The translations under genes were made by a program, and so were the position numbers. DNA of 45,881 nt, taken from IMG/VR virus record IMGVR_UViG_3300046507_000232, positions 1 through 45,881 of that record; one strand, written 5' to 3'. This document shows, piece by piece, positions 1-45,881 of this stretch (within the stretch, counting starts at the first letter, position 1; the number at the start of each line of letters is the position of its first letter). The notes under the pieces are model-generated. The model ran no database searches. It saw only the letters and a list, made by a program, of their open reading frames with translations, and had not been told where the DNA came from. This DNA comes from a virus.

Positions 1-127
1 CGTAGCACAAAGGCTTGCGCGAGGTGGCGCGGTTGTTCTTGTAGGTGGGATCGACCCCGAAACGAAAGTTCGGTTGTTCAGAGAAGCACAGCATGTGCTC
101 CTCAGTGTCGAAGCGGTCGAAGTAGCG
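1..127. repeat. Terminal overlap, left copy
   Basis: Bases 1-127 are identical to 45755-45881. The exonuclease reading frame continues through the join without a shift, so the two ends describe the same place on a circular map. A length of exactly 127 equals a common de Bruijn assembly k-mer, so this is best read as an assembly overlap from a circular or circularly permuted molecule and not as a biological terminal repeat. The unique length is 45,754 bp. Confidence 0.95.
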
Positions 128-304
128 ATCCATCATTCCCGTGACCGTCTCCCAAACCCGTTCGGGCTGGGAGAACAACACGTGGACCGGGGGAGCCGTG
201 TAGTCAGCTTCCCCCAGCTCAGTGTCGAACCGTGTCTCGTGCTCGCACGCTGCAGCGGCTCGGAATAGAACTTCGTCGCCGTCGATAAGGAGGAGCTTCT
301 TCAA
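1..304 (-). CDS. 5'-3' exonuclease (T7 gp6-like), N-terminal part
   Basis: This is the N-terminal part of a flap/5'-3' exonuclease that in T7-like phages degrades host DNA, removes primers and acts in recombination. The start is a TTG at 304 with a GGAGG ribosome site 7 bases upstream, and it overlaps the TGA of the preceding small gene as TTGA. The protein begins KKLLLIDGDEVLFRAAAA, which carries the first metal-binding aspartates of the family. The frame continues across the circular junction to 45213, giving 281 residues in total. No ATG fits the conserved N-terminus, so the TTG start is well supported. Confidence 0.9.
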   Translation of the reverse strand, partial: MKKLLLIDGDEVLFRAAAACEHETRFDTELGEADYTAPPVHVLFSQPERVWETVTGMMDRYFDRFDTEEHMLCFSEQPNFRFGVDPTYKNNRATSRKPLCY

Positions 305-420
305 TCCGCGTCCTCCATCAACTTCTTCAGCGTCGTGTTGATGTCGTCGAGGCGCTTCTCGATTTGGAAGATGGCGTAGACGCCCACCGCGACCAGCAGG
401 AAATCAACCAGCGACGACAT
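301..420 (-). CDS. Small membrane protein, 39 aa
   Basis: The short ORF starts at an ATG that shares one base with the stop of the upstream gene (TGATG) and ends in a TGA overlapping the TTG start of the exonuclease. It has an N-terminal hydrophobic helix (residues 4-19, LVDFLLVAVGVYAIF) followed by a charged amphipathic tail (EKRLDDINTTLKKLMEDAD). This looks like a single-pass inner-membrane protein with a short coiled tail. Function is unknown. The tight coupling on both sides is the main evidence that it is real. Confidence 0.75.
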   Translation of the reverse strand: MSSLVDFLLVAVGVYAIFQIEKRLDDINTTLKKLMEDAD

Positions 421-848
421 CAGGCCTCGTCGCCGCTGTCGGTCACGTTGGTGATGTCGAAGGATTCGTTGTATGGTCCGCCATCATCGAAGAACTCGCC
501 GTTGATGGCCTCGGCCGACAGCAGGTTGATGATTTCGATCACGTTGGTATCCGCCTGAGCCGGCCGGCCACGAGCATCACCCACGCCATCCAGATATCCT
601 TGATCGTATCCCACGCCCCACTCGGACGATCCCTGAGAGGCTTGGCCCTGCTCGAACCCGTTGTCGAACGCGGCGTCGATACGCTGCTCGACGTTCTGCT
701 CGGCATCGAGCTTGCCCAGGTCGTACCCTTCCTTCATGGCACGGTCGATCAGCTGATACAGCTTCAGAATGCCTCCGGTGACCTGGGGACCCACGAGGGC
801 CTCTGAGGCCTGCACGAGCGCACGGGTGTTCACTGTTTCAAGAAACAT
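420..848 (-). CDS. Conserved phage protein of unknown function, 142 aa
   Basis: The protein starts MFLETVNTRALVQ at an ATG overlapping the upstream TAA (TAATG). The middle is helical, and residues about 55-95 contain G-Y/W-x-x-G repeats (GYDLG, GFEQGQ, GVGYDQGYLDGVGDARG). The C-terminus is acidic. It lies between DNA polymerase and exonuclease, where T7-like phages carry small accessory genes. I do not recognise a domain, so no function is assigned. Longer upstream starts exist in the frame but would overlap the neighbour's coding sequence. Confidence 0.75.
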   Translation of the reverse strand: MFLETVNTRALVQASEALVGPQVTGGILKLYQLIDRAMKEGYDLGKLDAEQNVEQRIDAAFDNGFEQGQASQGSSEWGVGYDQGYLDGVGDARGRPAQADTNVIEIINLLSAEAINGEFFDDGGPYNESFDITNVTDSGDEA

Positions 849-1048
849 TAGTCTTCCTTCTCGTTGAGCCACGTGAGGCCCTTGCTGGTAATGAACCAAG
901 TGCGTGCGAAGCGCTGCGCGCCCACCTTGGTGGTTATGAGTTGAAGGGAAGCCGCCATCGCGATGATGTCGGCCTCCTTGCGTGCGTAGTCGGACTTCAC
1001 GCGGACGGTCTCTCGCCAGCATGCCTTCAGAACACGTCGTAGCCTCAC
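848..1048 (-). CDS. Small winged-helix-like protein, 66 aa
   Basis: The ORF begins shortly after the DNA polymerase stop, and I place the start at a GTG at 1048. The sequence has a basic helical first half (RLRRVLKACWRETVRVKSDYARKEADII) and a second half (SLQLITTKVGAQRFARTWFITSKGLTWL) whose pattern resembles a winged-helix wing plus a 'T.KG' turn, as in many phage regulators. DNA binding is inference only. A longer in-frame extension inside the polymerase gene is possible but would overlap it heavily. The stop overlaps the next ATG (TAATG). Confidence 0.6.
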   Translation of the reverse strand: MRLRRVLKACWRETVRVKSDYARKEADIIAMAASLQLITTKVGAQRFARTWFITSKGLTWLNEKED

Positions 1049-1064
1049 GAGAGGCTCTGTTGGA

Positions 1065-3164
1065 TCAGTGCGTGTCAGCCCAGCTTTCGCCAACCGACCA
1101 CTCACTATCGAGCGGGACCCTGAAGCCGTAAGGCTCGCCCGCTTTACGCGCGCAGGCGACAAGGATGTCACCGACTTCCTTTTCGTAGCCCTCGCGGACG
1201 CAGACTTGGATTTCATCGTGTACCCATAGGACGAAGACGAACTTCCCGTTCCACGGGTTGTCCCAATCGTATCCCAGGCGCTCGCAGCATTCCTCGAAAG
1301 CGTCAGCTAACCAACGCTTGCAGATGATTGCTCCAGCGGACTGGATCATGAAGTTGAGTGCGGAGTGATCGGAGCGGATAGGAATGATCCGGCCGTCGAG
1401 ACCGATGATACGTCCCTTGCGAGACACCTGTTCACCAATCTTCTTCTGAAGCGTGCCGAAGCCGTCGATGCGCGTCAGGAAGGCGTTTCTGATCGCCTTG
1501 CCCACTTTGCGCAACAACCTCTCGCCTACGACGCCTTCTCCGAAGAACTTGACGTACAGCTCGATGCCTTCGTCGCCGCCGTTACGCCGCGCGTTGAGCA
1601 AGGCTTCGTAGATAATCTCGCCCGCCTTCTCGTCACCGCAGCCGTAGATGTAGGCGTAGATGAAACGCTTCGACCCGTCCTCGCGAACGATGGTGTGGCA
1701 CTTGTTGTGCTTGTCGCGCTCACCTTCCGCTAGGCCCATGACGTTGGCGTGCAGCCAGTGAGGATCGCCGTCGATGACGACCTTCATGTACTTGCCGTTG
1801 TCGAGCGGGAACAGATAGTGAGCCAACCCGCGCAGCTCTAAGCCTTGCTGGTCAGCGCCTAAGAACTTCCAACCATTCAGCTTCGGCTGGCCCGCGACTG
1901 AGAACAGTTTGCGGAACGCAACGCCGTAAGGCTTCTTCGCGGACGGCACCTGCCCCAGGTTCGGGAACATATGCGCCGCGCGCGACGTGATGGTCCCCAT
2001 GGGGTTGATCACGCCGTGGATCATGCCGTCATCTTTGACGCAGTCGATCAGGGGGTACTTGCTGCTCTTGCCGCCAACGAGTTGCGACAGTCGCTTGTTG
2101 ATCATCAGCAGCTCAGCGAGGCCTTCCATCTCTGGGAAGCGTGCTGAAATACTTTCGATCACTTCTTCGTCCATTGACGGCTTACCGCCATCTGTGAACT
2201 TCGTTGGCTTCCACCCGCGATCCATCAGCACCTTCGAAAGGTGATCCGACGAACCAGGGTTGAACATTACCTGCTTGATCTTGGTGCAGGGATAGCCACG
2301 CACTTCCTGGGGAAACTTGCTGCCCTCGGGAATGCACGTCCAGAAGTCCTCCTGTCCTCCCCAGTATCCCGACTTCTTGTTGGGACGCTTCGGAGTGAAC
2401 AAGGCCTTCGACGGGTTCGGGCTGATGGGTGCATACCAAAAGCCGTAGGTCTCCTTGAGCTTCGTTTCGAGCACGTCTTTGCGTCCGACCAGCTCGGCAT
2501 GAAGCTCACCTGCTTCCTCGCGGTTGAACGGGACGCCCGCCTTCTCCATCGCATCGCATACGCGGGCTACACGATGCTCCAGCTCCACAGCGTCTGGCGA
2601 ATACGCATCCGCCTGCATGTGGTCCCAGAGCGCGAGGTTCGTAGAACGGTCCTGCAGCATGTACTCATGCATGTCCTCGTTCCATTCGCCCCACACGAAC
2701 TCCTGGATTGCCTTCTCGTCCGTGATGCCCTGCGCGATGGCCTGAGCACGACGGAGCTGTGCGTAGTCTCCTTTGGGATTGCCGAGGCGATAGCCCCAGG
2801 CTCCGATGGTGTGTCGCCCCTGATAGTCTCTGCCGGGGGGCATCTTGCCAGCTGCAACGAGTGCCTTGTCTGTCTTCTTCAAGTTCGGGAAGATAAGCCG
2901 CGAGAGGACCATCGTGTCACGCACGAGGACCCCGGGCCTTGGCTTCCACTTCGTCAGCTTCTTGATCAAAGGACCGTCGTGGCGTTGCCAGTTGTGTCCG
3001 ATGATCATGTCTGCTTGGTCGAGGAGCGCGATCATCTGATCGGTCTCACCTGGCTTGAAGTCCCAAGACTTGCTCCTGTCGTCTACGTCAACAAAACAGG
3101 AGCAATGTATCTTGGTGGCATTCGCGACGAACCCGTTGCTTTCGGTGTCGCCTAGTAGTCTCAG
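1065..3164 (-). CDS. DNA polymerase, T7 gp5-like (family A)
   Basis: This is the replicative family A DNA polymerase. The N-terminal 3'-5' exonuclease domain opens with GDTES (exo I). Later come motif A (GADQQGLELRGLAHY, around residue 440), motif B (KRFIYAYIYGCGDEKAGEI) and motif C (WVHDEIQVC), all close to T7 gp5. No ATG, GTG or TTG precedes the exo I motif. A CTG at 3164, overlapping the primase stop as CTGA, gives MRLLGDTES, with the same spacing to the catalytic Asp as T7 (MIVSD). That start yields 699 residues against 704 in T7. The first ATG at 3035 would delete exo I, so I reject it. CTG initiation is inferred. Confidence 0.95.
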   Translation of the reverse strand: MRLLGDTESNGFVANATKIHCSCFVDVDDRSKSWDFKPGETDQMIALLDQADMIIGHNWQRHDGPLIKKLTKWKPRPGVLVRDTMVLSRLIFPNLKKTDKALVAAGKMPPGRDYQGRHTIGAWGYRLGNPKGDYAQLRRAQAIAQGITDEKAIQEFVWGEWNEDMHEYMLQDRSTNLALWDHMQADAYSPDAVELEHRVARVCDAMEKAGVPFNREEAGELHAELVGRKDVLETKLKETYGFWYAPISPNPSKALFTPKRPNKKSGYWGGQEDFWTCIPEGSKFPQEVRGYPCTKIKQVMFNPGSSDHLSKVLMDRGWKPTKFTDGGKPSMDEEVIESISARFPEMEGLAELLMINKRLSQLVGGKSSKYPLIDCVKDDGMIHGVINPMGTITSRAAHMFPNLGQVPSAKKPYGVAFRKLFSVAGQPKLNGWKFLGADQQGLELRGLAHYLFPLDNGKYMKVVIDGDPHWLHANVMGLAEGERDKHNKCHTIVREDGSKRFIYAYIYGCGDEKAGEIIYEALLNARRNGGDEGIELYVKFFGEGVVGERLLRKVGKAIRNAFLTRIDGFGTLQKKIGEQVSRKGRIIGLDGRIIPIRSDHSALNFMIQSAGAIICKRWLADAFEECCERLGYDWDNPWNGKFVFVLWVHDEIQVCVREGYEKEVGDILVACARKAGEPYGFRVPLDSEWSVGESWADTH

Positions 3165-4849
3165 AACTTGATATCCTCTTGCTGATTGTTGGAGGTGACG
3201 TGGGGAGGCGTGATGTCTCCGTCGTCGTCCAGGTCACGAGCACCACCCCCTTCGAACGGTGATGACAATTCGTAATGACCTTTCTCGACGTTCCACTTCA
3301 GCGTATCGGCTTCGCCTGTATCGCCTGTGATGCGACATTTGAGAGAACGAAGCAGAGCGTAGAGCTTCTTGTCGTCGTCCTGCTGGTCTCGCTCGGCCGC
3401 AAGCACGTTGAACGACAGCTGCTCGATGGACGCTGAGCCTCGCAAATCGTTGAGACTGATTTGTCCACCTTCGTTGAAGTTCTTCCCTTGGGAACGCTTG
3501 AGATGCACGATGGCGATGACGCCAACACCCGTCTCCTTCACGAACGACGCGAGACGCGTCATCAGGATGTCGATGTCCTTGCGTTCACCTTCCGAACCGC
3601 TTTCGAGGCCGGACGTGACAATGCTGATGTGGTCGAGCACGATGAACTTGCATCCCGACGCTGCCATGTAGTGCATCATCGTGAGCAGGCGGTCGCTCTT
3701 GAGCGAACCGAAGTGATCGTAGAACAGCATGTTGTCCCAGACGACAGCCGCGAGCGCAGCGTCCCACTGGTCGTCCGTAATGCTCTCAGGGTTCGCTAGG
3801 ATGCTCTTGAGGGGCACGCCGTTGAACAACGCCACGTAGGCGCTGACAGACGTTTCGTTGTCTTCCTCAAGATAGATGTTGCCAATCTTCAGGCCGTGCT
3901 CGACGCGCATGTGATACGCGATGTCTCGCGCAATCGTCGTCTTGCCGATACCTGAGCCTGCGCAGATGGTGGTGACCTCGGCTTCCCGTAGTCCCATCCA
4001 CATGCCGTTCAGCTTCGGATACGGAAGCTCGTAGCCGGCACGCTTCTTTGCCTTCAGGCGCTCCCTAGTGAACTCGCGTCCCTCGCGGATACCATCAGGC
4101 CTCCAGACCTTCGCGTCCCAGAAGGCGCGCACGATGGCTCCAGCGCCGTACTGCTTGTCCATCAGCGTGGCGTTTGCGTCCTTCAGGGGCACGGTCATAA
4201 TCTTGACCTTGCCAATGGGCAGCATGTCGCAGACGCGCTTCAGGGCTTCTTGGCCCTTCTCGTCGTTGTCGAAGCACAGGACGATGCTCTCGAACCTGCA
4301 GAGCTTCTCGTAGTCCTTCTTGATTGCCTTCTCGGCTGAACCCCATCCGTTCGGAAGCGATCCAGTCGGCCACTTGTTCTCGAACACCTGGGAGACCGAC
4401 ATCATGTCAATCTCGCCTTCGGTGATCACCACGGACTTGCCTTTGTCAGGCCACAGCCACGAACCAATGATCCCTGGGTCCTTGCCGGCCGGACCTATCC
4501 AGGTGAAGTTCTTGTCCTTGTCGCGAAACTTTTGCCCGAGGAGTTCGCCGCGATCCCCGATGACGTTCTGAATGTGGACGCGTTCGCCAAAGCGCTCACC
4601 GATTTGATACCTGAACTTCTTGCAGGTCTCCTCAGTGATCCCGCGCTTGATCAGGTCTTCGTATCGACCAGCTACGGGCTTCCAGTCCTTCGGAGCTTCG
4701 GCCTTCGCTGTGGCCGGGGCAGAGCCATCGGCTCGCCCGGGCTTTTCACAGCTGAAGCAGAACGTGCTCCCGTCGTCGTATGTCGCGTTGGCGTCCGACG
4801 ATAGACACTCAGGCCGAGGGCACGGCCCTTTGCTTACTACGGTTCCCAC
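3161..4849 (-). CDS. DNA primase-helicase, T7 gp4-like
   Basis: This bifunctional primase and replicative helicase has 562 residues, close to T7 gp4. An N-terminal zinc-binding region (CPRPEC near residue 10 and CFSC near residue 32) is followed by a TOPRIM fold (EGEIDMMSV; FDNDEKGQEA). A RecA-type helicase follows, with Walker A GSGIGKTT and Walker B FIVLDHISIV. The first zinc pair is spaced C-x4-C instead of the C-x2-C of T7. The start is a GTG at 4849 with AGGAG just upstream. The stop overlaps the inferred polymerase start, so the two are probably translationally coupled. Confidence 0.96.
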   Translation of the reverse strand: MGTVVSKGPCPRPECLSSDANATYDDGSTFCFSCEKPGRADGSAPATAKAEAPKDWKPVAGRYEDLIKRGITEETCKKFRYQIGERFGERVHIQNVIGDRGELLGQKFRDKDKNFTWIGPAGKDPGIIGSWLWPDKGKSVVITEGEIDMMSVSQVFENKWPTGSLPNGWGSAEKAIKKDYEKLCRFESIVLCFDNDEKGQEALKRVCDMLPIGKVKIMTVPLKDANATLMDKQYGAGAIVRAFWDAKVWRPDGIREGREFTRERLKAKKRAGYELPYPKLNGMWMGLREAEVTTICAGSGIGKTTIARDIAYHMRVEHGLKIGNIYLEEDNETSVSAYVALFNGVPLKSILANPESITDDQWDAALAAVVWDNMLFYDHFGSLKSDRLLTMMHYMAASGCKFIVLDHISIVTSGLESGSEGERKDIDILMTRLASFVKETGVGVIAIVHLKRSQGKNFNEGGQISLNDLRGSASIEQLSFNVLAAERDQQDDDKKLYALLRSLKCRITGDTGEADTLKWNVEKGHYELSSPFEGGGARDLDDDGDITPPHVTSNNQQEDIKF

Positions 4850-5034
4850 GGTTCTCCTTCTTGTTCAGCGGCGTTGAAACGCTCGCAGAGCTTCTTTGCC
4901 AGCTCACCATCACGTGCAGGATCGAGGCTGGTGGTTATCGTTGCAACGATGCTGCTTTCGCCCCGCCTACACCATTGATCGTGACAAAGGCTCCAACGCC
5001 CAAGGCGCGTGTTGTAGACGGGGCGCAGCTTCAT
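4837..5034 (-). CDS. Small protein of unknown function, 65 aa
   Basis: The ORF lies between the HTH protein and the primase and overlaps the primase start by 13 bp. I place the start at the ATG at 5034, a few bases after the upstream stop. An alternative ATG at 5070 lies inside the upstream gene. The sequence contains CHDQWC, a possible metal-binding pair with only two cysteines, and an acidic C-terminus (FNAAEQEGEPWEP). No family is recognised. Confidence 0.6.
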   Translation of the reverse strand: MKLRPVYNTRLGRWSLCHDQWCRRGESSIVATITTSLDPARDGELAKKLCERFNAAEQEGEPWEP

Positions 5035-5038
5035 CGGT

Positions 5039-5296
5039 TTACTTCGCTGTCTGGAGCTTGTAGCTCGCATACTTGCCGCCGACGCCGTCCACCTTCATCG
5101 TCATTGCGATGGTGTAGCCGGCAGCGCGGAGCTTGAAGATCACATCGGACAAACGCGACACGTGGTAGACCAGCATGCTCTCCATGTTGGTGATGGTCTT
5201 CCCTTCCTTCAGGTGCGCGAGGATTTTGCGGCACTGAGGGCTGAGGTTCATATCGGTCGCGTAGTTCGGAGTGCCGATTGTAAACGTATCGCTCAT
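5039..5296 (-). CDS. Helix-turn-helix protein, 85 aa
   Basis: The region LSPQCRKILAHLKEGKTI (about residues 18-35) followed by a recognition-helix-like segment (YHVSRLSDVIFKLRAAGYTI) fits the small phage winged helix-turn-helix proteins of the HTH_39 type. The start is the ATG at 5296 with TAGGA upstream; a longer frame to 5395 runs back into endonuclease I and is unlikely. It sits between endonuclease I and primase, inside the replication operon. A regulatory or structural DNA-binding role is inferred. Confidence 0.75.
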   Translation of the reverse strand: MSDTFTIGTPNYATDMNLSPQCRKILAHLKEGKTITNMESMLVYHVSRLSDVIFKLRAAGYTIAMTMKVDGVGGKYASYKLQTAK

Positions 5297-5301
5297 TGGT
5301 C

Positions 5302-5760
5302 CTACTTTCTCTTTCGGGATTGCTTGATGTCTTGAATCCACGCGGCCGGCACGACGCCTTTGTCCGACCACGTGAAGCCGTGATCGGTCGCCCACTTCGC
5401 GTAGGTCGTCTTGCTGCCTTTGTAGATTGGTGTGGATGCGCGCTGGAAGACGATACGGATGTCCAGCTCAGGATGTTGCTCCTTGAGCAGGATCAGCTTC
5501 TGTCGTTCCTTTGCGCCATCGGTCGATGGTTGCTTAAAGCGAGGATTGCCGCCTCCAAAGCGGCCCTTGGCTTCAATGATGATCGGACAACCGTCGAACG
5601 AGAAGTCGGGAAGGTACTTCGCTTCGCGCTCGGGAACGGTGTAACGTATCCACTGACTTTCGTGGCCATACGCTACACCGTCCGCATCGAGCTGCTCCGC
5701 TACCTTTTTCTCAAGCCCTGACCGGAAGGTAGGCTCGATACTCAGTGCGGGTTTTGACAT
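5302..5760 (-). CDS. Endonuclease I, Holliday junction resolvase (T7 gp3-like)
   Basis: This junction-resolving enzyme debranches replicating and recombining phage DNA before packaging and helps break down host DNA. It has 152 residues against 149 in T7. The PD-(D/E)xK active site is visible as E17 (FRSGLEKKV), D52 (YLPDFSF) and E63-A-K65 (IIIEAKGRF). Its ATG shares one base with the stop of the SSB gene (TGATG), so the two are coupled. The gene lies in the conserved SSB-endonuclease-primase order of T7-like phages. Confidence 0.95.
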   Translation of the reverse strand: MSKPALSIEPTFRSGLEKKVAEQLDADGVAYGHESQWIRYTVPEREAKYLPDFSFDGCPIIIEAKGRFGGGNPRFKQPSTDGAKERQKLILLKEQHPELDIRIVFQRASTPIYKGSKTTYAKWATDHGFTWSDKGVVPAAWIQDIKQSRKRK

Positions 5761-6335
5761 CAGAACGGAATATCGTCGTCCATATCCTGGCTCTGGTGAG
5801 GAGCCGCTGTGGTCGTGTCCGGTTCGTCGTCGGCGTCGTCCCCGTTATAGGTGAAGCCTTCTTCTTCTTCGAAGCGGTTGGCGTCACGCTGTTTGAGGTC
5901 GAGCAGCTGCACGGAGTTGATGTAGAGGTTGATGCCTCCACCGAAGCCCGTGTACGGGTTGACGGTCACGTCCAGCTTGAGGGTTGAACCGCCACCGATG
6001 ACGACCTTCGCGGGGACCTTGTTGCCCTTTGCGTCGAACACGGGCGGACGATACTTCTCACCCGAGGTCGCTTCCAGATGAAGCTCCCCGGTTTTCTTAT
6101 CCTTCTTCCACGGCAGCTTGCCGTCTTCCAGGTCGAAGTCCTTCAGCTGCTGCTTCAGGTAGTCATCGACCTTGCGGAAGTTCACGTCGTCGAACTTGAT
6201 ACGCGTGATGTACCGACGTTTCTCAGCGCCGCTCGGACGCCCCTTCTTGTCGGTCGGCTGGTAGACATCGACTTCGTTCAGCTTGGGCCAAACGGCGATG
6301 CCTTTGGGAAGGATAATCGTAACTTTCTTCGTCAT
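5760..6335 (-). CDS. Single-stranded DNA-binding protein, gp2.5-like
   Basis: This 191-residue protein fits the T7 gp2.5 type of ssDNA-binding protein. A beta-rich OB-fold region (residues about 5-145) contains FDDVNFRKVDDYLKQQLKD and a VNPYTGFGGGINLYINSVQ strand pair. It is followed by an acidic disordered tail ending DMDDDIPF, which in this class contacts the polymerase and helicase. It precedes endonuclease I in the same operon. A 90-bp leader upstream holds a GACGCG/CGCGTC hairpin. Confidence 0.9.
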   Translation of the reverse strand: MTKKVTIILPKGIAVWPKLNEVDVYQPTDKKGRPSGAEKRRYITRIKFDDVNFRKVDDYLKQQLKDFDLEDGKLPWKKDKKTGELHLEATSGEKYRPPVFDAKGNKVPAKVVIGGGSTLKLDVTVNPYTGFGGGINLYINSVQLLDLKQRDANRFEEEEGFTYNGDDADDEPDTTTAAPHQSQDMDDDIPF

Positions 6336-6425
6336 GAAATCTAGCTGGTCTTCTTTCAGATGCCCGACGCGTTGCGCGTCAGGACGGTGGTGGTGGGTCC
6401 TTTGGAAAGCAGTAGTCGCTGTTCC

Positions 6426-6659
6426 TCAGACGCTTGGGTTGCCCTTCAGGCACTCGATCACGACCTTGCGGACTGTGATGTGGCGCTTCTCATACTTCAG
6501 GGCATGGGTGACGATGTCGCCTACAGCTTCACCGTCAATTCGGTTTGATGCATTCTCACACGTGTACTGCGTGTCGTAGGGCATGTGGACCCGTAGACCC
6601 ACATGCTCCTTTGGTTGCTGCAGCGACGTGACGAGCACGACGATCCCCAGCGTGAACAT
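6426..6659 (-). CDS. Small exported or membrane protein, 77 aa
   Basis: The ORF starts MFTLGIVVLVTSLQQ at an ATG overlapping the lipoprotein stop (TGATG). The short hydrophobic N-terminus looks like a membrane anchor or weak signal. The rest is a small mixed domain with two cysteines (TQYTCENASN and VIECLKG), which could form a disulfide outside the cytoplasm. The pairing with the lipoprotein suggests an envelope role, but no family is recognised. Confidence 0.7.
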   Translation of the reverse strand: MFTLGIVVLVTSLQQPKEHVGLRVHMPYDTQYTCENASNRIDGEAVGDIVTHALKYEKRHITVRKVVIECLKGNPSV

Positions 6660-7045
6660 CAGCGAACGTCCACCGATGGGATGATGGTGGCCGGCTTGAA
6701 GGTCACGCGGTAGTGGTAGGTGCTGGCCTGCGCGGCATCCAGCTGTTCGGAAAAGTAGGTCACGTTGTCCGACAGGCCGAGGGTGTGCTTCTTGTATTCC
6801 TTCGGTCCTACCTTGCAGATGACCGTCAGCTTCCGTTGCTCGGGCTGCTGCGAACACAGGCCTTCGATGGTCAGCATGTAGCTATCGGTCATGCCGTTGT
6901 AGAACACGATGCGGCGGTTGATTTCGAAGTTGTCAGCCGCTTGCGAAAGGTTCTGCTGGACGATTGCCGCGTCGTTGGCGCAGCCGGACACGGCCAAGCC
7001 CAGGCCGACGACAGCCGCAATGGATAATGCGATGCGTTTGATCAC
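6659..7045 (-). CDS. Phage beta-sandwich-type lipoprotein, 128 aa
   Basis: The protein has a type II signal peptide (MIKRIALSIAAVVGLGLAVSG) with lipobox VSGC, followed by a domain with FEINRRIVFYNGMTDSYML and LGLSDNVTYFSEQLD. This pattern is shared with a small lipoprotein found in many podophages, usually annotated as a beta-sandwich lipoprotein. It should be anchored in the envelope. A role in superinfection exclusion or lysis is possible but unproven. The start is a GTG overlapping the upstream TGA (GTGA) with GGGAG before it. Confidence 0.85.
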   Translation of the reverse strand: MIKRIALSIAAVVGLGLAVSGCANDAAIVQQNLSQAADNFEINRRIVFYNGMTDSYMLTIEGLCSQQPEQRKLTVICKVGPKEYKKHTLGLSDNVTYFSEQLDAAQASTYHYRVTFKPATIIPSVDVR

Positions 7046-7212
7046 TTCACGCTCCCTCGATAGGCCTTCATGAACTCGCGGTGGAAGCGTTTCCGCCCCT
7101 CCTTGTCCATGTGGTACAGGTCGAACGTCACGGGCTGGCCGTCCTTGCCCTTCACGGTCACGTCCCAGCGAGACGCTCCCATGCGGATTAGTGCGCGATT
7201 GAACTTCTTCAT
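7042..7212 (-). CDS. Small basic protein, 56 aa
   Basis: The ORF begins MKKFNRALIRMGASRW and is Lys/Arg rich (DKEGRKRFHREFMKAYRG). The start at 7212 lies directly after the upstream stop, and the stop overlaps the GTG start of the lipoprotein (GTGA). A longer frame upstream duplicates sequence of the neighbouring gene and is unlikely. Nucleic-acid binding is possible from its charge, but no domain is recognised. Confidence 0.7.
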   Translation of the reverse strand: MKKFNRALIRMGASRWDVTVKGKDGQPVTFDLYHMDKEGRKRFHREFMKAYRGSVK

Positions 7213-7213
7213 G

Positions 7214-7570
7214 TCAGGCCTTCCGTGAGTAATAAAGATCAGCCAACAGCTTGTCGCGGTCGGCAATCGGGGTGAGAGCGAGCATGCCCAGGATGCGTTT
7301 GAAGTCCGGTCCCCAAATCTTCTTCGCAACGTCGTGGTCGAAGATCAGGGTGTCGGCGCTCGGGATTTCCTCGACGAACGTGTAGGTAAACCCGTCAGCG
7401 CGTTTGTCTTCCACCTGATAGACGAGGTGATGACCACAGATGACATCGGTTACCCCGAAGGCTTCTCGAATGATGGCCTTGTAAAGCTCGGCGTTCTCGC
7501 CGTTGCGGTCGTTCTCGTAAGGGCCATCCAGCTTGATGCCTGACGGCGTGAAGTCGGTAGCGGTAGTCAT
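7214..7570 (-). CDS. Hypothetical phage protein, 118 aa
   Basis: The ORF has a strong ribosome site (GAGGAG seven bases before the ATG). The protein is soluble and acidic, with a beta-rich middle (HHLVYQVEDKRADGFTYTFVEEIPSADTLIFDHDVA) and a helical C-terminus ending in YYSRKA. It resembles conserved hypothetical proteins of T7-like phages in general style, but I cannot name a family or function. Its gene sits between two runs of very small genes. Confidence 0.75.
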   Translation of the reverse strand: MTTATDFTPSGIKLDGPYENDRNGENAELYKAIIREAFGVTDVICGHHLVYQVEDKRADGFTYTFVEEIPSADTLIFDHDVAKKIWGPDFKRILGMLALTPIADRDKLLADLYYSRKA

Positions 7571-7603
7571 CTGGTATCTCCTCGGATTTTCAGGTGAAGG
7601 GCG

Positions 7604-7783
7604 TCAGCCGGCAGCAGCGCGGAGCTTGTCCGCGATACGGATGTGACGCGTGTAGGTCGGGTAGTCGCGTTTGCGATAAGCCTTGAGGGCCATCGTTGCG
7701 TGCCAGTCGGCCGCGCGAGAAACGCGTGCAAGGAAGGTCGTCAGGTACGTCCAACTTCCTCCAGTGGAAACAATTGCGTTCAC
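7604..7783 (-). CDS. Very small protein, 59 aa
   Basis: This GTG-started ORF overlaps the upstream stop as GTGA and has GGAG six bases upstream. It encodes MNAIVSTGGSWTYLTTFLAR followed by a basic helical tail ending RIADKLRAAAG. An ATG ORF in another frame (7590-7805) gives a Pro/Arg/His-rich shadow product and is rejected. The coding call rests on coupling, the ribosome site and a sensible composition. Function is unknown. Confidence 0.65.
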   Translation of the reverse strand: MNAIVSTGGSWTYLTTFLARVSRAADWHATMALKAYRKRDYPTYTRHIRIADKLRAAAG

Positions 7784-7959
7784 AGCGTTCTCCGATGTTG
7801 CTCATTGAGGGATGCAGCGAGAGCCTGAGCTTCGCTGGGTTTGATTTCTTCCGTCACGAGATGTGCCGCACAAACGACAACAGACCCGCGAGGGGTCTGC
7901 TGGACGCTGTAGGGCTTTGGGTTGCGACGGTAGCCTTGGACGCTACGCTCTGGGTTCAT
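7780..7959 (-). CDS. Very small protein, 59 aa
   Basis: The ORF starts MNPERSVQGYRRNPKPYSVQ at an ATG four bases after the stop of the upstream TM protein. It ends in a TGA that overlaps the next GTG (GTGA). The C-terminal half is helical (TEEIKPSEAQALAASLNEQH). No clear ribosome site is visible, so translation probably depends on coupling. Function is unknown. Confidence 0.6.
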   Translation of the reverse strand: MNPERSVQGYRRNPKPYSVQQTPRGSVVVCAAHLVTEEIKPSEAQALAASLNEQHRRTL

Positions 7960-7962
7960 GCA

Positions 7963-8100
7963 TCAGCACCCATTGCTCATGTCGAGCCACGGCTGACGGA
8001 GACAGTGTGCATCAGCTGCACGCGTATCCAGCCAGTTTGCTGCGATGGCGATAGCCAACGGGATCAGCAGCAGCCACGCGGGGTTAATCTTCCGTCCCAT
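7963..8100 (-). CDS. Small membrane or exported protein, 45 aa
   Basis: MGRKINPAWLLLIPLAIAIA forms a basic N-terminus followed by one strongly hydrophobic helix, with a short polar C-terminus containing two cysteines. This could be a single-pass membrane protein or a secreted peptide. The start at 8100 follows GAGGACTGACA from the end of the upstream gene, which supplies the ribosome site. Function is unknown. Confidence 0.65.
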   Translation of the reverse strand: MGRKINPAWLLLIPLAIAIAANWLDTRAADAHCLRQPWLDMSNGC

Positions 8101-8102
8101 TG

Positions 8103-8249
8103 TCAGTCCTCCAGTTGCGTGCCGGGGATCATGAAGCGCGTGTGCTCGATCCAACGGCCGAATGTTTCGGGACCTCCTTCAAGACAGAGGCTTTCCCATA
8201 CGATGTAGTCGGCGTCCTGTCCGTGACAGAGGTGATAGCGATGCGGCAT
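8103..8249 (-). CDS. Very small protein, 48 aa
   Basis: The ATG shares a base with the stop of the ADP-ribosyltransferase-like gene (TGATG). The product begins MPHRYHLCHGQDADYIVWES and contains several His and Cys residues, with a C-terminal ...RWIEHTRFMIPGTQLED. Coupling on both sides and reasonable composition support it. Function is unknown; metal binding is possible but not shown. Confidence 0.65.
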   Translation of the reverse strand: MPHRYHLCHGQDADYIVWESLCLEGGPETFGRWIEHTRFMIPGTQLED

Positions 8250-8707
8250 CACAGCCCTCCCGTGCGCAGCTCCGACCGCAACGCTGATCGCAGCAACTGC
8301 AGAAGCTCGAAACCGTTCGGCGTCTCGCGCTGAGATACCGGCAGCACTTCCCCGACGTAGGCCACGTCAACGCTGTGGGCACGCCACGCATGCGGTGCGC
8401 CGTCCCCGGAATCAAACAGCTCGTCTTCGACATAGGTCTCGAACACGCGCTGCGGGACATGGAGAGTGACGACGATAGGATCGCCGCCGTTCTCCTCGAC
8501 CGCATACCTTGCGAAGTCCTCAGCGGCACCGACTTCATCCGAAACGAACACGCTTGGCTCGCGTGCCTTGGACAGGTCAGCAACCATCATGTGATGGTCC
8601 CTGGCCCATGCATCGCCTCCCTTGGCATGTCCTGGGACGAGGCCGAGGGTTTTGATGCAGCTGAGATTGAGGGACGACGTGCCGTGATAAAGCGTCTTGG
8701 TCTTCAT
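8249..8707 (-). CDS. Predicted ADP-ribosyltransferase-like protein, 152 aa
   Basis: The sequence pattern fits the ART/Tpt1 superfamily, which binds NAD. It has LYHGTS at residues 6-11 (H8-G9-T10), a following helix ending GLVPG, VFVSD at 53-57, AAEDFARYA at 61-69, VVTLHVP at 79-85 and an AYVGE segment at 116-120 whose E120 could be the third motif. The motif order matches H-Y/F-E type ARTs or KptA-like 2'-phosphotransferases. Phages such as T4 use ARTs to modify host RNA polymerase. Target and activity here are unknown. The ATG overlaps the neighbouring stop and is coupled. Confidence 0.55.
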   Translation of the reverse strand: MKTKTLYHGTSSLNLSCIKTLGLVPGHAKGGDAWARDHHMMVADLSKAREPSVFVSDEVGAAEDFARYAVEENGGDPIVVTLHVPQRVFETYVEDELFDSGDGAPHAWRAHSVDVAYVGEVLPVSQRETPNGFELLQLLRSALRSELRTGGL

Positions 8708-8871
8708 CAGCGCGTCTCCATCAACGACTGCCGAAGACGCTGCTCCAGCTCACTCGTGTTGATGCCAACGGCTTCCAGCTGCGCCCTCACGCAAGGGCAC
8801 GGCTCGACGCCATTGAGGATCGCGGCGCGAAAGAGGCGCTGCGGGGAGGAATGCTTCGCTTGGTTATCCAT
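8707..8871 (-). CDS. Small helical protein, 54 aa
   Basis: The start is the ATG at 8871, six bases after AGGAG. The protein (MDNQAKHSSPQRLFRAAILN and so on) is mostly helical and ends NTSELEQRLRQSLMETR. A CPC motif is present in the middle. Its stop overlaps the ATG of the ART-like gene (TGATG), so it may act with it, but this is only positional inference. No family is recognised. Confidence 0.65.
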   Translation of the reverse strand: MDNQAKHSSPQRLFRAAILNGVEPCPCVRAQLEAVGINTSELEQRLRQSLMETR

Positions 8872-9049
8872 GAGGGTCTCCTGTGAGGACAGTGATGAAC
8901 GAGAAGATGACCATGACCCCGCCGATAGCGGCGTAGATGCCATGGCCTTCAGCGATCACCGCGAGGAAGTACGCGATGTGTGCGCAGCCGTGCGACGTGT
9001 GAAACGCCTTGGAGTGAGCGACGTGGATCAGTCGCCGTGGCGGCTGCAT
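8864..9049 (-). CDS. Small membrane protein, 61 aa
   Basis: The ATG overlaps the upstream TAA (TAATG). After a basic, His-rich N-terminus (MQPPRRLIHVAHSKAFHTSH) there is a long hydrophobic region (about residues 27-56) likely to form one or two membrane helices. The C-terminus overlaps the next start by 8 bp. Function is unknown. Confidence 0.6.
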   Translation of the reverse strand: MQPPRRLIHVAHSKAFHTSHGCAHIAYFLAVIAEGHGIYAAIGGVMVIFSFITVLTGDPHG

Positions 9050-9240
9050 TACCGCACACCCCGGATCGCGAAGCGGCGCTTGCCGACGTATCGCCATCCC
9101 TTGGTCGGGTGCAGGTAACGCACGTAGTTCGGCTCCAGTGACGCCGCGATGGCGCATGCCGGGACCAGCGCATTCCACGCTCGCTCAAGAAACTGAGCGC
9201 GGATGGCGTTGAGCTGATCAGGCGAAGGCATATTTTGCAT
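9049..9240 (-). CDS. Small protein, 63 aa
   Basis: The ORF starts at 9240 inside the end of the RNA polymerase gene, with AAGGAG eight bases upstream. It overlaps the polymerase stop by 23 bp. The sequence (MQNMPSPDQLNAIRAQFLER, then ALVPACAIAASLEPNYVRYL) is helical at first and ends in a basic KRRFAIRGVR tail. Function is unknown. The first gene after the polymerase in T7-like phages is often a small regulator, but nothing in the sequence shows that here. Confidence 0.65.
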   Translation of the reverse strand: MQNMPSPDQLNAIRAQFLERAWNALVPACAIAASLEPNYVRYLHPTKGWRYVGKRRFAIRGVR

Positions 9241-11788
9241 TCAGTATCTCCTTGAGGTCGAGCGTCCCTCTTGCAGGAAGCTCAGGTAACTTGCTGTGGT
9301 TGGCTTCGGTGAGGTCAGACTTCGCGCACGCCAACAACTCAGCGAGCACGTCGTGATCCTCGTACATCTTCAGGAATTGCTCCCGAATGATTTGGTTGAA
9401 CCGACCCGCGCGTGACGGCAGACAGCCGAAGCTATCGTGCACCGTTGCGATGTCGGTGATGCCTTCTGCTGCGGAAGCCGCAACAGTGAGCAGTAGGTGC
9501 GAAGCGTCGTTCGCGTGGACGAAGTTAGGAGCCACACCCGAACTCGCCTTCTCTTTCGAGATGGGAGCTTGGAAGCCTGTGGCGACCGTAACGCGCGTCC
9601 GCGACTTCACGCCGTGGTCGTTGAGCCAAAGCTCGATACGTTCGGTGACAGGCTCGTGGTAACGATTGATCCACGGAATGCCTGCAGGACTTGTCCAACG
9701 CAGCGGCTTGCCTTCGTGAGCCAGTGCTCGCGCACAGCCTTGAAGGAAACGCATTGCCTCGGCCGGCAGTGACACCAGCTCCTCAATGGCCGCGTGGATA
9801 TGCTTCGCGAGATACTTCGATGCCGCGTAGCCTTCGTCCTCTCCGAACGGATGAACTTCCAGCTCGTGCTTGAGCACCTTCGTCTTCAAGGGACGCATGG
9901 TGTCTTCAAGGTGCTGTTGGCTCATACCGAAGACCTTGCTGGAGTAGCTGTAGGTCATCGTGTTGCGCTTCACGAGATTACGGGTGATCCCGTAGTCGAG
10001 GCACATCTTCGCCATGCGCCTGTCGTGATCGGCCGTCTCAATTTCTTTCGACGTGCCTTCTTCGACGCTGAGGTCGAGGTCTTGCTCAATGCGAGCACGA
10101 GCGCGATCCGCAACGAGCGTGTAGACATCCTCAGGGACTTCGTTGTCCGTCAGGTTGACGTAGCGGCCCTCGGGTGCCCTCGTCATTGCTGCGAGGTGTT
10201 GCAGCCCTGAGCAAGAGCCGTCGAAGCTCACAGGTATGTGCGTCACATACGTCGAACCCTCGTTCAACGCTGACACAAGCTCCCGGCAAGCAGCTAGGAA
10301 CAGGAACGGACTGTCGGCCTTCGTCCATCCCGTGTTGAACATCGGACGCTTCACGTAGTCCGTGAGTAGCTCCAGGTTCTCGTTTACCCATGCGATCCTC
10401 GTGTCCATTGGCTTCTTGGAGACCTTGTCGAAGTCTCCGCAGTTGGCGACGTGTATCTTCAGCCAGTAGAGGCCTTCCTCACCGATGGCTTCACCCTTGG
10501 CGAACAAGAACATCGAACGCACGCGGTCCTCACGCTGGAAGTTGAAATGCGCGAGACCGTAGACCCTGCCACGCCAGTCCATGTTCATCGGAACGTAGAA
10601 CTGATCGAGCAACGCCATGCGCTGAGCCGTAGCCATGTCACTGGCGAACAGAACGCGTTCACCATTGAGGCTGCGGTTTACCTTCTTGACGCCTTTGATT
10701 TCGTCGCGGCGAACAGCGCGAGCATCGGCATCGAGTGCTTCGTACTCCTCGTTAGTCAGCTCCCGAGGAAGCGCAACGTCACGAGCAGCCGGCAGACCTT
10801 CCACGTCGATGTGGCGGTCGTGGCACTCCTGGATGATGTCCATGATCCAGGTGTTGATCCTGAACGGGACAGACTGCAGCGCGTTGACTGCAGTGAGCGT
10901 GGGGGCCATGGTCCCCGTCTTGATCGCGTGGCGCGCGGCGCTGATGATGTCCTTGTGCCACGTCCGCAGCAAAGGCGCTTCATGTGCAGTCCTGTCGTCC
11001 TCAGCAACGCGTTGGTTGACACCGTCCCAGTCCTTGGGGCGATCAGCGCGCGGCTGGTAGGCGGGATTGCGCACGACGGCTTCAGCTACAGCGGCCTCGG
11101 CTTTGTGCAGGCCTTCGGGCGTCAGCGTCAGCTCGTATTCACCGTTGCGGCCATCGGCCAAGGCGAACACGTCAGGCAGGGCGTCGAGAAGAACCTGGGT
11201 GCACCAATGACCCGCGTGGATCATTTCGGGGTGCGACCAGTAGCGCATTTTGAAGCCCGGGGACTTCGCGACCTTCTTGCCCGTCTTCTTGTCACGGCCA
11301 ACCTGAGGCCGCGCAGCGAGCACACGGGCTGCGTCCTGACGCTTCTCCACGCTGCCGTGGTGCAGCTTGACGAACCTGCTGATCCTCTGGGCCAGCTGCT
11401 TGTCGGTCTTCGTGAGCTTCGCAGCCCAGCATTCGTTCGACAGCATGCGGCCGATGCGGAGATAGGTGTCCCTCAGGGTCTCCTCGTGGCCTACGGAATG
11501 CAGAGCACCCTGAAGGATCACCAGTGCGATCACCTCGGGATCGAGCTGTCGGATGACGTGCTCAAGATGGTGCTTCTTGCTGTCGCTGCGGGCACCTGCG
11601 CTCAGCTGAGCGATGACACAAGGAACCAAGCGGTCGATGTAAGTAGTGGTGATGGACATCCCACCAGTGGTCGCTCCAAAGCCGGCATTGGCGAACGCAC
11701 GTTCGTTGCGCTTTTCGAGCTTCTCAGAAGCGATATCGAGTTCCGGGTGGAGAACCTGGGGATCATTAGGAAGAACATTGGTGTCCAT
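9218..11788 (-). CDS. Single-subunit DNA-dependent RNA polymerase, T7 gp1-like
   Basis: This is the phage RNA polymerase, 856 residues from the ATG at 11788 (883 in T7). Hallmarks are NMDWRGRVYG, YWLKIHVANC, motif A FDGSCSGLQH (equivalent to T7 D537), the O-helix RNLVKRNTMTYSYSSKVFG (K631 and Y639 region), SGVAPNFVHANDASHL, motif C TVHDSFG (D812) and the C-terminal YAFA foot. In an ungapped comparison the promoter-specificity positions N748, R756 and Q758 of T7 become E, V and S, so the promoter recognised should differ from T7's. A longer in-frame start at 11881 lacks support. A terminator and attP precede the gene. Confidence 0.97.
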   Translation of the reverse strand: MDTNVLPNDPQVLHPELDIASEKLEKRNERAFANAGFGATTGGMSITTTYIDRLVPCVIAQLSAGARSDSKKHHLEHVIRQLDPEVIALVILQGALHSVGHEETLRDTYLRIGRMLSNECWAAKLTKTDKQLAQRISRFVKLHHGSVEKRQDAARVLAARPQVGRDKKTGKKVAKSPGFKMRYWSHPEMIHAGHWCTQVLLDALPDVFALADGRNGEYELTLTPEGLHKAEAAVAEAVVRNPAYQPRADRPKDWDGVNQRVAEDDRTAHEAPLLRTWHKDIISAARHAIKTGTMAPTLTAVNALQSVPFRINTWIMDIIQECHDRHIDVEGLPAARDVALPRELTNEEYEALDADARAVRRDEIKGVKKVNRSLNGERVLFASDMATAQRMALLDQFYVPMNMDWRGRVYGLAHFNFQREDRVRSMFLFAKGEAIGEEGLYWLKIHVANCGDFDKVSKKPMDTRIAWVNENLELLTDYVKRPMFNTGWTKADSPFLFLAACRELVSALNEGSTYVTHIPVSFDGSCSGLQHLAAMTRAPEGRYVNLTDNEVPEDVYTLVADRARARIEQDLDLSVEEGTSKEIETADHDRRMAKMCLDYGITRNLVKRNTMTYSYSSKVFGMSQQHLEDTMRPLKTKVLKHELEVHPFGEDEGYAASKYLAKHIHAAIEELVSLPAEAMRFLQGCARALAHEGKPLRWTSPAGIPWINRYHEPVTERIELWLNDHGVKSRTRVTVATGFQAPISKEKASSGVAPNFVHANDASHLLLTVAASAAEGITDIATVHDSFGCLPSRAGRFNQIIREQFLKMYEDHDVLAELLACAKSDLTEANHSKLPELPARGTLDLKEILNAKYAFA

Positions 11789-11876
11789 CGGGGGACGGTT
11801 CCTTTCGATGCGGCGACGAGCGCCTCGGTGCGGTAGTGGGTGGGCTTGGCGGCTAAGTGCTTGAACACTCGGAAGT

Positions 11877-11923
11877 ATCATACGGAGGTGAGGTATTTTG
11901 ACACTTGGCAGGTATTTGTTCGA
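11877..11923 (-). promoter_or_regulatory. Putative control region of the RNA polymerase gene
   Basis: On the minus strand this leader holds two direct copies of AAATACCT, CAAATACCTGCC at about 11919-11908 and CAAAATACCTCACC at about 11901-11888, about 19 bp apart. A TATGAT hexamer at 11882-11877 could be a -10 box; no good -35 is seen, so an activator or a phage-type promoter is possible. The first copy is part of a 19-bp element repeated at 18377-18395. Confidence 0.4.
11905..11923 (-). repeat. 19-bp repeated element, copy 1
   Basis: The minus strand reads TCGAACAAATACCTGCCAA. It matches the element at 18377-18395 in 18 of 19 bases. Both copies lie in gaps directly upstream of minus-strand genes, so a promoter or operator role is likely. 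It could also be an arm site for the integrase because attP is 80 bp away. Confidence 0.7.
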
Positions 11924-11946
11924 AAAGAAGCCCGCCGAAGCGGGCC
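11921..11946 (-). terminator. Rho-independent terminator between integrase/attP and RNA polymerase
   Basis: On the minus strand GCCCGC-TTCG-GCGGGC forms a perfect 6-bp stem with a stable UUCG tetraloop, followed by TTCTTTT. It stops transcripts coming from the integrase side before they reach the RNA polymerase gene. In an integrated prophage it would remain on the polymerase side of the attachment site. Confidence 0.85.
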
Positions 11947-12002
11947 TCTGCAGTCTCTATAGGGATCAAAACTACTTTTACAAGGCGCAGCTATTTGCAG
12001 CT

Positions 12003-12064
12003 CGGTCTTGAAAACCGGCGCTCCTTAATTGGAGCCGAGGGTTCGAATCCCTCTCCTTCCGCCA
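12003..12064 (+). other. attP core: 3' part of tRNA-Ser(UGA)
   Basis: The sequence can be folded as the 3' two thirds of tRNA-Ser: anticodon arm with UGA (CGGT-CTTGAAA-ACCG), long variable arm GCTCC-TTAATT-GGAGC (12020-12035), T arm GAGGG-TTCGAAT-CCCTC (12037-12053), acceptor strand TCCTTCC, discriminator G and CCA (12062-12064). The matching 5' acceptor strand (GGAAGGA) and D arm are absent upstream. A partial tRNA 10 bp from the integrase stop is the classical attP layout, in which integration rebuilds the host tRNA. It is not a functional tRNA on its own. Confidence 0.85.
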
Positions 12065-12073
12065 CCAGCAAAA

Positions 12074-13222
12074 TCAAGCACTTCGCGTGATGCTCAGAAC
12101 ACGTGCTGTCTCCGCTGGAGCGCGGTCCCCACGGGAACGCTCAACTTTTTTTGCCGCTTCAAGTTGATCCTCGGTGTCCACGTGGTCGTACATCATGGAC
12201 GCCTGAATGCTCTTATGCCCCAGCATTTGCATGCGAATTTTCATATCGACGCCCTGCTTCCGCAGACGCGTGTTGCGTGTGTGGCGCAGGCTGTGGATCA
12301 CAAGGTTCGACGGATACCCACAGATTTTCGCTGCAGTCTTGAATTGGTTTAACAATCGGTATCTTTTCGGCAGCTGCCCAGACGCGATTATCGCTCTGAT
12401 TTCGCGAGCAAGTTCCGGTCTGATGTAGACCGTTCTGGCATCATTGTTCTTGGTCTGATCCTCGTGGAGAACAAGCCAGCCGACCGCCTCCTCGCCCTCC
12501 TGCTCGACGATGATTTGCGCGGGCGTCAGCCGCGTTAGCAGCTCACTGAGGCGCAGGCCCGTCTCGACCAGCACACGGACGCACACGGCCTCCACGTGGT
12601 GTCCACGGCTCTCCATGACGCGTAGGATTGCGTCCTCCTGGTCGTAGCTCTGCAGGATCGCGCGCTTGCGCCGCGTCTGCTTCTCGGGGAGCAGAGGGAT
12701 CGCGGGCTTGAACGGGATGACCCGATTGAGCACGGCGAACTGCAGCACGGCTCCAGCGGCGTTCAGGTAGCGGTTGATGGTGGCCGGGCTGAGCTTGTCA
12801 GCGCCAGCCTGCGGTCCCCTGAGCTTCCCCGTGGCGCTCGGCGGGCGCTTCTCCAAGCTCTCGACGATTTGCTCCATGGTGTCGCGTGTCACGTCCCCGA
12901 TGTCCACGTCACCGATCACGCTGACGCAATAGTCCACGCGCTGGATGATGCTGCAGTCGCGGCCGGCGTGCCATTTCTTCTTCGGCCCTCCCGCCTTCTT
13001 GCAGTCCTCAGCGACCTCGCGGAACGTCCGGCCAGTTCCGAGAGGCTGCAGCGTTGGCGGCTCCTCGCCCATCAGCTTGACGTAGGTCTCATAGCCCTGC
13101 GCGGCCTTCATCGTGTCGAAGCGACGACGAAAGCGCTTCTGCGGCTTCCCCTTGGGCGTGACGAGGGCTTCGCCGTAGAACCCCCCCGTCAGCTTGCCGT
13201 CTCGTTTCTCAGCGTATGCCAT
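12074..13222 (-). CDS. int: Tyrosine recombinase, phage integrase
   Basis: This 382-residue integrase has all catalytic residues: R224 (TGLRLSELL), K258 (DQTKNN), H310-x-x-R313 (HSLRHTR), H336 (LGHKS) and Y345 (MMYDHV). Residues about 65-170 form the core-binding domain. The basic N-terminus (GKPQKRFRRRFD) may bind arm sites. It should catalyse recombination between attP at 12003-12064 and a host tRNA-Ser gene. Its ATG overlaps the stop of the 54-residue gene (TAATG), so it is co-translated downstream of the repressor. Confidence 0.96.
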   Translation of the reverse strand: MAYAEKRDGKLTGGFYGEALVTPKGKPQKRFRRRFDTMKAAQGYETYVKLMGEEPPTLQPLGTGRTFREVAEDCKKAGGPKKKWHAGRDCSIIQRVDYCVSVIGDVDIGDVTRDTMEQIVESLEKRPPSATGKLRGPQAGADKLSPATINRYLNAAGAVLQFAVLNRVIPFKPAIPLLPEKQTRRKRAILQSYDQEDAILRVMESRGHHVEAVCVRVLVETGLRLSELLTRLTPAQIIVEQEGEEAVGWLVLHEDQTKNNDARTVYIRPELAREIRAIIASGQLPKRYRLLNQFKTAAKICGYPSNLVIHSLRHTRNTRLRKQGVDMKIRMQMLGHKSIQASMMYDHVDTEDQLEAAKKVERSRGDRAPAETARVLSITRSA

Positions 13223-13386
13223 TAGGTGCTCCTGCCCTTGATCACGGCGTCCTCGACAGCCACGGCCCCGACGTAGAGGCCGCGCAGCCTCGCGTGGTCG
13301 CTGGTGGCCTCCAGCTGCGTCTTGTAAGTACCAAGCACCAGAAACTCGGTGCGGTCAGCGTTGAAGAAAACGATGTTGACGTACAT
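13222..13386 (-). CDS. Small protein between repressor and integrase, 54 aa
   Basis: The ORF starts MYVNIVFFNADRTEFLVLGT four bases after the repressor stop and ends in a TAA that overlaps the integrase ATG. It has an N-terminal beta-strand pattern and a helical middle (KTQLEATSDHARLRGLYVGA). Its position suggests a directionality factor or an accessory of the integrase, but it is not obviously basic or winged-helix-like as most excisionases are. Function is unproven. Confidence 0.7.
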   Translation of the reverse strand: MYVNIVFFNADRTEFLVLGTYKTQLEATSDHARLRGLYVGAVAVEDAVIKGRST

Positions 13387-13390
13387 CTTC

Positions 13391-13801
13391 TTAGGTCCCC
13401 TTTCGCTTGCGGGGCTTCATGGCGGCTATGCTGGCGATTAGCTTGGCTATCGCATAGCGCACCTTCTTGTCGGAGATGGTGCCAAACGCTTCGACGATAT
13501 GTTGTCCTTGCGAGGTTCCCATGAACTCGATCAGATACTGAGGCATTTCCCCATCGACATGAACTCCGTCAGCTCCGTCGAAGAAGAAAGCAGGAGGCAC
13601 CTGCAGGAAGTCCCCAATCTGCTGCAGACGTTTGGCGCTCACACTGTTTGCCCCCTTCTCATACTTCTGCACCTGTTGGAACGTAAGACCGATTGCCTCG
13701 GCAAGCTCCGTTTGGCTCTTGTGTTGCATGATGCGGCGCATACGGATGCGACTGCCAACATGCTTAGCTACAGGATCAGGAACTCGTGGTGCGGTTGCCA
13801 T
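13391..13801 (-). CDS. XRE-family transcriptional repressor, 136 aa
   Basis: The N-terminal helix-turn-helix domain (about residues 13-70) reads VGSRIRMRRIMQHKSQTELA then IGLTFQQVQKYEKG and LQVPPAFFF. This is the pattern of XRE regulators common in Alphaproteobacteria. The C-terminal part (residues 85-136) is helical and ends in a basic tail (MKPRKRKGT), without a visible protease domain of LexA/CI type. It is the best candidate for the lysogeny repressor and heads the operon with the 54-residue ORF and integrase. AAGGAG lies upstream of the ATG. Confidence 0.88.
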   Translation of the reverse strand: MATAPRVPDPVAKHVGSRIRMRRIMQHKSQTELAEAIGLTFQQVQKYEKGANSVSAKRLQQIGDFLQVPPAFFFDGADGVHVDGEMPQYLIEFMGTSQGQHIVEAFGTISDKKVRYAIAKLIASIAAMKPRKRKGT

Positions 13802-13880
13802 TGGTATCTCCTTATGACGTGTGGTGATTAAATACTACTGCGCGTCAAGATACTTCCTCTTGTGTTGCATTAGGACGTAG

Positions 13881-13901
13881 TGAGGCCTTGGTTAGGCCTC
13901 A
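13881..13901. terminator. Hairpin between lipoprotein and repressor genes
   Basis: TGAGGCCT and AGGCCTCA form a perfect 8-bp stem around a 5-base loop. No strong T-run follows on either strand, so this is a weak terminator, an attenuator or an operator. It lies in the only sizeable gap (13802-13920) of this part of the arm, where the repressor promoter should also lie. Confidence 0.5.
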
Positions 13902-13920
13902 GCGTATTACTTTCGAGTAG

Positions 13921-14193
13921 TCAGCAACTCATGCCGGCAGCTTGGCTTCCAATGCCACACAGCGGGTTACGTCCCGACTGGATGATCGTGGTGCCTCCCG
14001 AAGCTCGCAACGAGCGTTGCCTTTCGTATTCCATCAGGTTGCCTCGGCACTCCTGATAGGCGTTCGGCCTCTTGTCGTTTCGCTCAGCAACGATCCGACG
14101 ACACGCCATATCGTCTGCGGTCTCTCGCTCAGCAGGTGATTTAGCGCAGCCAACTAACAGCAGCAGCGCCAGGGTGTAGCTTAAGGGTCTCAT
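13921..14193 (-). CDS. Small lipoprotein, 90 aa
   Basis: MRPLSYTLALLLLVGCAKSP is a lipoprotein signal with lipobox LVGC. The mature part is polar and contains five further cysteines (MACRR, QECRG, NPLCG, MSC end), suggesting disulfides in the periplasm. Its ATG overlaps the stop of the MarR-like gene (ATGA). Prophage lipoproteins of this size can block superinfection, but this is only a possibility here. Confidence 0.75.
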   Translation of the reverse strand: MRPLSYTLALLLLVGCAKSPAERETADDMACRRIVAERNDKRPNAYQECRGNLMEYERQRSLRASGGTTIIQSGRNPLCGIGSQAAGMSC

Positions 14194-14576
14194 TGGTTCT
14201 CTTTCTCCTTCGGGATGGTGCGCAACGCGTTCATGATCTTCCTCATGAGAGCCTTGCCAAGGGGTGTGACCCTAGCGTGATGTCGCCTAAGGTCGTTCGG
14301 GTTGCGCTCTTGCGTAATGAGACCGAAGCCTTCTTCGCGTGCACGATTGCGCTCCCCTAGATCAAGCAAGTGCCGCGTCATCACAGTTGGACTGATACCC
14401 GCCGCTTGCGCATACTCCGTGACGTTCTTTCCTTCTTCAGTAGCCACTTGTAGAAACGTATAAACGTACTGAAGGGGCATCGTTGCACGGATGTCGCGGA
14501 AAGGTTCGAGCGCGAGGAGCAGCGCTCTGGCATAGGCCTTTTCCTCTGGCGTGAGGGCGGGCTTGAAGTCTGACAT
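14190..14576 (-). CDS. MarR-like winged-helix regulator, 128 aa
   Basis: The segment MPLQYVYTFLQVATEEGKNVTE, then YAQAAGISPTVMTRHLLDLG (HTH) and LITQERNPNDLRRHHARVTP (wing) fits the MarR fold, including the 'N..D.R...V..T..G' wing signature. I place the start at 14576, with AGGAG five bases upstream, and not at 14630. It is a second regulator in addition to the XRE repressor and may act on the palindrome at 14784-14798 upstream of its own operon. Confidence 0.8.
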   Translation of the reverse strand: MSDFKPALTPEEKAYARALLLALEPFRDIRATMPLQYVYTFLQVATEEGKNVTEYAQAAGISPTVMTRHLLDLGERNRAREEGFGLITQERNPNDLRRHHARVTPLGKALMRKIMNALRTIPKEKENQ

Positions 14577-14634
14577 CTTGTCTCCTAAGGATCGCACTAA
14601 ATACGCGTGTGCCGGGATGCTGTCCAACATGCGA

Positions 14635-14757
14635 TCAGCTCCCCTTGACGATAATGAGGAACGCCAGTGCCCCTAGTGTGGCAGCACTGACGGTCGCCTC
14701 CAAAGCTACAGCACCAACGGCTGCAGCGGCAATCAAACAACCTGTAATCAACAACAT
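14635..14757 (-). CDS. Small hydrophobic membrane protein, 40 aa
   Basis: A very strong ribosome site (AGGAGGAGG) precedes the ATG. The product (MLLITGCLIAAAAVGAVALE and so on) is almost wholly hydrophobic and likely forms one or two membrane helices, ending IIVKGS. It is the first gene after the promoter/operator region at 14770-14812. Function is unknown; small membrane toxins, exclusion proteins or holin-like proteins are all possible. Confidence 0.7.
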   Translation of the reverse strand: MLLITGCLIAAAAVGAVALEATVSAATLGALAFLIIVKGS

Positions 14758-14781
14758 TGAATACCTCCTCCTGAAACTATC

Positions 14782-14810
14782 TTGTTCCATGTCGGAACTT
14801 GTATTGTCAA
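14782..14810 (-). promoter_or_regulatory. Promoter with palindromic operator
   Basis: On the minus strand a TTGACA -35 box (14810-14805) is followed by the inverted repeat GTTCC-GACAT-GGAAC (14798-14784), which covers the spacer and the -10 region. The -10 itself is poor (GAACAA at 17 bp or AAGATA further on). The 29-base site lies 25 bp upstream of the 40-residue membrane protein gene and in front of the MarR-like gene, so autoregulation is plausible. Confidence 0.55.
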
Positions 14811-14816
14811 CAACCC

Positions 14817-15182
14817 TTACGCAACTTGTACGGTATTATCGTGGAGCAGTCTGATCTTGTCTTGGGTCTCCGTGGTTCGCTTTGGAAATGTCGCGCGGAC
14901 GCATTCGGCGAGGTCGTCCGTTTGGAACGGCACCAGTACCAGTATGTTGGCCCAGTGATAAAGCGCAGGAGGTCGGCCTTCCATGAACAGCTCGACAGTC
15001 CCGTTTTCGGGATCAATGAACTCCACAAAACCCTTGCTGCCAGCGGGTAACTCGCCGTCAGGAGTTGTGAATGCTGTAACCAGTTCGACGTTCGTGTAAA
15101 GCTTCAGCCCGTCGTCAACGCCTTTGGTGACTAGCGCAGATACTAGCCCCATGTCCGAGTTGAGTAGAAATGTTGGTCGCAT
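14817..15182 (-). CDS. Hypothetical early protein, 121 aa
   Basis: The protein (MRPTFLLNSDMGLVSALVTK at the start) has a central beta-rich section reading SKGFVEFIDPENGTVELFME and ...YHWANILVLVPFQTDDLAEC, which could be a small beta-barrel fold. No family is recognised. It lies between two promoter/operator candidates, one upstream (15225-15269) and one just past its stop (14782-14810), and so forms its own small transcription unit. Confidence 0.7.
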   Translation of the reverse strand: MRPTFLLNSDMGLVSALVTKGVDDGLKLYTNVELVTAFTTPDGELPAGSKGFVEFIDPENGTVELFMEGRPPALYHWANILVLVPFQTDDLAECVRATFPKRTTETQDKIRLLHDNTVQVA

Positions 15183-15225
15183 TGCTTTCGTTCTCTTTTG
15201 TTGTTGAGGCTTATTGCCACAGGTA

Positions 15226-15269
15226 GATATATTGCACCCTCGCAGGTAGTTTCAACCGCGCCACGGTTG
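15226..15269 (-). promoter_or_regulatory. Promoter with palindromic operator
   Basis: The minus strand has TTGAAA (15255-15250) followed after 17-18 bp by ATATAT/TATATC (15232-15226), a plausible sigma-70 type promoter about 45 bp before the 121-residue gene. A 6-bp inverted repeat CAACCG-TGGCG-CGGTTG (15269-15253) overlaps the -35 box and would suit a repressor. GATAATACAACC at its upstream edge recurs on the plus strand near 19837. Confidence 0.6.
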
Positions 15270-15271
15270 TA

Positions 15272-15505
15272 TTATCCGCCTCTCAATTGCGAGCGGATAC
15301 GTGCCGCGTCCTCAGGGCATGCAGTGATCCTGAAGGATTCCAGCGGTTCCCCGTTGGCCCCCCAGACCACGAACTCCAGGACCATGCCTCCACTGCCCTG
15401 CCCTCCGTCAGCGTGCACGATCAGGTCGTCAACGGTCGCCAGTGTGGTGGAGGTCTCGCGGCCACGAAGTTTCACGCGTTCGATTTTGCTAGTTGGGTTT
15501 TCCAT
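15272..15505 (-). CDS. Small early protein, 77 aa
   Basis: I choose the ATG at 15505 (MENPTSKIERVKLRGRETST) because AAGGTGA lies 7 bases upstream; the GTG at 15526 lies before it without a site. The C-terminal part (LEFVVWGANGEPLESFRITA, then CPEDAARIRSQLRGG) looks like two strands and a helix. Function is unknown. Confidence 0.65.
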   Translation of the reverse strand: MENPTSKIERVKLRGRETSTTLATVDDLIVHADGGQGSGGMVLEFVVWGANGEPLESFRITACPEDAARIRSQLRGG

Positions 15506-15516
15506 CACGTTCACCT

Positions 15517-15750
15517 TTAGAGACACAGAGCGCAGCCGCGCGCACGGTCGTTACAGCTTTGGCAGGGAATGCGTTGCGTCGCCCGCCAGACGGCAATCAA
15601 CGGAATAAGCTCAGCTTCGCTCACGTCTTCGAACTGGGCGCTGTATGCGATCAGGTCGCCAGCTATTTCCTCCAGCAACCAGTTGTCGAACGTGTAGCCG
15701 TTCTCATCAGCGTGGTTCAGGTTTTCGTTTACAGTCTCTTGCGTCACCAT
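15517..15750 (-). CDS. Small early protein with CxxC motif pair, 77 aa
   Basis: The start at 15750 (MVTQETVNENLNHADENGYT) overlaps the stop of the tiny upstream gene as TGATG, which decides it over the ATG at 15765. The N-terminal 50 residues are helical and acidic. The C-terminus reads CQSCNDRARGCALCL, a zinc-ribbon-like CxxC...CxxC. Function is unknown; one metal site is likely. Confidence 0.7.
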   Translation of the reverse strand: MVTQETVNENLNHADENGYTFDNWLLEEIAGDLIAYSAQFEDVSEAELIPLIAVWRATQRIPCQSCNDRARGCALCL

Positions 15751-15839
15751 CAGCCCAGGCTCCATATGAATTGCAGCGTCGAATACATTGCGTATCCCCA
15801 GACCAGGAGGGCCGCCGCGCCTATCATGTCATCCCTCAT
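15750..15839 (-). CDS. Tiny membrane protein, 29 aa
   Basis: This short ORF has a good ribosome site (GAGGG before the ATG) and a stop that shares its last base with the next ATG (TGATG). The product, beginning MRDDMIGAAALLVWGYAMYS, is a single transmembrane helix. The coupling makes it likely to be translated. Function is unknown. Confidence 0.55.
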   Translation of the reverse strand: MRDDMIGAAALLVWGYAMYSTLQFIWSLG

Positions 15840-15922
15840 TGTTCCCTCGTTCGTGGCCCATCGTCAGGCCGTGCGATACACGGCGACCATCGGGGACCAA
15901 AGTGTCCCCTAGGTTTCGGGCT

Positions 15923-16159
15923 TCAGTACAAAGTGCCGTCGAGATGCAGCGCCAGTTGGTGCATGTAGCTTCCAGCACGGGCTTTAGTTTCCACGTGCGA
16001 CAAGGCTTCGCCGTCAGTCTTGAAATGTGCAGCAGGGTCTTCATCCCACCGCTGAATTTCTAGGTATCCGTCAGAGCGCTGCGACAACCACCAGCCTTCA
16101 GCCTCAGCGGCTTTGTGCATGGCCTCCGTAAAGTCAGACGCGGGTATCTGATGCGACAT
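15923..16159 (-). CDS. Small early protein, 78 aa
   Basis: The ATG at 16159 follows GGAAGGATAAACGAA. The protein starts MSHQIPASDFTEAMHKAAEA and continues with WWLSQRSDGYLEIQRWDEDP and ...FKTDGEALSHVETKARAGS. It is acidic and its layout (helix, strands, helix) resembles conserved small proteins of alphaproteobacterial plasmids and phages. It ends the early cluster that begins at 18346. Function is unknown. Confidence 0.7.
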   Translation of the reverse strand: MSHQIPASDFTEAMHKAAEAEGWWLSQRSDGYLEIQRWDEDPAAHFKTDGEALSHVETKARAGSYMHQLALHLDGTLY

Positions 16160-16164
16160 TTCGT

Positions 16165-16365
16165 TTATCCTTCCACCAATCGCCACGAATAAGGGTGCTG
16201 CTGAAGTCCGTGATAGGCGAGATAGCGACGTTCCCATCGTTCCCAATAATTCAGCCAAGCATCAAACATGGCGGCGCGTGTCGTCCCTTCATAATTCAGA
16301 CACGACAACAGCGCAGGCTTCAGCGGTTCGCCGTCTTTAAGAACTTCAAAAATCAGCAGCATCAT
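16165..16365 (-). CDS. Small early protein, 66 aa
   Basis: The start MMLLIFEVLKDGEPLKPALL overlaps the upstream stop (ATGA). The rest is Trp/Tyr rich (AWLNYWERWERRYLAYHGLQ). No membrane helix is clear. Function is unknown. The gene belongs to a run of five tightly coupled genes on the minus strand. Confidence 0.65.
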   Translation of the reverse strand: MMLLIFEVLKDGEPLKPALLSCLNYEGTTRAAMFDAWLNYWERWERRYLAYHGLQQHPYSWRLVEG

Positions 16366-16514
16366 TCAAGCTCCAAGGTTGTCAGATAGGTTTCGCCAGT
16401 TGGCGTCAGGTACACGTCGCCCCAGATGATCACAGCGAAGCCTGCGAACACTGCGGACCATGTCGGCCCAAGTGGTGCCAAGGCTTCATAGGTTGCGCGT
16501 TGCCAGAGCATCAT
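16362..16514 (-). CDS. Small early protein, 50 aa
   Basis: The start MMLWQRATYEALAPLGPTWS overlaps the upstream stop (ATGATG). Residues about 20-33 (SAVFAGFAVIIWGDVYL) are hydrophobic and may span or touch the membrane. A longer frame upstream to 16568 overlaps the neighbour and is rejected. Function is unknown. Confidence 0.65.
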   Translation of the reverse strand: MMLWQRATYEALAPLGPTWSAVFAGFAVIIWGDVYLTPTGETYLTTLELE

Positions 16515-16840
16515 GCGAATAGCTCCAGCTGCTTTTTCGAGTGCTTCACTTTTGGCGCAAGCCCGCATAGGGCAATCAAGGCATCAAAGGTGACAGCGTC
16601 GAAACCTATCTGCCAGCCGGCGTCGTCAACGAGTTCGGGTTTATCAACGCGCAGGTTGAACGCAATGGCTGCAGTGGTGCCCAAGCGATCCCGAATGAAC
16701 ACCTCATATTGCTTTCCGCGATGCATCGACCACGCGGACACTTGGACGGGAAGGCTGCATTGCCATCCCCGCGTTTTGCACCAGCCCGCAATGCGCGCAT
16801 GCGCCTTTGCGAGCCATCGTTCCCCGTTTGTCATCATCAT
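16511..16840 (-). CDS. Early protein, 109 aa
   Basis: The protein (MMMTNGERWLAKAHARIAGW at the start) has a Trp-rich basic N-terminus and a beta-rich middle (KQYEVFIRDRLGTTAAIAFN, then FDAVTFDALIALCGLAPKVK). It ends in KKQLELFA. The ATG overlaps the upstream TGA by four bases. It resembles conserved hypothetical proteins of mobile elements in Proteobacteria, but no function is known to me. Confidence 0.7.
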   Translation of the reverse strand: MMMTNGERWLAKAHARIAGWCKTRGWQCSLPVQVSAWSMHRGKQYEVFIRDRLGTTAAIAFNLRVDKPELVDDAGWQIGFDAVTFDALIALCGLAPKVKHSKKQLELFA

Positions 16841-17250
16841 GCGACCTCACGCAAACGCGTAACCATTAGGTCGCTGTAGTTCTGGCGCGCGGCGCGGATT
16901 GCTTCAGCCACCATGCCGGGGAAGTAATGGCAGATGGATACATTAGAGCCGCGTGCAGCGCGCATGATGCTGCAGTTTCGGTTCATCGGATCACGGTCGC
17001 GATGGTCCCTGACGAAGTCGCTTGGGTTTTCATAAATGGAGCCGCATAGGCTGTCGGTGCCCAGCACTGCGCCCGTCATCTTGTGAACCACGCGGACCTC
17101 AGTGCAGAACGCCTGCCACAAGTCGCTCGCAACATTCGCTTGGGTTTCCCCGGTTTCGTCGAATGACAAGTCGGCGTCGTCGTCTGGCGAGATTAGGCAT
17201 TCAACGCGGAAATGCTTTGTCTCGAATTGCCAAAGGGTATCGCGCAACAT
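16837..17250 (-). CDS. Early protein, 137 aa
   Basis: Starting MLRDTLWQFETKHFRVECLI, this protein has a beta-rich N-terminal half with an acidic loop (SPDDDADLSFDETGETQANV), then LGTDSLCGSIYENPSDFVRD and DRDPMNRNCSIMRAARGSNV, and a helical C-terminus. It looks like a conserved protein of broad-host-range plasmids and phages. It belongs to the same coupled cluster. Function is unknown; an early anti-host role is possible. Confidence 0.7.
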   Translation of the reverse strand: MLRDTLWQFETKHFRVECLISPDDDADLSFDETGETQANVASDLWQAFCTEVRVVHKMTGAVLGTDSLCGSIYENPSDFVRDHRDRDPMNRNCSIMRAARGSNVSICHYFPGMVAEAIRAARQNYSDLMVTRLREVA

Positions 17251-17261
17251 CGTCCCCGCTC

Positions 17262-17708
17262 CTATCTGTGATAAATCCAGCCGCGATAGGTTTCGCAGTA
17301 GGCTTCGCCTCTGCCCCTCGCTGCTTTGTGAAGACCTTCGCCTAGCTCCCCTAGACCGCGATCCCAGAAGCCAACGCCGTGCCCTTGGCGCGAGAACCAA
17401 AAGTCATGGCCGGCCTGTTCGTCGCTGTAGTCGAATTGTTCTGCCGCACGGGCGAGCCATTGCTGCGCGAAGCAACCATCCGGCATGATGGTGCTAAGGA
17501 ATGCTTCGCAGTCGCGCGCGATGTTTGCGACGGCATCACGCGTTAGCTTTTCGACGCCTAAATCGTTCAGCAGGTTTTCGTTGTCGTCCCCAGTGTCGCC
17601 ATTGGTGAAGAACAGGGCTTCCACGTATGCCTTGGAGAACTCAGACAGACCGTAGAAGGCATGCGGAGGCTTGCGGCGTGGCGGAGTATTAAGGATGAAC
17701 TTTGGCAT
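17262..17708 (-). CDS. Early protein, 148 aa
   Basis: The start MPKFILNTPPRRKPPHAFYG overlaps the upstream stop (TGATG). A segment near the C-terminus reads AGHDFWFSRQGHGVGFWDRG, a pattern I have seen in conserved phage and plasmid proteins of unknown function. The protein is acidic in its middle (TNGDTGDDNENLLNDLGVEK). The longer frame to 17786 is not supported. Confidence 0.75.
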   Translation of the reverse strand: MPKFILNTPPRRKPPHAFYGLSEFSKAYVEALFFTNGDTGDDNENLLNDLGVEKLTRDAVANIARDCEAFLSTIMPDGCFAQQWLARAAEQFDYSDEQAGHDFWFSRQGHGVGFWDRGLGELGEGLHKAARGRGEAYCETYRGWIYHR

Positions 17709-18346
17709 CAGCGCACCCAATAGGTGACGCCGTCGAAATCGACTTGCGTATAATCCATCTGCAATTCGCGCGTTGCACGGTCCCAATCAATGCAGTTGTT
17801 AGGCCACGTGGCGTCGGAGTTGATTGCGCCAATGTCGTCCGCAAACTCTTGAGCATAGGTTTTGAAATAGCTGTAGCGGATCAACGTCGCGCCGTAAGAC
17901 CAGTCTGGCGAATATCCCTCAGCCTCAGCGGCGAGCGCCTTCAGCGCGCAAAGCTCCTCAAAATCTTCCACGTTTTCGAACGCGTCCGCGCCGTCAACCG
18001 TTGTGATCCAATAATGCCAGCTGCCAATCGTCTGCCCGTAGTCCGCCTCGGCGGTCGCGGCCTCCAGATTGTCGATTGCCTCTTGCAACTCAGCGACTAA
18101 TGCCGCGTCGTCTCCTGCAAGCGTCTCACGCTCCTGTTGTGCAAGCTCAATCGCCTCTTGCATGTCGGAGACGATGGCGTCCCGCGCGTCGTCCCATGTC
18201 GCGAAAATGCTGGGCGCATTGTCGGGCATGTATCCGGGCATGTTGCACCCTGCGGCGAACGGCTTGCGCTCGCCTTCCAGATCCTCAATGCGCGCGACCA
18301 CGTCTCGACTATCAATGATGTCGTCTGTGCTGCTGATGGTGTTCAT
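17708..18346 (-). CDS. Acidic early protein, possible anti-restriction type, 212 aa
   Basis: The protein is very acidic and starts MNTISSTDDIIDSRDVVARI. Residues about 60-100 form a coiled helix rich in Glu, Asp and Ala. The C-terminal part (about 145-212) contains YSYFKTYAQEFADDIGAINS and DRATRELQMDYTQVDFDGVT, ending YWVR; this C-terminal block recurs in phage and plasmid proteins near anti-restriction genes. DNA mimicry is a possibility from charge and position, not shown. It heads a coupled cluster just behind the 19-bp element at 18377. Confidence 0.7.
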   Translation of the reverse strand: MNTISSTDDIIDSRDVVARIEDLEGERKPFAAGCNMPGYMPDNAPSIFATWDDARDAIVSDMQEAIELAQQERETLAGDDAALVAELQEAIDNLEAATAEADYGQTIGSWHYWITTVDGADAFENVEDFEELCALKALAAEAEGYSPDWSYGATLIRYSYFKTYAQEFADDIGAINSDATWPNNCIDWDRATRELQMDYTQVDFDGVTYWVR

Positions 18347-18376
18347 TTGGTTCCCCTACTGTCAATCTAATGCGAG

Positions 18377-18395
18377 TTGGCAGGTATTTGGTCGA
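18377..18395 (-). repeat. 19-bp repeated element, copy 2
   Basis: The minus strand reads TCGACCAAATACCTGCCAA, one mismatch from the copy at 11905-11923. It lies in the gap between the 73-residue gene and the acidic early gene, 30 bp upstream of the latter's start. A TTGACA sits nearer the start. Likely a promoter or operator shared by the early operon and the RNA polymerase gene. Confidence 0.7.
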
Positions 18396-18405
18396 GCGAA
18401 AGCCG

Positions 18406-18627
18406 TTAGTCCGCAACGCGGAGAACAGCCGGGAATTGCGTTGCAACGCGCAAGGCAATGTGCAGCGCTTCAGCCTCAGCACGTCGCGCGCAGGTGAACG
18501 TGTGAAACTCGCGGTAGCCACCCTGAGGGCACCTAGCGCCGACCATTTGGCCCTTATCGCCGCGCATAGTGATCATTGGAACAAAGCCTTCAGCGAACTG
18601 CTTTGATGTCGGGTGCAAAGTGATCAT
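18406..18627 (-). CDS. Small early protein, 73 aa
   Basis: An AAGGA site precedes the ATG. The protein (MITLHPTSKQFAEGFVPMIT first) shows short strands followed by TFTCARRAEAEALHIALRVA, a strand-turn-helix pattern common to small conserved phage proteins. Function is unknown. Confidence 0.7.
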   Translation of the reverse strand: MITLHPTSKQFAEGFVPMITMRGDKGQMVGARCPQGGYREFHTFTCARRAEAEALHIALRVATQFPAVLRVAD

Positions 18628-18658
18628 TGGGTTTTCCTTTCGTGGTTCATTTAGAGGG

Positions 18659-18961
18659 TTAAGAGAGATAAGTGGCTAGCATTACGCGCTCGCCGTCGCG
18701 GGATAGTTTGATCAGAACGCCTGAGAAATAGCTGTCTGCAGCGTACCCATGCCAACCCTTGGCTACACCGTCCGCGCGCATGAAATCGGAAACGTGATAC
18801 CAGTGCCTGCGATAGCAAAAGAAGCCATCTAGACCCCCGTCATCTTCGCTCAAGTGGTCGAATTGATCCTTCAGGACCTTGGCTGGTACATCGCTGCGAT
18901 AGACCAAATCGCGCCATTGATGATTGGTGCGGATCGTAACCGGGGAAGCCTGGGCGTTCAT
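18659..18961 (-). CDS. First early gene of the minus arm, 100 aa
   Basis: This is the most promoter-proximal gene on the minus arm. The protein begins MNAQASPVTIRTNHQWRDLV and contains DGGLDGFFCYRRHWYHVSDF and WHGYAADSYFSGVLIKLSRD, a pattern I have seen in conserved small proteins of proteobacterial phages and plasmids. Early phage genes at this position often block host defence, but nothing here proves it. The ribosome site is weak. Confidence 0.75.
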   Translation of the reverse strand: MNAQASPVTIRTNHQWRDLVYRSDVPAKVLKDQFDHLSEDDGGLDGFFCYRRHWYHVSDFMRADGVAKGWHGYAADSYFSGVLIKLSRDGERVMLATYLS

Positions 18962-19333
18962 TTTGGGGTATTCCCTAGGGGTTAGTTGCGGGTTGTAAAT
19001 TGAATGCGTCTTGTAAATGCATCCTGAGGCCGACCGTTCCCGTGGTCAACAAAATACTTTGCACTTTAGCAGGTTTCATAGCAGGAATGCACTGGGCGCA
19101 TGGCGCGGCCCTAGGAAGGCCGTGGGGACACGTGGCCCGCAGGTGACCATTGGGCCGGCCGTGGGAAACCAATGCACCACGGGTTGCCCTATCGAGGCCT
19201 CAGGCTGGGCAAGCCATATAAGGGGAGGAATTGCCACCCGATCATAAACTATACGCTTGCACATAGTCCCGATACGGACCTAGTTTCTCAGCTGGCCGAT
19301 TAGGGCCGGATCGGACCTATCGAGACACCACGC

Positions 19334-19356
19334 CACATCGGCCAGCACATCGGCCA
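19334..19356. repeat. Tandem CACATCGGCCA pair
   Basis: CACATCGGCCA occurs twice, at 19334-19344 and 19346-19356, separated by one base. Its core ATCGGCCA also appears inverted at 19302-19309 (TGGCCGAT). Such spacing could be a binding site for a phage or host protein. Confidence 0.6.
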
Positions 19357-19423
19357 AGTGGCCGTCTATCGGTTCATATAACCGAATGATCCCCAGTGAT
19401 CCCAAGGGGTTAGCTGGGCACGT

Positions 19424-19637
19424 GGGGAGCATTGTGGGGAAAGGGTCCCATCTGGCCGACCGGACCCTATTTTGGCCCGGTTCGACGGGCGATTTCGAGT
19501 TCCTCGGGTTAAAGCCGCCGCCGCTGCCCGGCTGGCAACTGCACTGCACGAACTGGGGACCCCTGGGGAACATTGGGTCCCATCTGGAACCGGGGTCCCA
19601 GGGGTACATTTGGTTCCATTTGGGCACATTGTGGCCC
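19424..19637. repeat. Degenerate GGG-N-CATT-GG repeat cluster
   Basis: Units of the form GGGGNNCATTNGG occur at about 19424, 19565, 19601 and 19622, with partial copies at 19612 and 19793. The 13-mer GGGTCCCATCTGG is exact at 19444-19456 and 19575-19587. Palindromes GGGACCCC and GGGGTCCC are interspersed (19555-19563, 19592-19604). This looks like an iteron-like or structured control region and not a coding one. Confidence 0.6.
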
Positions 19638-20001
19638 GAATTGGGCAGGTTTGGGCTGTTTTGCTGCAATATCAATAGGTTACAGGTCAAGCCCACCCAC
19701 TAGTGCACTAGGGGCCGACAGATGTCCCTTATTCCCGCCACATTGCCATTCCTCGCCGCACTTGACCTTGCGAGGGGGTAAGGGGGAGCCAAGGTTCCAT
19801 TGGTTCTCCCCATCTGCCCTAAGGTAGATGTCCATTGATAATACAACCAACACCTTCTCAGGGGTGCCCCAAGGTATCCCTAAGGACCTCCAGATCACGG
19901 TGAGGCCCTTAGGCATCCCTTGGGATCATTAGTCGTCGCAGCATGCGGTGTTAACCGCGATAGCGCTGCCTCTCTCCATTTCATCAACACGAAAACATTG
20001 G

Positions 20002-21282
20002 ATGCCATTAGAGACCGCTTCCTATCCTCCGGACCTCGTGTCCTCCAATCCCGCCCCGACTGATCCCACGAACCAAGGCGACGATCACATCCGGCTTTTG
20101 AAGTCGGTGGTCAAGAACACTCTCGCTGGTGTCAACGGCGTGATCACACGCGCCATCGGTTCTTCCTTCGGCTTCCTTGCAGGCCCTGGATCGTTAGCCT
20201 CACCCTCCTACGCTTTTAGCTCCAATGCTGCGCTTGGCTTATATGACGCAGGTGGGGGAGTTCTTGGGGCAACAGGGGCCTTCCTTGCCGCTAATGCGAT
20301 CAGCGGGAGCAGCTTAAACTCAAACACGAGCGTCTCAGGCGCTACGGGAGCGTTCTCTGGCAACGTAGCCGCAGGATCGTTCTCGACCACAGGCTCCGCT
20401 TCGTTCGGCGCTGTCTCGGGCACCAATGGCACGTTCTCTGGCGTCGTCAATGCGGCGTCGTTTGTCGGCGCGCTTCCCGCAGGTGCCATCATGGACTTCG
20501 CGGGTCCAACGGCTCCGGCCGGCTGGGCAGCGTGCGATGGGCAATCGCTGAGCACCACGACCTACGCACAGCTGTTCGCCAACATCGGTTACACCTGGGG
20601 CGGATCAGGAGCTGCGTTCAACGCACCGAATCTGATCTCACGCTTCCGTCGTCATCGAGACAACGCTACGCTTTCGAGCGTCGTTGGTACGCTGCAGTCT
20701 CCTGTTAACCTCGCGCACACTCATACCTATTCAGGGACGAGCGCCGCTGCGAACACAGGGCACACGCATACGTTCTCTGGCACTTCCAGCGGACAAAGCA
20801 ACGGCCACACCCACACGTATTCAGGCGGCACCTCAGCGGCCGACACCGATCATACGCACACGTATTCGGGCAGCACTGGCGCAATGAGTGCCAACGCTTC
20901 GCACAGCCACTTACTTGGTGGCCCGCAGGGAGCGTTCATCGTCAGTATCAACAACGGTGGCGGGGCTTCACAAGGAAACCTCGTCTGTACTTCGGCGTCT
21001 GTTTCCGCAGGCCTAACGACCTCGGCTACGAACACCGATCACTCGCACGCGTACAGCGGCACCACGTCAGGCATCAGCGCAAATCACGCTCACACCTACA
21101 GCGGCACCACTGCTGCTCAGAGCGCGGATCACACGCACACCTACAGCGGCACCACGAGCGATATGAGTGTGAACCACTCGCACACCTACAGCGGCACTAC
21201 GTCAGGCGGCTCGGCCGACAACGCCAACGAGGCGCGTCCGTATTCCGCGACCATGCTCACCTGCATCAAGCTGTTCAACTAA
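20002..21282 (+). CDS. Tail collar/fibre protein with HxH repeats, 426 aa
   Basis: The N-terminus (MPLETASYPPDLVSSNPAPT, then GDDHIRLLKSVVKNTL) is the virion-attachment type seen in many podophage fibres. A tail collar domain follows (AGAIMDFAGPTAPAGWAACD, then YGQL-like TYAQLFANIGYTWG). The C-terminus carries about eight repeats of HTHTYSGT/HSHAYSGT and ends NEARPYSATMLTCIKLFN. Alternating HxH triplets coordinate metal ions in T4-type fibre tips, so the tip may be metal-bound. I use the ATG at 20002; an upstream GTG at 19948 is less likely. First gene of the late arm. Confidence 0.85.
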   Translation: MPLETASYPPDLVSSNPAPTDPTNQGDDHIRLLKSVVKNTLAGVNGVITRAIGSSFGFLAGPGSLASPSYAFSSNAALGLYDAGGGVLGATGAFLAANAISGSSLNSNTSVSGATGAFSGNVAAGSFSTTGSASFGAVSGTNGTFSGVVNAASFVGALPAGAIMDFAGPTAPAGWAACDGQSLSTTTYAQLFANIGYTWGGSGAAFNAPNLISRFRRHRDNATLSSVVGTLQSPVNLAHTHTYSGTSAAANTGHTHTFSGTSSGQSNGHTHTYSGGTSAADTDHTHTYSGSTGAMSANASHSHLLGGPQGAFIVSINNGGGASQGNLVCTSASVSAGLTTSATNTDHSHAYSGTTSGISANHAHTYSGTTAAQSADHTHTYSGTTSDMSVNHSHTYSGTTSGGSADNANEARPYSATMLTCIKLFN

Positions 21283-21295
21283 TCGAAAGACCCTT

Positions 21296-22918
21296 GTGCC
21301 CATTGCTCACATTCGTAACCTAGGGAAGTACGGTGTACTCACCGATCCCGATGCATACGACTTGGCTCCCGAAGCGTTCTCGCTCGGCGTCAACGTGCGC
21401 TTCCGAAACGGCAAGGTCACAAGTGGTCCCGTCTTTCGGAAGGTGACCGACCTCGGCACCGATCAGCCGCGTTTCGCCTTCTCGGCCAATCAATCTTCTG
21501 GCCTCGACTTCCTGTTCATCGGCTATCAGAACGGAAGGGTGTGGCGCTACAACAGCGGCACGCAGACCGACTACACCATTGCCGGCTACAGCAACTCCGT
21601 TGTGGAAGGCAAATGGACGAGCACCACGCTCGCGAACGTCCTGTACGTCAATCGTCAGGATCGCGCGCCGTGGTATCTCCGCTCCTCGGACACTGCATTC
21701 CAGAATCTGGCTTCGGCCGGCTGGGACGCGACGTGGACGACGGCGCTCCTGCGTTCATGCGCTGGTTCACTGGTGGCTCTGAACGTCACCAAGGGTGCCA
21801 TCAACTATCCGCAGATGGTGAAGACTTCCAGCATCCCGCTGTCAGGCACCGTGCCTGTCTCCTGGGATTACAACGTGCCAGCCACGCTCGCCACCGAGAA
21901 CATTCTCGCGGAGATGCAAGGCCCGATCACCGACGCTGCACCTTACGGCAACAGCCTGATCATCTACGGCCTCAAAGAAGCGTGGCTGATGCAGGCCGAC
22001 AACTCGATTGAAGTCTACGACTACACGAAGCTGCCCTTCCAGAAGGGATCGCTGAACGCCAACTGCTCGATCGAAATCGACGGCAAGGTGTACGTGTTCG
22101 GTCCAGACGACATCTGGCGTCACGACACCGTAGGCGAAGAAAGCATCTGCGATCAGAAGACGCGTGATTTCATCTTCGGCTCAATCAATCTGTCGAAGGC
22201 TCGCTTGTTCTTTGTGAGCCACAATCCGCAGCTCAAAGAGTTGACGTTCAACTACGTCTCTGGTGATCGCGTTGCAGGGTTCGCCAACCCGACAGACGGA
22301 TGTAACCGTCAGGCCGTGTACTCATACAGTGAGAACAAGTGGTCGTTCGATGACGTGCCGCAGGTTTTCTCGGCGTGCAACGCGAACCTCGACATTGTCA
22401 CGACCTGGGCAGCCGCAGCCGGCACGTGGGACACCACTGGTGGCTCCTGGCTCGACCAGGAAGACAGCTTCAAGCGTACTCCCGTTTACGTCGGACAAGC
22501 GAACGCGACCTACGGTCTATCGACGGCCCTCTACGCCTTCGACTTGTACGGTGCAGGTTCGACCGTGTCGTTCCCTGTGGACACCAACGCTACGTTGGCT
22601 CGCTACCTTGAACGTGACGGCATCGACTTGGACGAGCTGGGCGAAGACTTCAGAGACGCAAAGCTGCTCTCCTCGATTTATCCGCAAGCACGTCTTGGCT
22701 CAGGCTCCGCACCGCTGATGATTTCAGCAGGAGCAGCCGAGGGCTTCAACGAGACGCCTACGTTCACCGCGTATCAACCTTACGACGGCGCGGACAACTA
22801 TAAGCTCGACTACAACATCGCCGGCCGCTGGCTTTCTCTGCGTATCAAGTATTCCGATTACAAAGAGCTGACCATCTCGGGCCTCGACCTCGACCTCAAA
22901 CGCACCTCCAAGCGCTAA
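21296..22918 (+). CDS. Tail nozzle-type protein, 540 aa
   Basis: The protein begins MPIAHIRNLGKYGVLTDPDA and shows the opening found in podophage nozzle (tail tubular B-like) proteins, followed by repeated beta blades such as FLFIGYQNGRVWRYNSGTQT and TLANVLYVNRQDRAPWYLRS. It should form the distal tail tube through which DNA is ejected. It is shorter than T7 gp12 (794 residues). The start is a GTG at 21296, 14 bases after the fibre stop. It overlaps the next start as TAATG. Confidence 0.75.
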   Translation: MPIAHIRNLGKYGVLTDPDAYDLAPEAFSLGVNVRFRNGKVTSGPVFRKVTDLGTDQPRFAFSANQSSGLDFLFIGYQNGRVWRYNSGTQTDYTIAGYSNSVVEGKWTSTTLANVLYVNRQDRAPWYLRSSDTAFQNLASAGWDATWTTALLRSCAGSLVALNVTKGAINYPQMVKTSSIPLSGTVPVSWDYNVPATLATENILAEMQGPITDAAPYGNSLIIYGLKEAWLMQADNSIEVYDYTKLPFQKGSLNANCSIEIDGKVYVFGPDDIWRHDTVGEESICDQKTRDFIFGSINLSKARLFFVSHNPQLKELTFNYVSGDRVAGFANPTDGCNRQAVYSYSENKWSFDDVPQVFSACNANLDIVTTWAAAAGTWDTTGGSWLDQEDSFKRTPVYVGQANATYGLSTALYAFDLYGAGSTVSFPVDTNATLARYLERDGIDLDELGEDFRDAKLLSSIYPQARLGSGSAPLMISAGAAEGFNETPTFTAYQPYDGADNYKLDYNIAGRWLSLRIKYSDYKELTISGLDLDLKRTSKR

Positions 22919-23091
22919 TGACCGACAGTACAAAAAACCTACGCTCGTTTCAGCCTCGGATTTATCCGACGATTGCTGGAGGCGAAGCGCAGTTCATCAC
23001 TGAAGAACATAAGCGCATCGCTGACGCGTTGATGCAATGCATCGCAGCGCTGAAAGCTCTCGACGCGAGGATGCAAGCAGCAGGTATCTGA
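22918..23091 (+). CDS. Small virion-region protein, 57 aa
   Basis: The ATG overlaps the nozzle stop (TAATG), and the stop overlaps the next ATG (TGATG). The product (MTDSTKNLRSFQPRIYPTIA, then FITEEHKRIADALMQCIAAL) is polar with a C-terminal amphipathic helix. Double coupling supports it strongly. Its role in the tail or ejection module is unknown. Confidence 0.75.
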   Translation: MTDSTKNLRSFQPRIYPTIAGGEAQFITEEHKRIADALMQCIAALKALDARMQAAGI

Positions 23092-23414
23092 TGGACGGAT
23101 TTAAGTTCGTCCAACGGCACGACGTGATCACGCGGCCGGAATACTGGCTGGAAGTAGACGAATACAAAAGAGGGGCGGACCAGTTCCTACTCGCACACTT
23201 TCGAGTGGCGCGCTGGTCCCCCTCCGTGTTCAAGCAGGCGCTCAAAGACTGGCAAGCATTTCGTCAGTGCGTCAGTGCTCCTCTTTTTTGCATTGGTGAG
23301 AAGGACGACGACCTCTTTCTCCATTTCGTGACGCGTGCGGGCTACCGGCCCTTGCAGAACGTCATTTGCGAGAACGGCATCGAACGCCGTCTCTTTATTC
23401 ACACAGTTTCATAG
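23091..23414 (+). CDS. T7 gp13-like / GNAT-fold protein, 107 aa
   Basis: This 107-residue protein (MDGFKFVQRHDVITRPEYWL at the start) has the strand-helix-strand arrangement of GNAT-like phage proteins, with CIGEKDDDLFLHFVTRAGYR and a C-terminal RRLFIHTVS strand. T7 gp13, which lies next to the internal core genes, belongs to this type and is needed for virion assembly. Assignment is by position and general pattern. An upstream in-frame start at 23037 lies inside the previous gene and is rejected. Confidence 0.5.
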   Translation: MDGFKFVQRHDVITRPEYWLEVDEYKRGADQFLLAHFRVARWSPSVFKQALKDWQAFRQCVSAPLFCIGEKDDDLFLHFVTRAGYRPLQNVICENGIERRLFIHTVS

Positions 23415-23418
23415 GCCC

Positions 23419-24717
23419 ATGTCCGGTTCATCCACTCAAGACAAAGCTACTTCCCAATCGGGCACGCAGGCTCAGCAGACCAATCAGTCCCAGACCCAGA
23501 ATCAGACGGCCATAGAGCAGGCGATGCAGAACGCAACGCAGTCTCAGGCCACGACTGGCTCGACCACGGGACAGACGCAGCAAAATCAAAACGGCACCAC
23601 GCAGTCCAGTACGACTTTGTGGGCACCGCAAGCGAGCGCAATCGCTGACGCCATCGCTAAGGCGCAGGAAGCGTACAAGACTGCTTCGACTGCTACGGCC
23701 CCGACCGATTTCACCGCAGGCATGACGCCTGAGCAGGTTGCCACCTTCAAATCCATGGTTGGATATGGTGGCGATGGTTCGATCCCGAACGCCGCTGCCA
23801 CTACAGGCTCTACGCTCGCACACGCAGGCACCGATGGTGTCACTGGCGCGCTGACGGGCCTCGCAGGCTTCGACGCTTCCAAAGCGAACAACCCCGACGC
23901 ACTGATCGCTGCCGCGAACAAATACGTGGCCGGTCAGGACATCGACGCGCAAGTCAACCACGCCATGCTCAATGCACGGCAGACGGCGCGTGACGTTACG
24001 CTTCCCGGCATCGAGCAGAACGCAGCGACCAGCGGCAACACGAACTCCACGCGAACAGGTGTCGCGCAGGGTCTCGTCGAGCGCGGCTTGGCTCAGCAGT
24101 CGGCCGACCTGGGCGCAACTATGCGCTCCAAGGCCTTCAACGATGGTCTCTCGCTCGCGTCGAGCAATGCCAACGCGAACAACACCACGAACCTGGGCGC
24201 GCTCTCAACCGCAGGCGACCTTGGCAACGCCACGGCCACCACGGGCTTGAACGCGGGCAGCAACTCGATCAGCGACATGATCAAGCTGTTCACCACGCAG
24301 GCGGCAGGTGGAGCAGGATTGCAAGAAGGCAATCAGGCTACGCTCACGAACGAGGCGCAGAAGTTCGCTTCGCAGACCAGCTCACCGTATGCGGCCTTGC
24401 AAGGCCTCATGGATATCATCGGCAAGCAGACGTATGGCTCGCAGACGACTGGCTCGACCAGCGGCTCGACCACAGGCACGTCGCTCGGCACGAGCGCGGG
24501 CACTACCAACGGTACTGCATCGCAGACCAGCAACGGCTCCAGCTCGGCAACGGGCAATGCGACCGCAAGCGGGACCATGAACGGCACCAGCTCAATGAAC
24601 GGCACCGAGAAGACCACCTCCACGCCGAGTGCGTGGCAAATCATTGGTGGATTGCTCGGCGGTCTCGGTCAAGGCGCAAGCACTGCCGGCAGTCTCGGAT
24701 GGAAACCCTTCGCATGA
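23419..24717 (+). CDS. Internal virion / ejection protein, low-complexity, 432 aa
   Basis: Both ends are low complexity: residues 1-70 are Gln/Thr/Ser rich (SQTQNQTAIEQAMQNATQSQ) and residues about 355-420 are Gly/Ser/Thr rich. The middle is helical and Ala/Asn rich (QVNHAMLNARQTARDVTLPG). This is typical of podophage ejection proteins in the place of T7 gp14. No catalytic domain is visible. The stop overlaps the next ATG (ATGA). Confidence 0.6.
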   Translation: MSGSSTQDKATSQSGTQAQQTNQSQTQNQTAIEQAMQNATQSQATTGSTTGQTQQNQNGTTQSSTTLWAPQASAIADAIAKAQEAYKTASTATAPTDFTAGMTPEQVATFKSMVGYGGDGSIPNAAATTGSTLAHAGTDGVTGALTGLAGFDASKANNPDALIAAANKYVAGQDIDAQVNHAMLNARQTARDVTLPGIEQNAATSGNTNSTRTGVAQGLVERGLAQQSADLGATMRSKAFNDGLSLASSNANANNTTNLGALSTAGDLGNATATTGLNAGSNSISDMIKLFTTQAAGGAGLQEGNQATLTNEAQKFASQTSSPYAALQGLMDIIGKQTYGSQTTGSTSGSTTGTSLGTSAGTTNGTASQTSNGSSSATGNATASGTMNGTSSMNGTEKTTSTPSAWQIIGGLLGGLGQGASTAGSLGWKPFA

Positions 24718-26096
24718 ACGAACAGTACCGAAACGCAATCGGCTCCGTAGAGAGCGACAACGATTACGAGGCGCTCGGTCCCGTCACCAAGAAGGGAGAC
24801 CGCGCTTACGGCCGATATCAGGTCATGGGCGCGAACATCCCCGAGTGGACCCGCACACACCTGGGCGTCGAAATGACGCCTGACCAATTCCTCGCTGATC
24901 CCTCAGCGCAGGACAAGGTGTTCGACGCGGTGACAGGCAGCTACCACAAGAAGTATGGCAACGTGGACGACGTTACGTCCTCGTGGTTCAGCGGGCGTCC
25001 CGTGGCCCAGGCTGGCAATGACAGCGACGGTTACAACACTGTCCCGACGTACATCGCCAAGGTCAACAAAGCGATGAACGGCGTGGACGCCATCAACTCC
25101 GCAGCCGGCATCAAGCCGATGGGACGGGGCGCGCTTACGTCAGCGTTCAACAGCGATGACGACGCAGGCGCTCTCAGCACTAACAACGTGCAAGGCCTTG
25201 GTGCCCTGTCCCCGATGGCGCAGTCGCCCGAACCGGACAAGCTCGGCACAATCGGCCGAGGCCTTACCGGCATCGGTGCAGCACTCGCTGGCATATCCTC
25301 TCCTGATCAAGCAAAGGCGCTCACCGCGCAGATGGTTGCTCAGCAGAAGACGCCGACCGAGGGCGGCACGTGGTCATTGCACACCTTGCCTGACGGCAAG
25401 ACGTTCATGCTCAACAGCAAGACACGAGCAATTGTACCTGCAGGCGTCCATGCGAAGCCTGAAGAAGACCCGTACCAGAAGAAGTTCAAAGAGGAAGACG
25501 CGAAGGCGGCTGCTGAACTCGGGACTAACCTCTCGACTGCAGCGCGTGACGCGGCAAACCAAGCAACTTCGGTTGCGGAGCTTCGACGCACGTTGTCGAA
25601 CCCCGAGGTCTACCAGGGTACTGGTGGTCCGGCTGTGCAGACACTGCGCAAGGCCTACAGCGCCTTAGGCTTCGGAGATGCACAAGGTGTTGCCGATGGC
25701 GACGTAGCTACCGCGTTGAGCAACAAGCTCGCGCTGCAGCTGGTCAACAGCGGAGGATCCAAATTGCTCCCTGGCTCGTTCTCCGACAGCGACCGAAAGT
25801 TCGTTGCTCAGATGGCGACATCGCTCAGCAACAACCCTGATGCAAACCAACGTCTCCTCGACATCTACGAGCGCGCAAACGCTCGCGTCATGGAAGCCGA
25901 GGCGCTGCGTCAGAAGCATGTGGACGGCAACGGCGGGATTATCACGCCGAAATTCCGTGGCGAACTTAGTCAGCTCAGCTCGAAATGGTCGGCGGAAGAC
26001 AAGCAGCGCAATGAGGCCGAGGCGAAGATGCCGAAGCAATCTGCTGCACCGTCATTCCCCAAGGGCGTCAAGTCCATCCAAATCATTCAACCATAG
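24714..26096 (+). CDS. Internal virion protein with lytic transglycosylase-like domain, 460 aa
   Basis: Residues about 1-120 resemble a lysozyme/transglycosylase fold: RNAIGSVESDNDYEALGPVT contains a candidate catalytic Glu (E14), followed by AYGRYQVMGANIPEWTRTHL and DQDK-like SAQDKVFDAV. The remainder is helical and probably structural. Such proteins are injected with the DNA and open the peptidoglycan. The start at 24714 overlaps the previous TGA. Confidence 0.7.
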   Translation: MNEQYRNAIGSVESDNDYEALGPVTKKGDRAYGRYQVMGANIPEWTRTHLGVEMTPDQFLADPSAQDKVFDAVTGSYHKKYGNVDDVTSSWFSGRPVAQAGNDSDGYNTVPTYIAKVNKAMNGVDAINSAAGIKPMGRGALTSAFNSDDDAGALSTNNVQGLGALSPMAQSPEPDKLGTIGRGLTGIGAALAGISSPDQAKALTAQMVAQQKTPTEGGTWSLHTLPDGKTFMLNSKTRAIVPAGVHAKPEEDPYQKKFKEEDAKAAAELGTNLSTAARDAANQATSVAELRRTLSNPEVYQGTGGPAVQTLRKAYSALGFGDAQGVADGDVATALSNKLALQLVNSGGSKLLPGSFSDSDRKFVAQMATSLSNNPDANQRLLDIYERANARVMEAEALRQKHVDGNGGIITPKFRGELSQLSSKWSAEDKQRNEAEAKMPKQSAAPSFPKGVKSIQIIQP

Positions 26097-26105
26097 GAAC
26101 GGCTA

Positions 26106-28511
26106 ATGCCCGTCTTTGAAGTCGGCCTCGACGATGGCCGAAGGCTTCGTATTGAAGCTGATAGCCAAGAGGCTGCTCTCGCGGGCGTAGCTCACTTCCA
26201 ATCGCAGGAGGGAGCCAAGGCTCCTTCCGGCTTCGCCGCTGGTCTAGTGCACGGTGCTCAGGACTGGGCACACGGTAACGCCGAGACAGCGAAGGATTTC
26301 TACGGCGTCGGCAAAGGCTATGAGCCTACCGACAAAGGCTACGTCCCTGCGAACGTGACGAACGGCTCAGCGAACCCACTGAACTGGAATCTGTCACAAA
26401 TCCCGCAGAAGATTGCAGAGCAAGCGCCCGGCCTCGGACAGGACATCGTTGCCGCATCGGCGGCGTCGAAACTGACACCTGGAGGCATGAAGGCTAAAGC
26501 TCTCGCAGGCTTGATGGGCGGCGTAGCGTCCGCGTGGCACCGTACTGCTGGCGACACCGCGAAGGAAACTGCCGCCAACCGTACTGGCGATGCAAACGCA
26601 GAACCGCAATCGGAAGACCTCGTCAAAGGCGGCGTGACTGCTGCTGCTGCTGCGGTGCCCGGCGCGATCCCTGCGACACGTTTCATTCCAGGCGCTAACA
26701 AGGTTGGCACCGTTGGCGCACAAGGCGCTCTCGACAGCATCAAGAAGTACCTCGCGACAACCGCTGTAGGTGCAGGTGGTGCTGCAGGGTCTGACGCCAT
26801 TACGCAAGCCGGCACGCAACTCGGCACCGACAAGAAGTTCGATCCCTCGCGCACGCTGGAAGCAGCGGCGGGTGGTCTCGTGACTGCAGGTGCTCTCGCG
26901 GCTCCTCGCGGTGTCGCTGACACTGCACGTGCTGCCAGTCTCCGTGAGTTCGGCGGCTCCAACATGGACGCCACGAAGAACTACGCCACGCGTCTACGGA
27001 CAGCAGGTGACGGTGAACTTGGAAACACCATCGGCGGCGCGAAGAACGACTACGTCGCGCACGAGACGGTCAAGTCCGACCTGACGAACGAGCTGCGTGA
27101 TGCAGCCCGCAATGTTCGACGCGACATCCCTCTGGGACCTGACGCCGACAATGCGCTCCAACGCGCGCAGAACGGCGAACACCTCACGCCTCGCGACATC
27201 GAGCTTATCGACCGCTCAGTCAATGGCGCTCCCGATGGCGACAACGCCGCATTCCTCGCGCGCACTCTGCGTATAGCCCAGCTCGCTCAAGAGCGCGGCT
27301 CATACAACACCAGGGGCGAATGGGCAGGTGGCGTCTCTGGCGTCATGGACAAGAACCTTGGGTTCCTGTTGAACCCTGTGCGCCTCGCTGGTGGCACCAT
27401 CGCTACCGGACTGGGCATGCATTTGCTCGGCCTGAGCAACCCGATGTTCGCCGGCAGCGTTGCTGCAGGTTACACGGGCGCTCGTGCACTCGATAGCATG
27501 GCGGGCACGCGATCACCTGCAAAGATGTTCGCTGATCACTTCGCTGATCACAACGCCCAGCTACGAATGCCGCAGGCTCCTGTAGCTTCCCCTTCGATGC
27601 CTGCGGCTCCCCTGGCAATGCCTTGGGGACCACGCCCACCGATGGCTGGACCTACAGGCCCTGCTGTGCCGGCTCCCGCCGCGCCCCAGGCTCCCGTTGG
27701 ACCTTGGGGACCGAAGCCTGCGCCGACTACATCGGTGCCTCCTGTGTCACCTCCCGCTCCCCCGGCCGCGCCTGCACCAACTTTCAATCCGTTGGCGCTG
27801 TCGATGCTGAAGCAGACGATGAAGCAGGGTCTTCCTCCCTCGCCCGCTCCTGCCGCGCCCGAGGCTCCTCCCGCGCCATCACTCAATCCGATGGCCGTGA
27901 AGATGCTTCAGGCGAAGCTCAAAGCGGGTCTACCTTCCGCGCCTGTTGCGGAGAATACGCCCGCGATCCCCGCAGCTCCTGCGGAGAATCCTGCGTCCAC
28001 CGCTGTGCCTACGGATGTCCTCCGTGCGGCGAAGGTGTTGATGTCAGGCCGCGCGAAGGTTGATCAGATGAAGGCTGCAGCTGAAGCGCCTGGGAAAATC
28101 ACCAAGTCGAACGGCACGGTGCACAGTGACGACATCTACTCGAACGTAGGTGGATACGAACCCATCCCGGCAGAGCGTATGCAGAAAGCCGGCATGTCTC
28201 ACGAGCAGATGGCTCAGCTGGAGACCGACAGCTACATGCATGGTCGGCCGAAGCTCGCCCGCGACAAATACTTCAACAGCATTATGGACACCCTCGCTGG
28301 TCGTCGTGATGCCGTCGAGGCGGTCAAGGAGCAGCACCCTGAGTACAGTCACGCGTTGAACGGTCTCCTGTCTCAGCTGTACGAGCTGGGCAGCACTCGC
28401 AAGCGCGCACTGCAAGCAATCCATCACTACGCAGGCCTGATGTCACCCGAAGCAGGAAAGGCCTTGAAGCATTCATTCAAGCCTCAACTGGATCGACTGT
28501 GGCCGCAATAA
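26106..28511 (+). CDS. Large internal virion protein, Ala/Pro-rich, 801 aa
   Basis: The N-terminus (PVFEVGLDDGRRLRIEADSQ) is followed by a long Ala/Gly-rich region with membrane-like helices (ATAVGAGGAAGSDAITQAGT and IATGLGMHLLGLSNPMFAGS). Residues about 490-620 are a Pro/Ala linker, and the last 150 residues are helical. Hydrophobic helices in an ejected protein suit passage through the membrane. Function is assigned from position next to the transglycosylase. The ORF overlaps the small terminase start by 13 bp. Confidence 0.6.
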   Translation: MPVFEVGLDDGRRLRIEADSQEAALAGVAHFQSQEGAKAPSGFAAGLVHGAQDWAHGNAETAKDFYGVGKGYEPTDKGYVPANVTNGSANPLNWNLSQIPQKIAEQAPGLGQDIVAASAASKLTPGGMKAKALAGLMGGVASAWHRTAGDTAKETAANRTGDANAEPQSEDLVKGGVTAAAAAVPGAIPATRFIPGANKVGTVGAQGALDSIKKYLATTAVGAGGAAGSDAITQAGTQLGTDKKFDPSRTLEAAAGGLVTAGALAAPRGVADTARAASLREFGGSNMDATKNYATRLRTAGDGELGNTIGGAKNDYVAHETVKSDLTNELRDAARNVRRDIPLGPDADNALQRAQNGEHLTPRDIELIDRSVNGAPDGDNAAFLARTLRIAQLAQERGSYNTRGEWAGGVSGVMDKNLGFLLNPVRLAGGTIATGLGMHLLGLSNPMFAGSVAAGYTGARALDSMAGTRSPAKMFADHFADHNAQLRMPQAPVASPSMPAAPLAMPWGPRPPMAGPTGPAVPAPAAPQAPVGPWGPKPAPTTSVPPVSPPAPPAAPAPTFNPLALSMLKQTMKQGLPPSPAPAAPEAPPAPSLNPMAVKMLQAKLKAGLPSAPVAENTPAIPAAPAENPASTAVPTDVLRAAKVLMSGRAKVDQMKAAAEAPGKITKSNGTVHSDDIYSNVGGYEPIPAERMQKAGMSHEQMAQLETDSYMHGRPKLARDKYFNSIMDTLAGRRDAVEAVKEQHPEYSHALNGLLSQLYELGSTRKRALQAIHHYAGLMSPEAGKALKHSFKPQLDRLWPQ

Positions 28512-29050
28512 AGAACACGCGGGGACCTCGAAAGAAGTCCTCGCGGACCAAAGGCAAACACAAGCGTCCCGGAGTGTCCTCAACATTGAAGGCACTCTGG
28601 GAGACGCCTGAGTTTCGTGAGCGCATGAAGAAGCGCGATGCAGAACGTATCGCTGCAGCGAAACTCCACCCCGAGAAATTCTGGCGCAGAGGCGTCCCTG
28701 ATGGGATGCGAAAGCGTGACGCGGCTCCGTTATGGGCACGCGCAAATCAACTTGCAGATAGGTTTATCGACATCATGAAAGACGTAGGCGAACTTCAGGC
28801 CGACGAAATCGTCTTGCTGACCAACGCGGAAGGCAAGGTCACCCAAGTCTCCGTTCCAGCAAACGACGCCGGCAAGGCTGAGTTGGCTCTGCGTGAAGCC
28901 TTCGTGCTCGCAGTAGGACCTTCTGAGCAGAAGGTGAAAATCCAAGCGATCAACACCGTGCTCAACTTCACGAAGTCGAAGCCCGAGAGCAAGTCGAAGC
29001 TGACGCTCAACAAGGCCGAGGACTTCCTCGACGCCATCGAAAATGACTGA
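28499..29050 (+). CDS. Terminase small subunit, 183 aa
   Basis: This protein directly precedes and overlaps the large terminase, the standard place for TerS. The N-terminus is very basic (NTRGPRKKSSRTKGKHKRPG), followed by helical segments (DAERIAAAKLHPEKFWRRGV; AEDFLDAIEND at the end). It should recognise phage DNA for packaging. The start is a GTG at 28499. The call rests mainly on context; the sequence does not show a well-known TerS family clearly. Confidence 0.7.
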   Translation: MAAIKNTRGPRKKSSRTKGKHKRPGVSSTLKALWETPEFRERMKKRDAERIAAAKLHPEKFWRRGVPDGMRKRDAAPLWARANQLADRFIDIMKDVGELQADEIVLLTNAEGKVTQVSVPANDAGKAELALREAFVLAVGPSEQKVKIQAINTVLNFTKSKPESKSKLTLNKAEDFLDAIEND

Positions 29051-30716
29051 AGAAGAAAGTCTAACCCCAGAGCAGCGCGCCAAGCGCAAACGATTACGGG
29101 ATGACTTCGAATACTACGCCAAGCACTGCGTAAAGATTAGGACGAAGCAGGGCAAGATTGCTCCTCTCGTCCTCAATCGCGTGCAGAAGCGCTTCCTGAA
29201 AAAGGTTCTCGACCAATGGGAGCGCACAGGACGCGTCCGCATGGTGGTGCTCAAGGCGCGCCAGCAAGGTCTTTCGACCGTCATCTCCGCTATTCAGTAT
29301 TGGTGGCTGTCACAGCGTAAGGCCCAGAAGGGTCTCGTGATGGCCCACGAGGGCGACAGCACGACAACGCTCCTCGATATGTATAGGCGCATTCACGACA
29401 ACGTGCCTGACATCGTGCGGCCGGGAACGAAGTATCTCTCTCGTAACGAGTTGAACTTCGACAAGCTCGACAGCGGCATGCGCGTGGCGACAGCTGGTGG
29501 CCGGGGTATCGGTCGCGGCGAAACGCTTACGTTCGCGCATCTATCCGAGGTCGCGTTCTGGCCTGTCGCATTCGCCAACACAAACTTCAACGGACTTGTG
29601 CAGGCCGTTCCCGAGGAAGACGACACGTTCATCTTCCTGGAGAGCACGGCACAAGGTGTGACCGGCAAGTTCTACGAGATGCATCAAGGCGCGATCCGCC
29701 AAGACCAGCTCTGGAACGGATACGAGGTGTTCTTCTCTGCGTGGTTTGAAAGTGACGAGTATCGCTCACCCGCGCCTGCTGATTTCCAGCGAACACCCGA
29801 AGAAGAAGAACTGATCGCACAATTCTACGACCAGGGCCTCACGTCGAACGATCAGCTGTACTGGCGTCGTAAGAAAGTGGGCACCAGCGGTCTCGACTTG
29901 TTCAAGCAGGAATACCCTGCGACCCCAGAGGAAGCCTTCCTCTCCACTGGTCGTCCTATCTTCGACACCGACAGCCTCAACAGGCGTCTGCAGAAAGCCA
30001 AGGCAACGCCGCCTCTGCAGCGGATGGTGGTCGATGAAGCGTATGACGAGAAGACCGGCCGGCCTCTGCCGCTCCGCGTACTCCGCGAGAACGCCCGGGG
30101 CGAGCTGCTGATCTATCGCAAGCGTGAGGAAACCGAGAGCTACACGATTGGCGCTGACGTAGGCATGGGCATCCGAGGTGGTGTCAAAGGCCGTAAGGAA
30201 GGCGACAGCAGTGTCGCACAAATCCTCGACAGCCAAATGCGTCAGGTCGCCGTATGGCGAGGCATCTGTCATCCCGACGTGTTCGCTAAAATCCTCGTTG
30301 CGTTGGGCTACCACTACAACAGTGCGACCATCGCTCCTGAGCGCAACAACCACGGCCTCGTTACCTGCGTTGCGCTGCGTGATGCGAACTACCCGTACAT
30401 CTACACCGATCAGGTGGAAGGCACGCTGGAGCCTGAGAAGGACACCATCAACATCGGGTTCTTCACGAGCGAACGCACCAAGCCTCTGATCATCGACAAG
30501 CTCCGTGAACTCGACCGCGAAGGCGGCATCGAGATTAGCGACCCCGCGACGTTGCAAGAAATGATGACGTTCGTGGTCACTGAAAACGGAAAGATGGAAG
30601 CCGAAGGCGGCACACATGACGATTGCGTCATGGCCCTCGCCATCGCCGCGTATGTCCACGAAGGCCGTTGGTCTCCCGTGGAGAACCTCGACGAATTTTA
30701 CACCGAAGCAATTTAA
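29043..30716 (+). CDS. terL: Terminase large subunit, 557 aa
   Basis: The packaging motor ATPase and nuclease. The Walker A-like P-loop is KARQQGLST (residues 71-79), Walker B lies at TLTFAHLSEVAF (161-172) and a coupling motif at IFLESTAQG. The nuclease domain opens with YTIGADVGMGI and closes with HDDCVMALAI near residue 535. The sequence looks nearer to P22/Sf6/BPP-1-style terminases than to T7 gp19, and the gene stands upstream of the portal instead of at the end of the late arm. Confidence 0.93.
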   Translation: MTEEESLTPEQRAKRKRLRDDFEYYAKHCVKIRTKQGKIAPLVLNRVQKRFLKKVLDQWERTGRVRMVVLKARQQGLSTVISAIQYWWLSQRKAQKGLVMAHEGDSTTTLLDMYRRIHDNVPDIVRPGTKYLSRNELNFDKLDSGMRVATAGGRGIGRGETLTFAHLSEVAFWPVAFANTNFNGLVQAVPEEDDTFIFLESTAQGVTGKFYEMHQGAIRQDQLWNGYEVFFSAWFESDEYRSPAPADFQRTPEEEELIAQFYDQGLTSNDQLYWRRKKVGTSGLDLFKQEYPATPEEAFLSTGRPIFDTDSLNRRLQKAKATPPLQRMVVDEAYDEKTGRPLPLRVLRENARGELLIYRKREETESYTIGADVGMGIRGGVKGRKEGDSSVAQILDSQMRQVAVWRGICHPDVFAKILVALGYHYNSATIAPERNNHGLVTCVALRDANYPYIYTDQVEGTLEPEKDTINIGFFTSERTKPLIIDKLRELDREGGIEISDPATLQEMMTFVVTENGKMEAEGGTHDDCVMALAIAAYVHEGRWSPVENLDEFYTEAI

Positions 30717-30728
30717 TCAAGGACCGTA

Positions 30729-32789
30729 ATGGCGAAGAAGCCAACCACTCTTACGGATGAAGAAATCCTAACCAAGGTTTCCGCCAAGTCCACCAACAGC
30801 GTCAGCTGGTTTGACAGTCGCCTCGCAAAAGAGCGCGAGCGCGTCACCCGCTACCTCAATGGTGATCTTCCAAAGCGGACCTCGGAAGGCTCCTCGTCTT
30901 ACGTTTCATCTGACGTGTTCGACAGCACGGAAATGATGCGCTCACAGTTGGTCGAGACATTCGCTGGTGGCGATCACATCGCCCAGTTCGATCCTGACCA
31001 GGACATGAACGCTGAAGTCTGCCGCGTGGCGACTGAGTATGCGTCGTACATCATCTTCCGAGAGAACGACGGCTACAACATATTCAACAGCGTCATCTAC
31101 GACGGGCTGACCGCTCGCGCAGGTGTCGCGAAGGTCTATTGGGAAGAACGCTACACCTACAGCGAGGAGACGTTCGAAGACCTGTCGCATGATGAAGCCT
31201 ACGGGCTTGCATCGCAGGACGACGTTGACGAGTTCGAAGCTGACGAAAGCGAAGTCGGTAGCGGCATCTACAGCGGCACCCTCACTCGCAAGAAGGATTG
31301 CTCCAGGGTTTGCATCGACACGATTGCGCCTGAGGAGTTCCTGATCGAACCGTTGGCTACCAGCATTCTGCTGGCGACCTACGTTGGTCATCGCACGCCG
31401 AAGACCAAGGCTGAGCTGATCGAAATGGGCTTTGACAAACACAAGGTCATGAACCTGCCGGCTGACGACGCCAAGGAGCTGCAGTTCAGCCCTGAGGTGC
31501 TCGCCCGCACGCGTTCCGTAAACGGCGAAGGCAAGACTGACGAGCCGATCCAGGACGAGCTTGAGTACGTCGTCTATTACGAGAGCTACGTCCGAATGCA
31601 GATTGACGCCGTCAAAGGCGTTCGTCTCTACAAGGTCTGCCACGCCGGCAACACCCTGTTGGACAAGCCGCAGGAAGTCGATAAGGCCCCCTTCCTCGCC
31701 TACGTTCCGCTGCCGATCCCGCACGTCTTCTACGGCAACAGCTTCGCAGCCCGAGTGATCCACACGCAGAACGCACGCACCGTGCTGTTCCGTGGCGTGC
31801 TCGATCACACCGCGATCACGACCAACCCACGTTGGGCTGTGGTCAATGGTGGCCTGCTGAACCCTCGTGAGCTGCTCGACAACCGCCTCGGCGGCGTCGT
31901 CAACGTCCGCAGGCCGGACAGCGTCAAAGCGTTCGAGCAAAACCCGCTGAACCCTTACGTGTTCAACGTCCTCGAAAAGCTGACTGAGAACAACGACAAG
32001 TCCACGGGCATCTCCGCGCTATCGCAGGGACTGAACAAGGACGCCATCTCCACGCAGAACTCAAAGGGTCTCGTGGACAACATGATGAAGGCCTCAGGCC
32101 AACGTCAGAAGGTAATGGCCCGCAACTTCGCATACGGCTTCCTCGTCCCGCTTATGATCGAAGTCATCCGACTGGCGATCCTGAATGAGAAGAAGGAGAA
32201 GGTGATCGAAGTCGCTGGTGGTCCGTTGACTGTCAACGCCCAGTCATGGACTGAGCGCCGCACCTGCACCGTCTCTGCTCACCTCGGTTACGGTGAGAAG
32301 GACAATGCAGCGATGGAGCTGACGCAGGGCTACGAAATGATGGCGAAGGATCAAGGCCTCGGCACCATGTTCGGACAGAAGCAGCGTTTCGAACTGCTGC
32401 ACGACGTGGCGAAGCTCAAAGGCTTCAATCGGTTCTCTGCTTACCTCGATCCGAATGCGCCTCCTCCTGGTCCTGACCCGCTCAAGACCCGCGAGCTGGA
32501 CATCAAGGAGAAGGTGGCTGACGCGACCGTGGCTGGTGTCGGCATCAAGCAACAGGATGCTTCTCGTCTCTATGCGCTCGACCAGATGAAGGTCCAGCAG
32601 CATGGGCAGGAGATGGCACTCTCTGCGCTCGATCACGACCGCACCAACGACCGTCAGGACGCTGAGACGGCGTCTCGCATCCAAGTCGATCACGCACAGC
32701 TCGAAATCGAGCGTGAAGGTCTCGACGTGGAACGTCTGAAAGCAGCAGCTGCAGCCAGAGCGAAAGCTCAGCCAAAGGCAGCAGCCTGA
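30729..32789 (+). CDS. Portal protein, 686 aa
   Basis: This protein forms the dodecameric DNA channel. It begins MAKKPTTLTDEEILTKVSAK and has the order and length of large podophage portals of the P22-like type: a wing domain, PFLAYVPLPIPHVFYGNSFA, a stem/clip region near KSTGISALSQGLNKDAIST, and a long charged C-terminal helical barrel (LEIEREGLDVERLKAAAAAR). It follows terL directly. The last base of the stop is shared with the next ATG. Confidence 0.88.
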   Translation: MAKKPTTLTDEEILTKVSAKSTNSVSWFDSRLAKERERVTRYLNGDLPKRTSEGSSSYVSSDVFDSTEMMRSQLVETFAGGDHIAQFDPDQDMNAEVCRVATEYASYIIFRENDGYNIFNSVIYDGLTARAGVAKVYWEERYTYSEETFEDLSHDEAYGLASQDDVDEFEADESEVGSGIYSGTLTRKKDCSRVCIDTIAPEEFLIEPLATSILLATYVGHRTPKTKAELIEMGFDKHKVMNLPADDAKELQFSPEVLARTRSVNGEGKTDEPIQDELEYVVYYESYVRMQIDAVKGVRLYKVCHAGNTLLDKPQEVDKAPFLAYVPLPIPHVFYGNSFAARVIHTQNARTVLFRGVLDHTAITTNPRWAVVNGGLLNPRELLDNRLGGVVNVRRPDSVKAFEQNPLNPYVFNVLEKLTENNDKSTGISALSQGLNKDAISTQNSKGLVDNMMKASGQRQKVMARNFAYGFLVPLMIEVIRLAILNEKKEKVIEVAGGPLTVNAQSWTERRTCTVSAHLGYGEKDNAAMELTQGYEMMAKDQGLGTMFGQKQRFELLHDVAKLKGFNRFSAYLDPNAPPPGPDPLKTRELDIKEKVADATVAGVGIKQQDASRLYALDQMKVQQHGQEMALSALDHDRTNDRQDAETASRIQVDHAQLEIEREGLDVERLKAAAAARAKAQPKAAA

Positions 32790-33343
32790 TGAATCCCATG
32801 CTGTTCAATCAAGCAGCACGGCTTGGACCGATGCTCTCGCGCATACTATCGCGCGGGGGCACCTTCGCCTCTCCGTTATGGAAGGCGTCCCAAGTAGACG
32901 TGCCTGAGGTCAACGCGAAGCCGATGTCTCCCCAGGGGCCGTCGGTGCCAATCTCTCAAAGCAATTATGGGACGCCGCCGAATTACTCGGCGTCTCCAAA
33001 GCCGGCTGCGAAGTTCGATCCGAACGACGCGTTCCTTAGGGGCAACGAGAGTTCACCTCTCGACGTTATGAACTGGCCCTACGGTCCATACGGAAAACCA
33101 TCTAACCCGCCGTCTCCTGTGGTCTCACGGGATGCGGTGGTGCCTACACCGACACCACAGCCTCGGCCGACCGAGGCACCGCAAGCCGAACCCGACTTGT
33201 CATTCTGGCAGCGCAACGCTGCTTTGATGCGCGACCCGGGCACAGGCGCATTCATCGACCCCACAGGTGCAGCCAAGGCCGTTCGCGGCCCAGACCTAAT
33301 CAACAAGATGATGGCCTACCTGCACGACAAGGAAATCGGTTGA
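32789..33343 (+). CDS. Proline-rich protein after the portal, 184 aa
   Basis: The ORF (MNPMLFNQAARLGPMLSRIL first) is rich in Pro, Ser and Ala, with a TPTPQPRPTEAPQAEPDLS linker. It has a short C-terminal helical part (NKMMAYLHDKEIG). A structured N-terminal helix and a disordered body suggest a minor virion or scaffold-associated protein. No family is recognised. It overlaps the next start as TTGA. Confidence 0.65.
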   Translation: MNPMLFNQAARLGPMLSRILSRGGTFASPLWKASQVDVPEVNAKPMSPQGPSVPISQSNYGTPPNYSASPKPAAKFDPNDAFLRGNESSPLDVMNWPYGPYGKPSNPPSPVVSRDAVVPTPTPQPRPTEAPQAEPDLSFWQRNAALMRDPGTGAFIDPTGAAKAVRGPDLINKMMAYLHDKEIG

Positions 33344-33648
33344 ACGACGAAATGATCTTGGGGCTTGGGGCGTTCTGTCAAGAACTCCTCGGCTCCGAGG
33401 CTTTCAGCGCACTCACGCAAATGTATTCGCAGCAGTGTGCCGCTGACATCCTCTCCACCAAGCCTGAAGAAGGCAAAAACCGCGAGCAAATCTACGCCGC
33501 GTACATGGGCTTCGAAGGCTTCCTCGCATTGGCGAAGAAGTTTGCTGACGCCCACATCGCATTACAAAATGAAACCGCGTCTGCGGACACCACGGAAGCC
33601 GACATCGACGATCCGCGTGTTCACGACATTTATGACGGACAGAACTGA
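33340..33648 (+). CDS. Small helical protein before the scaffold, 102 aa
   Basis: The best start is a TTG at 33340, overlapping the upstream TGA as TTGA and preceded by AAGGAAA. An internal ATG at 33352 is the alternative. The protein (ILGLGAFCQELLGSEAFSAL; AYMGFEGFLALAKKFADAHI) is helical with an acidic tail. Function is unknown; a packaging or assembly factor is possible from position. Confidence 0.65.
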   Translation: MNDEMILGLGAFCQELLGSEAFSALTQMYSQQCAADILSTKPEEGKNREQIYAAYMGFEGFLALAKKFADAHIALQNETASADTTEADIDDPRVHDIYDGQN

Positions 33649-33650
33649 TC

Positions 33651-34715
33651 ATGCCTCCCATCCAGATGGACGGAGCTAACGACTACCCCGACGCTATCGA
33701 AACCGACGACGATATCGTCAATGCATTCCTTGCCGATCCCGAAGGGGATGAAGACGCTTCCAAACGGAAGCCATCTGATAAAGGCGCTGACGAAGACGAG
33801 GGTAAAACCTCGGAAGACAAAGACGAGCAGGCCAACGAAGACGAAGTCAACGACGACCAGGACCCCGAGGAAACTCCAGGCGAAGACGACGAAGACGACG
33901 AAAGCGAAGGCACCGAAGACAAGACGAAGGAAAAGAAGTTCGCTGACGACAGCGACGAGACCTACGTCAAGGTAAAGGTAGGCGACGAGGAACACGAAGT
34001 ACCCGTCAAGGACCTGAAGCGTCTCTGGGGCCAAGAGGCTGCTCTCACCCGCAACTCTCAAGAAGTCGCCGAACAACGCAAGACTGTCGAAGCCGACCGC
34101 GCAAAGAATATCGCGGCCTACGACGTGATGCTGAAGCGGACGACTGAGCGCGCAGACGCCTACCGGGCGCTGCCGTGGACACAGCTGTTGAAGGACCCCG
34201 AAGTCCCCGCCGACCAGCTTACGGCCCTGCAGGCCGAAGCTCAGAAGGCGTATGACGAGGAAGCCTTCATCAAGAACGAACTCGATGGCTTCATGAAGAA
34301 GGTCACCGAGGATCAGCGGACTGAGCGTGTCAAGGCTGCAAAGACTTGCATCACGTCTCTCACGAACCCTGAAAGCCCGACGTACATCAAAGGCTGGAGC
34401 AACGCGCTCTACAACGACATTCGCTCGTTCGGCACTGAGATGGGCATCGACAAGGACACGGTGAACTCTCTCACCGATCCTGGTGCATTCAAAATCCTGC
34501 ACATGGCGATGCAATTCCATCGCGGTGCGGCGAAGGTCGTGACCCGAAAGGTCAACAAGACCCCGACACGGATTGTGAAGAACTCGGCATCAGCTCCCGC
34601 TGCTCGTTCGACGGCGAAGACCGTCACCACGAAGACTGCTGTGGCGAAAGCCAAGAAGTCTGGCTCGATGGAAGACGCGGCAAACGCATTCCTCGCCATG
34701 GATGGCGAAGACTAA
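33651..34715 (+). CDS. Scaffolding protein, 354 aa
   Basis: The first 100 residues are extremely acidic (EDEGKTSEDKDEQANEDEVN). A helical middle follows (VAEQRKTVEADRAKNIAAYD; LTALQAEAQKAYDEEAFIKN), with a basic Ala/Lys C-terminus (VTTKTAVAKAKKSGSMEDAA). This charge layout and the place directly before the capsid gene are typical of scaffolding proteins. The basic end probably binds the capsid shell during assembly. Confidence 0.85.
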   Translation: MPPIQMDGANDYPDAIETDDDIVNAFLADPEGDEDASKRKPSDKGADEDEGKTSEDKDEQANEDEVNDDQDPEETPGEDDEDDESEGTEDKTKEKKFADDSDETYVKVKVGDEEHEVPVKDLKRLWGQEAALTRNSQEVAEQRKTVEADRAKNIAAYDVMLKRTTERADAYRALPWTQLLKDPEVPADQLTALQAEAQKAYDEEAFIKNELDGFMKKVTEDQRTERVKAAKTCITSLTNPESPTYIKGWSNALYNDIRSFGTEMGIDKDTVNSLTDPGAFKILHMAMQFHRGAAKVVTRKVNKTPTRIVKNSASAPAARSTAKTVTTKTAVAKAKKSGSMEDAANAFLAMDGED

Positions 34716-34748
34716 GACCAACAACCATTAAAGAGAATTGAATACTCT

Positions 34749-35660
34749 ATGACCGTTTATCAGACCTACCAGCAGGTCGGCATCAAGGAAGACGTTTCGG
34801 ACGTAATTTCCAACCTGTCGCCGCGCAAGACGCCCTTCCAGAGCGCCATCGGCGGCGAGAAGGTGACCCAGTCGCTGTTCCAGTGGCAGGAAGACAGCCT
34901 GCGCGCTGTGGGCACCAACGCTGCGGTTGACGGCGCGGACGCGACGTTCATCACCGTCGTGCCGACTGTCATGCGTAACAACTACACGCAAATCTTCACC
35001 GAAGCCGTGCAGGTTTCCGACCGGGCCGACGTTGTCTCGACCTACGGCCGCAAGCGCGAGTTCGCCTATCAGATGGCGAAGTCCTCGGCCGCTGTGAAGC
35101 GTGATTTCGAGAACTCCTTGGTCGGCAACGCGCAGGACAAGGCGGCGGGCAACTCCACCACCGCTTCGACCCTCGCTGGCTTCCAGAAGCAGCTCGACAG
35201 CACTTCGATTGTCTACTCGGGCGCGGGCGACGGCACCAAGCCGCTGATCGAAGCCGACCTCGTCACCGCGCTGCAGAAGGCGTATGTGGCTGGTGCGGAC
35301 CCGACCCGCATTCACGTGACCCCGTCGAACTCGGTGGTGCTCGCTGGCTTCGCTTCGGCAGCCGGCCGCTACCGCACCCTGCAGACGGGTGGGAACGACA
35401 AAGCCATCGTGAACGTGGTCAACCTGTACGTCTCGCCGTTCGGTGAGCAGAAGGTTGAAATCAACCGCTTCCAGAAGGCGAAGAACACGCTGATCTTTGA
35501 ACCCGATATGTGGGCGAAGGCGACCCTGCGTCCGTGGGAGCGGAAGAACCTCGCGAAGACTGGCGACAGCACGAAGGCTATGATCCTGGGCGAGTTCTCG
35601 CTCAAGCATAAGAACTTCTTCGCGTCGGCTGCAGTCATCGAAGCGGCTTCCGGATTCTAA
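34749..35660 (+). CDS. Major capsid protein, SU10-like (DUF5309 type), 303 aa
   Basis: The protein starts MTVYQTYQQVGIKEDVSDVI with SNLSPRKTPFQSAIGGEKVT, the characteristic opening of the SU10-like major capsid family (HK97 fold). Further matches in style are QFYR-like TRIHVTPSNSVVLAGFASAA and the C-terminal WAKATLRPWERKNLAKTGDS. It should build the head. T7 capsids (gp10) are of another sequence family, so this marks the head module as non-T7. A terminator follows. Confidence 0.88.
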   Translation: MTVYQTYQQVGIKEDVSDVISNLSPRKTPFQSAIGGEKVTQSLFQWQEDSLRAVGTNAAVDGADATFITVVPTVMRNNYTQIFTEAVQVSDRADVVSTYGRKREFAYQMAKSSAAVKRDFENSLVGNAQDKAAGNSTTASTLAGFQKQLDSTSIVYSGAGDGTKPLIEADLVTALQKAYVAGADPTRIHVTPSNSVVLAGFASAAGRYRTLQTGGNDKAIVNVVNLYVSPFGEQKVEINRFQKAKNTLIFEPDMWAKATLRPWERKNLAKTGDSTKAMILGEFSLKHKNFFASAAVIEAASGF

Positions 35661-35672
35661 TCGTTACCCGAG

Positions 35673-35716
35673 GGGATCACAGGCAAATACCTGTGGTCCC
35701 TTCGACCTTTTCTTTG
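35673..35716 (+). terminator. Terminator after the capsid gene
   Basis: GGGATCACAGG (35673-35683) and CCTGTGGTCCC (35690-35700) form an 11-bp stem with one G-T pair, followed by a T-rich run (CTTTTCTTT). It would lower expression of the genes beyond the capsid. The loop and 3' arm contain CAAATACCTG, shared with the 19-bp minus-strand elements, probably by chance. Confidence 0.7.
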
Positions 35717-35724
35717 AAAGCATT

Positions 35725-36051
35725 ATGTCAGCAGAGAATTTCTACGAGGAGCCTCAGGTCCTCGACAGCCTTGTGTCGTTCGATGAAGACCGCAGCACAG
35801 GCGAACTGATTATCCAAAGGACACAGCACATTCCCGACGACTGGATGGCCGAAATTGCCAAACAGAAAGTCGATAGCGTGAACACACGTTCCGGTGACTT
35901 CCTCCATGTCGCTAGTGTCCCCGTCGAAGTCGTTGATGAACTCCACCGCCGTTACGGCTTCGATTTCATGAACGCACCAGCGACCGAGTGTCTGAAGATG
36001 CTCGACCGATACGCCTTCGACAACTTCATCCTTACCAACAAACGAATTTAA
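35725..36051 (+). CDS. Head-tail region protein, 108 aa
   Basis: This small protein (MSAENFYEEPQVLDSLVSFD at the start) lies between capsid and adaptor, where podophages often carry a conserved small virion-assembly gene. Residues about 55-85 (SGDFLHVASVPVEVVDELHR) and the C-terminus are helical. No domain is recognised; a head-completion or assembly role is inferred from position. Confidence 0.65.
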   Translation: MSAENFYEEPQVLDSLVSFDEDRSTGELIIQRTQHIPDDWMAEIAKQKVDSVNTRSGDFLHVASVPVEVVDELHRRYGFDFMNAPATECLKMLDRYAFDNFILTNKRI

Positions 36052-36066
36052 GGCGATTCCCGACCA

Positions 36067-36711
36067 ATGACCAAAGGCGAAGTCAAGGCCCAGTTTTTGG
36101 ACCTTCTGAACAACAGTATCGTTAGGGGCAAGCCATCACTGGTCGAGACGTTCATCACTCAGGCGATCCTCCGAATCCAGCGTGAGCTACGCGTCCCCTT
36201 CATGGAGAAGGTGATCGAATACACGATCCCTTCCAACTTCATGAAGCTCGCAATCCCCGCAGACCTATTGGCGCTTGTCTCCTTGATGGTCGATACCGAC
36301 AACGACGGCATCTACGATTACCAGCTGCAGCGCGTTGACATGGGACGTGTGGCGCGTGCTTCTCAAGAGACGGGCGTCCCTCCTCAAATCTTTGCGCGCA
36401 AAGGCGGCGACTGGCTTGTAGGACCGAGACCTGGTCCCGGATCAAAAATCGAAATCACCTACTACGCGTCCTTCACACCTCTTGCTGACGACAACGCCAG
36501 CAACACCCTAACGATGGTCGCGTGGGATGCTGTGGTCTACGGAGCCTTGTCGGCCGCGTGTGACTACCTCGACGACGACCGCTTCGAAAAGTACGAGGGC
36601 CGGTACGTCCAAATCGTCAACACCCTTCAAGAACAAGCCGACGCCGACGAGCTGACGGCTGATGCCGCTGTGCGCCCTGCGCTCAGCTACGACGACGGAT
36701 ACGAAGACTAA
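36067..36711 (+). CDS. Head-tail adaptor, 214 aa
   Basis: The protein begins MTKGEVKAQFLDLLNNSIVR and has the layout of podophage adaptor proteins (P22 gp4 / T7 gp11 / SU10 adaptor type): an N-terminal helix bundle with FITQAILRIQRELRVPFMEK, a beta region (IEITYYASFTPLADDNASNT), and a C-terminal helix with a YEGRYVQIVNTLQEQADADE segment. It should join the portal to the tail nozzle. The stop overlaps the next ATG. Confidence 0.75.
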   Translation: MTKGEVKAQFLDLLNNSIVRGKPSLVETFITQAILRIQRELRVPFMEKVIEYTIPSNFMKLAIPADLLALVSLMVDTDNDGIYDYQLQRVDMGRVARASQETGVPPQIFARKGGDWLVGPRPGPGSKIEITYYASFTPLADDNASNTLTMVAWDAVVYGALSAACDYLDDDRFEKYEGRYVQIVNTLQEQADADELTADAAVRPALSYDDGYED

Positions 36712-38900
36712 TGGAAAGCAACAGCTCCTTCTTTCGCGACGGGACCGTTTACGAGGCCCTGGCTAATAGCGACACCGTTCTTGCTGCGATGCTCGCTGAT
36801 GTTGCTGCCTCTCAAGCGTCAGCGGCCTCTGCGGCAACAAGCGCTACAAGCGCCGCCGCTTCTGCGGCCTCCTCTGCCTCTGCCGTACAAGCTGCTGCCG
36901 GCACATCCTTCCCTCTGCTCGCCGGATTAGCTGCGGTAGTAGGCGTAAGCACCAAATGGGCGCATGAGGATCACGTTCACCCTTCTGAGTTCATTCTAGC
37001 CAGTGCGTTTGGCATCTCTCCGAACGCGTCAGACAATTCTATCCCAATAGCAAACGCAGTCACTTACTGCCTCGCGAACAAACGTGCATTGGTGTTCACG
37101 GACACATCTGGCGATTACCTGCACTCAACCAAGCTGAATTGGGGTTTCAAGGACCTTCAGGTCCTCGCGTTCGGTCCCGTCAAGTTCAGGCACACAGGCA
37201 CGGGGGTAGCGAACAGCTTCAACGGAATTACGAACTACCCTGGTTCGCAAGGCTGTACTGGTGGTGTCTTCGGCGGTCCAAATAAGATCACGTTGAAAGG
37301 AAATCCCGCAGGCGGGACGACGGTAGCCGTAGAAATCGACAACTGGCACATGGGCCGAATGAACATCGCGGCTAAGGATGCGACCACCGCTGTTAGTTTT
37401 GCGAATACTGGTATGGTCGGTGCGTCTGCGGTTAGTTCATGGTTTGATATTCGCGTATCCTCCAATGTGGATGGTGCATTCGCCGTCACTCCTGGACGCG
37501 CCCTTGATATTTACGGTGCATGTGTTTGCGTCTTTGAGAACACCCTTGTCGAAGGCTGTGGAGCGGGGGGTCAAACAGCTGTCGTCCTCACAGACAGCGT
37601 AAGAAACGACTTCCGAAGCGGTACTATCGAAAGCTGCCTCGCAGGAGGTATTAGTGAAAACTCTGGCTGCGCGCATAACATCTACAACGGCTTCCACACT
37701 GAATCTAATGGGACGTTTGACTGGTCCTTAGCTGGTCGTGGCCCCTTCTTGAAGAACTGCGGCTCAAGCAACTCTCCAAGCGGAAGCGTCTTCAATTCCA
37801 CAGCTGCTATTGTGATAGGCTGCGGGTTCGAGGCCTTCGTCAACAACGACAACACGTTGTTCTCGGTCAACACAAAGTTCAATGGTGTTTTCACGGACAA
37901 CGGAGCCTTCAGTGTCTTCATCGGCCCTTATGGCTCAGACGCACCTGCAAGCAGCTACGACAAGTCCCTGGCGGTCCTATACAACAAGTCGTTCAACACG
38001 GCGAACGGCAACACGTTTAAGATCAACAGCGTCACTGTGGATACCGTCACTGGCACAGGCAGCACTGTTGTGCTTTCCGCTAGTCCGGCTCTCACTGGGT
38101 CCCCTACGGCTCCTACTCAAGCCACGGGTGACAACAGCACCAAGATTGCCACCACCGCCTATGTGGACGCCAAGGTCGGCACTGCAACGCCGTTGGCTTC
38201 CGGTACGGCTGCTGTAGGCACCAGCGCCAAGTGGGCACATGAAGACCATGTGCATCCTACGGACACCACGCGAGCGCCTCTGGCTTCTCCGGCTCTGACG
38301 GGTACTCCCACGGCTCCTACCGCTGCTGTAGACAACAACACTACGCAAGTGGCTTCCACAGCCTTCGTGTTGGGACAGGCGGCTGCTGCATCGCCGCTGG
38401 CTGCTGGAACGGCGGCTCCTGGCGTGTCAACGCGATACGCTAGGGCTGATCACGTTCACCCGATAGACACGACCAGGGCACCTACGGCATCGCCTACCTT
38501 CACAGGCACGGTTAACTCGGGCGCTATTACGGCATCGGGCGACGTGACTTGTTCTACGTCGTTCAAACCCACTGCCGCTCCAGGCACTTCATCCCATTTG
38601 GATAGCTCTGGCGTGAGCTTCATCCCTATTTCGAATGGGAGCAGCTACGCCCTAGATGCAACTATCTCGTATGGACGTATTACAGTGGTGGACCTCACAA
38701 ACGGGTTCATGGCCGAATACTTTTTGAGCGGCGGCACCGTCCCCACGGTCGTGCTGACCGGAAACTGGGTAGCCTCAACCACAACGCCTGCGTCTGGCAA
38801 GCTGTCTGTCGCTTACGACAGTGGCACGTCTCGCTACCGGATTTACAACAACTTCGGCTCAAGCGTGAACGTCAAGCCGTTGCTGGTGAAACTCCACTAA
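36711..38900 (+). CDS. Tail fibre/spike, 729 aa
   Basis: After a helical Ala/Ser stretch (ASQASAASAATSATSAAASA), residues 80-470 form a Gly/Asn-rich beta region resembling a beta-helix (TGTGVANSFNGITNYPGSQG). Three copies of a WAHEDHVHP/YARADHVHP module follow with SPALTGTPTAPT linkers common to phage fibres. The C-terminus is a small beta knob ending KPLLVKLH. It probably recognises the host surface. It is separate from the collar fibre at 20002-21282, so two receptor-binding proteins are likely. Confidence 0.8.
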   Translation: MESNSSFFRDGTVYEALANSDTVLAAMLADVAASQASAASAATSATSAAASAASSASAVQAAAGTSFPLLAGLAAVVGVSTKWAHEDHVHPSEFILASAFGISPNASDNSIPIANAVTYCLANKRALVFTDTSGDYLHSTKLNWGFKDLQVLAFGPVKFRHTGTGVANSFNGITNYPGSQGCTGGVFGGPNKITLKGNPAGGTTVAVEIDNWHMGRMNIAAKDATTAVSFANTGMVGASAVSSWFDIRVSSNVDGAFAVTPGRALDIYGACVCVFENTLVEGCGAGGQTAVVLTDSVRNDFRSGTIESCLAGGISENSGCAHNIYNGFHTESNGTFDWSLAGRGPFLKNCGSSNSPSGSVFNSTAAIVIGCGFEAFVNNDNTLFSVNTKFNGVFTDNGAFSVFIGPYGSDAPASSYDKSLAVLYNKSFNTANGNTFKINSVTVDTVTGTGSTVVLSASPALTGSPTAPTQATGDNSTKIATTAYVDAKVGTATPLASGTAAVGTSAKWAHEDHVHPTDTTRAPLASPALTGTPTAPTAAVDNNTTQVASTAFVLGQAAAASPLAAGTAAPGVSTRYARADHVHPIDTTRAPTASPTFTGTVNSGAITASGDVTCSTSFKPTAAPGTSSHLDSSGVSFIPISNGSSYALDATISYGRITVVDLTNGFMAEYFLSGGTVPTVVLTGNWVASTTTPASGKLSVAYDSGTSRYRIYNNFGSSVNVKPLLVKLH

Positions 38901-38916
38901 CCTAGAAAAATCCTCA

Positions 38917-39657
38917 ATGGCTGCATCCAATCGCGAACCTTCAATTCGCAAAACGCTTACCTATGAAGGAGGGTACACCAACCATCCCTCCGATCCTGGC
39001 GGGCCTACCAACTGGGGCATCACGATCCATGACGCCCGTATGTATTGGAAGGCCGACGCCACCGCTGCAGACGTGAAGTCAATGCCGTTGTCGGTAGCCG
39101 TCGAAATCTATCGCAAGAAGTATTGGGCGAAGATGGGATGCGACGACCGCGCCGCTGGTCCAGACTTCGTGGACTTCGACTACGGCGTCAACTCCGGTGT
39201 CGGCCGCGTAGCATCGCTCCGCAAGGTTCTCGATCCCAAGGGGCTGTCCCCTGTCGCCTACGTGAAGGCCGCATGTGCTGCACGTTCCTCGTTCCTGCAT
39301 TCGCTCCGCACCTGGAGCGTCTTTGGCAAGGGCTGGGGACGGCGTGTAGCCGACGTGGAAGCCACGGGCGTCAAGATGGCGCTCGCGGGCACGGGGCAGC
39401 CCGTCGCTCCCACGCTGAAGAAGGAAGCGGCGCGTGCGTCCAAGAAGGTAATCGGTCACTCGACCGCAGCCTCCTCGGCCACCGCTGGCGCTTCAGGCAC
39501 TCCTTCCAGCCTTCCCGATGTGTCCACCATCGACCCCAGCACCAAGGCTGGCTTGATCTTCCTTGGCATCGTCGTGGTTCTCGGCATCACCTACTTCGTC
39601 TGGCACGCCGTGCAGAACGCGCATCGCGCTAACGCCTACACGGAGGCCGCTAAGTGA
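38917..39657 (+). CDS. Endolysin, glycoside hydrolase family 108, with C-terminal membrane helix
   Basis: The N-terminus (LTYEGGYTNHPSDPGGPTNW, residues 13-32, then GIT) carries the catalytic Glu (E16) of the GH108 N-acetylmuramidase family, followed by VDFDYGVNSGVGRVASLRKV typical of its C-terminal half. A Pro/Ser linker leads to a hydrophobic helix (residues about 212-235, AGLIFLGIVVVLGITYFVWH). The C-terminal anchor is unusual for an endolysin and may hold it at the membrane until holin action. It degrades peptidoglycan at lysis. Confidence 0.9.
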   Translation: MAASNREPSIRKTLTYEGGYTNHPSDPGGPTNWGITIHDARMYWKADATAADVKSMPLSVAVEIYRKKYWAKMGCDDRAAGPDFVDFDYGVNSGVGRVASLRKVLDPKGLSPVAYVKAACAARSSFLHSLRTWSVFGKGWGRRVADVEATGVKMALAGTGQPVAPTLKKEAARASKKVIGHSTAASSATAGASGTPSSLPDVSTIDPSTKAGLIFLGIVVVLGITYFVWHAVQNAHRANAYTEAAK

Positions 39658-39908
39658 TCGACCACTTCATTGTCGAGATGCAGGACTTCTGGAAACGACT
39701 ACGCGTGCGATGGCACGTGCTTGCCGTTGCCTTCGTCGCTGCTCTCCCTTCCATCATCGAATGGCTCTCAGGCATCGACCTTCGGCCAATCCTCGCCCAC
39801 TTCCTGCCCGACCACACCGTCGAGATGATCGTAGGCGCATTGCCGTTCCTGCTGATCTTCCTAAAATCTGCGGTGCACACTGACGCTCCTGAGGAGACCG
39901 ACGAATGA
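39654..39908 (+). CDS. Membrane protein, holin candidate, 84 aa
   Basis: The start is a GTG overlapping the endolysin stop (GTGA). Two hydrophobic segments (WHVLAVAFVAALPSIIEWLS; MIVGALPFLLIFLKSAVHT) suggest two membrane helices, and the C-terminus is acidic. Position directly after the endolysin makes it a holin or anti-holin candidate. Confidence 0.7.
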   Translation: MIDHFIVEMQDFWKRLRVRWHVLAVAFVAALPSIIEWLSGIDLRPILAHFLPDHTVEMIVGALPFLLIFLKSAVHTDAPEETDE

Positions 39909-40318
39909 AATTCGTCTGGACCCTGCTCACAGCGCTCCCTGACCTGATCAAAGGTTTCTTCGGTTGGCAGGAAAAGAAGCTCGACATCGTCGGCCAAGCC
40001 AGCGGCAACGCGAAGGATGTCTCGGTCGCCATCGTGCAATCCGAGACCTCGCGTAACAACAACGTCCGCGATATCACGCTTGCCATGATGGGCCATCCTG
40101 TCTTCTGGATCGCCTGGGGCCTCGGGGTCTTCCCTGTCCTCACGTATCACGCCTGCATCTTTTGGGTCTCGACCTTCCCCGGCCTCGGCTGGAAAATCCT
40201 GAGGGTCCCTCCTGATCAGATGGAGTTCGCGAAACAAGTAGTCGGCTCCGTCTTCACGCTGACTGGAGCTTCAACCGTTGTAGCGGGTCTCGCACACGCA
40301 TGGTCGAAGAAAGCATAA
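39905..40318 (+). CDS. Membrane protein, holin candidate, 137 aa
   Basis: The N-terminal 60 residues are polar and helical (EKKLDIVGQASGNAKDVSVA), followed by VFWIAWGLGVFPVLTYHACI and VVGSVFTLTGASTVVAGLAH, two membrane helices. The layout recalls the 3TM holin-type proteins found with phage and gene-transfer-agent lysis genes. It overlaps both neighbours (ATGA and TAATG). Confidence 0.65.
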   Translation: MKFVWTLLTALPDLIKGFFGWQEKKLDIVGQASGNAKDVSVAIVQSETSRNNNVRDITLAMMGHPVFWIAWGLGVFPVLTYHACIFWVSTFPGLGWKILRVPPDQMEFAKQVVGSVFTLTGASTVVAGLAHAWSKKA

Positions 40319-40485
40319 TGGACACCATCACCACCGCTGGTGCTGGGGCCGCTGTGGTTAGTCCCTGGTGGCTCCCTGTGATCCACGGGATTAGCGAAGG
40401 CGCTTCCTGGGCACTGCCTGTGCTCGGCTGCTCGTGGCTTCTGATGCAGATGTACTTCAAACTGAAAGAACGTAAGTCGAAATGA
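40318..40485 (+). CDS. Small membrane protein, 55 aa
   Basis: The ATG overlaps the upstream stop (TAATG). The protein (MDTITTAGAGAAVVSPWWLP, then GASWALPVLGCSWLLMQMYF) contains one or two hydrophobic helices and a basic C-terminus (KLKERKSK). A lysis role is likely from position; whether it is a holin or accessory is not decided. Confidence 0.65.
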   Translation: MDTITTAGAGAAVVSPWWLPVIHGISEGASWALPVLGCSWLLMQMYFKLKERKSK

Positions 40486-40790
40486 TCAATCTCTCTGCCC
40501 TCTCTGGCGCTATCGCTCAGGCCACTGACGCGCTCGCTGAGAGCCGTGACCTTCGCGCGCAAGTCGCTGCGCTGAAGGAAGATGCGGCCTCCTCGCAGGC
40601 CTCTGTGGACGCGCTTGTAGCCGTCCTGACGGGCGCTCTGTCTCCCCAGGTGGCTGCCGCTGCTCCTGTGACCTACATCGCGCCGGCTCCCGTAGCTGTG
40701 CCGATGCCGGCCGCTCCCGCTCCTGTAGCGGCTGCGGACGCCGCGATCACTGCCTCGATTGAGGCGGCGCTCGCGAACACTCCTGCCTAA
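40482..40790 (+). CDS. Coiled-coil and Ala/Pro-rich protein, 102 aa
   Basis: The first 50 residues form a predicted coiled coil (AIAQATDALAESRDLRAQVA; ALKEDAASSQASVDALVAVL). The rest is Ala/Pro/Val rich (PAPVAVPMPAAPAPVAAADA). It lacks a signal peptide, so an Rz-type spanin is not supported. It ends the late arm just before the bidirectional terminator. Function is unknown. Confidence 0.65.
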   Translation: MINLSALSGAIAQATDALAESRDLRAQVAALKEDAASSQASVDALVAVLTGALSPQVAAAAPVTYIAPAPVAVPMPAAPAPVAAADAAITASIEAALANTPA

Positions 40791-40793
40791 ACC

Positions 40794-40849
40794 AAAAAAC
40801 CGATACGATGCCTTGGGAAATCCCCTTGGTGTCGTATCGGTTTTTTTTT
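40794..40849. terminator. Bidirectional terminator between converging arms
   Basis: AAAAAACCGATACGA and TCGTATCGGTTTTTT pair to form a long A/T-flanked stem, with a GGG/CCC inner pairing. The plus strand has nine Ts after the stem and the minus strand six, so it can stop transcripts from both sides. The late arm ends at 40790 and the minus arm at 40862. Confidence 0.92.
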
Positions 40850-40861
40850 ATTGAATGGCGG

Positions 40862-41152
40862 TCACGTAATGCAGGGGATCGAGCGCAGAGGCCCTCCTGG
40901 AGCCACAGCGTCAACGGACGCGCAATAGCACCCGTGCTCCTTCATTCCGATGCAGTCCTCGCACTCGTAAGGAGGCGTCGGCGGCTCGACCAGCTCACAC
41001 CAATACGTGTACGCGAGGTCGGGATGTCCCAGCCATTGTTCGATGCTGCGGTCGAAACGCTCGGTCACCCATCGCTTGCTGTCGTCACGCCAAAGCCATA
41101 CACGGACCTTAGGAGGCGGTCGGTTCTCCTTCGTCAGCTTGTGGACGATCAC
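40862..41152 (-). CDS. Small Cys-rich protein, 96 aa
   Basis: The start is a GTG overlapping the upstream stop (GTGA). The N-terminal part is polar (MIVHKLTKENRPPPKVRVWL; DRSIEQWLGHPDLAYTYW), and the C-terminus reads YECEDCIGMKEHGCYC, a probable zinc-binding Cys cluster. It is the last gene of the minus arm. Function is unknown. Confidence 0.7.
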   Translation of the reverse strand: MIVHKLTKENRPPPKVRVWLWRDDSKRWVTERFDRSIEQWLGHPDLAYTYWCELVEPPTPPYECEDCIGMKEHGCYCASVDAVAPGGPLRSIPCIT

Positions 41153-41355
41153 TTCTTCACCCTCCTCAGGAACGCGGGGATGTCAGGGAAGTCCTTAAAC
41201 AGTTCCTGCACCGTCACACTCGGGACAGTCGCCTGATCCTCCGCAACCAACGCACTCGAACTCTCCTCCACCGAACGGGGTTTCTTTCCAGCCTCGGCCG
41301 AAGCAGTCTTGGCAACAGCTTTCGCCGTCACACGCCGGACAGTCTTCTTCTTCAT
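41149..41355 (-). CDS. Small basic protein, 68 aa
   Basis: The N-terminus is Lys/Arg/Ala rich (MKKKTVRRVTAKAVAKTASA), then Ser/Ala/acidic, and the C-terminus (LFKDFPDIPAFLRRVKK) looks structured. It overlaps both neighbours as ATGA and GTGA. DNA or RNA binding is possible from the charge. Function is unknown. Confidence 0.65.
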   Translation of the reverse strand: MKKKTVRRVTAKAVAKTASAEAGKKPRSVEESSSALVAEDQATVPSVTVQELFKDFPDIPAFLRRVKK

Positions 41356-41654
41356 GCATCACTTTCCTCTTTCGGTTTGACGAAGCACGCCTTCACGGTG
41401 AAGACAGTGCTGGGGTCCGGGAAATCGACACGGCGCTGCGTGTGCAGGAGTAGACCTTCCTGACGCGCACGCTTCCCAATGGACCTGATCATGAACTCGG
41501 TGGTGTTATCCCTCAGCGCCTCAGCGTATTGCTTGCTGATTTGCAGCTCCTTGTCCGAGATACAGTAGGAGTGCTGCAGGATCACGTGGCGGTCCTTTGG
41601 GATCACCACGTAACCATTTGCGCGCAGGAAGGACGTTGCGTCCTCGACGTTCAC
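41352..41654 (-). CDS. Small phage protein, 100 aa
   Basis: GTG start overlapping the upstream stop (GTGA). The protein (MNVEDATSFLRANGYVVIPK first) shows a helix, a strand and then ISKQYAEALRDNTTEFMIRS and a C-terminal beta pair (TQRRVDFPDPSTVFTVKACF). I cannot name the family. The coupled position in the accessory block suggests it is expressed with its neighbours. Confidence 0.7.
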   Translation of the reverse strand: MNVEDATSFLRANGYVVIPKDRHVILQHSYCISDKELQISKQYAEALRDNTTEFMIRSIGKRARQEGLLLHTQRRVDFPDPSTVFTVKACFVKPKEESDA

Positions 41655-41917
41655 AGAGCGCGAACGCCCTTACGCTTGCCGGGTTGGATACGCTTCTCGT
41701 CCGGCAGCTCGACCTGGATTTCGTCAGCCACGCGGGTCACTGTGATCCCTTGGGCTTCAAAGTGGGCGACGACCTTCTGAGCCATCTCCTCGACACGCAG
41801 CAATGCGTCGAGCGTCTGCTCCTGGATCGAACGCGTATGGTTGGCGATGTGCTGACGGTTACGATGCGTTACCAGTTCAGCCGACAGGACATCGACGTGG
41901 CTTTCTTCGTCTGCCAT
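41651..41917 (-). CDS. Small helical protein, 88 aa
   Basis: The ATG overlaps the upstream TAA (TAATG). The long helix (AELVTHRNRQHIANHTRSIQ; ALLRVEEMAQKVVAHFEAQG) is followed by a strand pair and a basic end (GKRKGVRAL). No family is recognised. Confidence 0.7.
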   Translation of the reverse strand: MADEESHVDVLSAELVTHRNRQHIANHTRSIQEQTLDALLRVEEMAQKVVAHFEAQGITVTRVADEIQVELPDEKRIQPGKRKGVRAL

Positions 41918-42126
41918 TACTTGACCCTCGACACCTTGTACGAAGTCTTCTCGGTCACACGAAGGACCGAACCAACGACGATGCTGGGACCGCTGTATTC
42001 CTTGCAGGCTTCGACGGCTTCCGCTTCGGTATCGAACGGCTTGAGATACCCGTCGTCGTTCGTCACGAAGAACGTGTCAGAGCTGTTGTCGGGATCGACG
42101 ATGACGTAGAACTTCTTCTCGCTCAA
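41917..42126 (-). CDS. Small protein with TTG start, 69 aa
   Basis: The start is a TTG at 42126, with a GGAGG site five bases before it. It overlaps the upstream TGA as TTGA. A longer frame to 42165 would lie inside the neighbour. The protein (SEKKFYVIVDPDNSSDTFFV, then PFDTEAEAVEACKEYSGPSI) has a beta-helix-beta pattern. Function is unknown. Confidence 0.7.
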   Translation of the reverse strand: MSEKKFYVIVDPDNSSDTFFVTNDDGYLKPFDTEAEAVEACKEYSGPSIVVGSVLRVTEKTSYKVSRVK

Positions 42127-42407
42127 TGGATCCTCCAGGGACACGGTAGGTTGGCGACGGGGCACAGCGGTTGACGCGTCGTGGCCTCAGGCTTCACGCG
42201 ATCCTGCGGCTTCACAGGAGCGGGCTTCGGACGCGGGCGCGGCGTATGCTTCGCCACGGGCGGGGGCGTCACGGCCTTCGGTTTCGGAAACGAGGCGTGA
42301 TCTTGCTTGATGACCTGGGCCGGCGTAGGCGCAGGGGTCCTGTGGCAGCTGAAGAACACGAGAGGTCCGGCAACAGCGAGCACAGGAATGAAGTAGAGAG
42401 GCTTCAT
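42123..42407 (-). CDS. Membrane-anchored proline-rich protein, 94 aa
   Basis: An N-terminal hydrophobic helix (MKPLYFIPVLAVAGPLVFFS) with a cysteine at its end resembles a lipoprotein or signal anchor, although the lipobox is weak (FFSC). The rest is Pro/Lys rich (PRPRPKPAPVKPQDRVKPEA), as in TonB or o-spanin-type linkers, and ends with two cysteines. An Rz1-like role is possible, but the gene is far from the lysis cassette. Confidence 0.65.
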   Translation of the reverse strand: MKPLYFIPVLAVAGPLVFFSCHRTPAPTPAQVIKQDHASFPKPKAVTPPPVAKHTPRPRPKPAPVKPQDRVKPEATTRQPLCPVANLPCPWRIH

Positions 42408-42853
42408 AAATCCTTCTTCCAGTAGATGGTGTGATTCCAGCCCCATGGTGAGGCCGGACGATAGATGCGATAGCCGCAGGCGATCAGACTGTTCGCTGAT
42501 GCGGGGTTGTCGGTGGTGTCGGTTACGATTGACGAGAACCCGAGATGCTTCGCCTTCCGCTCACGTACACGAAGGAAGCGTTTTTGGAGACCGGCACCTC
42601 GGTGCCAGGGTAGAACTCCTGCGCGCTTGAGATACGCGGTGTCGGTAGGTGCATCGTATGTCGGCGTAAGCCCGCAAAAACCCGCAACCTCACGCGCTCC
42701 GTCCACAGCGTATGCCACCCACCACCAGCCTCGCTCGGTATTGACAGGAGGAGCTGTTCCCCCGAAGCAGTCGTCGTGAAGTTCGCGTAGCAACTCAGCG
42801 TGTTCATCGTCGAACCCATCGACCTCACGAATACGATATGTCGTTGAGACCAA
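42404..42853 (-). CDS. GNAT-family N-acetyltransferase, 149 aa
   Basis: The acetyl-CoA site is visible as AGVLPWHRGAGLQKRFLRVR, preceded by VAYAVDGAREVAGFCGLTPT and followed by the typical NPASANSLIACGYRIYRPAS segment. Small GNAT genes are common in T7-like phages; the substrate is unknown. The TTG start at 42853 has GGAG seven bases upstream. It overlaps the previous gene by 29 bp. Confidence 0.9.
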   Translation of the reverse strand: MVSTTYRIREVDGFDDEHAELLRELHDDCFGGTAPPVNTERGWWWVAYAVDGAREVAGFCGLTPTYDAPTDTAYLKRAGVLPWHRGAGLQKRFLRVRERKAKHLGFSSIVTDTTDNPASANSLIACGYRIYRPASPWGWNHTIYWKKDL

Positions 42854-43046
42854 TCACTGTCTCCGCTGACGTTATGTCGCTGGGCTTCGCGTAGCGCCAC
42901 TTGGTGCTCCAGCGTCCCAAGACGGAGCCGCTGGGGTTACCGCGCCACGTGTTCACTTCCACCTGCAGGACCAATTTGTTTTCCCACGGCGTGCGAACGA
43001 AGCGCCGTTGTCCGGTCAGCGATCCTTCTTCAATTGCTTGTCCCAT
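42825..43046 (-). CDS. Hypothetical protein, 73 aa
   Basis: AAGGAG lies six bases before the ATG. The protein (MGQAIEEGSLTGQRRFVRTP; NKLVLQVEVNTWRGNPSGSV) is beta-rich and reads like a small barrel. No family is recognised. It has its own strong ribosome site after a 50-bp gap. Confidence 0.65.
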   Translation of the reverse strand: MGQAIEEGSLTGQRRFVRTPWENKLVLQVEVNTWRGNPSGSVLGRWSTKWRYAKPSDITSAETVIGLNDISYS

Positions 43047-43095
43047 TATGTCTCCTTGAAACGGTTGAGAATGTCAGCGAGGCAGGGCGCGACGT

Positions 43096-43359
43096 TCACT
43101 GCTTGAGGATCGCCCATCCGAGGGCGTGGATCACGTCATAGACCTGACCAAGCGTAAGCTCGACCACGTCAGCCTGATCAGGGCGTCCTTCCTGTCGGAT
43201 GAACAGCGTCTCGTCGTTGTCCTTTGCGAAGCGCCGCGCCCACCACACCTCAACAGCAGCGCCCCTGGAGAACGGCTGTCCCCCAGGGGTCTTACCTGCT
43301 TTGTCTTCAGCGATGTGATAGGAGGTGCCGTGCTCGTCTCTACTGAGCTTGCAGGGCAC
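43096..43359 (-). CDS. Hypothetical protein, 87 aa
   Basis: The start is a GTG at 43359 inside the end of the upstream gene, with AAGGCGAAGC before it. The protein (MPCKLSRDEHGTSYHIAEDK, then PFSRGAAVEVWWARRFAKDN) is polar with a C-terminal helix (YDVIHALGWAILKQ). Function is unknown. Confidence 0.6.
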   Translation of the reverse strand: MPCKLSRDEHGTSYHIAEDKAGKTPGGQPFSRGAAVEVWWARRFAKDNDETLFIRQEGRPDQADVVELTLGQVYDVIHALGWAILKQ

Positions 43360-44029
43360 GCTTCGCCTTCAGGTGTTCGTGCAGATAGCCGTTCACGTTG
43401 AACAGCAGCGCGCACAGCTCAGCTTCGATGTCCGTGCCGTCACCGTATCCTCGGTGCGTCGTCCATACGTCCTTGAAGTGACGCCACATGCTTTTCATGT
43501 AAACGTCGGGCGGGATACCCAGCTGCCAATTGTCGCTTGCGCGCATGTCGCCGTTCGGCATCTTGCGTGCCCGGTGCATGTGCTCGGCGTATCGCTTCAT
43601 CACCAGCGGCGACAGGAAGCCTTCGTAATCCAGCTTGTCCGTATCGAGGTCCCGCGTGGCACCCGAGGAGAACGCACGAACCTTGGGGTCCGTGGTGATG
43701 TGCTTGGCCGGACGCGGAGACCCTTCTTCGCACCCTGTCCAATTGAGAGAAGGAGCTTCACGAGGGGCCATCCGCGCGGCGATCTGCGCGTCAGTCTCAC
43801 CAGGACGCGGCGTGTTCGTCACGATCACAGGACCGTCAATCTTATCGAACTGATCCAGCGTGAACGCCATGTTGGCATGACCGTACAGCTGCACGAGAGG
43901 CACGCCGTTCTCCGTGGCCCTCAGGTCCCCGCGCTCCACCATCACCACTTGCCCTTCATTGAAGTAGCCGTTGCTGATGGCCGGGTTGATGACGCGTAGC
44001 TTGTCGCCTTCTTTGTATTGATCTTCCAT
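43340..44029 (-). CDS. dATP/dGTP diphosphohydrolase N-terminal-like protein, 229 aa
   Basis: Residues about 1-60 form a small beta domain (EGDKLRVINPAISNGYFNEG; NMAFTLDQFDKIDG). The C-terminal part (about 130-229) has LSPLVMKRYAEHMHRARKMP, ASDNWQLGIPPDVYMKSMWR and a helix with EAELCALLFNVNGYLHEHLK, the pattern of the dGTP_diPhyd_N (DUF5664) family. That family may adjust the nucleotide pool. The gene is coupled to the HAD nucleotidase gene upstream (TGATG). Confidence 0.65.
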   Translation of the reverse strand: MEDQYKEGDKLRVINPAISNGYFNEGQVVMVERGDLRATENGVPLVQLYGHANMAFTLDQFDKIDGPVIVTNTPRPGETDAQIAARMAPREAPSLNWTGCEEGSPRPAKHITTDPKVRAFSSGATRDLDTDKLDYEGFLSPLVMKRYAEHMHRARKMPNGDMRASDNWQLGIPPDVYMKSMWRHFKDVWTTHRGYGDGTDIEAELCALLFNVNGYLHEHLKAKRALQAQ

Positions 44030-44505
44030 CAGTCGATGATCCCCAGCGCTCGGAGCGTCGTAACGGTGTTCGCGGCGCTCGTGTGAATGATGAAGGTCCC
44101 GCCTGCAGCGATCCACGCGTCACGATTGACTGCGCGGTCGTCGATCAGGATGTCGCCCGGCTTGCAGAACTTCGGTTTGTCCTCGGTGATGCATGTGATC
44201 ACCTCGGTCCCTGGGAAACGCTTGCCGACCCAGGCGCGCTTCTGACTGTCAACGCGTTCGCCATCGACCTTCGGGAGCGCAGTGAGGATCGCGGGGTTGA
44301 ACTTCTTGATCGCGTTCCAGAGATACAGGGCGTCCGGCATGGTTTCGAGGTCGCGAAAGAAGTTCGGCTTGGCGTTCAGCTTCTTCCAGAAGACATCGGG
44401 TCCCCAGATGAACTCGAACTTGTAGGTGTTGTCGGTGCCAACGATTGCCTCGGCACTCTTATCGAAATCGGCAAGGACCCCGTCGAGGTCCACGTAAATC
44501 TTCAA
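44029..44505 (-). CDS. HAD-superfamily 5'(3')-nucleotidase-like phosphatase, 158 aa
   Basis: The protein begins (L/M)KIYVDLDGVLADFDKSA, with the two catalytic aspartates of the HAD family (D6 and D8), a middle cap region with WKKLNAKPNFFRDLETMP, and a late ILIDDRAVNRDAWIAAGG segment carrying the Mg-binding Asp pair. The start is a TTG overlapping the upstream TGA (TTGA), with GGAAGG upstream. It probably dephosphorylates nucleotides; related genes occur in phiKMV-like phages. Confidence 0.88.
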   Translation of the reverse strand: MKIYVDLDGVLADFDKSAEAIVGTDNTYKFEFIWGPDVFWKKLNAKPNFFRDLETMPDALYLWNAIKKFNPAILTALPKVDGERVDSQKRAWVGKRFPGTEVITCITEDKPKFCKPGDILIDDRAVNRDAWIAAGGTFIIHTSAANTVTTLRALGIID

Positions 44506-44894
44506 GTCGTAATTTCCTTCCGCCCATGCGTGAGCGTTACGAATTTCCCTTTGCGCCACTCGCGCCAACGGTCCACCCAAGGACCGCGAACGGAAAGCGC
44601 CCATGTGCTCTCCAGCGCTTCGACCTTGTGGAAGGTAGAGCGCGCAGTGAATTTGATTTGACCAGCGGTGTACTCTTTGGTGATCACCGACAGGTCACGT
44701 TGCAGAAGATGCTCTCGCGCTCGACCTTTGAGCCACAACGTCACAGCGTTGAACGCGTGCTCGTGGAAGGCTTCTCGCGATCCCTCGTTGAAATGAAGAA
44801 GCACGACGGAGAACATGGATTTGATTTCTAGCAGGAAGAACCCAGTGACCCCTGAGTTCTTCCCGCCGTCAGCAGCTCGTCTAAAGAGCTTCAT
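44502..44894 (-). CDS. Cupin-like phage protein, 130 aa
   Basis: The start MKLFRRAADGGKNSGVTGFF overlaps the upstream stop (TGATG). The core SREAFHEHAFNAVTLWLKG has the H-x-H motif of cupins, and ARSTFHKVEALESTWALSVR a further His. The pattern matches a conserved protein of phiKMV-like phages. A metal site is likely; substrate unknown. Confidence 0.75.
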   Translation of the reverse strand: MKLFRRAADGGKNSGVTGFFLLEIKSMFSVVLLHFNEGSREAFHEHAFNAVTLWLKGRAREHLLQRDLSVITKEYTAGQIKFTARSTFHKVEALESTWALSVRGPWVDRWREWRKGKFVTLTHGRKEITT

Positions 44895-45016
44895 CAGAAC
44901 GTCACGCTTGCGGTGATGACTGCCGCAGCAGCCCAATAGAGGGTACGCCTTACGTCGCCTTCGCAGAAGTAGACGGCCGATGAACCTACAGACAGCAGGA
45001 TCATCAGCGCAGGCAT
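44894..45016 (-). CDS. Small membrane protein, 40 aa
   Basis: The ORF (MPALMILLSVGSSAVYFCEG, then YWAAAAVITASVTF) has two hydrophobic stretches separated by a charged turn. Its stop shares a base with the cupin-like gene's ATG (TGATG). No good ribosome site is seen, so it may depend on coupling to the gene ending at 45025. Function is unknown. Confidence 0.55.
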   Translation of the reverse strand: MPALMILLSVGSSAVYFCEGDVRRTLYWAAAAVITASVTF

Positions 45017-45024
45017 GATGACAG

Positions 45025-45231
45025 TTATCGTTTCGCTCCCTTGTCAGCGTTCCAACTAAGCGCCCTTTCGGCCGCGCGTATCAGCTCCAGCTTGCGAGAG
45101 CGCAGACGTGACGCCGTCGAGAAGTGAATGACTTGCTGAGCCTTCGTGTCACGCAGCTCCCTGTCGTTCTCGATTATCTCGTCGAACAGAGGGGATCGCG
45201 ATGTGACCGTCGCTACGGGTTTGGTCTCCAT
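45025..45231 (-). CDS. Small protein after the exonuclease, 68 aa
   Basis: The ATG lies inside the last 20 bp of the exonuclease gene. The protein is helical and basic (FDEIIENDRELRDTKAQQVI; RLRSRKLELIRAAERALSWN). It may bind nucleic acid. T7-like phages carry several small genes at this place; none is recognised here. Confidence 0.65.
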   Translation of the reverse strand: METKPVATVTSRSPLFDEIIENDRELRDTKAQQVIHFSTASRLRSRKLELIRAAERALSWNADKGAKR

Positions 45232-45881
45232 AGGATTGGTGCCTTCTTCTCAGCGTCCCAGTCGCTCCAACGCAGGATGCGCGCGAGACGCGCTTGAGTG
45301 ATTGCGTCAGATTCGGTGAGGCCGGCCTTCACGTAGAACGACACCACACCAGCCCACACGTCGTCCGTTGGCTCCTGCTTCCACCGCGTCTCCACGAGAC
45401 CCTTGCGGGGTCCCGACTTGAACGTGTGCTCGTAGGGCTGCCAAATGAACGGTGTGGTCAAGAACTCCTCGGCAATCACAGGGCCGGCTCCTGGACAACC
45501 AGGGTAACCGTCGCTCGTGTCGCCAATCAGCGTCTGGTAGATGTGCCAGCGATCCGCTTCAGCTTCGCTATAGGTCACAAGGTCCTTCCCGTTCCACACA
45601 GTGGTCGGGATGGTCTTCATGTCCTTGTCTTGGCTGACGATGATCTTCTGCGACCGCGTAGGCTGTGTTGCTAGCATGCCCATCACGTCGTCGGCTTCCA
45701 GGGTGGGGAACGACTTGGTCTTGTAGCGGTCCTTCACCTTGTCGAGCATCAGCGCGTAGCACAAAGGCTTGCGCGAGGTGGCGCGGTTGTTCTTGTAGGT
45801 GGGATCGACCCCGAAACGAAAGTTCGGTTGTTCAGAGAAGCACAGCATGTGCTCCTCAGTGTCGAAGCGGTCGAAGTAGCG
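45213..45881 (-). CDS. 5'-3' exonuclease (T7 gp6-like), C-terminal part
   Basis: This continues the gene that starts at 304. Visible motifs are LEADDVMGMLA and IIVSQDKDMK (metal-binding aspartates of the nuclease core), and the helix-hairpin-helix-like LIGDTSDGYPGCPGAGPVIA that contacts DNA. It ends WRPNP at 45213. The 127-base overlap at the right edge repeats codons already present at the left edge, so the full protein is 281 residues. T7 gp6 has 300. Confidence 0.9.
   Translation of the reverse strand, partial: RYFDRFDTEEHMLCFSEQPNFRFGVDPTYKNNRATSRKPLCYALMLDKVKDRYKTKSFPTLEADDVMGMLATQPTRSQKIIVSQDKDMKTIPTTVWNGKDLVTYSEAEADRWHIYQTLIGDTSDGYPGCPGAGPVIAEEFLTTPFIWQPYEHTFKSGPRKGLVETRWKQEPTDDVWAGVVSFYVKAGLTESDAITQARLARILRWSDWDAEKKAPILWRPNP
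45755..45881. repeat. Terminal overlap, right copy
   Basis: Identical to bases 1-127. See the left copy for interpretation: one of the two should be removed for a circular map. Confidence 0.95.

What the first reader, a model, noticed from the sequence alone, without database searches (positions are those of the whole stretch)
3161..3170. DNA polymerase probably starts at CTG
In the polymerase frame there is no ATG, GTG or TTG ahead of the exo I motif. A CTG that overlaps the primase stop (CTGA) gives a protein of T7 length with the exo I Asp at the T7 distance. The first ATG would remove the catalytic DTE.
Basis: partly seen in the sequence, partly recalled or inferred. Interest (0 to 1): 0.5.

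Follow-up and report, generated by a model that had tools for sequence, protein, structure and literature searches.

The report
Phage DNA polymerase starts at CTG
A T7-like phage appears to begin its essential DNA polymerase at the rare codon CTG, overlapping the end of the helicase gene, and about a third of its relatives likewise have CTG, ATT, ATA or ATC there instead of a normal start codon.

Summary
On the minus strand the polymerase frame is open from 3233 to 1065 and has no ATG, GTG or TTG before the exo I Asp (3149-3147). CTG at 3164-3162 overlaps the primase-helicase TGA (CTGA, 3164-3161), has AGAGGA 9 nt upstream, and gives 699 aa aligned almost end to end with T7 gp5. Relatives make a sequencing error very unlikely: of 58 distinct start regions of the same polymerase clade, 39 have ATG/GTG/TTG five or six codons before that Asp and 19 do not. 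Seventeen of these 19 have CTG, ATT, ATA or ATC at that place, two have GTT CTA, and 11 have no standard start in the open frame at all. Outside the clade 68 of 72 have a standard start at codons -4 to -8. In the window, the nucleotides encoding the helicase's acidic, Phe-ended tail (EDIKF*) also form the polymerase's ribosome site and CTG. Nothing supports frameshifting. Best reading: a real, weak near-cognate start, probably reached by termination-reinitiation, holding polymerase below helicase. Start site: well supported; coupling: likely; selected throttle and IF3 sensitivity: hypotheses. New variant of a known kind.

The parts
3162..3164 (-). CTG, proposed start codon of the DNA polymerase
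   Evidence: The near-cognate codon at the place where relatives have ATG/GTG/TTG
3161..3163 (-). TGA stop of the primase-helicase; 4-nt CTGA overlap with the start
3174..3179 (-). Shine-Dalgarno-like AGAGGA, 9 nt from CTG; its GAGGA lies in the helicase codons for Glu-Asp
   Evidence: duplex energy -5.8 with the 16S tail sequence I used; Glu-Asp-Ile-Lys-Phe reading
3164..3178 (-). codons of the helicase C-terminal tail Glu-Asp-Ile-Lys-Phe; the C of the Phe codon TTC is the first base of CTG
1065..3164 (-). DNA polymerase, family A, T7 gp5-like, 699 aa from CTG
   Evidence: PF00476 E 2.7e-26; phrog_17 E 9.8e-117; T7 DNA polymerase 6n7w E 1e-104, residues 3-699 to 2-704
3141..3149 (-). exo I motif Asp-Thr-Glu (residues 6-8)
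   Evidence: aligned to T7 Asp5-Ile-Glu7
3234..3236 (-). stop codon that closes the polymerase frame upstream
3033..3035 (-). first standard start (ATG) in the polymerase frame; rejected because it lies 38 codons behind the exo I Asp
3161..4849 (-). primase-helicase, T7 gp4-like, 562 aa, GTG start
   Evidence: T7 gp4 6n7i E 6e-98; PF03796, PF21268, PF13155
5758..5763 (-). comparison junction: last base of the Phe codon, TGA stop of the single-strand-binding protein (acidic tail ending in Phe) and the overlapping ATG start of endonuclease I (TTCTGATG)

Best explanation
The DNA polymerase of this T7-like phage is initiated at CTG 3164-3162. A ribosome that has just finished the primase-helicase at the overlapping TGA, or one bound to the Shine-Dalgarno sequence inside the helicase's last codons, places initiator tRNA on the CTG and makes a 699-residue polymerase, presumably beginning with Met. 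The same 18 nucleotides (3178-3161) therefore do double duty: they encode the helicase's acidic Phe-ended tail and stop (in T7 such tails dock the polymerase), and they hold most of the ribosome site and the start codon of that polymerase. Because CTG is a very poor start, polymerase output should be low and tied to helicase output, which suits a replisome with a hexameric helicase and few polymerases. Shown: frame, overlap, Shine-Dalgarno position, conservation and equivalence of start codons in relatives. Inferred: reinitiation, Met at the N-terminus, dosage throttle, sensitivity to initiation factor IF3.
For: No standard start before exo I in the window or in 10 further distinct clade sequences. 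Same CTG in the two closest relatives, one behind a different upstream gene. ATG at the same codon in L003 (TAGATGCGC), ATG/GTG/TTG at -5 or -6 in 39 of 58 clade members, and in 68 of 72 sequences outside the clade within codons -4 to -8. Near-cognate codons pile up at -6 and -5 only (14 and 6 of 19; 17 of 19 have one at either place). Shine-Dalgarno match 5-9 nt upstream in 19 of 19, stronger than in the 39 with standard starts (median -6.6 against -5.8, Mann-Whitney p 0.009, not corrected for kinship). First 24 codons behind the start: 6 synonymous and 0 nonsynonymous codon differences between window and L101. In L152 a stop lies directly before ATT CTA, so no standard start is left before the Asp. 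The five CTG-only members all overlap an upstream stop as CTGA. IF3 represses non-canonical starts (PMC5472188, passages) and, when in excess, reinitiation without a Shine-Dalgarno sequence (PMC2268962, passages).
Against: No protein or ribosome data. CTG yields under 1% of ATG activity (0.86%, PMC11497404, passages), hard to square with an essential enzyme unless reinitiation or the host raises it. In 8 of 19 members a standard codon exists further upstream in the open frame (for example TTG 18 codons ahead of CTG in L005/L097, TTG 11 codons ahead of ATA or ATC in L108, L197, L141, L119), so N-terminal extensions are possible there. In three members ATT and CTG are adjacent and cannot be told apart, and in two only GTT CTA is present. 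The throttle idea is weakened by accessory genes at the same junction that also lack a usual start, and the published IF3 effect on reinitiation concerned sites without a Shine-Dalgarno sequence, which this site has.
Confidence: 0.85

Rival explanations
1. The CTG start has no value of its own: the helicase must end in Phe, TTC followed by TGA or TAA leaves CTG or CTA in the -1 frame, and whatever gene lies there must make do with it.
For: In 10 of 13 loci where polymerase abuts the helicase the start is non-standard, 9 of the 10 behind a Phe-TTC stop. Accessory genes at the same junction can also lack a usual start: of 27 loci with an accessory ORF of 50 codons or more in the -1 frame, 5 have no standard codon from -1 to +10 and 5 only a later one. 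They include endonuclease VII-like genes in L182, L190 and L127 (no standard codon in 40 codons) and a cytosine methylase in L122 whose Pfam match begins at residue 2 behind CTG. Codon bias alone would make the Phe codon TTC: 85% of Phe codons in ten abutting polymerases are TTC.
Against: A silent TTC to TTT before TGA would give TTG. Accessory genes at this junction have a standard codon right there in 17 of 27 loci, polymerases in 3 of 13 (Fisher p 0.004 without the five later-standard loci, 0.04 with them as non-standard). Detached helicases outside the GTG-start outer clade end in TTT in 13 of 23 Phe cases, against 1 of 11 where polymerase abuts (p 0.011; with the outer clade 15 of 39 against 1 of 11, p 0.08). 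None of these tests corrects for kinship. ATA/ATC starts in L108, L197, L141, L119 and L122 lie 4-5 nt behind the upstream stop and are not forced by overlap.
Confidence: 0.45
2. The polymerase is made as a helicase-polymerase fusion by -1 frameshifting in the overlap, and CTG is not a start.
For: The polymerase frame is open 70 nt into the helicase gene.
Against: No XXXYYYZ heptamer in the helicase frame in any of 13 abutting loci; overlap as short as 4 nt in L152; upstream-frame residues differ between window and L002 (by eye); in L004 and L005 a different gene lies upstream.
Confidence: 0.03
3. A sequencing or assembly error hides a normal start codon.
For: The window is one IMG/VR phage record with no reads to inspect.
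Against: The same CTG in two other contigs and no standard start in 11 distinct clade sequences.
Confidence: 0.02
4. Translation begins at a downstream standard start (ATG 3035 or later) and the phage lacks the exo I motif.
For: ATG 3035-3033 is what a scan limited to standard starts gives.
Against: The residues from the start onward are conserved as protein with synonymous change; the first downstream standard codon lies at different places in relatives.
Confidence: 0.03

Closest known systems
T7 gene 5 DNA polymerase and gene 4 primase-helicase (Autographiviridae)
   Same: Similarity of both proteins over nearly their whole length; acidic Phe-ended helicase tail. T7 gp4 tails bind basic patches on gp5 (PMC12593628, passages).
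   Different: In five annotated phage records looked at, a gene lies between helicase and polymerase and the polymerase is annotated from ATG (three), TTG or GTG; here the genes overlap by 4 nt and the start is CTG.
infC (IF3 gene) and Streptomyces sigR, genes with non-canonical starts repressed by IF3
   Same: A start other than ATG/GTG/TTG, prone to be misannotated (PMC5472188, passages).
   Different: Those are cellular regulators with experiments behind them; this is a phage replicative polymerase, in a gene overlap, and with no experiment.
Termination-reinitiation at short gene overlaps (ATGA type)
   Same: Stop and start overlap by 4 nt, and the two proteins belong to one complex, as described for many pairs in PMC10666635 (passages).
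   Different: CTGA instead of ATGA, GTGA or TTGA.
Reported CTG starts in phage annotation
   Same: phiB124-14 ORF10 is annotated with CTG (PMC3338817, one passage).
   Different: That is a single annotated ORF; here the start is supported by comparison across a clade.

Membership tests
T7-type family A DNA polymerase | Family A polymerase domain | tested here: met
   PF00476 bits 92.9, cut-off 34.3
T7-type family A DNA polymerase | 3'-5' exonuclease motif I Asp-x-Glu near the N-terminus | tested here: met
   Asp6-Thr-Glu8 aligned to T7 Asp5-Ile-Glu7; lost if translation starts at ATG 3035
T7-type family A DNA polymerase | Thioredoxin-dependent processivity | not testable with these tools
   needs biochemistry
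T7 gp4-type primase-helicase with polymerase-docking tail | Acidic C-terminal tail ending in Phe | tested here: met
   QQEDIKF* in the window; 50 of 58 clade helicases located end in Phe, 8 in Leu. Docking itself was not tested, and that the terminal Phe matters in T7 is recalled, from no call.
Genes with a near-cognate start codon | No ATG/GTG/TTG available before the conserved N-terminus, near-cognate codon at the homologous place | tested here: met
Genes with a near-cognate start codon | N-terminus or start peak seen by experiment | not testable with these tools
   no phage, host or data at hand
IF3-controlled start (infC, sigR type) | Expression rises in IF3 fidelity mutants and falls with excess IF3 | not testable with these tools
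   prediction only
Termination-reinitiation coupled pair | Stop and start overlap or lie a few nt apart | tested here: met
   CTGA 3164-3161; same in all five CTG-only members
Termination-reinitiation coupled pair | Downstream expression depends on upstream translation | not testable with these tools
   needs a reporter with an early helicase stop
Programmed -1 frameshift | Slippery XXXYYYZ heptamer in the overlap | tested here: not met
   none in 13 abutting loci
Programmed -1 frameshift | Conserved open downstream frame upstream of the start | tested here: not met
   upstream residues differ between window and L002; stop directly before ATT CTA in L152; judged by eye

The most novel reading that the evidence does not exclude
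A lineage of T7-like phages keeps the start codon of its replicative DNA polymerase weak on purpose. The helicase's polymerase-docking tail encodes the polymerase's ribosome site and near-cognate start, so that polymerase is made mainly from ribosomes finishing helicase, at a low fixed ratio and under control of the host's IF3 level, which links replication to the host's translational state.
Probability: 0.3. Interest if true: 0.75.

Novelty: new variant of a known kind. Interest (0 to 1): 0.55.

Why it matters
CTG is given as 0.024% of bacterial starts and 0.86% as active as ATG (PMC11497404, passages). An essential replicative polymerase started from CTG, ATT, ATA or ATC in about a third of a clade, with at least 8 changes between standard and non-standard on the tree, would be a strong natural example of near-cognate initiation in gene overlaps and a ready test of whether weak starts set protein ratios or make a phage sensitive to IF3. 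It is also practical: gene finders limited to ATG/GTG/TTG would cut off the exonuclease motif or add false N-terminal extensions in this group.

Tried and rejected
Frameshift fusion: looked for slippery heptamers (none) and for a conserved upstream frame (by eye). Other near-cognate starts in the window: a comparison of conserved window ORFs with four relatives flagged 21 ORFs, the polymerase among them, in which the alignment begins ahead of the first standard start. Besides the polymerase I inspected 7 and read them as overlaps with a neighbouring gene, short leads, or a gene cut by the window end; none showed the 43-residue high-identity stretch seen for the polymerase. The other 13 were not inspected, so uniqueness within the genome is not shown. 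An earlier list was built from ORFs with standard starts and cannot test this. Helicase abutment as the cause of non-standard starts: over random pairings of independent rows 3.6 agree and 0 disagree on average, sign test median p 0.125, not significant. Terminal Phe codon: ten of the 11 abutting helicases that end in Phe have TTC, which is not surprising by itself, since 85% of Phe codons in ten abutting polymerases are TTC (chance of ten out of ten 0.19). Known isolates: of five annotated phage records looked at, RHph_I20 (ATG with a long N-terminal lead), RHEph21 (ATG), Pasto (TTG) and CRP-804 (ATG) have standard annotated starts, and ProddE's annotated GTG lies behind its exo I motif but ATG codons exist upstream; more than 2000 phage records match the polymerase and were not surveyed. 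Literature: six searches for phage genes with CTG, near-cognate or AUU starts and for Autographiviridae start codons showed no paper on such a polymerase start in their listings; two of them listed only 10 of 666 and 12 of 168 papers. Hecht 2017, the measurement of all 64 codons, is not held and is known here through passages of other papers. PMC4648390 (passages) reports reinitiation at non-canonical codons, but in a eukaryotic setting, and was not used. A count of accessory starts made by eye was replaced by a rule-based one, which weakened that contrast.
Full report
The window and the gene. The window is a virus record of 45,881 bases. The minus strand carries a T7-type replication block: a gp2.5-like single-strand-binding protein, endonuclease I, a gp4-like primase-helicase (3161-4849) and a gp5-like DNA polymerase. 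The polymerase aligns with T7 DNA polymerase over residues 3-699 to 2-704, E 1e-104; the helicase with T7 gp4, E 6e-98.

The observation. The polymerase frame opens after TGA 3236-3234 and the 28 codons up to the exo I Asp at 3149 include no ATG, GTG or TTG. CTG 3164-3162 overlaps the helicase stop as CTGA. From it the protein is 699 aa with Asp6 and Glu8 where T7 has Asp5 and Glu7. The first standard start, ATG 3035, would remove the motif.

Relatives. A first IMG/VR scan gave six loci. L002 and L005 keep the CTG and are identical to the window in the 38 nt that begin with it. In L005 the gene directly upstream is not the helicase but a small one ending GGC TGA. L004 has CTG one codon earlier, again as CTGA, behind another small gene; L003, L006 and L007 have ATG. 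Four further IMG/VR scans and one of bacterial and archaeal genomes enlarged the set. Of 209 sequences (208 loci and the window) 199 gave a polymerase N-terminus; ten did not (three partial polymerases, L018, L019 and L166, and seven loci fetched by pattern). They collapse to 131 distinct start regions: 59 that I call the clade (42% or more identity to the window in a local BLAST alignment) and 72 below that. One clade row, L125, is cut at its 5' end and was dropped, leaving 58. One of the 58, L093, is a short match from a Zooshikella contig at the edge of the criterion.

Start codons. In 39 of 58 an ATG, GTG or TTG stands five or six codons before the exo I Asp. In 19 it does not: CTG alone in 5 (WIN, L097, L101 at -5; L118, L104 at -6), ATT and CTG side by side in 3 (L117, L169, L096), ATT in 3 (L152, L164, L129), ATA in 5 (L108, L141, L122, L109, L119), ATC in 1 (L197), and GTT CTA in 2 (L131, L132). 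Eleven of the 19 have no standard start anywhere in the open frame before the Asp; eight have one 11 or more codons ahead of the proposed start. Near-cognate codons occur in 14 of 19 at -6 and 6 of 19 at -5 but in 0-3 of 19 at every other codon from -16 to -1. All 19 have a Shine-Dalgarno match 5-9 nt upstream, in the median stronger than in the 39 (p 0.009; kinship not corrected, and the start place was chosen by me). Outside the clade 68 of 72 have a standard codon at -4 to -8; the exceptions are L080, L206, L089 and L082.

Coding evidence. Between window and L101 the first 24 codons behind the start differ by 6 synonymous and no nonsynonymous codons; window to L107 14 and 1; L108 to L197 7 and 1; L141 to L108 5 and 3. 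The N-terminal residues are thus kept as protein right from the proposed start.

Tree. On a quick maximum-likelihood tree of 56 of the 58 rows (L093 and L119 too short) the change between standard and non-standard needs at least 8 steps. The window groups with L097 and L101 (CTG), then L107 (ATG), SH-aLRT support 99 for the four. Near-cognate starts are therefore a recurrent trait of the clade, not one accident. L152 (ATT, polymerase directly behind helicase) sits among rows with ATG or GTG and an inserted gene.

The helicase tail. Fifty of 58 clade helicases located end in Phe and 8 in Leu, mostly behind an acidic stretch: EDIKF, GDIPF, EDAPF, EDQKF. In T7 the acidic gp4 tails bind basic patches on gp5 (PMC12593628, passages). 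In the window GAG GAT ATC AAG TTC TGA encodes that tail; its GAGGA is the Shine-Dalgarno core and its TTC TGA contains CTG. Where polymerase abuts helicase, 10 of 13 starts are non-standard; the others are L107 (TAGATG), L167 (TTTTGA giving TTG) and L175 (ATG). In the same window the single-strand-binding protein has a similar tail, and the next gene there starts at ATG through TTCTGATG.

Forced or selected? A silent TTC to TTT would give TTG. Helicases followed by an accessory gene end in TTT in 13 of 23 Phe cases when the GTG-start outer clade is left out, against 1 of 11 before polymerase (p 0.011); with that clade the figures are 15 of 39 and 1 of 11 (p 0.08). Of 45 detached loci, 27 have an accessory ORF of 50 codons or more in the -1 frame at the helicase stop: 17 with a standard codon right there, 5 with none from -1 to +10, 5 with only a later one. 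Against 10 non-standard and 3 standard polymerase starts this gives Fisher p 0.004 without the later-standard loci and 0.04 with them counted as non-standard. None of these tests corrects for kinship, and seven of the 13 TTT cases are close relatives. Against a polymerase-specific reading, endonuclease VII-like genes (L182, L190, L127) lack a standard codon in their first 40 codons, and a cytosine methylase (L122) seems to start at CTG or the ATT before it, its first standard codon being TTG at +5. The ATA and ATC members other than L109 are not explained by the helicase tail at all: their upstream stop lies 4-5 nt ahead, and upstream genes that look unlike one another end in the same DPSG(K/N)TGA tail (DTSGKTGA in L122) whose last codons carry the Shine-Dalgarno sequence. 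I therefore hold the start itself as near certain and the selected throttle as open.

Mechanism. Reinitiation at short overlaps is well known and falls off steeply with distance (PMC10666635, passages). CTG is 0.024% of bacterial starts and about 0.86% as active as ATG (PMC11497404, passages). IF3 represses non-canonical starts, as shown for infC and for sigR with GTC (PMC5472188, passages). Excess IF3 lowers reinitiation where no Shine-Dalgarno sequence is present and strongly hinders M13 (PMC2268962, passages); the site here does have a Shine-Dalgarno match, so any IF3 effect would have to come through the codon. From this follow the predictions in the next steps: coupling to helicase, low output, sensitivity to IF3. 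None is tested here.

Verdict. Kind: near-cognate initiation in a translational overlap, known in principle; new, as far as the searches named under Tried and rejected show, is its recurrence over a phage clade in the replicative polymerase, and its dual coding with the helicase's tail.

Noticed in passing
window 12077-13222 (-): A phage integrase gene (PF00589, phrog_1) in a T7-like genome with its own RNA polymerase, suggesting a temperate phage.
   Followed up: no
between helicase stop and polymerase start in 45 of 58 clade loci where the helicase was found: A hotspot of gene exchange: small ORFs, endonuclease VII-like genes, a cytosine methylase (L122) and a PAPS-reductase-like gene (L197, E 0.00016, just under the Pfam cut-off).
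   Followed up: partly
L108, L197, L141, L119, L122, upstream of the polymerase: Genes that look unlike one another end in the same tail DPSG(K/N)TGA* (DTSGKTGA* in L122), whose DNA carries the polymerase's Shine-Dalgarno sequence (likeness of the genes judged by eye only).
   Followed up: partly
L206, L208, L209: Outside the clade, a polymerase with AAAGGAG before ATC at codon -4 and ATG only 18-19 codons ahead of the Asp: possibly a further near-cognate start.
   Followed up: no
L214 (Desulfovibrio phage ProddE, MZ666938.1) 6412-6556: The deposited polymerase start GTG lies behind the exo I motif DIETDGLL; the frame is open further upstream with ATG codons, so the annotation is probably too short.
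   Followed up: partly
L210 (Rhizobium phage RHph_I20) 2408-2513: The deposited polymerase starts 35 codons before the exo I Asp, an N-terminal lead that the window's polymerase does not have.
   Followed up: no
G001:C1:26527-29121 and G002:C1:25044-27638: The RNA polymerase match in the two closest relatives is reported with one in-frame TGA; it may lie ahead of the true start or at the end.
   Followed up: no

Follow-up and report, generated by a model that had tools for sequence, protein, structure and literature searches.

Temperate phages that encode a T7-type RNA polymerase (RNAP) are already known. Lysogeny of vTRX32-1 in Rhizobium was shown experimentally (PMC8631192) and, as summarized in the LUZ100 paper, lysogeny is known for Pasto in Agrobacterium and for HTVC019P in Pelagibacter (PMC10134795). 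Annotated temperate phage records with this polymerase are RHEph21, HTVC019P, Pasto, ProddE and YIMV22061. Here, these phages are compared with a virus contig of 45,881 bp, analyzed over its full length and referred to as the window. A sequence-only reading of the window had assumed that phages with a T7-like polymerase are mostly lytic and that the integrase-bearing ones are mainly marine. This premise is not borne out, as temperate ones are well described, including in Rhizobium and, by the LUZ100 summary, in Agrobacterium (PMC8631192, PMC10134795).

HTVC019P, RHEph21/Paadamvirus, Pasto, vTRX32-1, LUZ100 and ProddE resemble the window in having a T7-type RNAP beside a tyrosine integrase, together with T7-type replication genes. 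Several have tRNA-associated att sites and some show the order MarR, integrase, polymerase. A MarR-like regulator is found in HTVC019P, RHEph21 and LUZ100, an HTH gene in Pasto and a CI-like repressor in ProddE. However, the RNAP of these temperate T7-like phages is only 26-27% identical to that of the window and belongs to another clade, and ProddE, RHEph21, Pasto and HTVC019P (first 20 kb) have no SU10-type portal or capsid, T7-type ones being annotated instead. Limnohabitans phage YIMV22061 shares the order integrase, tRNA-Leu, RNAP and a MarR-like match, and its RNAP is the closest among the known phages compared (31%). Unlike the window, it has a T7-type head and is annotated as Autographiviridae.

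A second group resembles the window in its head. Sinorhizobium phage phiM5 and the phiGT1-type temperate alphaproteobacterial podoviruses carry an integrase and are temperate in Rhizobiales (PMC10386132), and their portal and capsid are of the LUZ24/phiEco32/SU10 type (27% and 37% identical to those of the window). Compared with the window, phiM5 lacks a T7-type RNAP and differs in its replication module and terminase. The spontaneously produced podophage ppBeUSDA76-2 (PMC10127595) shares with the window a Bradyrhizobium host, an integrase and an SU10-type capsid (31%) and portal, but has neither the RNAP nor T7-type replication genes. The Bradyrhizobium podophages of that study were rejected as members of the lineage described here, the two examined being without RNAP. 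No such RNAP was found in the SU10-head phages phiM5, HTVC106P, ppBeUSDA76-2 and four Manatee Spring genomes.

We consider it very probable that the window is a circular, complete podovirus genome, that this virus is a temperate phage of a soil bacterium and that it belongs to a coherent lineage, an explanation that takes in the att, leader, repressor and switch steps set out below. The contig carries a 127-bp end repeat. Because the repeat has the identical length in two further contigs of the lineage, it is most likely an assembler overlap, which makes the genome a closed circle with 45,754 bp; a packaging repeat was rejected on the same observation. Early and lysogeny genes lie on the minus strand and structural genes on the plus strand (Table 1). 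A search of a named phage collection returned no close DNA relatives of note.

Table 1. Features of the window, in order of position
Feature	Position	Strand	Remarks
Family A DNA polymerase (T7 gp5-like)	1065..3035	-	
Primase-helicase (T7 gp4-like)	3161..4849	-	
Endonuclease (endonuclease I-like, gp3-like)	5302..5760	-	matches temperate T7-like phages
Gp2.5-like ssDNA-binding protein	5760..6335	-	
T7-type single-subunit RNA polymerase, 856 aa	9218..11788	-	catalytic motifs intact; ATG at 11788
Candidate phage-type (T7-like) promoter TTCAAGCACTTAGCCGCCAAGCCCACCCACTACCG	11820..11865	-	upstream of RNAP; function inferred
Intrinsic terminator, 10-bp stem, UUCG loop, U-rich tail	11921..11949	-	-20.7 kcal/mol, z -3.0
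Sigma-70-like promoter TTGTAA-N16-TATAGA	11956..11983	-	points at RNAP; chance 0.02
attP core, anticodon stem-loop of tRNA-Ser(UGA), CGGTCTTGAAAACCGGCG	12003..12020	+	identical in Bradyrhizobium tRNA-Ser(UGA)
Phage-borne tRNA-Ser 3' half (variable arm, T arm, acceptor, CCA)	12021..12064	+	completes cloverleaf with host 5' half
Tyrosine integrase	12074..13222	-	PF00589; R-K-H-R-H-Y all present; prophage homologue beside attL in Bradyrhizobium
XRE/Cro-type DNA-binding protein	13391..13801	-	PF01381; no Pfam domain after HTH; window only
MarR-like regulator	14190..14630	-	conserved in lineage and in temperate T7-like phages
Second candidate phage-type promoter copy	19668..19715	+	before structural operon
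Terminase large subunit	29043..30716	+	74% identical in BR 10289 prophage
SU10-type portal protein	30729..32789	+	PF23899 E 5e-151; 77% identical in BR 10289 prophage
Head scaffolding protein	33651..34715	+	
SU10-type major capsid protein	34749..35660	+	PF17236 E 1.5e-77; 75% identical in BR 10289 prophage
SU10-type adaptor protein	36067..36711	+	PF24175
Exonuclease (T7 gp6-like)	45213..45848	-	

The T7-type polymerase named in the sequence-only reading is borne out by matches to PF00940 (E 1.3e-89), phrog_414 (E 4e-185) and the T7 RNAP structure 1aro (E 1.2e-97). Its active-site motifs FDGSCSG, VKRNTMTYSYSSK and VHDSFG align with D537, K631/Y639 and H811/D812 of T7 RNAP. A longer reading frame to 11881 is spurious because the relatives begin at the same MDT. 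In a midpoint-rooted tree the polymerases of the lineage form a separate clade with 100/100 support, apart from the other T7-like polymerases tested. Adjoining the RNAP gene, a small protein starting MKTKTLYHGTSS (8249-8707, minus strand) is kept in four of nine relatives and looks ADP-ribosyltransferase-like by eye.

The head module had also been recognized as SU10-type, correctly given the Pfam matches of portal, capsid and adaptor. The window thus combines the single-subunit RNAP of the Autographiviridae with SU10-type portal, capsid and adaptor in place of the T7-type portal, capsid and tail tube, and with genes divided between both strands rather than following the T7 order on a single one. 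Conversely, absence of a phage single-subunit RNAP was taken as a mark of the SU10/LUZ24/phiEco32-type podoviruses, yet the window encodes one, as do 21 of 33 related IMG/VR records checked, including every close-capsid contig of at least 44 kb; most of the records that lack it are fragments. The capsid search matched 69 IMG/VR loci, and 19 of the 21 RNAP-bearing records encode an integrase. Elsewhere in the structural region, a tail protein (20740-21280, plus strand) contains ~45-bp tandem units rich in HTHTYSGT motifs, like phage tail-collar or fibre repeats. Following the lysis genes, a strong inverted repeat flanked on either side by A and T runs (40794-40846) probably acts as a terminator in both directions.

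Bacterial genomes were scanned for integrated relatives with an RNAP alignment and short peptide patterns, a procedure that returned one locus and that other lysogens may have escaped. This locus is a collinear prophage of ~45.5 kb in tRNA-Trp of Bradyrhizobium sp. BR 10289. About 30 window proteins match it in collinear order, with identities of 57% for RNAP and 46% for the integrase (terminase, portal and capsid in Table 1). The prophage is bounded by identical 43-bp direct repeats (101340-101382 and 146799-146841, 45,459 bp apart), with the integrase just inside one and RNAP just inside the other. These opposite positions are as predicted from an attP that lies between the two genes. About 100 other Bradyrhizobium genomes contain the joined flanks, which represent the empty site, and nearly always a single match spans the junction; in BR 10289 the flanks give two separate matches. 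Two further Bradyrhizobium genomes, G020 and G093, hold collinear prophages, so that the lineage is present in 3 of 266 genomes of this genus; 396 other genomes sampled from the order had only more distant T7-like polymerases. The G093 prophage lies in tRNA-Cys with a 17-bp core. For the G020 prophage, only a 14-bp att core was identified, whose location in a tRNA is not clear, and the scaffold protein match at C1:208042 breaks into two frames, so this copy may be damaged or mis-sequenced.

Thus prophages that combine this RNAP with an integrase exist, in the Alphaproteobacteria that the sequence-only reading had guessed as hosts, and attL/attR repeats flank them at tRNA-Trp (43 bp) and tRNA-Cys (17 bp). 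In the genomes searched, no prophage combined the integrase of the window with the tRNA-Ser site to which that reading pointed. Two other Bradyrhizobium genomes (G118 and G094) were considered as members and rejected: their RNAP is 32-33% identical and they hold other T7-like elements without this head. This second, unrelated T7-like RNAP type (L032-L037) is located in chromosomes, and in G094 a 42-bp direct repeat occurs at tRNA-Val, 45.5 kb apart.

The integrase of the window was said to have all catalytic residues, and all six are present (R224, K258, H310, R313, H336, Y345) and invariant among relatives. Between it and the RNAP gene lies the tRNA-Ser piece that had been read as a partial attP. 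This reading is upheld: neither ARAGORN nor Rfam detected a complete tRNA in the window, as would be the case with a half gene, and the 3' half matches Bradyrhizobium tRNA-Ser(UGA). Identity is ~83% over the whole piece (12003-12064) and 100% only in the core, which equals the host attB core over 18 bp; 12021-12064 is less alike, so that Bradyrhizobium can be named only as the most likely host genus of the window. The host 5' half and the phage 3' half together fold as a complete tRNA-Ser(UGA) cloverleaf with anticodon UGA. The phage would therefore supply its own tRNA 3' half, with only the anticodon arm common to phage and host. G093 offers a parallel, in which the tRNA-Cys anticodon core is common and the 3' halves differ. 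At the same place other relatives carry 5' halves (Ser in G273 and G281, Cys in G284 and G268, Trp in BR 10289; read by eye), so that the core is used in either orientation.

Of the two candidate regulators, the XRE gene that had been proposed as the repressor is real, yet it is absent from all nine complete or near-complete relatives compared, which rules it out as the repressor of the lineage. The predicted conserved regulator is instead the MarR-like gene, which the sequence-only reading left unnamed and which is present, in conserved gene order, in 9 of 9. In hhalign comparisons it matches the corresponding genes of RHEph21 (E 1.7e-14) and HTVC019P (E 9.7e-14), as would a member of the same cassette, and both it and the integrase are homologous to those of RHEph21.

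The leader between attP and RNAP contains, in order, a sigma-70 promoter, a terminator and a candidate phage promoter. Plain scans of 8000-20500 for sigma-70 promoters and terminators did no better than on shuffles, and the leader stood out only through conservation across relatives. The element TTGnnn-N16-TA(T/C)A is found at -166 to -250 from RNAP in 19 upstream regions of the lineage, some of them near-identical, and is lacking in two others; the expectation is 0.8 among all 29 shuffled regions. It is absent from T7-like phages outside the lineage, and a search of RHEph21, Pasto and HTVC019P with looser spacing also found none. The terminator hairpin follows the promoter directly, and a hairpin and then U are found at the matching place in most relatives. 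The sequence CCTATA alone was ruled out as a T7-type initiation box, as it is not repeated at other operons, and fits better as a sigma-70 -10 box.

The two candidate phage-type promoters share an exact 15-mer, CAAGCCCACCCACTA, at 11834-11848 (minus strand) and 19688 (plus strand; chance 0.02). A 32-bp alignable pair is found in the same two places in BR 10289, and in G284 another sequence, of the CCTCAGGGGGTTTAG type, occurs three times. The left part, (T)ATCAAnnnCTTA, is found in most members, whereas the right part differs between phages and agrees within each phage, a pattern we infer to be that expected of promoters following their own polymerase. In G281 and G020 no clear pair could be recognized, and the one in G093 is weak. 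A separate 19-bp repeat, TCGANCAAATACCTGCCAA (one variable base; chance 0.01), occurs at 11905-11923 and 18377-18395, both on the minus strand, upstream of RNAP and of the minus-strand gene at 17708-18346; it may serve as an operator or as a third promoter. In G273 the matching places are occupied by a different pair of repeats.

We tentatively propose, at not quite an even chance, that the lineage carries a conserved lysis-lysogeny switch undescribed for T7-like phages. It would consist of an attP-side sigma-70 promoter, an attenuating terminator and a self-activating phage promoter, such that rare read-through leads to an all-or-none lytic program driven by the phage's own RNAP. LUZ100 has a reported phage-specific promoter for its own RNAP (PMC10134795), so that self-activation is not unique to this lineage; the attenuator before such a promoter is the part for which we have not seen a description. 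It is also possible, though on the doubtful side, that the TTGTAA-N16-TATA element and the hairpin belong to attP, as an integrase arm site and a terminator of the integrase operon, and not to an RNAP leader. In several relatives the word CACTTGTA is repeated next to attP and the -35 box does overlap it, and a terminator after int is ordinary. However, the -10 box and the exact 16-bp spacing are conserved where the flanks have diverged, which an arm site alone would not need, and all elements point at RNAP.

The temperate lifestyle itself could be questioned, if the window were a lytic derivative in which the lysogeny cassette survives as a remnant. RHEph01 has been described as such a lytic phage within the temperate clade that includes vTRX32-1 (PMC8631192), and the window has an XRE gene that its relatives lack. 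We regard this as unlikely: integrase, MarR, attP core and RNAP leader are all intact, the integrase is kept in 19 of 21 relatives, and close relatives are integrated in chromosomes. The data support a window phage that is temperate by descent and by its intact integrase, as the sequence-only reading had it, with the integrated relative in BR 10289, its attL/attR and the empty site in sister genomes behind this view. Less probable still is that it is merely another temperate Autographiviridae phage of the Pasto/RHEph21 type. Such a phage would show the MarR-integrase-RNAP order and T7-type replication genes seen here, and the primase-helicase is 47% identical to that of RHEph21, but ProddE, YIMV22061, RHEph21 and Pasto contain no match to the portal, capsid, scaffold and adaptor, which are of the SU10/LUZ24 type, and the RNAP lies in its own fully supported clade.

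Taking the window as a temperate phage with an RNAP leader, the integrase would recombine the anticodon arm of a host tRNA, here tRNA-Ser(UGA), with attP, and the host tRNA would stay intact because the phage supplies its own 3' half. Integration would place integrase and RNAP at opposite ends of the prophage, the topology seen in the relatives. In the prophage, RNAP would remain under a host sigma-70 promoter. Most transcripts from this promoter would end at the terminator ahead of the gene, and repressors (the MarR-like protein and, in the window, perhaps XRE as well) would keep RNAP off. Once read-through suffices, RNAP may transcribe its own gene from the phage promoter and then fire the structural operon from the second copy.

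The lineage joins the MarR-integrase-attP-RNAP order and the gp2.5-, gp3-, gp4-, gp5- and gp6-like genes of temperate T7-like phages to an SU10/LUZ24-type head. The sequence-only reading had suspected that the combination of RNAP and SU10-type head was undescribed and, as far as we searched, no named phage examined has both. No description of RNAP, integrase and SU10-type head together was found in the full-text literature searched, whose coverage leaves out most subscription journals. What seems new is therefore the T7-like lysogeny and RNAP module on an SU10/LUZ24-type head, as a Bradyrhizobium lineage.

These results show that, in temperate T7-like phages, the module of early and lysogeny genes is able to move as a unit and become joined to a head of quite another kind, a finding that bears on whether lytic T7 phages descend from temperate mosaic ancestors. 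For Bradyrhizobium, an agriculturally important symbiont, they define a group of prophages that look intact and whose att sites are known. With the conserved leader, the question of how a prophage silences a self-amplifying polymerase becomes concrete and testable, and the lineage would supply several new RNAP/promoter pairs with different specificity.
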